Of a stretch of DNA of 42,342 nucleotides, positions 1 to 42,342 are shown in pieces. The position numbers and the translations under genes are program-made. Location: NCBI GenBank assembly GCA_016210485.1, contig JACQUD010000019.1, positions 1 through 42,342 on the forward strand, given 5' to 3'. Under the pieces are notes generated by a model. The model worked only from the letters and a program-made list of their open reading frames with translations. It searched no databases and was not told the origin of the DNA. This DNA comes from Chloroflexota bacterium (GTDB taxonomy: Bacteria > Chloroflexota > Dehalococcoidia > JACQUD01). The stretch's first letter is position 1. Every line of letters starts with the position of its first letter.

Positions 1-160
1 AGCAGATGAGCCCGTCTTTGACAAAAACCTCCCAGCTACACGCCATAGAGCAGTTCACGCCATGGCTCGTCCGCACGCTGTAGTCATACGACCACCTGTT
101 CCGGTAAAAGTCTTCCCATGAGCGGGAATCGCGGCTGACGCTGAACCATTTGCTCTTCAT
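1..160 (-). CDS. NarG-type molybdopterin oxidoreductase alpha subunit, N-terminal fragment
   Basis: Only the first 53 codons are in the window; the gene runs off the left edge. The translation contains WEDFYRNRW and, further on, HGVNCSMACSW. This is the His-x3-Cys-x3-Cys start of the FS0 iron-sulfur site typical of NarG and related type II DMSO-reductase-family enzymes (nitrate, chlorate or perchlorate reductases, ethylbenzene dehydrogenase). The ATG overlaps the stop of the upstream cytochrome gene by 4 bases (ATGA), with GGAGGT just before it, so the two are translationally coupled. No twin-arginine signal is visible in the first 50 residues, which leaves the side of the membrane open. The exact substrate cannot be told from this fragment. 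Confidence 0.8.
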   Translation of the reverse strand, partial: MKSKWFSVSRDSRSWEDFYRNRWSYDYSVRTSHGVNCSMACSWEVFVKDGLIC

Positions 161-672
161 GGCCTTACCTCCACCCTTTTAGTTCCCACGACGATCCCTA
201 TTAAAGTAAGCCCAACTATGGCCAATACGCCTATCGCCAAAGTTGGTATATACAGAGCAGGTCTGGCTACTGGCGCTGTTTCCCCAGTTCCTAAATAGGC
301 GATAACTGCCTCTACCTGCTGTTCCGTCAATCCAAGGTCCGGCATGGGCATACCGAATTTTTCGACGTTGGCCAGGGCAATGGGATCGTTCTGAGCGCGT
401 TGAATCGAGGGGGACTGAATATGGACTTTCAGCCAAGACTCTTCCCTTCGCTCGGTAACACCCCGGAGGTCCGGCCCGACGCGGACGCCTCCGCCGATGG
501 TGTGGCAGGTTGCGCAAATTTGCTGGAAGATCCCTTCGCCCTGACGAACGCGCTCGTCATCTTCTGTTTGCGCACCAGCGCTTGTAGCCGCAATCGCCCA
601 GAGGGCGACAACAAGCAAGAGCCCCAGGCCTCCTATGAGTCCCCGCTGCCAAAGTCTTCCCAGACTACGCAT
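157..672 (-). CDS. membrane-anchored c-type cytochrome
   Basis: About 171 residues starting at the ATG at 672, which has a GAGGGGGG ribosome site 5 bases upstream; a longer frame to 756 lacks one. The N-terminus is a signal peptide (arginine-rich start, then a long leucine/alanine core ending near ATSAGAQ). One heme site, CATCH, follows, and the distal methionine is probably in the GMPMPDLG segment. The C-terminus is a single membrane helix followed by basic residues. The domain matches the small mono-heme cytochrome c family found beside respiratory complexes. It directly precedes and overlaps the NarG-type gene, so it is probably an electron-transfer partner outside the membrane. That role is inferred from context. 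Confidence 0.85.
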   Translation of the reverse strand: MRSLGRLWQRGLIGGLGLLLVVALWAIAATSAGAQTEDDERVRQGEGIFQQICATCHTIGGGVRVGPDLRGVTERREESWLKVHIQSPSIQRAQNDPIALANVEKFGMPMPDLGLTEQQVEAVIAYLGTGETAPVARPALYIPTLAIGVLAIVGLTLIGIVVGTKRVEVRP

Positions 673-776
673 ATTTACCCCCCTCGTCGTTTGCACATCT
701 TCGGACTTCGCCCCGCCCCCTCTGCCCGACAGCCTTCCGTAATTCGGCTTTCCCACAACTTCCCGCTTCTATGGCT

Positions 777-1010
777 TCACTGGGGTGGCGGCACGCCCGC
801 CCTCTCGCTGACATAGGCCAGAAGATCGGCTAGCCGCCGAAAGTAATGGCGGTCTCCAGTATATACCTCCACCACCCGCCACCGCCACTCCGGCTGGTCT
901 GGACGGTCGGTTGGCTCCAGCCATAGTGTTGCCACGAAAGACACGCCCCGATGGCCCGCTGCGCCACTTCTCCCCTGCGCGCCAGCATTCTTCTCGTGCC
1001 TTGTTTTCAT
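777..1010 (-). CDS. small conserved-looking protein of unknown function
   Basis: A 77-residue protein read in the same direction as the cytochrome and molybdoenzyme genes, about 100 bases upstream of them. The ATG at 1010 is chosen because GGAGG lies 9 bases before it; the frame can extend to a GTG at 1031. The middle reads as a short beta-rich unit (WRWRVVEVYTGDRHYF) followed by a helix (RRLADLLAYVSERAG). This resembles small Chloroflexota proteins whose pattern is beta-hairpin, GDRRYFR, then a helix; that comparison is from memory. No catalytic motif, signal peptide or membrane segment is seen. It may be the first gene of the respiratory operon. Confidence 0.55.
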   Translation of the reverse strand: MKTRHEKNAGAQGRSGAAGHRGVSFVATLWLEPTDRPDQPEWRWRVVEVYTGDRHYFRRLADLLAYVSERAGVPPPQ

Positions 1011-1205
1011 TTTTACGAGGCCTCCTTCCACCTCACTTCCATTGCAGCTGAGAAATCGTGGCCCTTTTGACCGCCACCTCTACTGAGGGAGGCTCAACCT
1101 AGCGCCATCGGCGTCAACTTTGGGACTTGACCCCTCACCCTCCGCCACGCCATACTTTAGGAAATCGTCCTTCCGTGCGGCTTCCAAAGCCGGTGCGGTG
1201 GAGGA

Positions 1206-1235
1206 TTGCTGTCGTTGGCGGTGGGAAGGTATAAT
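1206..1235 (+). promoter_or_regulatory. sigma70-like promoter of the SARP-type regulator
   Basis: TTGCTG and a perfect TATAAT are separated by 18 bases, about 33 bases ahead of the regulator's ATG. The spacing is right and the -35 box is partial. Confidence 0.5.
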
Positions 1236-1267
1236 TACTCCTAGAAGACCGGACCAAGGGGTGGGAC

Positions 1268-3493
1268 ATGAGTGAAGTAGGGGTGACTCGAGCACCCCTG
1301 GAGGGGCACTTCGCCATCGACGGCAGCCAACGCCTCGTCGAGTGGGATCATGGCGCAGCTGCCATATTGGGTGTGCCTGTGGGCCAGGCGCTGGGCCGAC
1401 CCTGCTACACTGTGGTGAGAGGTGAAGACGCATTCGGTCGCCCACTATGTGGCCCTAAGTGTCCCGTCTTGAAAACGCTCCGGCAAGGTCACGTAGCCGG
1501 GCGCTGCCATGTGCGGGTGCAGGGGGTGCCAGGCCCTCCTTCTCGATTGCTTTGTGAGCTTGTGGCGCGTCCTGGTGCTCTTGGTGGAGCCCTCGGCCGC
1601 CTGCGAAGCGCTGACGGCGGGGACCGCTCTCTAGCCCATGACTTGGCCGCGGTGACCACGCTGACCACCTCCTTCTCGCCCAGCTCGTTCCCTGGAAGCA
1701 TAGCTAGCAGCCTTGGCTATCTGAGAGATATAACAGGGGCCGACTGGGCTGAGGTATTTTTGGCAGAGCCCGATGGCCAAGGGATGGCCCTGACGTGGCG
1801 ACACGGCCGTTTCCGGAGCGCCTTCTTCCAGAAGGTGCACTTCAGGTTCAATGAGGGCTACCCGGGGATCATACTAGCTACACAGCAGCCCATTCTCACC
1901 GATGGACTCGGGGGAGACTCCCGTTTTCTCCGTTCACGGGTGAAGGACCTGGGCTTTCACTGCTACGTTGGCGTTCCTCTCCTTTGCTCCTGGGGAGTGG
2001 CGGGATCGGTGGGTGTCGTTTTCCGCTCTCGGCGTGCGGACATCTCACGGGCGTTTGACCTCCTCTCATGGATGAATACGCCTCTTGGGTTGATGGTAGA
2101 GGTGGGCCTTCTACGACTCTCGGATACGCTTCGCGCCTTCACCGAGGGCGTATGGGACGAGGCGACAGAGCCCAGCAGGGCTCTTAAGGATATTCTTCAC
2201 CAGGTGGTCACGACAAGCGGAGCGCAAGGCGGCGTGTTAAACCTCCTGGACGACAAAGGAACAGGCGTGGCTCAACGTTTCATAGAGGGAGCGGCTCCCC
2301 GATTTTTGTGCCCCACCCTGAAGAGCGACCCCCGTGCATGTCCTGCGTTAGCCCAGAGGCTTGGGGTCGCCCTCTACGGATATCGAGCTTCCTGGGCACC
2401 CCCGTGTCAGCGCAATCCCCTGGGTGGCGGCCCGCACTGCTACTGCATCCCTCTAGTGGGCGATGAAGAGGTCGTAGGCCTTCTCCAGGTGTATTATGGC
2501 TCCCAAGGCGGGGGACCTCCCACATGGAACCTGGTCCCCCTGGAATATCTTGGGCGGAGCTTGGGCCGCGCCATCCACAGTGGCCGGGCTATCACCGAGC
2601 GCTTGAATCGTGCCCAAGTGCTTGCAAGAGGAGCTCTCCACTCGCCTGAAGTTAGCGGACAGCCATCTCAGCGTGCCTGGCCAAAAGAACGGGAGAGCCT
2701 GAGTCCAGAGATCCCCTACTTGGATATCCGGTGCCTTGGCCCCTTTGAACTCTATCGCCAAGGTGTGCGAGTGAGCCCTGAAACTGTGCAACGAAGAAAG
2801 GTTCTGACCCTGCTGAAGATCCTCCTTACAGTCAAGAATCACGGTAGCCGGGTGCCCAAGGACACCCTGATCGACCACCTCTGGCCCGAGGATCCATTGC
2901 AGGTTCGGACGAGTCAGTTCTACGTGCTGGTTCACGAGTTGCGTCGGCTGCTGGAGCCCGCTGATGCCAGGGGCAGTTGGGTGTTCGTGCTGAACGAGGG
3001 TGACCGCTATTATTTCGACCAGCACGGCCCCTGTCGCATCGATGTCCGAGAATTCGAAGCTACTCTCCACCTGGGCCAGAAGGCAGAGGCCGAAGGAGAT
3101 ATGGAGTCAGCCATCGCCGCTTACGAAGGGGCAGTGGACCTGTACCGGGGCGACTTCATGGAGGACGATCCCTTCGCCGAGTGGTGCCAATGGGAACGGG
3201 AGAGGCTCCGCGAGGCATATCTGGAGGTGCGGCAAAGGCTGGCAGCCCTCTACGGACGCTCTGGTGCGTGGGAGCGCGCCGTCAAGGGTCTCCGGGCTGC
3301 GCTCAGGATCGACCCCCTACGGGAAGAAGTCCATCGGGCCCTGATCTACGCTCTGTGGGCCAGTGGTCGCCGTGACGAAGCGGTGCGCCAGTACCAGGCG
3401 TGCCGAGAACTGCTACTTCGTGAGCTAGACGTTGCCCCACTCCCCGAAACCGAACATCTCCTGGAGCGCATTCGGCAAAGGCCGATGCCATAG
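1268..3493 (+). CDS. PAS-GAF-GAF transcriptional regulator with C-terminal SARP/BTAD domain
   Basis: A 741-residue cytoplasmic regulator. Residues about 10-100 look like a PAS domain and carry several cysteines, including CGPKCPV and a Cys in the GRPCYTVV segment. Residues about 130-275 and 300-445 look like two GAF sensor domains; the second holds more cysteines and histidines (CPALAQ, CQRNP, GPHCYCI). From about 485 the protein has the winged-helix of the SARP/DnrI family (LDIRCLGPFELYRQG), followed by the BTAD helical repeat domain (YRGDFMEDDPFAEW, then TPR-like helices). It is divergent from the cytochrome/NarG-type operon, so it is a good candidate for its activator, sensing redox or a ligand through the PAS/GAF part. 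The domain order is seen; the signal and target are inferred. Confidence 0.85.
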   Translation: MSEVGVTRAPLEGHFAIDGSQRLVEWDHGAAAILGVPVGQALGRPCYTVVRGEDAFGRPLCGPKCPVLKTLRQGHVAGRCHVRVQGVPGPPSRLLCELVARPGALGGALGRLRSADGGDRSLAHDLAAVTTLTTSFSPSSFPGSIASSLGYLRDITGADWAEVFLAEPDGQGMALTWRHGRFRSAFFQKVHFRFNEGYPGIILATQQPILTDGLGGDSRFLRSRVKDLGFHCYVGVPLLCSWGVAGSVGVVFRSRRADISRAFDLLSWMNTPLGLMVEVGLLRLSDTLRAFTEGVWDEATEPSRALKDILHQVVTTSGAQGGVLNLLDDKGTGVAQRFIEGAAPRFLCPTLKSDPRACPALAQRLGVALYGYRASWAPPCQRNPLGGGPHCYCIPLVGDEEVVGLLQVYYGSQGGGPPTWNLVPLEYLGRSLGRAIHSGRAITERLNRAQVLARGALHSPEVSGQPSQRAWPKERESLSPEIPYLDIRCLGPFELYRQGVRVSPETVQRRKVLTLLKILLTVKNHGSRVPKDTLIDHLWPEDPLQVRTSQFYVLVHELRRLLEPADARGSWVFVLNEGDRYYFDQHGPCRIDVREFEATLHLGQKAEAEGDMESAIAAYEGAVDLYRGDFMEDDPFAEWCQWERERLREAYLEVRQRLAALYGRSGAWERAVKGLRAALRIDPLREEVHRALIYALWASGRRDEAVRQYQACRELLLRELDVAPLPETEHLLERIRQRPMP

Positions 3494-3569
3494 GCCTGGG
3501 TCGCTTTGCACTGTCGGGGGATGTCCTATACTCCGTATAGATTGACCCTGGAGAAAAGGGAAGCGCAGG

Positions 3570-3758
3570 CTACTCCCCAAGCACATGATGATGGTCACAA
3601 GGCAAGAAGAAGGCAGCTATGCTCACTCGCATCAGATATGGGGCTACAGACTGCATGCCCGTTTGCATCCAGGAACGGACTAGGACGTAGGCCTTGTCCG
3701 AGTAGGGCTCTGGCAATAACCACTTCGCCGCCGGGCTGGCGTAACCGAGCTGTTCACT
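3570..3758 (-). pseudogene. decayed VapC-type PIN toxin remnant
   Basis: In the leftward frame one reads GYASPAAKWLLPEPYSDKA and then RSWMQTGMQSVAPYL. This matches the start of VapC toxins (pattern V-D-A-S-x-A-x-KWLLPEP...VAPxLLxYEIANAL). The catalytic aspartate of the opening DAS motif is tyrosine here (GYAS), and the later glutamate of YE is lost (RVSIAAFF). The frame runs into unrelated sequence and stops after about 60 residues, whereas VapC is normally about 130 long. It follows a VapB-like remnant, in the usual antitoxin-toxin order. This is a dead toxin gene, not a functional one. Confidence 0.6.
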
Positions 3759-3884
3759 GAACCTTTGCTCTCTCTTTTCTGGCTTCACGGATCAGTTCGA
3801 CCGAGTCACCAGGAACCCGTCGGCCCTGGAAAACCTCCCCTGAAGAGAAGCCAGCCGGTCAAGAGCCTCAGCTTCGGTACCAGG
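3754..3884 (-). pseudogene. decayed VapB-like antitoxin remnant
   Basis: The last part reads FQGRRVPGDSVELIREAR followed by KERAKVQ and a stop, typical of the C-terminal toxin-binding tail of VapB-type antitoxins. Upstream, in the neighbouring frame, is TEAEALDRLASLQG, which would continue into this tail after a one-base frameshift near 3836. The stop lies at the point where the VapC remnant begins. The family assignment rests on pattern and neighbour only. Confidence 0.45.
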
Positions 3885-3983
3885 TCAGGCCGCAGAAAGT
3901 TCGAGTACTGTCCGCTAATCCCCACCTCAGTAGACAAGCGCGAAGGTCTTCTCGAAAGTCCGAGTTTTACCTTTTGTCCCCAA

Positions 3984-4040
3984 TGGTGGGGCCAAACAGG
4001 ATTCGAACCCCTCGGCTATTCTACAGAAGTACAGCAGTCC
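3984..4040 (-). pseudogene. 3' part of a tRNA gene with encoded CCA, no matching 5' half
   Basis: Read leftwards, the sequence has a T-arm core (GGGGTTCGAATCC), then TTTGGCCCC, then ACCA, as at the end of a tRNA gene with an encoded CCA. Just before it is a possible long variable arm (GCTGT paired with ATAGC). No GGGGCC-type 5' acceptor strand is found in the preceding 100 bases, and the T stem has a mismatch. It is therefore either a broken tRNA or the tail copied by an integrating element. Confidence 0.5.
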
Positions 4041-4101
4041 CGCTCAATGGAGTCAGGCTTGGCATATGGATTTTCACGACATCTCCAATGCGATGTCGAA
4101 C

Positions 4102-4776
4102 TCAAATAACCTTCGCCGTCAGAGTCTGCCCCGTGGGACAGCCGTCCAGGAGAGGGCATGCGGGGCAGCGGGGCCGCTGGGCGGCGCACAGCCTTCTCCC
4201 GTGGGCGATAAGGTAGATGTGGAAGTGGTAAACTTCTTTCGGCGCAACTATGGCCTCCAGTATCTCGTGGGCCTTCTCCGCTGAGACCTTATCGCCCAGG
4301 AGACCCAGCCGCCGTGCCACCCGATAGACATGGGTGTCCACGGGCAGGGCTGGCATGTCCAGGGAGAAGAGGAGGACGCAGGCCGCCGTCTTGGGCCCCA
4401 CCCCCGGCAGGTCCAGGAGCCAGCGCCGAGCTTCGTCCATAGGCATCCGCTCCAGAAAAGAGAGGTCGAAGCTGCCTCGCTCCTCCTCGATGCGGTTCAG
4501 GATGGCCTTGATGCGCGGCGCCTTCACCTGGGCCAGGCCACCTAGCTTTATTGCCTCGGCGATCTCCTGGGGCTGGGCCTGGGCCAACGTTTCCCAGCTC
4601 CCGAAGGTCTCCCAAAGCCGCTTGTAGGCACGGCCGGAGTTAGCGTCGGAGGTGTTCTGGGAGAGGACAGTGAGGATGAGCTCGGAGAGGGGGTCACGGT
4701 GAGTTCGAGGTGAAAGAGGCCCATAATGTTTCTCTAGCCGGCGCATCACCTCAGCAGGGGATAGCTGGGCCTTCAT
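4102..4776 (-). CDS. nth: endonuclease III (DNA glycosylase/AP lyase)
   Basis: A 224-residue protein, normal length for the family. It removes oxidised pyrimidines from DNA and cuts the resulting abasic site. Visible features are the helix-hairpin-helix LPGVGPKTAACVL with the catalytic lysine at residue 129, the catalytic aspartate 147 in PVDTHVYRVARRLG, and the iron-sulfur loop with cysteines 197, 204, 207 and 213 (C-x6-C-x2-C-x5-C). All key residues are present. It starts 25 bases after the acsE stop in the same direction, so it may be the last gene of that transcript. A short hairpin at 4077-4098 follows its stop but has no T-run. Confidence 0.95.
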   Translation of the reverse strand: MKAQLSPAEVMRRLEKHYGPLSPRTHRDPLSELILTVLSQNTSDANSGRAYKRLWETFGSWETLAQAQPQEIAEAIKLGGLAQVKAPRIKAILNRIEEERGSFDLSFLERMPMDEARRWLLDLPGVGPKTAACVLLFSLDMPALPVDTHVYRVARRLGLLGDKVSAEKAHEILEAIVAPKEVYHFHIYLIAHGRRLCAAQRPRCPACPLLDGCPTGQTLTAKVI

Positions 4777-4801
4777 CGTGTCAGGTCAGGGAAGAGAGAG
4801 A

Positions 4802-5719
4802 TTACAGCCTGAGGTATCCGTGGGCGTAGAGTGTCTTGTTTTCCAGGACCCGGATGGTCTTCAGTATGTCGCTAAGCTCCGGGTCTTTCGCGTCCCACCC
4901 CGAGGGATCGAACTCCTCCCCTGCGGCGTAGGCATCGTAAAGGGCCAAGTAGAGCTTCCCTTTGGGGGTGGAGGCGTCTCGCTTCAGAACGGTGCGCTGT
5001 GCCTCCATAAGCTCAGAATCGAAGGGGTCGGCGATGGCCGAGTCCACGCCAGCGCCCATCATCATGATGAAGAACACCCGATTTATGAGGGGCCTTATCT
5101 CCGGGGGGGCGCCGTTGGAGACGTTGGACAGGCCGCAAGTGGTGCAGCAGGGGGGATCGGATATTTGCTTGAAAAAGCGGACGGCATTGATGGTCTGTTG
5201 GGCCTGATCCTGATTGCCGTTGATGGTGAGTACCAGGGGGTCCAGGTATATGTTCTCCGGTGGAACGCCATGCTCGGCGGCTGCGGCCAGGATGGTGGAG
5301 GCCAGCTCCATGCGGGCGTCAGCGGTGGTGGGCAGCCCCGTGGCAGCCAGGGTGAGAGCGATGATACAGGAGTTGTAGCGGGCTGCCAGGGGAAGCATAG
5401 CCGCCATGCGCTCCGGGGTGGCATCGGTGCTGTTGATGAGGGGCTGTTTCTTACATACCTTGAGCCCGGCCTCCATGGCCAGGGCGTTGGTGGTGTCCAG
5501 AGAGAGCGGGGTATCGGTTGCTTCCTGGACAGTCTCCACCATCCATGTCATAATCTCCGGCCCTGCCTTCCGCTGAGGCCCGATGTTCAGGTCCAATCGC
5601 CCGGCGCCGGCCTTCACCTGGCGACGGGCTATGTCCTGGATGAAGGCCCTGTCCCGGTTTTCGATGGCGGTCCGCACCCGACCGGAGATGACGTGGATGC
5701 ATTCTCCGATGATGACCAT
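4802..5719 (-). CDS. acsE: methyltetrahydrofolate:corrinoid/iron-sulfur protein methyltransferase
   Basis: A 305-residue TIM-barrel enzyme of the pterin-binding family. It passes the methyl group of methyl-tetrahydrofolate to the cobalt of the corrinoid iron-sulfur protein (AcsC/AcsD) in the Wood-Ljungdahl pathway. Family motifs are LDLNIGP near residue 43, LDTTN near 75, and TCGLSNVSNG near 195, where the Asn region contacts the pterin. It is about 40 residues longer than the well-known Moorella protein (about 262), mostly as a C-terminal tail containing FDPSGWDAKDPELSDIL. It begins 4 bases after the cooC stop, in the same operon as the acs genes, which supports the function. Confidence 0.93.
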   Translation of the reverse strand: MVIIGECIHVISGRVRTAIENRDRAFIQDIARRQVKAGAGRLDLNIGPQRKAGPEIMTWMVETVQEATDTPLSLDTTNALAMEAGLKVCKKQPLINSTDATPERMAAMLPLAARYNSCIIALTLAATGLPTTADARMELASTILAAAAEHGVPPENIYLDPLVLTINGNQDQAQQTINAVRFFKQISDPPCCTTCGLSNVSNGAPPEIRPLINRVFFIMMMGAGVDSAIADPFDSELMEAQRTVLKRDASTPKGKLYLALYDAYAAGEEFDPSGWDAKDPELSDILKTIRVLENKTLYAHGYLRL

Positions 5720-5723
5720 GCGC

Positions 5724-6506
5724 TTACTCCTTGGCAGCAGTCTGGGCCACGGGAAGGCCCAGCTTGAGGATTATGGCCCGAACAGCTTGATAAAGGGGTG
5801 CGTCCTCCGGCAGTTCCACCACGGGCGACCCCCGGACCTCGATGGCCTCCAGGGCCGGGTCTACGGGCAGGGTGGCGATGAGGTCCAGCCCCTCCTTTTC
5901 GATGGCCTGGATCAAGGTGGGGGAGAGGTCTCCGTTCACCCGGTTCACCGCCAGACAGATGCGCCCCACGCTGGTACGCAGCTCTCCCATGAGAGCTTTC
6001 ATCCTGCCGGCGGTGACGATACCTCTGAGAGAGGGGTCCGAGACCAAGAGCAGGATGTCGATGTCTCTGGTGGTCTGGCGGGAGATGTGCTCCATGCCGG
6101 CCTCGCAGTCTATGACCACATAATCATAGCTGCGGGACATGCGGTCGATGATCTGGCGCAACATGTTGTTGGCGGCGCAGTAGCACCCGGGCCCCTCGGG
6201 GCGGCCCATGGCCAGGAGGTCGATCCTCTCTCCCTCCACCAGGGCTTGGCTCACCTGGAGTTCCAGATAGTCCTGCTTGGATATCCCGGCCTGGAACTGG
6301 CCCTTTTTCACCTGGGCGGCCATCCCCTCTCTGATGGCTCCAATAGTATCGGAGAGGGATGTGCCCAGGGCCATGTTCAGATTAGTGGCGGGGTCGGCGT
6401 CTATGGCCAGGACCGCTCCTTCCCGGGACAGCATCTTTATTATTAAGGCAGCCAGGGTGGTCTTCCCCGTGCCCCCCTTGCCCGCTATAGCGATGGTGGT
6501 GGTCAC
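5724..6506 (-). CDS. cooC: CooC-type nickel-insertion ATPase
   Basis: A P-loop ATPase of the MinD/CooC family that helps load nickel into carbon monoxide dehydrogenase or acetyl-CoA synthase. It shows the deviant Walker A motif GKGGTGKTT right at the N-terminus, a DADPATNL segment, and Cys-x-Cys (GPGCYCAANN), which binds nickel or zinc at the dimer interface of CooC proteins. I start it at the GTG at 6506, two bases past the preceding stop with AGAAGGGGAT upstream, giving 260 residues. A start at 6554 would overlap the previous gene by 47 bases and add an unusual leader. No CODH catalytic subunit is in the window, so its client may be AcsB or a CODH encoded elsewhere. Confidence 0.9.
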   Translation of the reverse strand: MTTTIAIAGKGGTGKTTLAALIIKMLSREGAVLAIDADPATNLNMALGTSLSDTIGAIREGMAAQVKKGQFQAGISKQDYLELQVSQALVEGERIDLLAMGRPEGPGCYCAANNMLRQIIDRMSRSYDYVVIDCEAGMEHISRQTTRDIDILLLVSDPSLRGIVTAGRMKALMGELRTSVGRICLAVNRVNGDLSPTLIQAIEKEGLDLIATLPVDPALEAIEVRGSPVVELPEDAPLYQAVRAIILKLGLPVAQTAAKE

Positions 6507-6507
6507 G

Positions 6508-7956
6508 CTATCCCCTTCTCGCTGGAGTATCCCAACTGGAATCCTTAGCTTCATGATACCATATCACTTTTGATATAGCACTGGCGGCGCTGTCCAGCGA
6601 GTAAAAGACGGGTATACCTGCCTTTTGCAGCTTCTCCTGAGTACTGAGGACGCGCCCCAGCCGGTCGGGATGGAGACCCCGAAGCATAACCACAGCCATG
6701 GGCTTGTCCACCTGCTGGGCTGCCTCTAGGACAGCATCCGCGGGGTCTGACATCCCTTTTCTAATAGGGAGGTTAGTGGATATATGTATAAGAAGGCAGG
6801 AAATTTCCGGGCTTCCCGCCATTACTTTCAGCGTATTGACCAGGCTCTCCTGCTGAAAGACTGTATTGCTGTCCACGGGGTTTCGAACGCTGGAGCCGAC
6901 CTCAGGTGTAAAGGCGCGGAGTTGCTTTTGCACTTCCTCGGGCAGGATAGGGACATCCAGCCCCGCCCTCTGGCAAGCCTCTGATGCCATGACGCTAGCT
7001 CCTCCACCCAGTCCAGTTATACCTATCCCACGTCCGTTGGGGAGCTTGGGGAAGGTGAGGAGGGCTACAAAAACGTCGGCCATCTCATCAAAGGTTTGCA
7101 CCTGAATTACGCTGCGTTGCTGGCAGAGAGCATCCCACACAGCCCGATACCCGGCCAGGGAGCCGGTGTGGGAAGCCACAGCCCGAGCTCCTGCCTCCGT
7201 CTGCCCCCCTTTAACGATGACCACGGGCTTCTTCGCCTCACGGAGGAGGCGCTGAAAGCGCGGGCCATCTCTTAACCCTTCAATATAAGCGCCAATGACC
7301 TGAGTCTCAGGGTCATGGAGAAAGTAGTCCAGAAGGTCAGCCTCGTTGATATCCAGGGCGTTGCCGTAGCTGACCACCTTGCTGAAGCGAAGGCCCCGGA
7401 CTTCTGTCACATCTATAAGGTATAGAGAGATGTTTCCGCTCTGGGAGATGATGCCCACATTTCCTGCCTCCCTAGGCAAATACTCTCCCCAGGAGAGACC
7501 TGCCCCAGGGCAGTAAAGCCCCATACAATTGGGTCCGATGAGCCGTATACCCGTCTCCCTGACCAGCCTGAGCACCTCTTTCTCCAGGGCTATCCTGGTG
7601 GTATCTCCGGTCTCGCTGAAGCCAGCCGTGAAGCACTGGATGGCTTTAACTCCCTTGGCGGCGCAGTCCTGGATCGCTTTGGGCATGGCTGAAGCCGGGA
7701 TACAGAAGTAGGCCTGATCCACAGGCCCTGGGACATCCAGCAGGCTAGTATAGGCAGGGAGTTCGGCAATAGTTCCCGAAGCTTTGGGGTTCACGGGGTA
7801 GATGGGGCCGGGGAACTTGAATGCTTTGAGGCCGTTAACATAAGCCAGACCCATGCCCCCAGCGCCGGAGGCATCTTCGTTGGTGGTGGCCCCCAACACC
7901 GCAATGCTCCGGGGGTGGAACATGAACTCCAGCGGATGTTCTCTGTTATCAGACAA
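6508..7956 (-). CDS. ADP-forming acyl-CoA synthetase, alpha-subunit type (first paralog)
   Basis: 482 residues: an N-terminal CoA-binding Rossmann domain (PRSIAVLGATTN, PIYPVNPKA), then two succinyl-CoA-ligase-like domains (IGPNCMGLYCP, ISQSGNIS). The SHTGSLAG loop holds the phosphorylated histidine (His263). This matches the alpha subunit of ADP-forming acetyl-CoA synthetase, which makes ATP from acetyl-CoA, ADP and phosphate. The ATP-grasp beta part is missing from this protein and from the window, so catalysis would need a subunit from elsewhere. It starts 2 bases after the stop of a second paralog and lies inside the acs cluster, which fits energy conservation from acetyl-CoA. Acyl preference cannot be read from the sequence. 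Confidence 0.85.
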   Translation of the reverse strand: MSDNREHPLEFMFHPRSIAVLGATTNEDASGAGGMGLAYVNGLKAFKFPGPIYPVNPKASGTIAELPAYTSLLDVPGPVDQAYFCIPASAMPKAIQDCAAKGVKAIQCFTAGFSETGDTTRIALEKEVLRLVRETGIRLIGPNCMGLYCPGAGLSWGEYLPREAGNVGIISQSGNISLYLIDVTEVRGLRFSKVVSYGNALDINEADLLDYFLHDPETQVIGAYIEGLRDGPRFQRLLREAKKPVVIVKGGQTEAGARAVASHTGSLAGYRAVWDALCQQRSVIQVQTFDEMADVFVALLTFPKLPNGRGIGITGLGGGASVMASEACQRAGLDVPILPEEVQKQLRAFTPEVGSSVRNPVDSNTVFQQESLVNTLKVMAGSPEISCLLIHISTNLPIRKGMSDPADAVLEAAQQVDKPMAVVMLRGLHPDRLGRVLSTQEKLQKAGIPVFYSLDSAASAISKVIWYHEAKDSSWDTPARRG

Positions 7957-7958
7957 GT

Positions 7959-9419
7959 TTATTCAGCATTTCTCGAAGCCAGGAACTCATGATAGCGGCA
8001 GAATTGGGACAGGGCGCGGGCCGCTCGGCTCACGTGTGGATAGACGGGGATCCCTGCCGCGGAACTCCTGGCTACTTTCTCTGAGATATTGCGCCATCGC
8101 CACTCTTCTCCATCATTAGCGGAGCTCACCACTATAACCATTGGCTTATTGGGTACGTGTTGGTGTAACTCCAGGAAGTGGGTTAGGTTTTCGAGGTGAG
8201 ACGTCGGGTCACGAGGCCTGTTCAGGTCAGGGGTCAACCCGATGAGGAGGTCTATGCCATCCCATTCCGCCACAGTTTTGACTATCTTGGGGAAGGCCGT
8301 GCGGTTGCTCAGCGCTGAGGTGTCCACAGGGTTTCGGAGCAGGAAGGCGGTCTGAGGGGCTATCTCCTGAAGCTGTCGCTGAATTTCCGGCGAGAGAGAA
8401 GGCATAACCAGCCCGGCCAGATCGCAATCGTCGGCGGCCTGGACACTGGCCCCTCCCGGGCCCCCTATTACAGCTGCCCGTCTTCCACGAGGCGGCGGCA
8501 AGAAAAGAAAGGCTATTATCAGGTCCGCTAGGTCATCGGCGTTATAGGCGGGGACAGCCCCTGTCTGGCGGAGAAGAGCTTCCCAAATTTGCTCATCCCC
8601 GGCCAGGGAGGCTGTATGGGATGAGGCGGCTCTAGCGCCAGCCCCGGAGTGGCCGCCCTTGTGGATGAGCACAGGTTTCTTGGGCGTAGTTTCCTTGAGC
8701 AACTGTAAGAAACGTCGCCCATCCTTGACCCCTTCTATATAGATGGCGATGACCTTGGTCTCGGGGTCCTGAGCGAAGTGCTCCAGAAGGTCGCACTCGT
8801 TTATGTCCAGAGCATTGCCGAAGGAGATAACTTTGCTGAAGCGGGCTCCTCGGGGGGAAGCTTTATCCACTATCTCGTTAGTGATGCTGCCGCTTTGGGA
8901 GAAGCAACCGACTGTCCCTGCCTCTCGAGGGAAACCTGGGGAATAGGAGATGTTCTGAGCAGGGTAATAGAGCCCCATGCAGTTGGGGCCGAGGAGGCGC
9001 AATCCCCCTCGCCGAGCCTGCTCTCCAATGCGGGCCTCCATCTTTATCCGGTCCTTCTCTCCGCTCTCGGCCATCCTGCCGGTAAAGAGATGAAGAAGTT
9101 TCACCTCTTTTTGGATACATTCCTCTATCAGATTAGGCACCAGGCTAGCTGGAATACAGGAGATGACGTAGTCCACCGGGCCCGGTATATCTACCAGGCG
9201 AGGATAGCATCGGAGACCAGCTATCTCAGAGAAGCCGGGATTTACCGGATAGAATGGCCCCGGAAACTGAAAAGAGGTCAATGTCTCCAGCCAGTGAAGC
9301 CCCATATTCGTCGGATCGGTAGAGGCTCCCACTATAGCGATGGAGCGAGGCCGGAATAGTGGCTCCAAGCTGTTTCTCGGAGTCGGGCCTGGGGGCTTCG
9401 CCGCAGGGGCTTGAGTCAT
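7959..9419 (-). CDS. ADP-forming acyl-CoA synthetase, alpha-subunit type (second paralog)
   Basis: 486 residues with the same layout as its downstream neighbour: a CoA-binding domain (PRSIAIVGASTD, PFYPVNPGF), then LGPNCMGLYYP and FSQSGSIT, and the phospho-histidine loop SHTASLAG with His268. The two proteins are clearly related but well diverged, which points to an old duplication or to paired subunits rather than a recent copy. No ATP-grasp domain is present. The gene starts one base after the RACo stop (TAG-C-ATG), so it is translationally linked to the corrinoid activation gene. It could form a mixed complex with the first paralog, could act on a different acyl-CoA, or could be regulatory. 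These roles are inferences. Confidence 0.85.
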   Translation of the reverse strand: MTQAPAAKPPGPTPRNSLEPLFRPRSIAIVGASTDPTNMGLHWLETLTSFQFPGPFYPVNPGFSEIAGLRCYPRLVDIPGPVDYVISCIPASLVPNLIEECIQKEVKLLHLFTGRMAESGEKDRIKMEARIGEQARRGGLRLLGPNCMGLYYPAQNISYSPGFPREAGTVGCFSQSGSITNEIVDKASPRGARFSKVISFGNALDINECDLLEHFAQDPETKVIAIYIEGVKDGRRFLQLLKETTPKKPVLIHKGGHSGAGARAASSHTASLAGDEQIWEALLRQTGAVPAYNADDLADLIIAFLFLPPPRGRRAAVIGGPGGASVQAADDCDLAGLVMPSLSPEIQRQLQEIAPQTAFLLRNPVDTSALSNRTAFPKIVKTVAEWDGIDLLIGLTPDLNRPRDPTSHLENLTHFLELHQHVPNKPMVIVVSSANDGEEWRWRNISEKVARSSAAGIPVYPHVSRAARALSQFCRYHEFLASRNAE

Positions 9420-9420
9420 G

Positions 9421-11358
9421 CTATGATGCCTCCCTCAGCAGATTCTTCATCGAGGGGAAACGGTCCATATCGGTGTGGGGCAGGAAGGCGGCGGCGGTGA
9501 ACTCCTCCATGAAGGAGTTGTCAGCGATGAGCTCCAGGTAGGTCATCCTGCCCGCTACCTCCTTGATGGCGGCCCGGGCTTGTCGGGAGAGGAGGGCCTG
9601 AAAGGCCCCCAGAGCCGAGGTGTTCCCCAGGTATTTGAAGCGCTCCCAGGGCAGATCCGGCAGAAGGCCAGTTTGGATGGCCTCCTCTACGTCTATATGT
9701 CTGCCGAAGGACCCTCCAATGAGCACCTCATTGATATCCTGGGGGGATACGCCGGCGTGGCGCAACATGATGGTGATGCCGGCGTAGATGGCCCCCTTGG
9801 CGCGCAGCAGGTTGTTGATGTCCACCTCGCTGAGGACGATGTCCTCACCCGTCCCCGATTCCGAGGCCCAGGCCAGGACGAATTCCTTCCCATGCTCTCC
9901 CTCCCGGGCCCGGCATCTCTTTCCCATGGCCTCTCGAATGTAGCTTAGGTTTATCTTACCCGCCCGGTCCACAACCCCGGTGACCCTCATCTCGGCCAAG
10001 GCCGAGATGAGGCCCGAGCCGCAGATGCCCAGCGGCTTGACATCTCCTATCACCTTCAGCGTCGGCTCCAGGGTCTTGGAGTGGATGCGCACGTCCTCTG
10101 TGGCCCCTTTTATGGCTCGCATGCCGCTAGCGATGCCGGCGCCCTCGAAGGCGGGGCCGGCGGAGCAGGCGTCGGTCATGAGCCAGTCGTCGCCGCCCAG
10201 GACTATCTCGCCGTTGGTGCCCACGTCCATGAAGAGGGTCAGCTCCTTCTTTTTGTAGAGCCCGGAGCTGACCACGCCCGAGGTGATGTCGCCGCCCACA
10301 TAGGCCGCCACCGAGGGCAGACAGGTGACCGAGGCGTTGGGGTTGATGTTAATACCCAGCTCCCGGGCTTGGGTCGGCGGGAAACGGGTGGCTGCGGGCG
10401 CGTAAGGCTCCTCCCGAATATGGCGAGGAGGTATTCCCAGGAAGAGGTGGCTCATGGTGGTGTTCCCTGCCATCACCATATCATATATCTCCGTGGTGGC
10501 CAGGCCGTTCCTCACAGCCAGCTCACTCAGAAGCTCATTCAGGGTCTGTATGACCAGCTCCTGGAGATGCTTCAGTCCTTCAGGGCGTAGGCTGTAGATT
10601 ATGCGGGATATGACATCTTCGCCGCAAGATGCTTGGCTGTTCGGGGCCGAGGCGCTGTCCCGGAGGTGGCCGCTGGACATGTCTGCCAGATATACCACCA
10701 CGTTGGTGGTGCCGATGTCCACCGCCATCCCCCACAAGGGACCTTTGACCTCTCCGGGGAGGATGTCCACCAGACGTGCCCTGTCCCCCGCAGCTCCTTC
10801 CAGGATGGCCGTAACCCGCCACTCGCCTTGGCGCAGCGCCTGGGGAAGCTCCCTCAAAAGGGGGAGGGACACCTCCAGCCCAGCGATGCCCAGGGCCTCC
10901 TTTGCTGCCCGCTCCAGTCGTTCCAGGTCCGAGGTGTTGTCCTCCAGGGTTGGCGGGGGTATCTCCAGGGTAGCTCGGCGCACCGCTGGCTCCAGAGGCC
11001 ACTCCAGGCGCACCGTGGCCGCGGCTCGGCTGGTGGAGGTCTCCGCCCGTGCCCGTTCCCGAGGCGGGGGCACTGTCACCACCAGGTCGCTAGCTACCTG
11101 GGCCTGGCAGGAGAGGACCCAGCCCTGCTCTCGCTGGCGGGGCGTGAGATGGGGATTATCCTCCTGGCTGACCTGCCCCTTCTCCACCTTGACCCGGCAC
11201 CGGCCACACCGTCCCTGTCCGCCACAGGGGAGGTCTATGGATATGCCGTTGCGGTCTGCCGCCTCCTGAAGGGTGGTCCCAATGGGGACTTCCACTTCCT
11301 GGTGGGAGGGCAGGAAAGCAACCTTGAAGTTTTTTGAAGACGGGGATGGTGTTGACAT
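9421..11358 (-). CDS. reductive activator of the corrinoid iron-sulfur protein (RACo type)
   Basis: 645 residues. The N-terminal plant-type 2Fe-2S domain has cysteines 45, 51, 54 and 84 (C-x5-C-x2-C-x29-C). It is followed by a linker and an ASKHA ATPase domain with DIGTTNVVVYLAD near 215 and FMDVGTNGEIVLG near 375. This is the layout of RACo, which uses ATP hydrolysis to drive an electron from the 2Fe-2S centre to inactive Co(II) of the corrinoid protein. Length is normal for the family. It follows acsC by 30 bases in the same direction, exactly where its substrate is encoded. Related activators serve methanol or methylamine corrinoid proteins, but the neighbourhood argues for AcsCD. Confidence 0.92.
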   Translation of the reverse strand: MSTPSPSSKNFKVAFLPSHQEVEVPIGTTLQEAADRNGISIDLPCGGQGRCGRCRVKVEKGQVSQEDNPHLTPRQREQGWVLSCQAQVASDLVVTVPPPRERARAETSTSRAAATVRLEWPLEPAVRRATLEIPPPTLEDNTSDLERLERAAKEALGIAGLEVSLPLLRELPQALRQGEWRVTAILEGAAGDRARLVDILPGEVKGPLWGMAVDIGTTNVVVYLADMSSGHLRDSASAPNSQASCGEDVISRIIYSLRPEGLKHLQELVIQTLNELLSELAVRNGLATTEIYDMVMAGNTTMSHLFLGIPPRHIREEPYAPAATRFPPTQARELGININPNASVTCLPSVAAYVGGDITSGVVSSGLYKKKELTLFMDVGTNGEIVLGGDDWLMTDACSAGPAFEGAGIASGMRAIKGATEDVRIHSKTLEPTLKVIGDVKPLGICGSGLISALAEMRVTGVVDRAGKINLSYIREAMGKRCRAREGEHGKEFVLAWASESGTGEDIVLSEVDINNLLRAKGAIYAGITIMLRHAGVSPQDINEVLIGGSFGRHIDVEEAIQTGLLPDLPWERFKYLGNTSALGAFQALLSRQARAAIKEVAGRMTYLELIADNSFMEEFTAAAFLPHTDMDRFPSMKNLLREAS

Positions 11359-11388
11359 AATCCATGCGCACCTTTATTGCTATTAGGA

Positions 11389-12741
11389 TTAGCTTGTCCA
11401 GGAGCGCTTCAGGTAGCTCCCGATGTCCACAGCATCCCGGGGCCCTACCATTACCTTCCACCCCGATAGCTCTTCCTCCAGCTCGCCTCTCAGCACCGCT
11501 ACGGCTCCAGGCAGTATCAGGCTCTGGTGACTCACCATTTCCGATATCTTGAACTCCTTGACCGTCTTGGCGATCTTGGGCGCATCGAATTTGCCAGCGG
11601 CCCAGGAGGTGAGCACCGAGAGGCCCTCGGTATCCGTCACCATGAGCCAGGAGGGAAATCCGCTGGACTCCACCTCACCGGCTACGGAGAAGTAGGTGAG
11701 GGAGAAGTTGGTGGTCACCAGCAGGGGGCTGGTGGGCTTGGGGTTGCCGAAGGGATAGACGCCCGGGGTTACCTGGATGGGCTTCTGAGGGTCGGTGTAG
11801 ATGTTCATGCGCAGAGTGAGGAGGGGATAGACCATCTCCGGGGAGAAGTGGTCCAAGACGACGATGCTGGCGTATTTGGCTATTTGCTGCCCCGCCAGGA
11901 GCGCCTCCTCCTCCAGGCTGGAGGCGGCCTCGCTGGGGAAGGTGATGACGGGATACCCCAGGGGGCGGAAATTGCTCTTCAGGGCCAGGCGCCGAATTTG
12001 GGTGAGGGAGACTAGGGAGCCATTGAAATCCCTGACCCCTGGGTCTAACACTATATCCTCTACGCCCGTTTTGCTCACCTGCTCCGTCAAGTCCGAGAGC
12101 GGCTGAAGGCCACCAGGCTCGCAGATGGCCACGGGGCACTGGTATTTCTTGGCCAGGGCGGCCATGGGCTGCCAGTTATCCCGCGTGGCGGCGTAGAGCA
12201 GAGGCTTTTGGGCCGCCGCCTTCTCCAGGGCTGCCTCCATCGTTCCAGGGTCTGAGGCCATGAGCATCAGGGGCAGGTCGGTCAGGGATTGGACCTGCTG
12301 GGCGCAGCGAGCAAAGGCAGCTTTGTCTCCGCTCTTGTTCTGGATGGCGATGCCCTGCAGTCCCATGTTATGGCCCACCCGCTCCACAGTGTAAGTGGTC
12401 GCCTCTTTGACCCTGTTAGCTATCGAGTCTGCAGAGTCCGAGTCCGAGACTCGGACCACCAGGGCCGTGGGATGGTAGAATGTCTTCTCATGGCGGAAGA
12501 GCACTACTTCATTGCCTACCTGGAAAGACTTGGGGTTAGCCCCCACGGTCACCAGGCGGATGGGTGGCCGAGCGGCAGCATCCAGGGCCTGTTTTGCCTC
12601 CTCCGAGACGTAGGGGCAAGCCGAAAGTTCGGCCTGTTTCTGGGCTAGCTTCATGGCGAAAGCCAGGCAGGTGGGGAACTTGCACTCTTTGCAGTTGCTC
12701 TTGGGCAGAAGCTTGTAGATCTCTATACCCGATAGCGGCAT
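11389..12741 (-). CDS. acsC: corrinoid iron-sulfur protein large subunit
   Basis: 450 residues. The N-terminus carries the 4Fe-4S motif with cysteines 17, 20, 25 and 42 (C-x2-C-x4-C-x16-C), which supplies the electron that keeps cobalt as Co(I). A TIM-barrel domain follows, then a C-terminal corrinoid-binding domain. With AcsD it carries the methyl group from AcsE to AcsB. The first residues (PLSGIEIYKLLPKSNCKECK) match the family closely. The ATG lies 2 bases after the acsD stop, so the pair is translated together. Nothing looks broken. Confidence 0.95.
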   Translation of the reverse strand: MPLSGIEIYKLLPKSNCKECKFPTCLAFAMKLAQKQAELSACPYVSEEAKQALDAAARPPIRLVTVGANPKSFQVGNEVVLFRHEKTFYHPTALVVRVSDSDSADSIANRVKEATTYTVERVGHNMGLQGIAIQNKSGDKAAFARCAQQVQSLTDLPLMLMASDPGTMEAALEKAAAQKPLLYAATRDNWQPMAALAKKYQCPVAICEPGGLQPLSDLTEQVSKTGVEDIVLDPGVRDFNGSLVSLTQIRRLALKSNFRPLGYPVITFPSEAASSLEEEALLAGQQIAKYASIVVLDHFSPEMVYPLLTLRMNIYTDPQKPIQVTPGVYPFGNPKPTSPLLVTTNFSLTYFSVAGEVESSGFPSWLMVTDTEGLSVLTSWAAGKFDAPKIAKTVKEFKISEMVSHQSLILPGAVAVLRGELEEELSGWKVMVGPRDAVDIGSYLKRSWTS

Positions 12742-12743
12742 AT

Positions 12744-13709
12744 CTAGGCACTCCTTTGGCCAGCACCGGCCATGAGCTTATCTATGGTGGCTCTGGCCAG
12801 CTCCACGGACCTGGGGTGGCGCAGAACCACGATGTCAGCCCCAGCTTCTAGCAAGGATATGGCAGTGATGCCTTCCCAGAGGATAGCGCGCTCCTTCGCC
12901 TGGCCCCAGGTAGTAGGCACCCCTTCCGAGACCCTGGCCTCCTTCTGCCGCCAGGCCTCCTCGCCTACGGTGCATATCATGGGCATGGCAGTCATAGCAT
13001 CTCCCTGGAGGCCAGCCAGCCTCAGGCGCTCCATCACAGAGTATGAATATTCCAGGCCATAACCCAGAGCGCCAGTGGTAGGATCCATGAGGATAGCGTC
13101 TCGGCTCACTCCTACATCGGAGATGAGGATGTTGAGTTGCTTGGCCAGGTTTATCTCGATGGGGGTCTTGCCGATGGCCACGTGGCCGTTGGCGATGCAG
13201 GCGGCGGCGATGGTGCGGTAGTTCTTCTCCATGCAGTCGCCGATGGCTAATCGCTGCCCTCGTGCCGCCTCGGCGGCGGCCATGAGCACCTCGTTGTCTT
13301 TCTCCGCCACCTCTGGCCCCAGGACGATGACTGGGAGGTCCACCGCCTCTAAAACTTGAGCTACGTTCTTCTTGGCGGCCTCGGCTCCGGTGTTCCCGTT
13401 CTCGGGGTGGGCGCTGGACAGTCTCAGAGCGATGAGGTCAGCCCCCAGCTCGGATGCCTTCTTGGCCCAGGCGGCAGGGCTTTTCAGGGCGCTACCCCAG
13501 ACCTGGCGAAGGTTTTCGGCCCACTCCGCCGGATTCCGGTCATGGACCTCAATGGCGATGGCGGGGCGGTGTGGGATGGCTCCTTCAAAGTGGAGGAAGG
13601 GCAGGGTGGCCTCCCCCCCCACCACAACCTTTTTGCGTCCATTCCCCCCAAGGGTAACCTCGTGGATACGCCCCGGCCATTTCTGAACAGGCAACTCTAC
13701 GGCAGGCAA
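12744..13709 (-). CDS. acsD: corrinoid iron-sulfur protein small subunit
   Basis: 321 residues, normal length for the family, forming a TIM barrel that pairs with AcsC and helps hold the corrinoid. Family stretches include FEGAIPHRPAIAIEVHD, DLPVIVLGPE and MDPTTGALGYGLEYSYSVMER. The start is a TTG at 13709 with GGGAGGGAGAGA directly before it; no ATG nearby fits. It is separated from the upstream VOC gene by a terminator-like hairpin, so it either has its own promoter in the roughly 45-base gap or depends on readthrough. Together with acsC, RACo and acsE it forms the methyl-transfer half of the acetyl-CoA pathway. Confidence 0.95.
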   Translation of the reverse strand: MPAVELPVQKWPGRIHEVTLGGNGRKKVVVGGEATLPFLHFEGAIPHRPAIAIEVHDRNPAEWAENLRQVWGSALKSPAAWAKKASELGADLIALRLSSAHPENGNTGAEAAKKNVAQVLEAVDLPVIVLGPEVAEKDNEVLMAAAEAARGQRLAIGDCMEKNYRTIAAACIANGHVAIGKTPIEINLAKQLNILISDVGVSRDAILMDPTTGALGYGLEYSYSVMERLRLAGLQGDAMTAMPMICTVGEEAWRQKEARVSEGVPTTWGQAKERAILWEGITAISLLEAGADIVVLRHPRSVELARATIDKLMAGAGQRSA

Positions 13710-13755
13710 TCTCTCCCTCCCTAAAACAAGGAAATCCCGAAGTATGGTAGCACAG

Positions 13756-13786
13756 AAAAGGGGACGAGGAAACCCCGACCCCTTTT
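13756..13786 (-). terminator. symmetrical terminator-like hairpin between the VOC gene and acsD
   Basis: AAAAGGGG at 13756-13763 pairs perfectly with CCCCTTTT at 13779-13786 across a 15-base loop. The A and T runs at the two ends would let it work in either direction. It lies just after the VOC gene's stop. Confidence 0.55.
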
Positions 13787-13796
13787 AGTTCGCTTT

Positions 13797-14180
13797 TTAC
13801 CACTGCCTGATTTCGATGGTGAAGCCGTTCGGGTCCTTTATCTCTGCTCTACTGGGTCTGCCCGGGCTAAGAGGCGGTCGGGAGATTTCAACTCCCTGAC
13901 CCTTGAGATATTCCAGGGCTTTGTCCATATCCTCCACCTCGATGGCCATCATTCGATAGCCCAACTGCCCCTGACCGCTCTGTCCCTGAACGGGCCCGGC
14001 CGGGGACAATAGTTCGAGCATGGTATCACCGAGCGTAAGAAAAACGATCTCTTTCCATGGACTTCCCGAGCGCATAGGCAGTTTCTGCTTGACAGAAAAA
14101 CTCAACACTCTAGTGTAAAAGCCTACAGTCTTCTCCATGTCCAGAGTAACAATCTCAACGTGGTCAATTCTTTTAAACAT
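13797..14180 (-). CDS. VOC (glyoxalase/bleomycin-resistance) family protein
   Basis: 127 residues when started at the ATG at 14180, which has AGAGGAG 6 bases upstream; the frame extends to 14225 without a ribosome site. It shows the paired beta-alpha-beta-beta-beta units of the family: RIDHVEIVTLDMEKTVGFYTR at the start, FLTLGDTMLELLSPAG in the middle, YRMMAIEVEDMDKALEYLK, and IKDPNGFTIEIRQW at the end. Metal ligand positions are plausible (His in the IDHVEI strand, Glu in the MLEL and FTIEI strands). Substrate is unknown; methylmalonyl-CoA epimerase and lactoylglutathione lyase share this fold. It has its own promoter and terminator inside the acs cluster. Confidence 0.82.
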   Translation of the reverse strand: MFKRIDHVEIVTLDMEKTVGFYTRVLSFSVKQKLPMRSGSPWKEIVFLTLGDTMLELLSPAGPVQGQSGQGQLGYRMMAIEVEDMDKALEYLKGQGVEISRPPLSPGRPSRAEIKDPNGFTIEIRQW

Positions 14181-14317
14181 GTTCGTCTCCTCTGTGCATT
14201 TTGGGCTCTCGATACACGTTACCATACAGGGGAGTCAGAATGCCCAATACGTTATCGTAGCAATTTTTATCGGTCAATTACAGGAGAGACGTCGATTTGT
14301 TTTTGTATGGTGTAAGA

Positions 14318-14342
14318 TTGATACCGGAATTCCCCATATCAA
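14318..14342. repeat. inverted repeat in the VOC gene leader
   Basis: TTGATA and TATCAA face each other across 13 bases, with the internal palindrome GGAATTCC. It lies downstream of the mapped promoter, so it could be an operator or an RNA hairpin in the roughly 200-base leader. Confidence 0.4.
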
Positions 14343-14385
14343 TTCAGTAAAGAGGCCACTGCCTGCCTCCATGCACCTTTGTCAA

Positions 14386-14414
14386 ATATTATGCCTACGA
14401 AACACTGTCGTCAA
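14386..14414 (-). promoter_or_regulatory. strong sigma70-like promoter for the VOC gene
   Basis: Read leftwards, TTGACG and TAATAT are separated by exactly 17 bases. It gives a leader of about 200 bases before the VOC start codon. Confidence 0.65.
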
Positions 14415-14545
14415 CCCTTGGGGCGACTTCCGAGCTGGGTTTTTAACCCAGGAAGGCCGGCACCCCCGAAGCGCCTCAGGCATCTGAGCCACCCCCGGGC
14501 AGCCTGTGGTAGCTTTGCCTGGGCATCTCATAGGCCGAAGTTACC
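14415..14545. other. GC-rich structured non-coding stretch after acsB
   Basis: No credible gene is seen between the acsB stop and the VOC promoter. The stretch is full of pairing segments: CTGGGTT/AACCCAG with a 3-base loop, nested in CTTC/GAAG; CTCAG/CTGAG around GCAT; and a repeated CACCCCCG. None of the hairpins is followed by a T-run in either direction. It may be a structured RNA or the 3' end of the acsB transcript. Confidence 0.4.
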
Positions 14546-16768
14546 CTAGAGAATGGAGGGCATCGCCAGGGCAGGATGTCCTTTCTCCTGAAGGAAGGCC
14601 ACGAGTTCTTCCAGGGTCTTGGCCGTCTTCTCGTCGGCTATCTTGTCCAGGAGGTCGGGGTCCCCCTCCCGCTGGCACACCTCCTTGAGCTCATCGGCCA
14701 TAGCCTCCTTGAGGATGCTGCTCATCCATACTACGCGCTTGAAGCCTCCCTCGGCCAGGAGGAATTTCTTAGAAGTGATATACCATTTGCCGTGGCCCAT
14801 CATTCCTGGAGTTTGGTTGCCGCCGCCGATGTCCCCGGCCAGCGTGGAGAAGGTGGCGCCAAACGGGGTGACGCTGTAGTCATCTCGGGAGACGATCATG
14901 ACGCCGTTGGCCTCGGGCAGCACCACCATGATGCACTCGCAGCAGCCGCAGGTGGTCATGGGGGAGTCCATGAGGGAGTAGATAGTGAAGCGGCTCGCCT
15001 TCTGCTGGGAGTTCTGGAAGACGAACTGGTTCACCCCCTCCCACTCTCCCTTGCCAGGATCCACGATGCTGCCCTTCTTGACGGGCTGGTTGGGGCCGGT
15101 GGGGTTGATCTCGTAGGAGGCTTTGCAGTCCAGCCAGTTGTAGGCCCCGCACAGGCCCACCCTCTCCGGGTTGATGACGCAGATGTGGGTAGGGGCGAAG
15201 GATTGGCACAGGGAGCAGCTATAGAAGGTGTCCACCGCCTCGTCGGTGAGGCCAGCCATCCTTACATTGCGCTCGTGATAGACCTGGCGGGCCTGCTCTA
15301 TGAGCTCTTGAACCTTGGGCTCCTCGGTGTAGAGGGTGATTTGGACCTTGTCCACGATGGCGCCGAAGTCTTCGTGAAGTTTGGCGTGGAGGATGTCTCC
15401 CAGATGCTTGATGTGGAAGCCCTTCTCCGTGGCCGCGTTGGCGAAACGGAGCCAGGTGATGTCCCGCTGGCCCATGTGCTGGATGCCCTCGGCCCCGTTG
15501 ACGAAGTGGTGGAACTGGCGCTCCAAGACGGGCTCGAAGTCGGGCTGCATCTTGCGCCCCGCCACTTCCACCCGGATGCCCAGGGGCATCTTGCTGCCCG
15601 CAGGGGCGTTATCCAGGTCGGGGCCTATTAGCGTTATCTTGCCGTCCTCTACCTCCTCCATTTTCCTCATGGAGAGCCATTCGAAGCACATTCCACCCTT
15701 GCCGCCGAACTCCACTCTCAGATTGGCCCGGCGCACCACCTCACCCTCGAAGGCGGGGCCATAGGCCACGGGTATGTTTATCTTCTGGAGCTTGACCTTC
15801 ACGCCTCGGATTTCGAGGCAGCGTTGCACCAGGCGCTCGGCCCGCTCCAGGTCGTCCTTGCCCGGGATGTCATCGAAGGGGACGCTGACCACGTGCTCGT
15901 ATCGGGTTATGCCTGTGGGCAGGATATTGGGGATAAGGGTGTCGGCGATGACGGGGAAGCCGTAGTTGATAGCCCCGGCGGCGGTGGCATATTTTAGGTC
16001 GTCCACCTGGCCCAGGGCCAGGGCGAAGGCGAAGCAGCGGAACTTGTTGTAGAGAAGCATCTCCCGGACATTGCCCGGCGGGAAGCCGCCGAAGCTGAAG
16101 GCAGCCCGGGTGGCGTAGCCCAGGGCATAGATGGTAGAGATGGTGTCGGAGCCGAAGGGAACGGTGAAGGTGTCATAGCCCAACTCTATCCCCGCCTCCC
16201 GGAGCTGATCCACGATGGAGTGGCCGTTGGCGCTGGAGGAGAGGAAAACCAGGAGTCCCTTGGACTGGAGCTCCCGCACTATCTTGACCGCCACCTCGTT
16301 GCTCTTGGCTGCCCCCACTATAGCAGCGAAGCCGGGCATCCGCCCGTCCACCATCTGGATGCCCCAGGATCGCATTTGGATGTCATCGATAGGGCCGTTG
16401 TAGACATAGCCGTCGTTCTTCTCGGGCTGTTCCCCCTTGGCGAACCGGATGGCCTCAATGGCCTCCTCGGCCAGGAGTGTGGCTACGCCGGCGTCCAGGG
16501 TCTCCCCCAGATATGGCAGCCACAGGCTCTCTCTAGGTAAGGGGGGGACAAGGCCCCGGGCATGTTTCAGCACGGGCTCCAACTCTCCCAGAGTCTTCAC
16601 CTGTTGGCCAGTGAAACCCAGGATGACGGGCAGGTGGTAAGCAGTGTTGGGGAAGGCGACAGATGTTTGGGGGCCCATCTCCTTGGTAGCGGCCTTCAGC
16701 AGCTTCTCGGCCTCGGCGACAATCCCCTGGGCACCCCGGATGGCTGAGGTGGCGATATAGCGAGACAT
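14546..16768 (-). CDS. acsB: acetyl-CoA synthase (CODH/ACS beta subunit)
   Basis: 740 residues, full bacterial length including the N-terminal domain that docks onto CODH. It joins a methyl group, CO and CoA into acetyl-CoA at the nickel-iron A-cluster. Cysteines 518, 521, 530 and 540 hold the 4Fe-4S cluster, and the Cys607-Gly608-Cys609 motif holds the distal nickel. Each is offset by exactly 12 from the Moorella numbers as I recall them. Conserved surroundings such as CQSFAPTHIC, LCGAYNWLDCKASYEINP and GKGEWEGVN are intact. AAGGAGG precedes the ATG. It is 53 bases after a small stress-like gene and upstream of acsD/acsC. No CODH catalytic gene (acsA) is in the window, so CO may come from a CODH encoded elsewhere. 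Confidence 0.97.
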   Translation of the reverse strand: MSRYIATSAIRGAQGIVAEAEKLLKAATKEMGPQTSVAFPNTAYHLPVILGFTGQQVKTLGELEPVLKHARGLVPPLPRESLWLPYLGETLDAGVATLLAEEAIEAIRFAKGEQPEKNDGYVYNGPIDDIQMRSWGIQMVDGRMPGFAAIVGAAKSNEVAVKIVRELQSKGLLVFLSSSANGHSIVDQLREAGIELGYDTFTVPFGSDTISTIYALGYATRAAFSFGGFPPGNVREMLLYNKFRCFAFALALGQVDDLKYATAAGAINYGFPVIADTLIPNILPTGITRYEHVVSVPFDDIPGKDDLERAERLVQRCLEIRGVKVKLQKINIPVAYGPAFEGEVVRRANLRVEFGGKGGMCFEWLSMRKMEEVEDGKITLIGPDLDNAPAGSKMPLGIRVEVAGRKMQPDFEPVLERQFHHFVNGAEGIQHMGQRDITWLRFANAATEKGFHIKHLGDILHAKLHEDFGAIVDKVQITLYTEEPKVQELIEQARQVYHERNVRMAGLTDEAVDTFYSCSLCQSFAPTHICVINPERVGLCGAYNWLDCKASYEINPTGPNQPVKKGSIVDPGKGEWEGVNQFVFQNSQQKASRFTIYSLMDSPMTTCGCCECIMVVLPEANGVMIVSRDDYSVTPFGATFSTLAGDIGGGNQTPGMMGHGKWYITSKKFLLAEGGFKRVVWMSSILKEAMADELKEVCQREGDPDLLDKIADEKTAKTLEELVAFLQEKGHPALAMPSIL

Positions 16769-16821
16769 CCTGCCTCCTTGGGTGTTCTAAGTTAGGTCTA
16801 ATTTATATGATACAGCAAAAG

Positions 16822-17331
16822 CTAGTATCGGCGAAAGTCGCCGGAGAGCTTGGCATCCACTGGGTTGGTCTCCACCATTCGCTGGGATTGGGAGAAACCC
16901 GGGCTCTGGCTCCATATGGCTGGTCGGGACTTATCTTTGTCCGCCTCAGCCTCTCGGAGGATCTGGCGGGCCTCGGCCTGGCGCTCTTCCTGTGTGTGGA
17001 CGCTGACCATGATGCCCCCCAGGGACAGGCCGAACTCGAAGTAGAGATAAAGCTCCGGAGATATGCCCAGAGCTTGCTGGAGGGTTGTCACCGTGTCCTT
17101 GGCCTGGGCCCGGGTGGTGGCGATGGGGCCTAGGGCCACCGTCGGCCCTACGCCAGGAAGCTCCACCTCGGCCATGGGGATGCCATTGCTTCCAACAATG
17201 GCTTTCATCTTGGATTTATCCGTCAGGAGCAGGCCGATCTCGTCCTTGGAGTAGCCCCGAGATAGGAGCTCCTTAGTTGCCTTTCCCGCGCTGGCGGGGT
17301 CCTTGAATAGTTTGACGATACTTTTAGCCAT
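16822..17331 (-). CDS. small stress-type protein of unknown function (YflT-like)
   Basis: About 169 residues. The N-terminal part (KLFKDPASAGKATKELLSRG, then YSKDEIGLLLTDK) resembles the YflT/general-stress domain, in which a beta strand is followed by a helix that packs another strand. A glycine-rich middle (LPGVGPTVALGPIATT) and a second such unit (LYLYFEFGLSLGGIMVSVH, then EERQAEARQILREAEAD) follow. The last 30 residues look disordered. I start at the ATG at 17331, with GAGGT upstream; a GTG lies one codon before. It is directly upstream of acsB in the same direction and has a clear promoter, so it may lead the acsB transcript. Function is not known. Confidence 0.7.
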   Translation of the reverse strand: MAKSIVKLFKDPASAGKATKELLSRGYSKDEIGLLLTDKSKMKAIVGSNGIPMAEVELPGVGPTVALGPIATTRAQAKDTVTTLQQALGISPELYLYFEFGLSLGGIMVSVHTQEERQAEARQILREAEADKDKSRPAIWSQSPGFSQSQRMVETNPVDAKLSGDFRRY

Positions 17332-17390
17332 CACACACCTCTTACTTCCCTGCCAGGCTTGGCTGGTCAGGTGTATTCCGAATTTTTCTA

Positions 17391-17419
17391 TTTATATCAC
17401 AGGTTTTTGTTCTTGGCAA
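17391..17419 (-). promoter_or_regulatory. sigma70-like promoter upstream of the stress-type gene and acsB
   Basis: Read leftwards, TTGCCA and TATAAA are separated by 17 bases, about 60 bases before the start codon. It probably drives the stress-type gene and, by readthrough, acsB. Confidence 0.55.
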
Positions 17420-17544
17420 CCCCCGATAGGGGCCTTTTCTCAAAACTGCCTTTTCTACCTGGAAACATCTTCGTCGAAAATTCTACGATGCGATAATATT
17501 TTAGCAAGTTTTCTTGATGTGGTCAAGGGCCCGGATGTCTCTCC

Positions 17545-17574
17545 TTGACAATGGGCTTTTGGGTATAGTATAAA
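17545..17574 (+). promoter_or_regulatory. sigma70-like promoter of the molybdate transporter gene
   Basis: A perfect TTGACA and TATAAA are separated by 18 bases. The transcript would begin near 17582 and contain the riboswitch-like leader. Confidence 0.65.
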
Positions 17575-17593
17575 GGCATTAAGGTCTTAAGAA

Positions 17594-17685
17594 GGCTGAC
17601 TCTCCGAGCCCCTGGCTCTAATGGTGGTGCCTATGGGTCGGGGGCCTGTAAACAGGCAGGGAAGGAAACGAACCTGCCCCCCGAT
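17594..17685 (+). promoter_or_regulatory. probable molybdenum-cofactor (Moco/Tuco) riboswitch
   Basis: The leader has two blocks that I recall from the Moco RNA motif: CTCCGAGCC near the 5' side, and GGGAAGGAAACGAACC near the 3' side. Between them is a perfect GCCTG/CAGGC hairpin. TCGGGGG at about 17638 can pair with CCCCCGA at about 17679, just before the ribosome site AAGGAG, so the fold could hide translation starts. It stands directly before a molybdate-transporter gene, the expected target. The match is from memory of the consensus and has not been scored with a covariance model. Confidence 0.55.
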
Positions 17686-17700
17686 TTGGAAAGGAGAGGG

Positions 17701-18927
17701 ATGTCTCTGCGCAGTTTGCGCTGGAGGCTTGGTGGTAGGGCTGAGCCTCTTTTTGTCTGGAGTACCTTCCGGTTCAACCTCCAGGAGCTGGGAGGTGGGT
17801 TGGGGGATATGGGCACCCTCTTCCCGCTGCTGGTGGCCGCAGCCCTGGTCAACGGCCTCAGCCCTCAGGCCATGCTCTTGGGCGCCGGCCTTTTCTACAT
17901 AGCGTCAAGCCTTTACTATCGCCTGCCCCTGCCCGTTCAGCCTCTGAAAGCCGCATTGTCTGTAGCCATAGCTGTGGGCTTGCCTGCCGCGACGGTGGGG
18001 GCGGCGGGCCTGCTCATGGGAGCCATCCTGCTCTTTCTGGCTGCCACCAACTTGATCACTCTCATTGCCCGCTGGTTCCCCAGGTCGGTGGTAAGGGGGA
18101 TACAGCTTGGGGTGGGGCTGCTACTGGTGCAAAAGGGAGCGACTCTGATGGTCAAGCCAGTGGGAATGTCTCCCGGCGTCTCCGTAGGGGATTGGCCTGT
18201 CCCATGGGGCCTGGTCCTGGGGGCGGCGGCGTTGGCCATGGTTGCCCTGGGGCTGCGCTGGAAAGCGGTGCCATCGCCTCTGGCTATCCTGGGTCTGGGT
18301 CTGGGTTTGGGGATCTTCCTGGGGCCAGGCATCCCTTGGAGCGAAGCTTCACCCGGCTGGCCCGGAGTCGACCTGCCGGGAGGTGCTAACTTCCTCTCCG
18401 CCTTTCTTCTGTTGGTGATTCCCCAGCTTCCCCTCACCCTGGGAAACTCTGTGGTAGCCACTGCCGATACCGCCGTCGGCTATTTTGGCCCCCGGGCATC
18501 TCGAGTGACTCCTCGGGCCCTGGCCACGGGCATCGGGCTAGCTAACCTGGGGGCAGGGTTGGCGGGGGCTATGCCCATGTGTCAAGGCTCTGGAGGCGTT
18601 ACCGCCCACTACAAACTGGGGGCCAGGACCGGGGGCGCTACGCTGATGTTCGGGGGCCTTCTGGTGGCGGTGGCCCTCCTGGCGGGCAGCGCCTTGCTCC
18701 CCCTTCTCAGCCTCATCCCTCTGTCCATCCTCGGGGGCCTTCTAGTGGCGGTGGGAGGCTATCACGCCTTCCTGGCGCGGGATCTGCCCTTGGGCTCCTC
18801 TTTGTTGGTGGCATTCTCGGTGGCCCTGGTATCTCTCCTGGTCGATAACCTGGCGGTGGGGTTTGGGGTCGGCATCGCCCTCCACTACGGCCTCCAATGG
18901 TGGAAGAGGACGCGCCAAGCTATCTGA
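17701..18927 (+). CDS. MOT1-like sulfate/molybdate transporter
   Basis: About 408 residues with roughly ten membrane helices. Family-type motifs are FRFNLQELGGGLGDMGTLFP near residue 23, PLPVQPLKAALSVAIAVG near 78, and PQLPLTLGNSVVATADTA in the second half. These fit the MOT1 group of molybdate transporters related to SulP carriers. The ATG at 17701 with AAGGAG 4-9 bases upstream is preferred over a TTG at 17686. The riboswitch-like leader suggests that it is turned down when molybdenum cofactor is plentiful. The NarG-type enzyme at the window start would need the metal. Sulfate as substrate cannot be excluded. Confidence 0.85.
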   Translation: MSLRSLRWRLGGRAEPLFVWSTFRFNLQELGGGLGDMGTLFPLLVAAALVNGLSPQAMLLGAGLFYIASSLYYRLPLPVQPLKAALSVAIAVGLPAATVGAAGLLMGAILLFLAATNLITLIARWFPRSVVRGIQLGVGLLLVQKGATLMVKPVGMSPGVSVGDWPVPWGLVLGAAALAMVALGLRWKAVPSPLAILGLGLGLGIFLGPGIPWSEASPGWPGVDLPGGANFLSAFLLLVIPQLPLTLGNSVVATADTAVGYFGPRASRVTPRALATGIGLANLGAGLAGAMPMCQGSGGVTAHYKLGARTGGATLMFGGLLVAVALLAGSALLPLLSLIPLSILGGLLVAVGGYHAFLARDLPLGSSLLVAFSVALVSLLVDNLAVGFGVGIALHYGLQWWKRTRQAI

Positions 18928-18954
18928 TAGGCTGGGGTTGTCCTGCGTCGGCGT

Positions 18955-19407
18955 TTAGGACAGGGCCCTCCCCAGAGTGATAATTATAACGCCTGCTACC
19001 ACCAGGGCTGCCCCCAAGACCACTCGAAGTGTCACCTTCTCCAAGCGTTTGAGGAAGAGGTGCGCCCATAAGATAGTAACTAGGGGATTGATGCTGGTCA
19101 GAGGAGCTACCACTACCACTGGGGCCAGGCTCAGAGCGTAGAAATTCGACATCATACCTATGGAGGAGGTTATACCGGACAGGACAAAAAAGAGATAGGC
19201 CCGTCTGGGCACGTGGGAGAAGGTTCGCGCGGTGGTCACTGTCTGCGGGAGAAGGGCCAGGGTTCCCCAGAATAAAGACAAGGTAGCCCCTACTAAGGGG
19301 GGCGCCAGCTCCGAGGACATCCCTTGACGTATGAGGACGGCGCTACTTCCGTAGCATATGGCAGCAGCTAGGGAATAGAGATAGCCTCCGCTGAGCTTGA
19401 GATTCAT
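18955..19407 (-). CDS. half-size EamA/DMT-family transporter, second protein of a pair
   Basis: 150 residues with about five membrane helices, equal to one EamA domain (for example GGYLYSLAAAICYGSSAVLI at the start and ASLAPVVVVAPLTSINPL-like segments later). Usual EamA permeases are about 300 residues with two such domains in one chain. Its ATG overlaps the stop of the upstream half by 4 bases (ATGA), so the two are translated together and probably form one ten-helix transporter. It ends 28 bases from the MOT1-like gene's stop, convergently. Substrate is unknown. Confidence 0.78.
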   Translation of the reverse strand: MNLKLSGGYLYSLAAAICYGSSAVLIRQGMSSELAPPLVGATLSLFWGTLALLPQTVTTARTFSHVPRRAYLFFVLSGITSSIGMMSNFYALSLAPVVVVAPLTSINPLVTILWAHLFLKRLEKVTLRVVLGAALVVAGVIIITLGRALS

Positions 19408-19832
19408 CTCGGCTCACTGCTGGTGATGAGGTATAGGCCGGCGAAGATGGAGATAGCCCCCAATACGGTGATGGGAGTAGGGGTTTCCCCCAGGAAGACC
19501 AAGGCCAGCAGCATAGCGAAGATGGGGCTGGAGGCGATGATGGGAGCGGCCCGGGAAGCTCCCACCTTCTGGATGCCACTGTAATTGAAGAACAGGGCCA
19601 GGGGGAAGTTGAGGATGCCTACTCCGGCAAAGAGGAGCAATGCTTTCCAGGGAAGCTCTACCCAGGCCTGGGGCTCCAGGGTTGTAGACAGAAAAGCAAG
19701 GATGGCTAGCCTGGCGAACATGGAGATGACAGAGCCCTGGACAGGCCGAAGATACTGGAGACCAAAGCGGGCAAAGACGCTGCTCGTCCCCCACGCGGTT
19801 CCTGCCAGGAGTGCCAGGAGCGACCCTAACAT
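19404..19832 (-). CDS. half-size EamA/DMT-family transporter, first protein of a pair
   Basis: 142 residues and about five membrane helices, one EamA domain (LLALLAGTAWGTSSVFARFG at the start, SRAAPIIASSPIFAMLLALV and FLGETPTPITVLGAISIFAG near the end). The end motif matches the usual last helices of an EamA domain, so the protein is not randomly cut. It is read first, and its TGA overlaps the start codon of the second half. No good ribosome site is seen before the ATG at 19832. It may work as a heterodimer with its neighbour, as in small multidrug resistance pairs; this is inferred from the arrangement. Confidence 0.78.
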   Translation of the reverse strand: MLGSLLALLAGTAWGTSSVFARFGLQYLRPVQGSVISMFARLAILAFLSTTLEPQAWVELPWKALLLFAGVGILNFPLALFFNYSGIQKVGASRAAPIIASSPIFAMLLALVFLGETPTPITVLGAISIFAGLYLITSSEPR

Positions 19833-19848
19833 GGCGAGGCCGCTAATG

Positions 19849-20132
19849 TTAGCGGTGGAAGGCCCGAGGGCATAGGAGGTCCAGGTCTATATTGCTGCGG
19901 GCAGTCCTGATGCCCGGTATAATGAGAACGTTTGGGTAAAGGCAAGAGGCATCTCTTTAACTTCATATGCAAGGATTGCTCTCTTGCATTGCTTTCAGTA
20001 ATTGTGGTCGGTGATGGCGATGCCGTCCAGCCCGCGTCCCTTGTTCTGGGTTACGATGTCGTCCACTATGTCTTCGGAGGTATGAGCAAAGTTCAGGGCC
20101 TCTAAATAGTGAGCACGTAGCTCTAGCTTCAC
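19849..20132 (-). pseudogene. decayed PHP-domain phosphoesterase gene
   Basis: From a GTG at 20132 (AAGGA upstream) one reads 45 codons that include AHTSEDIVDDIVTQNKGRG and then LDGIAITDHN, the second metal motif of PHP phosphoesterases, before a TGA at 19995. The opening motif is already damaged (LRAHYLE where D-x-H-x-H-T is expected). Further on, in another frame near 19849-19935, IIPGIRTARSNIDLDLLCPR matches the next PHP segment. So a PHP gene has been broken by a stop, frameshifts and loss of its remaining part. The rest of the intergenic stretch to 20288 shows nothing recognisable. Confidence 0.6.
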
Positions 20133-20288
20133 TCATATTTCCTTTACCCTGGCATCTATAGTTGGTGAAAGCCGTTTCGTAGTATACGGGAGAACTTGGC
20201 TAGGTTGCAAGGGGCCACGAACAGCTCCAAAAGCTAGCTCATGCCCTTGACTTTTGTCCGAAGCCCGTGAGACAATTCTATACTGCTG

Positions 20289-20894
20289 TTGGGCAGAGGA
20301 TTCTTTTGGGGTTGCAGCATCGGATTGCCACGTCTCTTAATTAATCTCCCCATACTTCACGCTGTGGAGGATATGGGTGCGCTGGGCGCTCGCCTGGAGG
20401 CATCTCCGCCCTTCTTGAAAGATGCCGCTACCTTTTGGGAACATGTGGCTCGGCGGGTCCAGAGCCTTCCTCTGAACTGGAGCCAGGTCAGGGTGTACCA
20501 GGATGGCCTGCCCGATGTCCCTTCGGCCTCGATAGCCCGTATTCTGGAGAAGGCGGATACCCCTAACTACAGGCTGCTCCGCTGGTTGGAGAGACAAGGG
20601 GCAAGGGTGATGGGGACGGAGTCCCCAGCGCTGCTCCAAGAGGAGTATGCCTTGCTGGAGGCGAGGCTGCGGGAGGAGTCTGATGATGGGCCGGCCCAGC
20701 GCCGCTACGCTGGCCGGGCATCCTCCCTTCTCCAGGAAAGGGACAACTATATTGCCCGGCGTATAGCCGATACCTTGAAAGAGGGTGAGATGGGCCTTCT
20801 ATTCCTGGGGGCAGCTCATATTGTGCGGGACAAGCTCCCGGCAGATATACGGATGGTCTCCTTGGAAGAAGTGAAAGGGCCCTTAGCGGGCTGA
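20289..20894 (+). CDS. unrecognised protein, faint TraB-like C-terminus
   Basis: 201 residues at most; the start is uncertain, since 20289 and 20325 are both TTG codons and no ATG lies near. The protein begins near LLINLPILHAVEDMG and has a helical, charged middle (LLQEEYALLEARLREESDDG, then SSLLQERDNYIARRIADTLK). It ends with GLLFLGAAHIVRDKLPADI. The combination of a RDNYIARRI helix and a strand running into GAAH is reminiscent of TraB-type proteins, but the resemblance is weak. No signal peptide or membrane helix is seen. It lies 24 bases upstream of a receiver protein in the same direction, so the two may be functionally linked. Confidence 0.6.
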   Translation: MGRGFFWGCSIGLPRLLINLPILHAVEDMGALGARLEASPPFLKDAATFWEHVARRVQSLPLNWSQVRVYQDGLPDVPSASIARILEKADTPNYRLLRWLERQGARVMGTESPALLQEEYALLEARLREESDDGPAQRRYAGRASSLLQERDNYIARRIADTLKEGEMGLLFLGAAHIVRDKLPADIRMVSLEEVKGPLAG

Positions 20895-20918
20895 AGGCTG
20901 GGATGGGTAGGTAGAAGT

Positions 20919-21347
20919 TTGGGAAAGCGAATCAGCATATTGGTAGTGGATGATCATACCGCAGTTCGGGAGGGTTTGAAAGCAGTGCTGGTGCTCCAAC
21001 CGGATATGGAGGTGGTGGGCGAGGCATCCGATGGAGCCGAGGCTATAGCGGAGACGGCACGGCTTCAGCCCAACATAGTAATATTGGATGTGCTCATGAA
21101 GCCCATGGGAGGCATAGATGCCTGCCGGGTTATAAAAAGCCGGTGGCCTTCCATCAAGGTGCTCATAATGTCTGAGCTTAAGCAAGCATCTATTATAAGA
21201 AGGGCGGTGGTCGCTGGGGCGGATGGCTACCTGAGCAAAGAGGTCAACATGGAGCTGGTGTGCCAGGCCCTCAGAACCCTCCATGCTGGCGGCATGGTCT
21301 TGCCGGGAGATATGGGGTCGCGCCTGGTTGGCGAGGGAGAGCCGTGA
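20919..21347 (+). CDS. stand-alone response regulator receiver (NarL-type, no DNA-binding domain)
   Basis: 142 residues starting from a TTG at 20919. It is a complete CheY-like fold: acidic pair Asp11/Asp12 in ILVVDDH, phospho-acceptor Asp57 in IVILDVLM, Ser85 in the MSE segment, and Lys107 in GYLSKEVN. The sequence is most like NarL/FixJ receivers, but the usual LuxR-type helix-turn-helix tail (about 65 more residues) is absent; only GGMVLPGDMGSRLVGEGEP follows. No histidine kinase is nearby. Its TGA overlaps the thiI start (GTGA). It could act by protein contact or have lost its output domain. Confidence 0.8.
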   Translation: MGKRISILVVDDHTAVREGLKAVLVLQPDMEVVGEASDGAEAIAETARLQPNIVILDVLMKPMGGIDACRVIKSRWPSIKVLIMSELKQASIIRRAVVAGADGYLSKEVNMELVCQALRTLHAGGMVLPGDMGSRLVGEGEP

Positions 21348-22540
21348 AAAGATTTGTCGTTGTCCGCTACCATGAGATAGGGCTGAAGGGCAAGAATGCC
21401 CCTTTCTTCTTCAATCAACTTCTGGCCAATCTTAGAAAGGCGTGTTACGGTCTGGGGGTGGAGGGGGTGAGGCGTGGACATGCCATGGCAGTGCTCAGCC
21501 TCTCCCCCGAGGCCGAATGGGAGCAATTGAAAGAGAGGCTGGGGAAGGTCTTCGGGGTGGCCCGGTTCTCCCTGGCCTTCCATACCGAGGCTACCCTGGA
21601 GGCCCTGGAGGTGGCCATCCTGGAAGAGCTCAAGAGGCTAACCTTCTCCTCCTTCAGAATCACTGCCAAGAGGGAGGACAAAGCCTTTCTCCTCACCTCC
21701 CAGGACATCAATCGAGAGTTGGGCGCTAGCATCCAAAGGGCCACCGGGGCCAGGGTAGACCTGCACCACGCCGACCTGGATATAGCTGTGGACATCCTGC
21801 CCAGGGAGGCTTATTTCTCCTTCCAGTGGGCTCCAGGGCCGGGGGGCCTGCCCGTGGGCACAGGGGGAAAGGTAATCTGTCTGCTCTCCGGAGGCATAGA
21901 TTCCCCCATCGCTGCCCTGCGCATGATGAAGCGGGGCTGCCAGGTGGTCTTCGTCCACTTCCACGGCTTCCCCCTGGTGGAGGGAACTTCCCGGCATAAG
22001 GCAGCGGAGCTGGTGGAAATCCTGAACCAGTATCAGTATTCCTCTCAGCTTCATCTCATCCCCTTCGGCGATATCCAGAAGCAGATCATTGTGGCTACGC
22101 CGCCTCCCTATCGGGTCCTCCTTTATCGGAGGATGATGCTGCGCATTGCCGGAGAGGTGGCCCGTCGGGAGAATGCCGGGGCCCTGGTTACAGGGGACAG
22201 CCTGGGCCAAGTGGCCTCCCAGACGCTGGAGAACCTGGCGGTCATAGATAAAGCTGCCTCCATGCTGGTCTTGCGTCCCCTCATTGGGATGAACAAGCAG
22301 GAGATCATAGACCAGGCCCTCCTCGCCGGCACCTACGAGACCTCCATCATCCCCGATGAGGACTGCTGCCAGCTCTTCGTGCCCAAGCACCCAGTGACCC
22401 GAGGCAGCCTGGAGGAAGTCCATAGCCTGGAGGTCAACCTGGACATCCCCGCCCTGGTGGCCCAGGGGATGGTGGGGGCGGAGGTCAAGGAGTTCTCCGT
22501 TCCCGAGGGTTTGGCTGTAGGGCCTTCTCCAATAATCTAG
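21344..22540 (+). CDS. thiI: tRNA 4-thiouridine synthase ThiI
   Basis: 398 residues from the GTG at 21344, which overlaps the receiver stop by 4 bases; a frame open to 21260 lies inside the receiver and is not used. The N-terminal ferredoxin-like and THUMP domains bind tRNA (VVRYHEIGLKGKN at the start). The PP-loop LLSGGIDSPIAALRMMKRG near residue 183 binds ATP. The family segment VTGDSLGQVASQTLENL follows, and cysteines in DEDCCQLFVPKHP lie where ThiI has a helper cysteine. No rhodanese domain is present, as in many bacteria. It makes 4-thiouridine at tRNA position 8 and may feed sulfur to thiamine synthesis. Confidence 0.94.
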   Translation: MKRFVVVRYHEIGLKGKNAPFFFNQLLANLRKACYGLGVEGVRRGHAMAVLSLSPEAEWEQLKERLGKVFGVARFSLAFHTEATLEALEVAILEELKRLTFSSFRITAKREDKAFLLTSQDINRELGASIQRATGARVDLHHADLDIAVDILPREAYFSFQWAPGPGGLPVGTGGKVICLLSGGIDSPIAALRMMKRGCQVVFVHFHGFPLVEGTSRHKAAELVEILNQYQYSSQLHLIPFGDIQKQIIVATPPPYRVLLYRRMMLRIAGEVARRENAGALVTGDSLGQVASQTLENLAVIDKAASMLVLRPLIGMNKQEIIDQALLAGTYETSIIPDEDCCQLFVPKHPVTRGSLEEVHSLEVNLDIPALVAQGMVGAEVKEFSVPEGLAVGPSPII

Positions 22541-22603
22541 GGTGGCACTTCCTTATTGTAAATCAGCGTATGTAAGGGTATAGCCTGTCTTCCCGCTCAC
22601 CTT

Positions 22604-22620
22604 GAGCCTGTCGAAGGGTG
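22604..22620. repeat. copy of a dispersed repeat arm
   Basis: GAGCCTGTCGAAGGGTG is identical over 17 bases to the right arm of the inverted-repeat element at 37686-37702. It lies in the 174-base gap between thiI and the nitrilase gene, which otherwise shows no gene. No partner arm is seen here. Confidence 0.6.
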
Positions 22621-22714
22621 GGAGGCTATTTTAGGGCATTGACAACGTGTCTATGCAATGACTTGAGCGTTATCGCCGCGCTTGGGCTCCGGGAGCGCGC
22701 CGGCGTGACATCGC

Positions 22715-23854
22715 CTAGATGGATGCGGCCTTATGGAGCTCACTCACAATCTCCTCCAGCTTCTCCAGGCTCACCTGGTGCTCTTGGGAGATGCGCTTCA
22801 GCTCATCCTGGGGCACTTCCATTGCAAAGGCGTGGCCGGATTTCACCAGAGGCCCCCAGGGCTCCTGCCTCACCTGGAGGCGCACTATATCCCAACGGCT
22901 GTAGTGTCCCAGCAAATCGAAGAGAACCTTGGCCAGCTTTATTTGACTAGCCTGGCAATCGGCATAGAGTAGCGTCTCCTGGCCGAAGTTGGGGCCGGCC
23001 ATAAAGCGGCCAAAGGGGTTGACCATGGCGCTGCCGCCTACGGCGGCGCTGCAGTTCAGGTGGTGGCTGGAGACGAGGTGATGCCATTTCTCGGGGAAGT
23101 CCTGAGGGCGGAGCAAACTGCCGGCACTGAGAACGAAGCACTGGGCCTCCAAGGCATAGGAGCGGATGAGGGGGTAGATGGGGCAGGTGCCTCCCTGGGG
23201 ATCAGTCTCCGGGTCCATGAGGGTAGCCTGGCTATGCCCGCTCCAGGCCCCAGGCCACACAGCGATGTGGAATTCCTCGCCCTGGGACATCATGGCCGCC
23301 TTCATCAGCACCATCATGTTCTCCCCGCAGATGAGGCCTCCGATGCGGCCGATGTCCGTATCCAGGACGAAAAGGTCGCTGGCATCCCCCCATCCCCAGT
23401 AGGTGCGCTCCGTGTAGGTGGGCATGAGTTTGCGGTGACGGCCCAGCAGCCGGCCGTCCCGCCCTAGGAAGAGGAGAGTGTTGTAGATAGTACGGCTGCC
23501 GGGGCGGTTGTCCAACTCGTTGATGCCGATGGCGGCATACACCCCAGCTTGGCGGCAGGCCTGACCCAGGACTTCGGTATCCTGGCTGCCCACCACCACG
23601 GCATTATCCTGGAGGGCTAGCATGTAGGTCGACCACTCTTTGGGGGGGCTCTCCCAGCCACCGGTATACCAGGCGGGGTAAGCGGGGATGAAGGTCTCCG
23701 GGAAGACCACTAGCTGGGCGCCGTGGCTGCCTGCCTCTTGGAGAAGGTGGCACACCTTGTCTATGGTTCTGGCCTTGTCCATGAAAACGGGGGCGGCCTG
23801 GGCCACGGCCACCCGGACCTTGTCGTTTCCGCCGAGGAGCTTCTTATCAGGCAT
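22715..23854 (-). CDS. nitrilase-family C-N hydrolase
   Basis: 379 residues from the ATG at 23854, which has AAGGAGG 5 bases upstream; the frame extends 12 codons further without a ribosome site. It has the nitrilase triad: Glu53 in VVFPETFIPAYP, Lys142 in RHRKLMPTYTERTYWGWGD, and Cys176 in IGGLICGENMM. These surroundings (TERTYWGWGD, GLICGENMMVLMK) fit the true nitrilase branch, which turns a nitrile into a carboxylic acid and ammonia, better than the amidase branch. The C-terminal tail is long and helical (SQEHQVSLEKLEEIVSELHK). It is divergent from the thiolase gene. The natural nitrile cannot be predicted. Confidence 0.9.
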   Translation of the reverse strand: MPDKKLLGGNDKVRVAVAQAAPVFMDKARTIDKVCHLLQEAGSHGAQLVVFPETFIPAYPAWYTGGWESPPKEWSTYMLALQDNAVVVGSQDTEVLGQACRQAGVYAAIGINELDNRPGSRTIYNTLLFLGRDGRLLGRHRKLMPTYTERTYWGWGDASDLFVLDTDIGRIGGLICGENMMVLMKAAMMSQGEEFHIAVWPGAWSGHSQATLMDPETDPQGGTCPIYPLIRSYALEAQCFVLSAGSLLRPQDFPEKWHHLVSSHHLNCSAAVGGSAMVNPFGRFMAGPNFGQETLLYADCQASQIKLAKVLFDLLGHYSRWDIVRLQVRQEPWGPLVKSGHAFAMEVPQDELKRISQEHQVSLEKLEEIVSELHKAASI

Positions 23855-23871
23855 ACAGGCCTCCTTTAGTT

Positions 23872-23885
23872 TATAATATATTATA
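23872..23885. repeat. perfect 14-base AT palindrome between nitrilase and thiolase genes
   Basis: TATAATATATTATA reads the same on both strands and contains the likely leftward -10 box of the nitrilase gene. It could be a regulator site or just AT-rich promoter sequence. Confidence 0.4.
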
Positions 23886-23908
23886 TCCATAATTCCTATT
23901 GTTTTCCA

Positions 23909-23937
23909 TTGACATAGCTTGGGTTGGAGAATAAGCT
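23909..23937 (+). promoter_or_regulatory. sigma70-like promoter of the thiolase gene
   Basis: TTGACA and TAAGCT are separated by 17 bases, about 20 bases before the ATG at 23959. Confidence 0.5.
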
Positions 23938-23958
23938 AAAGGCGAGGAAGGAATAGTC

Positions 23959-25119
23959 ATGGAAGCGGTCATCATCGATGGAGTCAGAACCCCCATCGGA
24001 CTGGGACATCCTGAGAAAGGGTGGCTTCGGAAGGTCCGGGGCGACGACCTGGGGGTGGTGGCGGTAAAGGCACTCTTGGAGCGCACTTCAGCGGACCCTA
24101 CTGTAGTGGAGGACGTTATTTTCGGGTGCGCCACCCAGACTGGAGAGCAGGCTATGAACGTGGCCCGCTATATGGCCCTCATGGCTGGCCTCCCTTATGA
24201 GGTGGCGGGTCAGACCATAAATCGCCAGTGTGCCTCGGGGATGACAGCCCTCCATGCCGCCGCCCAGGCCATAAAAGCAGGCTGTGGGGATGTCTTCATC
24301 GCCGGAGGTCTGGAGAGTATGAGCCACCTGCCCGAGGGCACCGGGGCCGACCTGAACCCTCGCCGTTTCGATTTCGCTGATCCCTCCGCCGCCTCCATGG
24401 GCCTCACCGCCGAGAACCTGGCCCGGGCATATGGCATAAGTCGTCGGGAGCAGGAGGAGTTCGCCCTCTGGAGCCATCGCCGGGCAGTGGCGACGCAGCG
24501 TGAGGGACGGTTCCGGGCCGAGATGGCCCCGGTGGGGGCTCCCCAGGATAGTGGTGCCCCACAATTAGTGTGTCGGGACCAGCTCCCCAGGGAGGATGCC
24601 TCCCTCGAGGTCATGGCAGCTCTGCCTCTCATCACCCATGAGGGGGGGACGATAACCATAGCCACCGCCTGCCGTCCTGGGGATGGTGCCGCAGCCTTGC
24701 TGGTGATGTCGGCGGGGAAGGCCCGCGAGATGGGGCTGAGGCCTTTAGCCCGCATCAGGGCCATGGCCGTGGCTGGGGTGGACCCCAAGCTCATGGGGCT
24801 GGGGCCAGTGCCCGCCGCCAGGAAGGCCCTGGCCAGGGTCGGCCTCCAGGCCCAGGACATTGACCTCTGGGAGGTCAACGAAGCCTTCGCCGTGGTGCCC
24901 CTCGTCTTTATTAAAGAGATGAGGATAGATTCGGAGCGACTGAATGTCAATGGGGGGGTGCTAGCCCTGGGCCATCCCATGGGTTGCACCGGGGCCAGGA
25001 TGGTAGTTACTCTGCTCCATGAGATGGTAAGGCGGCAAGCTCGGCTCGGCCTGGCTGCCCTGTGCGTGGGCATGGGGCAGGGCGTGTCCACTATTATCGA
25101 GAGATACGAGGGCTCGTAG
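23959..25119 (+). CDS. thiolase (acetyl-CoA C-acetyltransferase family)
   Basis: 386 residues, normal thiolase length. The nucleophilic Cys91 lies in NRQCASGMTAL, His339 in LALGHPMGCTG, and Cys369 in CVGMGQG; the NEAFA loop is near 307. It condenses two acetyl-CoA to acetoacetyl-CoA or cleaves a 3-ketoacyl-CoA. The loop near 230-240, usually T-x-G-N-A-S-G, reads TITIATACRP here, a departure close to the active site that may change chain-length preference. A GAGGAAGG ribosome site precedes the ATG. The last 10 bases, including the stop TAG, are the first 10 bases of a tRNA gene. Confidence 0.92.
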   Translation: MEAVIIDGVRTPIGLGHPEKGWLRKVRGDDLGVVAVKALLERTSADPTVVEDVIFGCATQTGEQAMNVARYMALMAGLPYEVAGQTINRQCASGMTALHAAAQAIKAGCGDVFIAGGLESMSHLPEGTGADLNPRRFDFADPSAASMGLTAENLARAYGISRREQEEFALWSHRRAVATQREGRFRAEMAPVGAPQDSGAPQLVCRDQLPREDASLEVMAALPLITHEGGTITIATACRPGDGAAALLVMSAGKAREMGLRPLARIRAMAVAGVDPKLMGLGPVPAARKALARVGLQAQDIDLWEVNEAFAVVPLVFIKEMRIDSERLNVNGGVLALGHPMGCTGARMVVTLLHEMVRRQARLGLAALCVGMGQGVSTIIERYEGS

Positions 25120-25181
25120 CTCAGCGGCAGAGCGCCCGGCTCATAACCGGTTGGTCGCAGGTTCGAACCCTGCCGAGCCCA
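25110..25181 (+). tRNA. tRNA-Met (CAT), elongator type or Ile2
   Basis: A complete 72-base cloverleaf. The acceptor GGGCTCG pairs with CGAGCCC, the D stem is GCTC/GAGC, the anticodon stem is CCCGG/CCGGT with loop CTCATAA, and the T arm is GCAGG-TTCGAAC-CCTGC with discriminator A. No CCA is encoded. The first acceptor base pairs normally (G-C), which argues against the initiator tRNA. The anticodon CAT could also belong to isoleucine tRNA modified to lysidine. It overlaps the end of the thiolase gene, whose stop TAG is tRNA positions 8-10. Confidence 0.93.
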
Positions 25182-25201
25182 TTGTAGCCGGAGGTTAAAG
25201 C

Positions 25202-26095
25202 GTGGCTGAACTTCAGGTGGAAAACTGGCCCGACCTCAAAGACCCCTGGCTGGTGGCGGCCTTCGATGGCTGGCCCAATGCCGGTGGGGTGTCAATCCAG
25301 GCACTACAGTATCTTAGGGACAAGCTGGGCGCTGCCAAGTTCGCCCAGATAGCCCCCGCGGAATTCTATGGCTTTGCTGTGCTCCGACCCATCACTGTCA
25401 TCAAGGAAGGGTTGGTCAAAGGTGTGAAGTTCCCCACCAACGATTTTTACGCCTGGAAAAACCCCGCTGGCGGCCGGGATCTCATCCTGTTCCTGGGGAC
25501 GGAGCCTCATCTCCGCTGGCTCCAGTACCTGGACTGTGTGTTCCAGGTGATTAGCCAGTTCCAGGTGGGCCGCACTATTTCCCTTGGCTCTACCTTCGAT
25601 AAGGTCCCGCATACTATGGAGCCCCGCCTCAGCTCCAGCGTCAACGACCCGGCCATTATTCCAGAGGTAAAGGCCCTGGGGATAGGTCAAACGGATTATA
25701 TGGGGCCGTGCAGCATCCACACGGTCATGCAGGAAACCCTGAAGGAACGGCATGTCCAGTCTTTGAGCTTGTGGGGCCATGTGCCTCACTATCTCCAGGT
25801 AGGGAACCCCCAGGTAACCCTGGCCCTCCTGACCAAGCTGCTCCATCTGCTGGCGGTGGAGGCCGACCTTACGGAAATCCGGCGCAGCAGCCAGGAGTTC
25901 CGGGACATGTTGAACCAATTCATGGCTCAAAAGGCCGAGCTTCAGGAATATGTGCGCACTCTGGAGGAGGAGGCACTGAGCGAGAGAGGGCAAGAGGGGT
26001 CGCCGGAAAGGGCTGAGCGGTTGATGCGGGAGGTGGAAGACTTCCTGCGCCGGGAGCAACATCGCCCCGAGGGCGATGGCCCAGGGGCAGGTTGA
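25202..26095 (+). CDS. PAC2-family protein
   Basis: 297 residues from a GTG with GGAGG 7 bases before it. The fold matches the PAC2 (proteasome assembly chaperone 2-like) family: PWLVAAFDGWPNAGGVSIQA at the start, LILFLGTEPHLRW near 98, RTISLGSTFDKVPHT near 125, and LWGHVPHYLQVGNPQVTLAL near 195. In bacteria the family is common in actinobacteria and Chloroflexota, but its task is unsettled. The last 80 residues are strongly helical and probably coiled coil. It ends just upstream of a coiled-coil zinc-ribbon gene, likely in one operon. Confidence 0.85.
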   Translation: MAELQVENWPDLKDPWLVAAFDGWPNAGGVSIQALQYLRDKLGAAKFAQIAPAEFYGFAVLRPITVIKEGLVKGVKFPTNDFYAWKNPAGGRDLILFLGTEPHLRWLQYLDCVFQVISQFQVGRTISLGSTFDKVPHTMEPRLSSSVNDPAIIPEVKALGIGQTDYMGPCSIHTVMQETLKERHVQSLSLWGHVPHYLQVGNPQVTLALLTKLLHLLAVEADLTEIRRSSQEFRDMLNQFMAQKAELQEYVRTLEEEALSERGQEGSPERAERLMREVEDFLRREQHRPEGDGPGAG

Positions 26096-26132
26096 GATGG
26101 CACAGTCCGAAGGCCCCGCTTTCGGAGGAACT

Positions 26133-26834
26133 ATGAGGGACCTTAGACAGCTATATGACCTCCAGCTCCTGGATTTGGAGGTGGACTCCCGAAAGGAGGC
26201 CCTGGCCCGGGTGGATGGCTCCCTGGTAGAGAGCCAGGAGCTTCTGGAGGCCAGGGAGATGTGGAAATCCCTGTCCCAGGAGCTGGCGGGACTGGAGCGA
26301 CAGCAGCGAGACCAGGAGGGGGAGCTTCAGAGCCTGCGTTCCAAGCTTGTCCAGGAGGAGGCCAAGCTTTACGGTGGTTCCGTCAAGAACCCTCGGGAGC
26401 TGGCAGGCCTTCAGGCGGAGGTGCAAAGCCTGAAGGCCCAGGTGGGGCAGTGGGAGGACAAAATCCTTGATATAATGGCAGGCCTCGAGGACCTCGTGGA
26501 GCGGGAAAGGTTGCAACGGGCTAGCCTCCAGGGGATGGAGGTGGCTTGGGCGGAAGAGGAGGCCCGGCTCCGCGCGGAGCGTGAATCTTTGCTGGCTGAG
26601 ATAGACGATTTGGAGAAGCGTCGTATCAAGTTGGCCAGCCTGGTGGAGGGCGATATCCTGGGCCTTTATGAGAGGCTACGCCGGACCGGGCAGGGGCGGG
26701 GAGTGGCCAGGGTGGAGGGGGGCATCTGCCAGGGGTGCCGGGTCAACATACCTCTGCACGATATCCTGCGCTCTCGCTCAGGCAATGACCTGGTCCGATG
26801 TAGCAACTGTGGCCGCATATTGTTTGTTACCTGA
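26133..26834 (+). CDS. coiled-coil protein with C-terminal zinc ribbon
   Basis: About 233 residues from the ATG at 26133 (GGAGGA just upstream); an ATG at 26097 is an alternative. Nearly the whole protein is a long helical hairpin rich in Glu, Gln and Leu (residues about 5-180). It ends in a four-cysteine ribbon: CQGCRVNIP then CSNCGRILF. This matches the family of C4-type zinc-ribbon coiled-coil proteins (CT398/FlgZ-like) that may bind nucleic acid or act as adaptors. The family has no agreed function. It follows the PAC2 gene closely and converges on the pyruvate kinase gene, with only 5 bases between their stops. Confidence 0.85.
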   Translation: MRDLRQLYDLQLLDLEVDSRKEALARVDGSLVESQELLEAREMWKSLSQELAGLERQQRDQEGELQSLRSKLVQEEAKLYGGSVKNPRELAGLQAEVQSLKAQVGQWEDKILDIMAGLEDLVERERLQRASLQGMEVAWAEEEARLRAERESLLAEIDDLEKRRIKLASLVEGDILGLYERLRRTGQGRGVARVEGGICQGCRVNIPLHDILRSRSGNDLVRCSNCGRILFVT

Positions 26835-26839
26835 TAAGG

Positions 26840-28015
26840 CTATACTCGATGCACCTTGACCAGGTTTGTGCTGCCTGGGACAGCAAGAGGAAGTCCGGCA
26901 GTAATGATTATAAGGTCACCTGTTCTAGCAAGGCTCGTGGTCATGACGATATCTCGCGCCTGCTCGAATATTTCCTCCAGGCTGAGAGATTCAGGCATTT
27001 TTACAGGGAGGACCCCCCAGGCTAGGGAAAGCCGATGCAGGACGTTCTCTGACGGGGTCACCCCTATGATCGGCTGGCGAGGCCTGTATTTGGACACTCG
27101 CAAAGGTGTGGTTCCCCCCATTGTGAAAGCTACAATGGCTCGGGCTCCTACTTGATAGGCTATCTGGCAGGCTGCCCTGGCTGTGGCGTCATTGATTTCC
27201 GGCACGACATCTTGCCATTTCTCACGAAGTATCTGCTCGTAGGGAAGCGCCGCCTCGGCCTCCAGAGCTATCCTTCCCATAGTCTCTGGAGCTTGTATCG
27301 GATATTTGCCAATGGCTGTTTCTTCGGAGAGCATCAGAGCATCGGTGCCGTCCAGAACTGCGTTGGCTACGTCAGTCGCCTCCGCTCTGGTAGGGGTAGG
27401 CGACTCGACCATAGATTCCAGCATCTCAGTGGCTACAATTGCCGGCTTACCGAGGTGGTTAGCCTTCTTTACCAGTTGCTTCTGCGCCAATGGCACCTTT
27501 TCTATTTTTATCTGCATCCCTAGGTCCCCCCGGGCGACCATTATTCCTTCGCAAACTTCAAGGATAGCGTCGATTTGCTCCAAAGCCTGGGCTTGCTCTA
27601 TCTTAACGACAACAGGTATGTCGGCGCGCCTTTCTCTGAGCAGTTCCTTGACCTCTACTACCTGTTCAGCCGAAGAGATGAACGATAGGGCGATGAAGGT
27701 AGCATCCTGCAACTGGGCGAAGCGGAGATGTTCGCCGAAGACCTCCCTCATACTCCCGTAGCCGCGTTTCAGCCCGGGGAGATCGACAAGGATGCCTGTG
27801 GTGAGCCTGAGCTTCTGACTAAGTTGACGCACTTCCGCAATGACCCGGCTATGCTCGGCCAGAGTGCCATGAGCCAGGTTGAATCTGGCTATGTCCATGC
27901 CTGCTCTCAGCATAGCCTCGATAATTTCAGCGGACTTGCTGGCCGGGCCCAGGGTACAAACTATCTTAACCCGGCGTTTTATCCTGTCTAGGTTTATCGC
28001 TTCTCGGTTTAACAT
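26840..28015 (-). CDS. pyruvate kinase lacking the B (lid) domain
   Basis: 391 residues against about 470-590 in the family. It makes ATP and pyruvate from phosphoenolpyruvate. The A barrel is there: KIVCTLGPASKS, RFNLAHG, VVVKIEQAQALEQ with the catalytic Lys and Glu, GIMVARGDLGMQI with the metal-binding Asp, and ATEMLESM with the catalytic Thr. The C-terminal allosteric-type domain is also present. After LVDLPG the sequence jumps within about 20 residues to HLRFAQLQDATFIALSF, so the roughly 100-residue B domain that closes over the active site is missing, with no frameshift. Activity is therefore uncertain. It follows pfkA in a leftward glycolytic operon. Confidence 0.85.
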   Translation of the reverse strand: MLNREAINLDRIKRRVKIVCTLGPASKSAEIIEAMLRAGMDIARFNLAHGTLAEHSRVIAEVRQLSQKLRLTTGILVDLPGLKRGYGSMREVFGEHLRFAQLQDATFIALSFISSAEQVVEVKELLRERRADIPVVVKIEQAQALEQIDAILEVCEGIMVARGDLGMQIKIEKVPLAQKQLVKKANHLGKPAIVATEMLESMVESPTPTRAEATDVANAVLDGTDALMLSEETAIGKYPIQAPETMGRIALEAEAALPYEQILREKWQDVVPEINDATARAACQIAYQVGARAIVAFTMGGTTPLRVSKYRPRQPIIGVTPSENVLHRLSLAWGVLPVKMPESLSLEEIFEQARDIVMTTSLARTGDLIIITAGLPLAVPGSTNLVKVHRV

Positions 28016-28062
28016 TGTTGGCTATGTCAAGGAATTACGCTAGACTTGAAGAGTTCCAAGTA

Positions 28063-29031
28063 TCACCCCGATACCAGTTTAAGCAGCTCGACCAAGAAAT
28101 GGTCGAGCTGCTTTTTCTTCTCCCTGGCTTCCTTCAGCGGCGTGCGAACTATCTGTCCACATACCTCTCCTATCACTACAGCATTCTCCCCTTGAAGCAG
28201 GGTTTCGATAGCAGCAACGCCCAGCTTGATGGCGAGGACGCGGTCTCGTGCTGTGGGTGAACCGCCACGCTGGGTATGGCCCAGAATGCAAACTCGTGAA
28301 TCGAGGCCAGTCAGGGCTTTCACTTCTTTAGCTACCTCAAAAGCTCCACCGGGCCTGTCTCCCTCAGCCACAACGGTGATGCAAGCCTTTTTCCCTCTCT
28401 TGAAGGCGTCCTGAATAGAGCGGGAGAGTTGGTCCATGTTCTCGATAATCTCAGGGATAAGCACTTCCACGGCTCCGCCCGCAATCCCTGCCTCGAGGGC
28501 GATAAATCCTGCTTCACGCCCCATGACCTCTACAAAGAAAAGGCGGTCCAGGGAGAAGGCGGTATCTCGGATGCGGTCAATGGCGTCGAGGGCAGTGTTG
28601 ACGGCTGTATCAAAGCCTATGGTGAAGTCCGTGCCATAAACATCGTTGTCTATGGTGGAGGGGATTTGCACAATCTTTGTCTCGGTCTCCTCACTAAGTG
28701 CTGCTGAACCTTGGAGTGTGCCATTGCCACCTATGATGACCAGAAAATCGACCTTGGCTTTATCTAGGAAGGCAACGGCTGGGGCCCGGCCCTCTTTTGT
28801 CTTGAATTCTAGGCAGCGGCTAGTGTGAAGAATGGTGCCCCCAAGGTGCATGATATTTGCTACGCTCCGGCTGTTCATATGTATGGAATCGCCGGCGAGC
28901 AATCCGCTGAATCCGTGTCTGATGCCGATTACCTCAATCCCCTTAGCCAGAGCAGTGCGCACCACAGCTCTTATGGCAGAGTTCATGCCGGGCGCATCGC
29001 CGCCACTGGTAAGCAGAGCAAGCTTGGCCAT
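28063..29031 (-). CDS. pfkA: 6-phosphofructokinase
   Basis: 322 residues, the usual bacterial length. It phosphorylates fructose 6-phosphate to the 1,6-bisphosphate. Motifs: LLTSGGDAPGMNSAIRA at the start, the catalytic PSTIDNDVYGTDFTIGFDTA, VEVMGREAGFIAL for substrate binding, and GHTQRGGSPTARDR. The nucleotide loop reads IIGGNGTLQGS where E. coli has GGDGSYMGA, so the metal-linked Asp103 is Asn. The residue after the TIDND proline is Ser, not the Lys of pyrophosphate enzymes. Phosphoryl donor is thus probably ATP but not certain. It lies between an aldolase and a pyruvate kinase, all leftward. Confidence 0.93.
   Translation of the reverse strand: MAKLALLTSGGDAPGMNSAIRAVVRTALAKGIEVIGIRHGFSGLLAGDSIHMNSRSVANIMHLGGTILHTSRCLEFKTKEGRAPAVAFLDKAKVDFLVIIGGNGTLQGSAALSEETETKIVQIPSTIDNDVYGTDFTIGFDTAVNTALDAIDRIRDTAFSLDRLFFVEVMGREAGFIALEAGIAGGAVEVLIPEIIENMDQLSRSIQDAFKRGKKACITVVAEGDRPGGAFEVAKEVKALTGLDSRVCILGHTQRGGSPTARDRVLAIKLGVAAIETLLQGENAVVIGEVCGQIVRTPLKEAREKKKQLDHFLVELLKLVSG
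28081..28113. repeat. perfect 14-base-pair hairpin inside the 3' end of pfkA
   Basis: AAGCAGCTCGACCA and TGGTCGAGCTGCTT pair perfectly around a 5-base loop and encode the C-terminal helix. On the rightward strand it is followed by five T, like a terminator, though no rightward gene ends here. Confidence 0.6.
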
Positions 29032-29046
29032 CCCTTCCCCCTTCGA

Positions 29047-30030
29047 TCAATAGTCCAGGAACCAGGTTTCCGATACCTGAGCTAGCTGGCGGCTCGATAG
29101 TCTTAACTTCTTATACCAAGGAGCAGCGTATTTTGTTGTTATCTCCATAAGCCTTTTCATTCTATCTACGGCTACGGTGGAAAGAAACTTGATGCGTCCC
29201 TCCTTTTCATCGATGTCTTCTGCTTCCTGCCAGATAGCTCGCCCCGCAAGAAAGCCTGAAGCACCAGCCTGGCAGGCGAGCTTTACTTCCCGACAGAAGC
29301 TATCGAAGTTTGCGCCGGCGCTCAAGATAACCCAGGGCGTTCGTGAGGCTTCATCGAGCCGGTGACAGAGGGTAAGCAGGCTGGCCTCATCCTTTATTTG
29401 GCTGAGGTCAGCGGGGAATTCTGCCTTCAACACATCGATGGCAAGCGAAGTTATCTGTTTTGCGGTTTGGATCACCAGCTCCGGCTTTCGCTCATTGAGT
29501 TGAAGCTCCGTCTCCCCTTCTATGGGATAAGTTTTCGGCTCCACTACACAGAGTAGGTCATGCTTTAGGCACTCCTCAGCCAGGGACCTAGTAACGGCCA
29601 ACTGGTGTGATGCCACCTCAGACAGGTCAGGGCGGTAGTGCAACAATAGTTTTGCTCCCGACCCGCCAACTCGGCGGATTTTTTCCACGCTCCAGCCTTG
29701 TTGCAGGGTAGTCAGCCGCCCTTGCGGCGAATCGAGGTAGCCAGAGGCCTCTGTGCTGATCAAAAGCCCGGCGCGGCCAGGGAGCATCCCGCTGGCGATA
29801 CACTGGGCCGTGCCGTAGTTAGGGTCAAGAAGTGCTGCGGTAGAATGGGGAGCCAGGGTTTCGCAGAGTTCGAGCTTACGTTCCACCATAGCCTGGTAGC
29901 TCACCTCTCCGGGATGAGCCTTGGCTATCATGCTCTTTAGAGATCCCCTGTGATCCATAGCGCATATAGCAAATACACCATCTGGGCTGGAAATTTGTTG
30001 CAACCCTCTGATCTTTCCGATTGTAAGCAT
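29047..30030 (-). CDS. LacD/class I aldolase family (tagatose or fructose 1,6-bisphosphate aldolase)
   Basis: 327 residues with the LacD-type TIM barrel. DGVFAICAMDHRGSLKSMI is the N-terminal signature, ALLDPNYG comes near 67, and GSGAKLLLHYRPD contains the Schiff-base lysine. CVVEPKTYPIEGE and TPWVILSAGANFDSFCREV follow. LacD enzymes split tagatose 1,6-bisphosphate and often fructose 1,6-bisphosphate. Being the first gene of a leftward run with pfkA and pyruvate kinase, it probably serves as the fructose-bisphosphate aldolase here. AAGGAG and AAAAGGG lie ahead of the ATG, and a perfect TATAAT sits at 30074-30079 on the same strand. Confidence 0.85.
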   Translation of the reverse strand: MLTIGKIRGLQQISSPDGVFAICAMDHRGSLKSMIAKAHPGEVSYQAMVERKLELCETLAPHSTAALLDPNYGTAQCIASGMLPGRAGLLISTEASGYLDSPQGRLTTLQQGWSVEKIRRVGGSGAKLLLHYRPDLSEVASHQLAVTRSLAEECLKHDLLCVVEPKTYPIEGETELQLNERKPELVIQTAKQITSLAIDVLKAEFPADLSQIKDEASLLTLCHRLDEASRTPWVILSAGANFDSFCREVKLACQAGASGFLAGRAIWQEAEDIDEKEGRIKFLSTVAVDRMKRLMEITTKYAAPWYKKLRLSSRQLAQVSETWFLDY

Positions 30031-30146
30031 TCCCTTTTATCTCCTTACTTGTCCCGGCGTCCTAACCTAATTCATTATAGTATGTAATGGGGTAATGAGG
30101 TAGTTCAGCAATTGGGGAGTTCGAAGGAGCTGCTCCTCTCTAACTG

Positions 30147-30166
30147 TCCTTCCGGCACAGGAAGGA
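30147..30166. repeat. hairpin upstream of the PaaX-type gene
   Basis: TCCTTCC and GGAAGGA pair perfectly around a 6-base loop, in the 262-base gap between the divergent aldolase and PaaX-type genes. There is no T-run, so it is not an evident terminator. Confidence 0.45.
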
Positions 30167-30217
30167 TGGTAGATTTAGGGTGATAAAAATGTTTTTAGCC
30201 ACTATCTAATGAGTGTG

Positions 30218-30246
30218 TTGACAAGTTCTGATGCCGATGCTAATCT
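30218..30246 (+). promoter_or_regulatory. sigma70-like promoter of the PaaX-type regulator
   Basis: A perfect TTGACA and TAATCT are separated by exactly 17 bases. The start codon lies about 40 bases past the expected transcript start, and there is no clear ribosome site before it. Confidence 0.65.
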
Positions 30247-30247
30247 A

Positions 30248-30286
30248 TATGTGTCATAAAAAAAACGACCTGGGAAAATGTGACAT
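30248..30286. promoter_or_regulatory. paired palindromes, candidate PaaX-type operator
   Basis: TATGTGTCATA (arms TATG/CATA) at 30248-30258 and ATGTGACAT (arms ATGT/ACAT) at 30278-30286 lie right after the -10 box and before the start codon. Seen as direct repeats they differ at one base (ATGTGTCATA, ATGTGACATA), spaced about three helical turns apart. Autoregulation by the PaaX-type protein is an inference. Confidence 0.45.
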
Positions 30287-30292
30287 ATTGAT

Positions 30293-31147
30293 ATGGCGAG
30301 CCTTCGTTCTCAAGGGATGGTGCTCACCCTCTATGGCGACTATATCAGACAACGTGGGGGTGAGATTTGGGTTGGCAACCTAATCAAGCTATTGGGGAAC
30401 TTTGGCCTCTCGGAGCTAGCCATCCGCTCCGCTCTCTCCCGAATGTGCCGCAAGGGCTTGCTCTCGTCGCGCCATGAGGGCAGGAGGAGCTTCTTCTCCC
30501 TGACACCCCAGGGGGATGAGCTTCTGGTCAAGGGGACACAGCGCATCTTTCAGCGACCTCAGCGGGACTGGGATGGCTCCTGGCACATCGTAGTCTACTC
30601 CATCCCAGAGGAGAGGCGGGAGGTGAGGGATCACTTCCGTCAGGAGTTAAGCTGGATGGGCTTCGGGGCCTTGACTAATGCCTGCTGGATCTGCCCCTGG
30701 GATCATAGCCAAGAGGTGCAGGATTTGGCGCGAGCCTTGGAGATGTGCCAGCACGTAGAGATTTTCGCTGCCCAACACATGGGGTTCGCTACATCCAGGG
30801 AACTGGTGACTCGTTGCTGGGACCTTGAGCGGATCCATCGCCGCTACGTTGACTTTTTGGAGAAATATGGCCCTCAGTTCCAGGACGATGCCAGCCAATG
30901 GAAGGCGGGGTATCCTCTGACCCCGGCTCAGTGCTTTGTGAAGCGCTTCATGCTTATTCATGAATATCGACGCATTCCATACTTCGACCCTGATCTGCCC
31001 CGAGAGTTCCTGCCTTCGGTCTGGCTTAGAAACCAGTCCGCCCAGGTGTTCACCGAATATCATAATTTGCTGGCCCCCAGGGCTAATCAGTACTTCGATT
31101 CCATCTTTAAGAAGACTTCTGAGGAGAAAAAGGCGGTAGCGGTGTAG
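30293..31147 (+). CDS. PaaX-family transcriptional repressor
   Basis: 284 residues. The N-terminal winged helix (MVLTLYGDYIRQRGGEIWVG, then GLSELAIRSALSRMCRKGLL) matches PaaX, the repressor of phenylacetate breakdown that answers to phenylacetyl-CoA. The middle beta-rich domain (WHIVVYSIPEERREVRDHFR) and the C-terminal helical part (CFVKRFMLIHEYRRIPYFDP with LPREFLP after it) are also typical. No paa catabolic genes are in the window; the next gene rightward is an acetyl-CoA synthase paralog. The ligand is therefore likely a different acyl-CoA. No ribosome site is obvious before the ATG. Confidence 0.9.
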   Translation: MASLRSQGMVLTLYGDYIRQRGGEIWVGNLIKLLGNFGLSELAIRSALSRMCRKGLLSSRHEGRRSFFSLTPQGDELLVKGTQRIFQRPQRDWDGSWHIVVYSIPEERREVRDHFRQELSWMGFGALTNACWICPWDHSQEVQDLARALEMCQHVEIFAAQHMGFATSRELVTRCWDLERIHRRYVDFLEKYGPQFQDDASQWKAGYPLTPAQCFVKRFMLIHEYRRIPYFDPDLPREFLPSVWLRNQSAQVFTEYHNLLAPRANQYFDSIFKKTSEEKKAVAV

Positions 31148-31201
31148 CTAACGGTGTAAGGTAGGCGAGCTTCTCAGAGGCCTTCCGACTCTTTGTCGAG
31201 C

Positions 31202-31230
31202 TTGACTGTCAAAAACCACAGACATATATT
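31202..31230 (+). promoter_or_regulatory. sigma70-like promoter of the ACS-like gene
   Basis: TTGACT and TATATT are separated by 17 bases, about 60 bases before the ATG, so the gene has its own promoter rather than relying on the PaaX-type gene. TTGACTGTCAA at the -35 box is itself a short palindrome. Confidence 0.6.
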
Positions 31231-31289
31231 TTATGCCAAAAGCAATGGGTCAATAACATATCGTCGTTGCTTCTAAAAAGGAGGTAGCT

Positions 31290-33206
31290 ATGACTGACAA
31301 GAAACTCGCTAATAAGGTCTTGGCCGAGTGGCGTGAGGCTCTGGGCAACGCCGAGCCCTTCCCCGATACCGAGTATCCCTATCCCGTAAACCAGGTCCTG
31401 GCCGGCAGCCAAGACCTGGCTCGATTGAAGGAAAATCACATCGAGCACAACGCTCTCCTCTTGGCCGAGGCCGTGGCCGCCTGCCAGCCCGAGGCCGCCA
31501 GGTTCTTCATCCCCGATCGGGAGGTGCGGGCCTTGCTCCTCCGCCTGAACACCGCCACCGGCTGGGCACTCCTGTGGGGAAACGATGACCCCGAGACGGC
31601 CCAGCTCGCCTCCCTTATCCAGAAAGAGCGCTTTGTTCTCTTCTTGGCCCTTCCACCGGGGAGCGACCCTGCCCTTATCCAGGGGGGACGGGACTTGGGG
31701 AACCACCCCACCGCCCCCATCTACTTCCTCCAGGCCCTGGCGCGCTACGCCCTCATATACGGACGGGTATCCCCCGGCGATGACCACGCCTTCGCCGATT
31801 TCCTCCAGGATCACTCGCCCGGCGTCATCTTCATCACCCGGAGCCGTCTGTCCCCGGCGGAGGAGGCCATGCTTCGGGATATGGCAGACCTGGGCATCCC
31901 CATCGTCCTGGGCCCCAACACCTCTGTGGAACTGGGCCTGCCCCGGGCGGAGAGCCCGCAAGCTATGGTGGACATGGCGCTAAAGCTGCCTGCCCTGAGG
32001 GTGCGCCGCCAGCTTCGCTACTCCCTGGACATCCCCTTTTCCTTCGATGTGGCCTACGCTGGAGAGAAGATCGAGGAGGGCCCTGCTATAGGGGGCACGC
32101 CCCTCAGCTTCCTCAGCCTCAGGCCCGAGGACCGGGGAGATGGCATAGAGGTAGTGAGCCGGATGGGGGCCGATGTGGGCATCGAGGTGTTCGTGGGCGA
32201 CCCCAGGGTGGACATCACTGCTACCGATTACCTGGAGGATGTAGCCGGACAGCTTCCGGGCTACATCCAGGGGGTCACTTGCGAAGTCAAGGAAGGCTGT
32301 CCTACTATCCGATGGCGGCCCGATATGGCCCTGCTGCCTGAGCATCTGGCCAAAGCCATCTACCACGGCCTCAAGGCCGAGTTCCCGATGCAGAACCTGA
32401 AGGTGCGCCTGGTCTTCGACCGAGAAAGGCTCCCGTCGCTGAAAGAGGCTGCCCAAACTTTCAGAGACTTGCGCCAGAAGGCCGTGGCCTCGGCTACCGA
32501 GGAAACAGAGCCTTACTTCTACGGCTGCTTTCGTTGCCACTCCTTCGCCCTGGAGCACGCCTGCACCATCACCCCGGAGAGGCCGCCCCAATGTGATAGC
32601 CGGACCTGGATGCACGTCAAGGCCCGGGCGTTGCTCTCGGAGTATACCTCGGCTGGCGCCGGAGGCATCCGCCTCACCCCCTCCCGCGACGCCATCATAG
32701 AAAAGGGCCGGCCCCTTGACTCGCAACGCGGAGAATGGGAAGGTGCTAACCTGGCCGCCCAAAAGCATACCCAGGGTAAGATGCGCCGGGTGTTCCTGCA
32801 CAGCCTTTTTGGCCACCCCCATTCCGCCTGTTCCTGCTTCCAGGCCCTGGCGTTTCACATACCCCATGTGGACGGCATCGGAGTCATGGCTCGCGGCTTC
32901 AAAGGGCAGACCCCCGATGGCCGGTCCTGGGATGCGCTGGCCAATGCTGTCGCGGGCAAGCAGCAGTCGGGCTACCTGCCCATGGGCCGTGCCTACCTGC
33001 GCTCGGCTAAGTTCCTCCAGGGCGATGGTGGCTGGCGGCGGGTGGTGTGGATGCCCCAGGAGCTGAAGAAAGCCTTCGCCGCCGATAAATCCTGGATAGC
33101 CACAGAGGTCGAGGCCCCAACCCTAGAGAAGCTCCAAGATTTTCTTGGGCACCATAGATGGACACCCTCGGAAGAAGATAGTGCCCGAGCCAAGTCTCAC
33201 CGTTAA
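31290..33206 (+). CDS. divergent acetyl-CoA synthase (AcsB/CdhC) paralog
   Basis: 638 residues behind a perfect AAGGAGG. The C-terminal half aligns with AcsB. Cysteines 413, 416, 425 and 435 keep the exact C-x2-C-x8-C-x9-C spacing of the A-cluster iron-sulfur site, in CFRCHSFALEHAC and PERPPQC. Cys514-Ser515-Cys516 stands where AcsB has Cys-Gly-Cys. GEWEGAN, RRVFLHSLFGHPHSACSC and KFLQGDGGWRRVVWM also match. The middle matches weakly (LDIPFSFDVAYAGE). The N-terminal 240 residues are short and unlike the CODH-docking domain of the acsB at 14546. It may bind a nickel-iron cluster and handle an acyl or methyl group, but the reaction is unknown. It is far from the acs operon and behind a PaaX-type regulator. 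Confidence 0.85.
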   Translation: MTDKKLANKVLAEWREALGNAEPFPDTEYPYPVNQVLAGSQDLARLKENHIEHNALLLAEAVAACQPEAARFFIPDREVRALLLRLNTATGWALLWGNDDPETAQLASLIQKERFVLFLALPPGSDPALIQGGRDLGNHPTAPIYFLQALARYALIYGRVSPGDDHAFADFLQDHSPGVIFITRSRLSPAEEAMLRDMADLGIPIVLGPNTSVELGLPRAESPQAMVDMALKLPALRVRRQLRYSLDIPFSFDVAYAGEKIEEGPAIGGTPLSFLSLRPEDRGDGIEVVSRMGADVGIEVFVGDPRVDITATDYLEDVAGQLPGYIQGVTCEVKEGCPTIRWRPDMALLPEHLAKAIYHGLKAEFPMQNLKVRLVFDRERLPSLKEAAQTFRDLRQKAVASATEETEPYFYGCFRCHSFALEHACTITPERPPQCDSRTWMHVKARALLSEYTSAGAGGIRLTPSRDAIIEKGRPLDSQRGEWEGANLAAQKHTQGKMRRVFLHSLFGHPHSACSCFQALAFHIPHVDGIGVMARGFKGQTPDGRSWDALANAVAGKQQSGYLPMGRAYLRSAKFLQGDGGWRRVVWMPQELKKAFAADKSWIATEVEAPTLEKLQDFLGHHRWTPSEEDSARAKSHR

Positions 33207-33357
33207 CGGCACCGCTGTCCCTTTGCCTCCTCGGTCCACCATTCTTCTGGCGGCGCTCGGGTTGCGGGTATCTATATCCCCACCCTATGTAACCATCCCG
33301 ACCTGCCCTTATACCTTATCAGTTCGGCTGGACGGCCAGGAAGCAAGTAATATATAA
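33181..33357 (+). CDS. short ferredoxin-fold-like ORF with one cysteine left
   Basis: 58 residues from a GTG (GGAAGAAG upstream) that overlaps the end of the ACS-like gene by 26 bases. SLTVNGTAVPLPPRSTILLA and the closing SVRLDGQE look like the first strands and a later strand of a plant-type 2Fe-2S ferredoxin domain, as at the N-terminus of NuoG or formate dehydrogenase. The cluster cysteines are missing except for one in IPTCPY. It may be a dead fragment, a beta-grasp accessory peptide, or chance. The transketolase promoter lies inside its last third. Confidence 0.35.
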   Translation: MPEPSLTVNGTAVPLPPRSTILLAALGLRVSISPPYVTIPTCPYTLSVRLDGQEASNI

Positions 33358-33358
33358 T
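33329..33358 (+). promoter_or_regulatory. sigma70-like promoter of the transketolase genes
   Basis: TGGACG and a perfect TATAAT are separated by 18 bases, leaving a leader of about 20 bases with a GGGAGGG ribosome site. Confidence 0.5.
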
Positions 33359-33383
33359 AACAAGGCACGGGAGGGAAGATTAG

Positions 33384-34283
33384 TTGCCAGGAAAAGACCC
33401 CCTGCTCCATAGCAGTGTCAGTCTCCCCGAAGCCTCGGCTATAACCTCCGCCGGGGCTTCATCAGCCTCCAGGGAGTGGGTTCAAGGGCTGAGCCAGACA
33501 GCTAAGAGGCTGCGCCGCCACATCGTAACTATGCTGGCGGAGGCCGGCAGCGGCCATCCCGGAGGCTCTTTGTCTGCCGTCGATATCCTCACTGCGCTGT
33601 ATTTTCGCATCATGCGCCACAACCCTCGTCAGCCCCGCTGGCCGGACCGGGACCGTTTTATTCTGAGCAAGGGCCACGCCGCCCCTGCCCTCTACGCCGC
33701 CCTGGCCGAGGCCGGGTATTTCCCCGTGGAGGAGCTTCGGATGTTGCGACGCCTGGGCAGCCCCCTCCAGGGGCATACCGATATGACCGCCACCCCAGGC
33801 GTGGAGATGTCCTCCGGCTCCTTGGGCCAGGGCCTCTCCTTCGGCCTGGGCGTGGCTCTAGCCGCTCGCCTGGACGGAAAAGACTATCGGGTTTACGTGC
33901 TATTAGGCGACGGCGAGTGCGACGAGGGCCAGGTCTGGGAAGCAACTATGGCCGCCTCCCACCTGAGGATGGATAACATAGCAGCTATCGTGGACCGCAA
34001 CCAGTTGCAGCTGGATGGCTGGACTAGGGATATCATGAGCCTGGAGCCCCTGGCCGAGAAGTGGCGCGCCTTCGGCTGGCATTGCCTGGAGGTGGACGGC
34101 CACGACGTGGAGGCGGTGGTGTCGGCTCTGGAGGCATCCCGCCAGGTAAAAGGGAAGCCTACCGTCATCATCGCTCATACCATCAAAGGGAAAGGCGTTA
34201 GCTTCATGGAGAACAACGTGGACTTCCATGGCCGCTCCCCTAACGCCCAGGAGCTGGCCAAAGCTTTGGAAGAGCTGAGCTAA
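33384..34283 (+). CDS. transketolase, N-terminal subunit
   Basis: 299 residues from a TTG with GGGAGGG upstream. It holds the thiamine-diphosphate-binding half of a split transketolase: EAGSGHPGGSLSAVDILTAL near 50, ILSKGHAAPALYAALAEAG near 93, LGDGECDEGQVWEA with the metal-binding motif near 175, and AAIVDRNQLQLDG. The first 30 residues look unstructured. The other half follows after a small membrane protein gene. Together they move two-carbon units between sugar phosphates in the pentose phosphate pathway. Split forms are common in archaea and many anaerobes; the closest alternative is a DXP-synthase-like pair. Confidence 0.93.
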   Translation: MPGKDPLLHSSVSLPEASAITSAGASSASREWVQGLSQTAKRLRRHIVTMLAEAGSGHPGGSLSAVDILTALYFRIMRHNPRQPRWPDRDRFILSKGHAAPALYAALAEAGYFPVEELRMLRRLGSPLQGHTDMTATPGVEMSSGSLGQGLSFGLGVALAARLDGKDYRVYVLLGDGECDEGQVWEATMAASHLRMDNIAAIVDRNQLQLDGWTRDIMSLEPLAEKWRAFGWHCLEVDGHDVEAVVSALEASRQVKGKPTVIIAHTIKGKGVSFMENNVDFHGRSPNAQELAKALEELS

Positions 34284-34317
34284 TGAGCCATCTGCCCTAT
34301 GGCTTGAAGGGAGTGCC

Positions 34318-34614
34318 ATGAGTGGGCTGGGGGGTCTGGCTTATATTGTGGCGGCCCTGGCTTTTCTGGTGGTGCTGGCAGGGTTCAGCCGCTGGTGGCG
34401 TCGAAAGACGCGGCATATTAGAGGGCAAAAGAGCTTTGCTGAGGTCTTCAGCCGGAGGCCTAAAATCAAATGGCCGGGGAAGCGCCTCCCCTTTCAAAGT
34501 GCGTCGGAAAGTCGGAGTCACTTTCCTCGCTGTCCCATCTGCGGCACCGCCTCCCGCCCCTCTCCCCTGGAGGGTAGATTCGAGTGCCCCCATTGTGGCC
34601 GGCTCTTCAGTTAG
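34318..34614 (+). CDS. small membrane-anchored zinc-ribbon protein
   Basis: 98 residues with GAAGGGAG before the ATG. One N-terminal membrane helix (LGGLAYIVAALAFLVVLAGF) is followed by a basic stretch and then two zinc knuckles, CPICG near 72 and CPHCG near 90, at the very end. It is inserted between the two transketolase subunit genes with short gaps on both sides (34 and 8 bases), so it is co-transcribed with them. The frame is supported by the ribosome site and the cysteine pairs; an overlapping frame at 34322 is a shadow. I recognise no named family, and any role with transketolase is only suggested by position. Confidence 0.75.
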   Translation: MSGLGGLAYIVAALAFLVVLAGFSRWWRRKTRHIRGQKSFAEVFSRRPKIKWPGKRLPFQSASESRSHFPRCPICGTASRPSPLEGRFECPHCGRLFS

Positions 34615-34622
34615 GTAGCAGG

Positions 34623-35576
34623 ATGAGCGCCGCCGCTGGGATAAAAAGTATCCGGGAGGCCTATGGCAAAGCTCTGGTCCAGCTGGGCCAGATCAACCCC
34701 AACGTGGTGGTCCTGGACGCCGATCTCTCCAAGTCTACCATGACCCGCATCTTCGCCCAGGAGTTCCCGAAGCGCTTCTTCGACATGGGCCTGGCGGAGC
34801 AAAATCTGATGAGCGTGGCCGCCGGGCTAGCGGCCTCGGGCAAGATTCCCTTCGCCTCCACCTTCGCCGTCTTCGCTACGGGCCGAGCCTTCGACCAGCT
34901 CCGGGTGAGCATCGCCCAGCCCGGCCTCAATGTGAAGATAGTGGCCACTCACGGCGGCATCACTGTGGGCGAGGACGGCGCCTCTCACCACGCCATCGAG
35001 GACTTGGCCCTGGCCTGCGCCTTGCCTGGCTTCACCGTCATCGTCCCCGCCGATGCACCCGAGGCGGAGCAAGCGGTGGTGATGGCGGCCCAGACCTCGG
35101 GCCCTTTCTATATCCGCCTGGCCAGGCCCTCTACCTCTGTGATCCACGGCCCCGGCTATCGCTTTCATCTGGGACAGGCCGAGGAGCTTCGCTCAGGAGG
35201 GGATGCCACCATCATCGCCCTGGGCCTCATGGTAGTCCCCGCCCTGGAGGCGGCTGTGAGCCTGGAGGCCGAGGGCATTCGCTGTCGAGTATTGAACATG
35301 GCCACCCTGAAGCCCCTGGACACCGAGGCGGTGGTCCGCGCCGCCCGGGAGACGGGGGCCATAGTTACCGCTGAGGAGCACCTCCAGCATGGCGGCCTGG
35401 GCAGCGCTGTGGCTCAGGCAACGGCCCAGGCCTGCCCCGTGCCCATGGGCTTCGTGGCTATCCGGGACGTCTACACCAAGTCGGGCAAGGCCGAGGAGCT
35501 TTTGCGGAGCCGTGGCCTCACCGCTCGGGACATCGCTGGGGCGGTGAGAGCGGTGGTTGCCCGCAAGGGCCGGTAA
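34623..35576 (+). CDS. transketolase, C-terminal subunit
   Basis: 317 residues from the ATG at 34623; the frame is open further upstream but overlaps the zinc-ribbon gene. It has the pyrimidine-binding half: VVVLDADLSKSTMTRIF, FFDMGLAEQNLMSVAAGLA with the catalytic Glu, ATHGGITVGEDGASHHAIED near 120, and the C-terminal domain with VTAEEHLQHGGLGSAVA. It pairs with the subunit encoded at 33384. The stop is 7 bases from the convergent SHOCT-protein gene. Confidence 0.94.
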   Translation: MSAAAGIKSIREAYGKALVQLGQINPNVVVLDADLSKSTMTRIFAQEFPKRFFDMGLAEQNLMSVAAGLAASGKIPFASTFAVFATGRAFDQLRVSIAQPGLNVKIVATHGGITVGEDGASHHAIEDLALACALPGFTVIVPADAPEAEQAVVMAAQTSGPFYIRLARPSTSVIHGPGYRFHLGQAEELRSGGDATIIALGLMVVPALEAAVSLEAEGIRCRVLNMATLKPLDTEAVVRAARETGAIVTAEEHLQHGGLGSAVAQATAQACPVPMGFVAIRDVYTKSGKAEELLRSRGLTARDIAGAVRAVVARKGR

Positions 35577-35583
35577 AGGGCCG

Positions 35584-35817
35584 CTAGCTCAGGTCCCGCT
35601 TCTTCTGCTCGAATTCTTCCTTGTCGATCTCGCCCCGGACGTAGCGCCTTTTAAGGATGTCCAGGGGTGTGTCCTCGTGGCGTTGCCCTGCGCCCGGGCC
35701 GGAGAGGCCTAAATAGCGCACCAGGGCCACTATACCCAGGATGAGCAATCCCCAGAAGAGGATCATAAAAGGTACGCCGATGAGCCAACCTCCCCAACCC
35801 ATATTACCATCCCACAT
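35584..35817 (-). CDS. SHOCT-domain small membrane protein
   Basis: 77 residues from the ATG at 35817 (GAAGGAG upstream); the frame extends 10 codons more without a ribosome site. A glycine/tryptophan-rich start (MWDGNMGWGGWLIG) leads into one long membrane helix (FMILFWGLLILGIVALVRYL). After a linker comes the SHOCT motif (DTPLDILKRRYVRGEIDKEE with FEQKKRDL), a short helical pair found at protein C-termini. SHOCT proteins are thought to be oligomerisation or anchoring units. No partner can be named. Confidence 0.85.
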   Translation of the reverse strand: MWDGNMGWGGWLIGVPFMILFWGLLILGIVALVRYLGLSGPGAGQRHEDTPLDILKRRYVRGEIDKEEFEQKKRDLS

Positions 35818-35938
35818 ATCTATCTCCTTCAGGTTGTTGAACGCCACAAATGCTAGGGGCTACACTGCCAGTGCCAATCAGAACGCTCTTTCACTCCAGC
35901 GTGCGGCTTTCGTTCTCCACGGCAGCGCCTGCCCCATC

Positions 35939-36244
35939 TCAGCTCCGGTTCTCCATCTCGGCCTCTTCATCGCTGTAAACTCCGGCTTCCCGACCCTGGA
36001 AAACGGTGACGATGAAGTCCTCTCTAGCTATGCCTGAGGCCATGACCAACTCCTGGTCTATCATCTCGATGATGTTCTGAATCTCGTCCTGGGTCAAGCG
36101 CTCCGGGACCGTCAGAGTGCCGTGGACCACAGAAGAGGTGTAGTGGAGATCGACTTGCCCCGCCCGTTTCTCATCCTCGTCCAGGAGCACAAAGACCTCG
36201 GAGGAACGGGTGCGGCACTCCCTCTGAAAACGATAGTGACTCAT
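35939..36244 (-). CDS. unknown protein, about 101 residues, after proA
   Basis: Started at the ATG at 36244, where TAGGAGGGCAA overlaps the end of proA; the open frame reaches 36289 inside proA. The protein begins MSHYRFQRECRTRSSEVFVL and continues with a strand-rich part (QVDLHYTSSVVHGTLTVPER) and two helices (LTQDEIQNIIEMIDQELVMA). It ends with an acidic tail (YSDEEAEMENRS). I do not recognise the family. The strong ribosome site and tight fit to proA suggest a real gene of the same transcript. No membrane segment or metal motif is seen. Confidence 0.65.
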   Translation of the reverse strand: MSHYRFQRECRTRSSEVFVLLDEDEKRAGQVDLHYTSSVVHGTLTVPERLTQDEIQNIIEMIDQELVMASGIAREDFIVTVFQGREAGVYSDEEAEMENRS

Positions 36245-36252
36245 TTGCCCTC

Positions 36253-37527
36253 CTAAGCCCGGACCTGTCCAGTGCCCAGGCCAATCCATTTATAGGTGGT
36301 AAGCTCTTCTAGCCCCATAGGCCCCCGGGCGTGGAGTCGCCCGGTGCTGATGCCGACCTCCGCCCCCAGACCGAACTGGCCGCCGTCGGTGAATCTGGTG
36401 GAGGCGTTGACGAAAACGCAGGCGGCATCCACCTCGTTCAGAAAGCGCTGCGCCGAGAGGTAATCTCTGGTGATGATGGCCTCGGTATGGCCCGAGCCGT
36501 ATCGGTCGATGTGTTCCAGGGCCTCATCCAGGCTGTCCACCACCTTCACTGCTGCCACCAGGGCCAGGAACTCCTTTCCCCAGTCCTCCTGAGTAGCCAG
36601 GCAGAGCTTCAGACCGGGGATGCCTCGGAGAGTGGCCAGGGCCTGGGGGTCGGCATGGACTTCCACCTTGGCCTTGGCCCACTCCCGAGCCACGGCGGGC
36701 AGGCACGCCCCCGCCGCAGCCGAGTGCACCAGTAGGGCATCCATAGCGTTGCACACCGTGGGCCGCTGCACCTTGGCGTTATAAGCGATGGCCGCCGCCA
36801 TCTCCGGCTCGGCGGAGGCATCCAGGTAGATGTGGCACACCCCGATGCCCCCAGCGACCACAGGCATAGCCGCGTTCTCGAATACGAACTTGATGAGGCC
36901 AGCGCCGCCCCGAGGAATGAGTAAATCTATGTAGTCTCGCATCTTGAGCAGATGGCTCACCACCGCTCGGTCCTGGTTCTCGAGGAACTGGACGGCGCCC
37001 TCGGGAACCCCGGCCTTCGTCGCCGCCTCCTGGACGGCCCGGGCCAGGGCCAGGTTGGAGCCTTGAGCCTCCTTGCCACCCCGCAGGATGACGGCGTTGC
37101 CCGACTTGAGGCACAGCGAGGCGATGTCCACGGTGACGTTGGGGCGGCTCTCGTAGATGGTGGCGATGACCCCCAGGGGGACCCGTTTGCGGCCCACCTG
37201 GAGGCCGTTGGGCAGGGTGCGCATGTCATAGATGCGGCCCACGGGGTCGGGGAGGGCAGCCACGGCTCGAACATCCGAGGCCATCCCCGCCAGGCGCTCC
37301 GGATTGAGGAGCAGGCGGTCCAGCATGGCCTCGGAGAGGCCGGCCTCCCTTCCCGCTGCCAGGTCCCTGGCGTTGGCCGAGAGTATCTCCCCCTCCCGCT
37401 CCTTCAAGGAGCGGGCGATATTCTCCAGGGCCTTGTTCTTCGCCTCGGTGGAGAGGAAGGCCATCTTGTGAGCGGTGGCCCTGGCCCGCCGGCCTATGAC
37501 CTCCAGCTCTTCGACTATGCTCGCCAT
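36253..37527 (-). CDS. proA: gamma-glutamyl phosphate reductase
   Basis: 424 residues, normal length. It reduces gamma-glutamyl phosphate to glutamate semialdehyde with NADPH, the second step of proline synthesis. Family stretches are GLQVGRKRVPLGVIATIYES, SLCLKSGNAVILRGGKEA, the catalytic cysteine region DAACVFVNASTRFTDG, and GLGAEVGISTGRLHARGPMG. Its usual partner proB lies 2.1 kb upstream on the same strand, with a methyltransferase-nuclease gene in between. No strong ribosome site is seen in front of the ATG at 37527. Confidence 0.96.
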   Translation of the reverse strand: MASIVEELEVIGRRARATAHKMAFLSTEAKNKALENIARSLKEREGEILSANARDLAAGREAGLSEAMLDRLLLNPERLAGMASDVRAVAALPDPVGRIYDMRTLPNGLQVGRKRVPLGVIATIYESRPNVTVDIASLCLKSGNAVILRGGKEAQGSNLALARAVQEAATKAGVPEGAVQFLENQDRAVVSHLLKMRDYIDLLIPRGGAGLIKFVFENAAMPVVAGGIGVCHIYLDASAEPEMAAAIAYNAKVQRPTVCNAMDALLVHSAAAGACLPAVAREWAKAKVEVHADPQALATLRGIPGLKLCLATQEDWGKEFLALVAAVKVVDSLDEALEHIDRYGSGHTEAIITRDYLSAQRFLNEVDAACVFVNASTRFTDGGQFGLGAEVGISTGRLHARGPMGLEELTTYKWIGLGTGQVRA

Positions 37528-37579
37528 GTTATCCTTTCAGTCCCCGTTACAATCTATGATAACTCTTTTTTATCCCCCT

Positions 37580-37706
37580 CGCCCACCCTGGTTCGACAGG
37601 CTCTCCGCGCACGGAGTCCGCTCCGTTCCGAGAGTCCGCAGAGCGGACAAGGCGGACACCATGAGCGGGTTTTTTCGCTCGCCCTGAGCCTGTCGAAGGG
37701 TGAGCG
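37580..37706. mobile_element. short inverted-repeat element (MITE-like)
   Basis: The ends mirror each other: the left arm at 37580-37603 carries CGCCCACCCT and TTCGACAGGCTC, and the right arm at 37686-37706 reads GAGCCTGTCGAAGGGTG then AGCG. The left arm has a 3-base insertion. The 80 bases inside are rich in short inverted repeats (CTCCG, AGTCCG, GCGGAC) and hold no gene. The right arm recurs at 22604-22620. It has no transposase, as expected of a small non-autonomous element. Confidence 0.55.
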
Positions 37707-37735
37707 TATTATATCAAATACTCCAAACCAGGACG

Positions 37736-39439
37736 CTAGAGACTCCTTCCTTCTAGCATAGACCCCTGCACCCCTTCCCTCCGCCTGGCCCGCGGCGCCT
37801 GCTGGAACTGCACTGGCCTCAGGGGCATCTCGAAGCCCCGACTCTCCAGCAGTTCCCCTATGGTGCGAATTTGGAGCCTGGGATAGTCCCTGTCCATGAG
37901 GTCGGAGTGGAAGAAGCCCGCCGAGGCCGCCTCCGTCCGCATGTCCCGTGTCGGGTCCTCTAAAGAGATGAAAAGGCCCAGGGCGGCCTTCTCCCGTTCC
38001 AATACCCCCTTGAGGTCCCTTATCTGGGGCGAGGATACGTGACCGCTCTTGACCTGGATGACCGCCTTGTGGGCCGTCCGCTGCGGCCCGTCCAGGAAAA
38101 AGATGGTGCCGTCCACCCCTCTATCTGCGCCCTTCTTAGGCTCTTCAGGTCGGGCCTCTATCAGGGAGAGCGCCCAATACTGGAACTCGTTGCTGTGGCG
38201 CTCTCTGTCCTCTTTAGCCAGTTGCTGTGCACCACCCACGTCCGCCGGCTCCCCGATGACTTTGTAGTCTTTGTATGGCTCCAGGCCGAACATGTCCTTG
38301 AGACGGTGCTTCATGAGGGCCACCGCCAGGTGGGTGACGTCTATGCCTATCCACTGGCGCTTCAGCTTGTGGGCGGCGGCCACGGCGGTGCCGCAGCCGC
38401 AGAAGGGGTCCAGCACCACATCCCCCTCGTTGGAGGAGGCGCTGATGATGCGCTCCAGCAGGGCCAGGGGCTTCTGGGTGGCATAGCCCAGGCGTTCTTT
38501 GGCTTGCGCTGAAATCGGAGGAATGTCCGGCCAGACATCTTGCAGATCAGTTCCGCCCATGTCATCTTGATACTGTTTGAATGAGGGTACGCCGCCAGGT
38601 TTCGCAGGCCAGAGGATTCTCCCAATCTTGTCCAGTTCATCCAAAGCGGATTGTACATCGGGGAAGTCCAGGTCTCCCAGTAACGGGCGAATGTAACCCG
38701 GGATCGCCCAATGCCGCCCAGATGCTGTTGGGTCAATGCCACGCCAAGGCTTCCCCGATGATCCCGTCCTTGTGCCGGAGCCGGTCAGAATCGTCGCTCG
38801 ATACCGCCGACCGTCGGGTTCTTCAAAGCGAAAGAACGTCTCCACATAGTTCTGCGAGTAATCAAGCTGCTGCTTGTTCCACTTACACTTCTCGGACTTA
38901 GCGTAGAAGAGCAAGATGTCGTGCACCGCTCCGAACTTCTTCGCTCCACTGTGTGCATGGGTACGCTTCCACGTAATCTCATTCCTGAAGTTCCTGGCCC
39001 CAAAGATGGTGTCTAGCACAATCTTGAGGTAGTGGCTGGCGGTGGGGTCGCAGTGGAGGTAGAGGGAGCCGGTGGGCTTGAGGACGCGGCGCAGCTCCAG
39101 CAGGCGCACTGCCATCATGGCCAGGTAGGCCGTCATGTCGTTCCTCTCGCCCAGGGCCCGGCGCAGGGAGGCCACTATCTCCTTGGTCATGGAGGAGGCC
39201 AGGGGGCTGGCCAGTATCTCGGCGTAGGCCCGCTCCGCCTCCTCCCCCCAGTGCCAGGTGTCCTCGAAGGCCTTTATCTGGGCCGCCGAGCCTTCCCCGG
39301 TGCGCTCCTTGAACAGGACGTTGTAGGTGGCCTTGGAGTTGAAGGGCGGGTCCAGGTAAATCAAGTCCACGGACTCATCGGGGATATGCTCCCTGAGGAT
39401 TTTCAGGTTATCGCCGTAGTAGAGGGCGTTAGCGCTCAT
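37736..39439 (-). CDS. DNA methyltransferase fused to an Mrr-like nuclease domain
   Basis: 567 residues. The N-terminus has the catalytic motif DLIYLDPPFNS near residue 27, and the S-adenosylmethionine motif DPFCGCGTAVAAA is near 345. This order (IV before I) is that of beta-class amino-methyltransferases. Between them is a variable region that should read the DNA target. The C-terminal 140 residues carry GVDGTIFFLDG and VIQVKSG, the Asp and Q-x-K of a PD-(D/E)xK Mrr-type nuclease, followed by KAALGLFISLEDPTRDM. So one chain may both modify and cut DNA. It separates proB from proA and is flanked by repeats, suggesting arrival by transfer. The last 30 residues are basic. Confidence 0.87.
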   Translation of the reverse strand: MSANALYYGDNLKILREHIPDESVDLIYLDPPFNSKATYNVLFKERTGEGSAAQIKAFEDTWHWGEEAERAYAEILASPLASSMTKEIVASLRRALGERNDMTAYLAMMAVRLLELRRVLKPTGSLYLHCDPTASHYLKIVLDTIFGARNFRNEITWKRTHAHSGAKKFGAVHDILLFYAKSEKCKWNKQQLDYSQNYVETFFRFEEPDGRRYRATILTGSGTRTGSSGKPWRGIDPTASGRHWAIPGYIRPLLGDLDFPDVQSALDELDKIGRILWPAKPGGVPSFKQYQDDMGGTDLQDVWPDIPPISAQAKERLGYATQKPLALLERIISASSNEGDVVLDPFCGCGTAVAAAHKLKRQWIGIDVTHLAVALMKHRLKDMFGLEPYKDYKVIGEPADVGGAQQLAKEDRERHSNEFQYWALSLIEARPEEPKKGADRGVDGTIFFLDGPQRTAHKAVIQVKSGHVSSPQIRDLKGVLEREKAALGLFISLEDPTRDMRTEAASAGFFHSDLMDRDYPRLQIRTIGELLESRGFEMPLRPVQFQQAPRARRREGVQGSMLEGRSL

Positions 39440-39466
39440 GAACCCTCACCCCCTTCGTTTCTCGGA

Positions 39467-39649
39467 GGGGGACGGAGTCCCCCTTCCGACGGTCGCCTGC
39501 GGCGACCTGCCTCCCCCTCTGGCCTGGCTCACCCTCACCCCCATTCGGCAGGCTCATGGCAAGCCTGGCCCCCTCTCCCTTCCAGGGAGAGGGGGTATTA
39601 GAGAATTTGGGGGATACCCCCAAACCCCCAGCAAAGGGGCTTCGCCCCT
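39467..39649. repeat. array of five perfect GC-rich hairpins
   Basis: Five stems with 3-base loops follow each other in the 238-base gap between proB and the methyltransferase gene: 39467-39483 (7 bp), 39491-39507 (7 bp), 39569-39595 (12 bp, CCCCCTCTCCCT arm), 39606-39624 (8 bp) and 39635-39649 (6 bp). No gene is seen here. They look like REP-type or degenerate insertion sequences rather than one terminator. Confidence 0.6.
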
Positions 39650-39677
39650 CTGCACTCCCCATTTTCTTCATCGGTGC

Positions 39678-40820
39678 TCACAGCACCACCAGGTTGTTGC
39701 GATGCACCACCTCTTCGCCATACTCGTAGCCTAGGCAGGCCAGGATTTCGTCGGAGCGGCAGCCCTTGATGCGCTGGATGTCCGCCGAGGAGTAGCTGAC
39801 CAGCCCGCAGGCCAGCTCCCGGCCGCCCTCGTCGGCGATGGCCACCGCCTCCCCCCGGTCGAACTCCCCGGCCACCGCCACCACCCCGGCGGGGAGGAGG
39901 CTCCGGTTCCCCGTCGTCAGCGCCTTGGCTGCCCCGGCGTCCACCACCAGCCGACCCTGCCTCGAAAGTGCCGAGAGCAGCCACCGCTTGCGGCTCTCCA
40001 GGCGAGTGGTGGTAGGTGGGAAAAGGGTGCCCACTTCCTCGCCGCGAGCCAGGCTCAGGAGCACCCCCGGCCTGCGCCCGTTGGCGATGACGGTGGCCAC
40101 CCCCGAGGCCGCCGCCAGCCGGGCTGCCTCCACCTTGGAGGACATGCCGCCGCTTCCCCTCTCCCCCGGTGGCCCCGCCGCCCAGCGCCTCACCTCATCA
40201 TCCACCCTGTCCACCCTGCGGATGAGACGGGCCTGGGGGTGGGTGTGGGGGTCGGCGTCGTAGAGGCCCTCGGTATCGGTGAGGATGGCCAGGAGGTCGG
40301 CATCCACCAGGTTGGCTACCATGGCCGAGAGGGAATCGTTATCGCCGAAGATCTCCTCCCTTATCTCATCTACTGACACCACGTCGTTCTCGTTGACGAT
40401 GGGCACCACCCCCAGCTCCAGGAGGGAGAGGAGGGTGTTGCGGGCATTGAGATAGCCGTGGCGGTCGGTGAGGTCGCCCTTGGTGAGGAGGGCTTGGGCC
40501 ACAGCGATGCCCTGAGAACCGAAGAGCTCATCGTAGAGGTGCATGAGTCGACCCTGCCCCACCGAGGCCAGCACCTGGCGTCGAGGTATATCCCGGCCCT
40601 CTGCTATCTGGGCCAGCACCTGTCTCCCGGCGGCGATGGCCCCGGAGGTGATCACCACCACCTCTTTCCCCTCCTTACAAAGTTGGGCCACCTGGCCCAC
40701 CAGCTCGGCCATGGCCTTCATGTCCAGGTGAGGGGTGCCCCCGGTGAGGATGTTCGTCCCCAGCTTCACCACCAGGCGGCGATAAGGGCCGTTCCTTGCC
40801 TTCCCTTTTCTAGCAGCCAT
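39678..40820 (-). CDS. proB: glutamate 5-kinase
   Basis: 380 residues, full length with a C-terminal PUA domain. It phosphorylates glutamate to start proline synthesis. Kinase motifs are LVVKLGTNILTGG at the start, VVVITSGAIAAGRQVL near 55, VPIVNENDVVSVDEI near 135, FGDNDSLSAMVANLVDADLL near 155, and GSGGMSSKVEAARLAA near 222. The PUA part ends with YGEEVVHRNNLVVL. AGGAGGT precedes the ATG with good spacing. It is normally followed by proA; here a foreign-looking gene lies between them. Confidence 0.96.
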   Translation of the reverse strand: MAARKGKARNGPYRRLVVKLGTNILTGGTPHLDMKAMAELVGQVAQLCKEGKEVVVITSGAIAAGRQVLAQIAEGRDIPRRQVLASVGQGRLMHLYDELFGSQGIAVAQALLTKGDLTDRHGYLNARNTLLSLLELGVVPIVNENDVVSVDEIREEIFGDNDSLSAMVANLVDADLLAILTDTEGLYDADPHTHPQARLIRRVDRVDDEVRRWAAGPPGERGSGGMSSKVEAARLAAASGVATVIANGRRPGVLLSLARGEEVGTLFPPTTTRLESRKRWLLSALSRQGRLVVDAGAAKALTTGNRSLLPAGVVAVAGEFDRGEAVAIADEGGRELACGLVSYSSADIQRIKGCRSDEILACLGYEYGEEVVHRNNLVVL

Positions 40821-40846
40821 CCCAGATACCTCCTGAGTTAGCTCTA

Positions 40847-40874
40847 ATTATATCAGTGGAGTGCAGCCCAGCAA
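40847..40874 (-). promoter_or_regulatory. promoter of proB
   Basis: Read leftwards, TTGCTG and a perfect TATAAT are separated by 16 bases, about 27 bases before the proB start. Confidence 0.5.
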
Positions 40875-40919
40875 AATTCAGAGATAGCGATTTGTAATTA
40901 TTCTTTCATGGAAACCCGC

Positions 40920-40949
40920 TTGACGTTTGTGAAAAAATGTGGTTACAAT
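40920..40949 (+). promoter_or_regulatory. promoter of rex
   Basis: TTGACG and TACAAT are separated by 18 bases. The spacer begins with TTTGTGAAAAAATG; TTGTGA faces TTACAA, a loose version of the Rex site but with wider spacing than the known consensus, so autoregulation is only a possibility. Confidence 0.55.
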
Positions 40950-40992
40950 ACGGCCATGAAAAAAGGTTGTTGTAGTGGAGAGGGGGTCCAAA

Positions 40993-41691
40993 ATGGTTAG
41001 GACTCAACGGGCGAGTCAGGACATCCCCGATATTGTAGTCTCGCGTCTGCCTCTTTATCTCCAGGCCTTGACCTCGCTCCAGGAGCAGGGGATGGCCGTG
41101 ATCAAGTCTCATGAGCTGGCTGCCGTGGTTCAGGCGACGCCGGCCCAGATTCGTAAGGACTTCAGCTACTTCGGCAAGTTTGGCAAGCAAGGCATGGGCT
41201 ATAGCGTTGAAAGATTGCTCTCCGAGATTAGGCTCATCTTGGGCCTGGACCGGACCTGGAACCTGGCCATAGTGGGTTTGGGGCGTGTTGGCCGGGCCTT
41301 GGTCAGCTATCGCGGCTTCCTCCACCAGGGATTTCATATTGTGGCAGCATTCGATCAATCTCCCAAGGTGATAGGCAAGAAAGTCGGGCGCTTGGTAGTC
41401 CAGGACATGGCTTATCTGCAAGAGGCCTTAAAGACTCAGGGGGTAGATATTGGGGTAGTAGCTGTGCCTGTCGCCGAGGCTCAGAAGGTTGTCAATCAAC
41501 TGGTGCAATGCGGCATCAAGGGGATCCTGAACTATGCCCCCACTACCCCCCAGGTGCCTCCCGGGGTTCAGCTTCGCACCGTGGACCCTGTCCCCTCTTT
41601 GCAGAGTATGACCTTCTATCTAAAAGAGGCTTCCACAGCTAAGGTCAGAGCGAAGCGCAGGTCGCGCCCCAAGGGTAGGGCCTTCCCTTAA
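40993..41691 (+). CDS. rex: redox-sensing transcriptional repressor Rex
   Basis: About 232 residues from the ATG at 40993, with GGAGAGGGGG upstream; a GTG at 40975 is less likely. The N-terminal winged helix (SRLPLYLQALTSLQEQGMAV, then ATPAQIRKDFSYFGKFGKQG) reads DNA. The Rossmann domain (LAIVGLGRVGRALVSYRGF) senses the NADH/NAD ratio, and the C-terminal helix (DPVPSLQSMTFYLKE) swaps between subunits. Rex represses fermentation or respiration genes until NADH rises. A basic tail (VRAKRRSRPKGRAFP) follows. It is divergent from proB and convergent with atpC. Confidence 0.95.
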   Translation: MVRTQRASQDIPDIVVSRLPLYLQALTSLQEQGMAVIKSHELAAVVQATPAQIRKDFSYFGKFGKQGMGYSVERLLSEIRLILGLDRTWNLAIVGLGRVGRALVSYRGFLHQGFHIVAAFDQSPKVIGKKVGRLVVQDMAYLQEALKTQGVDIGVVAVPVAEAQKVVNQLVQCGIKGILNYAPTTPQVPPGVQLRTVDPVPSLQSMTFYLKEASTAKVRAKRRSRPKGRAFP

Positions 41692-41706
41692 AAGACGTAG
41701 CCTTAT

Positions 41707-42141
41707 TTATGCTGGAGGCCTCGCCCCAGGGGGGCGAGTTTTTTGTTTTCGGGACACTTTGATTCGTTCCAGGGAGCGGATGAGGGCTAGCTGGGCCCGG
41801 GCCACATCCATCCCTGTCGGCTTCTCCCTGAGCCGGGCCTCGGCGCGGCGCCGGGCCTCCTCGGCCCGCTCCGTGTCGATCTCCTCGGCCCGCTCGGCAG
41901 TGTCGGCCAGGACGGTTACCTTGTTCTCCAACACCTCCAGGAAGCCGCCGGAGACGAAGATGGAGGTCTCCACGTCCTCCTTGCGCACCATGACTTCCCC
42001 GGGCTTCAGGGTGGTGAGGAGGGGGGCGTGGCGGGGCAGAATACCTAGCTCGCCCTCTATCCCCGGGGCCACCACGATATCCACCTCATCCGAGAAGACG
42101 ACGCGCTCAGCGGTTACTATCTCAAACTGAAGGCGTGGCAT
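41707..42141 (-). CDS. atpC: ATP synthase F1 epsilon subunit
   Basis: 144 residues, a normal epsilon subunit: beta sandwich (LQFEIVTAERVVFSDEVDIV, then EGELGILPRHAPLLTTLKPG) and a C-terminal helical hairpin (EEIDTERAEEARRRAEARLR, then DVARAQLALIRSLERIKV). It links the rotor to the catalytic head and regulates ATP hydrolysis. It follows atpD by 30 bases, the standard order. Its last dozen codons (KTRPPGARPPA) are the complement of the rex terminator hairpin, so the extra tail after IKVSRKQ may be a by-product of that overlap. Confidence 0.95.
   Translation of the reverse strand: MPRLQFEIVTAERVVFSDEVDIVVAPGIEGELGILPRHAPLLTTLKPGEVMVRKEDVETSIFVSGGFLEVLENKVTVLADTAERAEEIDTERAEEARRRAEARLREKPTGMDVARAQLALIRSLERIKVSRKQKTRPPGARPPA
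41720..41744 (+). terminator. rho-independent terminator of rex
   Basis: CTCGCCCC and GGGGCGAG form a perfect 8-bp stem with a 3-base loop, followed by six T. It lies 28 bases after the rex stop and within the 3' end of convergent atpC. Confidence 0.85.
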
Positions 42142-42171
42142 TAAATCTCATACCTTCCTATATCAATCGGC

Positions 42172-42342
42172 TCAAGCCGTCCCTTTCATCAGCTTCTCAC
42201 CCTTCTCACGGGCCTCCTCGATGGTGCCCACCATGTAGAAGGCCTGCTCCGTCAGGTCATCGTGCTTCCCCTCCAGGATCTCTTTGAAGCCGCGCACCGT
42301 CTCCTTGACCGGCACGTAGCGGCCGGGGGTGTCGGTGAAGGC
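42172..42342 (-). CDS. atpD: ATP synthase F1 beta subunit, C-terminal fragment
   Basis: The last 56 codons; the gene continues past the right edge. The sequence [20 protein letters not shown], then [20 protein letters not shown], is the well-conserved C-terminal domain of the F1 catalytic beta subunit. It is followed by atpC in the standard ATP synthase order. The end ([10 protein letters not shown]) is ordinary. Confidence 0.96.

Follow-up and report, generated by a model that had tools for sequence, protein, structure and literature searches.

A divergent acetyl-CoA synthase paralog with conserved A-cluster ligands encoded outside the acs operon of a Chloroflexota bacterium

The 42,342-nucleotide stretch analyzed here (the window; contig JACQUD010000019.1 of assembly GCA_016210485.1) encodes, besides a canonical AcsB, a second acetyl-CoA synthase (ACS)-like protein, ACS2, which is best explained as an ancient paralog of ACS and not as a canonical CODH/ACS subunit. 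To our knowledge, the A-cluster is used for one reaction, the making or breaking of acetyl-CoA inside CODH/ACS. A second use was suggested by a deep sister clade from three phyla in which the metal site was kept while both gas gate and A2 face were changed, and by at least one ACS2 genome in which neither CODH nor CFeSP was detected. No description of an ACS2-like paralog was found in the open literature searched.

The homology of ACS2 to ACS was secure at the sequence level. The Pfam model ACS_CODH_B_C (PF19436) matched residues 395-601 with an E value of 2.2e-44, BLASTP against the window's AcsB gave 27% over 439 aa (E = 3e-39), and ACS entries of the PDB were matched with E values from 1e-44 to 1e-34. 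Together with the cysteines described below, these matches supported the original prediction that the protein is a divergent ACS whose A-cluster site is conserved. The shared segment GEWEG was present as claimed, and the other segment read GGWRRVVWM. The open reading frame (31290-33206, plus strand, 638 aa, ATG start) had been called with exact boundaries. ACS_CODH_B_C was the single Pfam match of ACS2, with no CODH_A_N and no CdhC (A2) match. The window protein scored at most 228 bits with the NCBIfam ACS models (NF040764, NF007078, NF003379 and TIGR00316), below every cut-off, and so did six other members; the scanned members reached 164-252 bits, where 356-809 would be required. A Pfam or NCBIfam model separating ACS2 from AcsB/CdhC was not found.

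Table 1. Coordinates in the window of ACS2, its domains and key residues, and genes used for comparison.
Feature	Position	Strand	Basis or remark
ACS2 gene, 638-aa divergent acetyl-CoA synthase-like protein	31290..33206	+	ATG start; Pfam, BLASTP and PDB matches
Domain A1, shortened (residues 1-235)	31290..31994	+	HHalign, Foldseek
Arg80, equivalent of Moorella Arg142	31527..31529	+	Alignment; role per PMC11474084
Tyr157, equivalent of alcove Phe229	31758..31760	+	Alignment; role per PMC11321310
Domain A2 (residues about 236-400)	31995..32489	+	AcsB/CdhC-invariant residues missing; no Pfam CdhC match
Domain A3, the A-cluster domain (residues about 401-638)	32490..33203	+	Pfam PF19436, residues 395-601
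Fe4S4 and proximal-Ni cysteines C413, C416, C425 and C435, with Phe419 (equivalent of Phe512)	32526..32594	+	Alignment
Cys514-Ser515-Cys516, distal-nickel site	32829..32837	+	Alignment
Sigma-70-like promoter TTGACT-17-TATATT	31202..31230	+	Consensus match only
Ribosome-binding site AAGGAGG, 5 bases 5' of the ACS2 ATG	31278..31284	+	Sequence
PaaX-type regulator gene	30293..31147	+	Neighbor of ACS2 in the window's genome only
Canonical AcsB, 740 aa (comparison)	14546..16768	-	Pfam/NCBIfam
acsV, acsC and acsD of the canonical acs operon	9421..13709	-	Pfam/NCBIfam

Relatives were found by an alignment-based scan of genome contigs; a single-sequence scan gave none. Full-length relatives occurred in 6 of 393 genomes of the host's class (one broken across frames), 4 of 291 genomes of the phylum Armatimonadota and 2 of 40 of the phylum Sumerlaeota, and the ACS2-bearing MAGs included Chloroflexi groundwater bins, Candidatus Hebobacterum (Armatimonadota) and a Sumerlaeota bin. 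The resulting set held 12 intact proteins from 11 genomes, with two in G280. In a tree with AcsB and CdhC, all 12 formed a single clade on a long stem with support of 100/100, apart from bacterial AcsB, archaeal CdhC and other ACS-like proteins, in agreement with the divergence claimed for the window protein. Full-length matches from Methanocaldococcus fell with ordinary AcsB-type proteins in the tree and were rejected as ACS2. The members were 33-51% identical to the window protein and their ligand residues were invariant. This invariance, together with intact frames in 11 genomes from three phyla, largely refuted the view that ACS2 is a decaying, non-functional acsB copy, which we consider very improbable even though one copy was broken into three frames in assemblies (G090/L079) and A1-only remnants exist (G058:C29 and G105:C261).

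All A-cluster cysteines were present in ACS2 as the original prediction had stated, in the arrangement C413-x2-C416-x8-C425-x9-C435 followed by C514-S515-C516. The pattern C-x2-C-x8-C-x9-C occurred twice in the six-frame translation of the whole window, in ACS2 and in AcsB (14546-16768), indicating that the four-cysteine spacing in ACS2 is not a chance match. The refuting condition named at the outset, homologs that lack the cysteines, was checked and did not arise: all six were retained in 12 of 12 intact relatives. The Moorella reference sequence used for numbering corresponded to PDB 1oao_C, with identity over 729 residues. These ligands make it very probable that ACS2 assembles a Ni-Ni-[4Fe-4S] A-cluster. 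By contrast, Cys-Ser-Cys did not hold as a defining trait. The middle residue was serine in five Chloroflexota members (the window protein, L071, L072, L096 and L073) and glycine in the other seven, and some archaeal CdhC-like proteins also had Cys-Ser-Cys. Because serine occurred in that archaeal clade as well and required two changes on the tree, it is convergent; having evolved twice, and with glycine in members outside one Chloroflexota subclade, it was rejected as an ACS2 hallmark. Serine at this position would be chemically compatible with backbone-amide ligation of the distal nickel.

The N-terminus had been described as unlike the CODH-docking domain. That description stood at the Pfam level only; by profile and fold the region corresponded to a shortened A1. 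HHalign aligned the N-terminal domains of ACS2 and AcsB over 227 columns with a probability of 98.9 and an E value of 2.2e-17. The AF2 model of ACS2 (pLDDT 87.6, pTM 0.81) predicted the three-domain fold of ACS: its top Foldseek matches were full-length ACS, and it matched the whole closed form, with a TM of 0.70 to 1oao_C over 717 columns, end to end. The N-terminal part of the model also matched the A1-only ACS entries 6yua and 9g03. A foreign N-terminus was rejected by both HHalign and Foldseek, and on profile and model evidence the N-terminus is homologous to the CODH-docking/CO-channel domain of ACS, in shortened form.

In ACS, nickel-bound CO is surrounded by Ile146, Val149 and Phe229 of A1 and Phe512 of A3, and the middle residue of Cys-X-Cys, a glycine at the distal nickel, is contacted on its carbonyl by Arg142 (PMC11474084). 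Phe229 is a CO alcove residue, and in Moorella ACS the F229W replacement increased the affinity for CO by a factor of 80 (PMC11321310). The gating helix of A1 carries a hinge glycine and a hydrophobic plug position (PMC12289521). Of the 12 ACS2 proteins, all kept the equivalent of Phe512 and 11 kept that of Arg142, the nickel-site arginine; position 229 was Tyr or Trp in every member. None of the 12 retained the hinge Gly145 or the hydrophobic plug of position 148, and the I146 and V149 positions were changed. With the pocket residues kept and the hinge and plug lost, the aligned sequences make the metal pocket look used and the CODH-gated channel look altered.

The A2 residues mostly lost in ACS2 included E329, G330, R334, H408, H419, Q422, R423 and W427; the same residues were identical in 7 of 7 AcsB proteins and nearly so in CdhC. 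CoA approaches ACS from the A2/A3 side, so that loss of these residues makes a changed acceptor likely, one that differs from CoA bound in the usual way. The suggestion of a different partner or acyl substrate was supported, as a likely different partner or acceptor. The same losses count against the main rival explanation, that ACS2 is a second monofunctional acetyl-CoA synthase working on free CO, methyl-CFeSP and CoA as an accessory Wood-Ljungdahl isozyme. We regard it as possible but doubtful. In its favor are the retained A-cluster and most of the alcove features; moreover, the Tyr/Trp of ACS2 resembles F229W, whose raised CO affinity (PMC11321310) would suit unchannelled CO.

The distribution of pathway genes bears on this rival in both directions. 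Canonical AcsB was found in 10 of the 12 ACS2 genomes (G000, G058, G023, G037, G280, G090, G393, G394, G395 and G678), compared with any ACS-type match in at most 37% of the genomes of the host's class (144/393). In nine tested ACS2 genomes, the window's among them, a CODH-family (Prismane) gene was present together with canonical AcsB and the subunits of CFeSP, and G678 also had the canonical AcsB/CFeSP/CODH set. These co-occurrences favor a second synthase, whereas two ACS2 genomes had no detected AcsB, and one of them also had no CFeSP and no CODH. In the latter (G653, Armatimonadota; completeness uncertain), no second ACS, no CdhD-family protein (CFeSP) and no CODH were found; its sole Prismane-family gene was a hybrid-cluster protein (TIGR01703, 752 bits) and not a CODH. 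Canonical AcsB was likewise not found in G699, a genome of uncertain completeness. The acs genes usually sit in one cluster, and the absence of AcsB from G653 and G699 could therefore reflect a single missing contig.

The co-occurrence in 10 of 12 genomes would also fit a maturation or nickel-storage factor that uses the ACS fold to serve the A-cluster of canonical AcsB. Such a factor is not generally needed, since ACS2 was present in 6 of 144 host-class genomes with ACS-type matches, and ACS2 stood without detected AcsB in G653 and G699; we consider this role quite improbable.

As originally noted, ACS2 lies outside the acs operon, about 14.5 kb from AcsB and on the opposite strand. The CODH-family gene of the window's genome was located elsewhere (G000:C62:8106-9785). 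No acs or CODH genes adjoined ACS2 in the loci examined, some of which were on short contigs (3.9 kb in L077), and the gene contexts varied from genome to genome. Sugar-metabolism genes flanked ACS2 in the window (26840-30030 and 33384-35576), with pyruvate kinase-like, 6-phosphofructokinase-like and tagatose-bisphosphate aldolase-like genes on one flank and a split transketolase on the other. A sigma-70-like site and a ribosome-binding site preceded the gene, but the promoter scan as a whole did no better than shuffled sequence (2 sites found vs 1.4 expected). The gene does stand behind a PaaX-type regulator gene, across a gap of 142 bp. No PaaX gene was seen beside any other member examined, and the PaaX and ACS2 upstream regions had no common word of at least 8 bases; PaaX was accordingly rejected as a functional partner.

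Several genomes had regulator genes next to ACS2. In the window the neighbor was PaaX; in four Chloroflexota loci (L072, L096, L073/L033 and L074/L034) it was a MerR whose cysteine-rich tail reads C-x2-C-x4-C-x3-C. Such neighbors, and the position of ACS2 on its own outside the pathway operon, would be expected of a metal-cluster sensor or regulator in which the A-cluster or pocket senses CO, redox state or nickel without turnover. Such a sensor is improbable, given that the whole catalytic constellation was kept across phyla, the regulator type was not conserved, ACS2 has no signalling domain and no upstream word was shared with PaaX. Metal-related genes also lay at some ACS2 loci. A TauE-type exporter gene and a DUF364 (putative heavy-metal chelation) gene lay directly upstream of ACS2 in G699 (L183:6476-8039), and metal-resistance-like genes lay near it in G058 (MerR and the mercuric reductase MerA; L032:13664-15634) and G678 (an ArsR/SmtB regulator and an ArsP-family permease; L163:5584-7141).

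A 303-aa QueG/PceA-like Fe-S protein was encoded near ACS2 in four Chloroflexota loci (L072, L096, L073 and L079). Its profile weakly matched epoxyqueuosine reductase (E = 1e-3) and the reductive dehalogenase PceA (E = 7e-3), both of which are cobalamin enzymes. Its predicted model was poor (pLDDT 57), with weak, non-significant CblD-like matches, and similar proteins were scattered elsewhere in the host's class. It was not found in the window's genome (69% complete) or in G037 and thus cannot be a universal partner. We treat it as a lead, not proof, for a corrinoid partner in some species. Reductive dehalogenase-like genes adjoined only two loci and were set aside as partners.

Taken with the predicted fold, the sequence evidence is best explained by ACS2 being a free-standing A-cluster enzyme that performs corrinoid methyl chemistry with an acceptor that is not CoA in its usual binding mode, a reading to which we assign a probability of about 0.5. 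The protein would hold a Ni-Ni-[4Fe-4S] A-cluster whose proximal nickel would take a methyl group from a corrinoid protein. The donor may be CFeSP in genomes that have it; elsewhere a different B12 protein may serve, for instance the QueG/PceA-like neighbor of some relatives. ACS2 may take up free CO in place of channelled CO, and the acceptor that would receive the methyl or acetyl group would make no use of the canonical A2 site. The presence of canonical AcsB in 10 of 12 genomes counts against this explanation, as it is compatible with ACS2 being an accessory to the pathway in which AcsB works. Only tentatively do we propose that ACS2 acts outside the Wood-Ljungdahl carbonyl branch altogether, in nickel-methyl or acyl transfer independent of CODH and CFeSP, with another corrinoid donor and a non-CoA acceptor. 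If true, it would be the first A-cluster reaction besides acetyl-CoA synthesis or cleavage.

Several other ACS-like proteins were recorded. Methanocaldococcus sp. SG1 (L078:9962-12193 and L090:9782-11209) encoded CdhC plus a full-length AcsB-type protein with A1, whose A2-A3 was almost identical to its own CdhC; a close relative (L080) had such a protein too. The A1 domain has been stated to be missing in all methanogens (PMC11474084). Genome S140_74 had both a Cys-Ser-Cys form (L084) and a Cys-Gly-Cys CdhC (L088). At a locus of the host's class (L039, G051:C84), near methylmalonyl-CoA mutase-like genes, an ACS-like protein of 454-481 aa was paired with a protein of 834-835 aa, and two such pairs stood in tandem (3783-5147, 5656-8163, 8212-9657 and 9921-12425); the ACS-like proteins had Leu for Phe512, and the first of the 834-835 aa proteins was cdhA-like. 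Stand-alone proteins matched the A1 of ACS2 only (L038:3702-4442 in G058:C29, and G105:C261:597-1322). At L037 (G034:C3), a 221-aa A3-only ACS-like protein (7867-8532), with the first cluster cysteine apparently lost, was followed by an MtrA-like gene (7241-7870). ACS matches in open frames of 1116-1284 aa in G638, G641, G609 and G721 suggest fused AcsB proteins.

As a natural experiment, ACS2 can help to distinguish the parts of ACS devoted to the metal site from those devoted to CO channelling and thiolysis; the Tyr/Trp that occurs naturally at alcove position 229 is one such case. Annotating ACS2 genes as acsB would overstate Wood-Ljungdahl capacity, for example in G653 and G699. An activity beyond acetyl-CoA synthesis, if shown, would make ACS2 more than an ACS variant.

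Compared with bacterial AcsB (Moorella 1oao/6x5k and Carboxydothermus 7zkj), ACS2 has the same predicted A1-A2-A3 fold, the same six cysteines with the same four-cysteine spacing, Phe512, Arg142 (11/12) and an aromatic residue at 229. However, it is about 100 residues shorter with truncated A1 helices, lacks the gating-helix hinge glycine and hydrophobic plug, has Tyr/Trp for Phe229, has lost the conserved A2 residues, lies outside the acs operon and falls below every NCBIfam ACS cut-off; serine in Cys-X-Cys sets apart the five Chloroflexota members. Archaeal CdhC (the ACDS beta subunit, 9c0s) was the best PDB sequence match of ACS2 (E = 1e-44) and shares with its A3 the pattern LHS...PH(T/S)xC-X-CF, unlike many AcsB, but the A1 of ACS2 is missing from CdhC, in which the A2 residues lost from ACS2 are retained. 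The archaeal CdhC-like proteins with Cys-Ser-Cys (Hydrothermarchaeota and Pyrohabitans; L081-L085, L087 and L091) resemble the window's ACS2 in that motif. Unlike ACS2, they form a separate clade beside CdhC, have no A1 and carry His for Phe512, which holds for the members tabulated. The monomeric ACS of Carboxydothermus hydrogenoformans (1ru3 and 7nyp) can exist outside the CODH complex, as proposed for ACS2; by sequence it is an ordinary AcsB, whereas ACS2 forms a separate deep clade.
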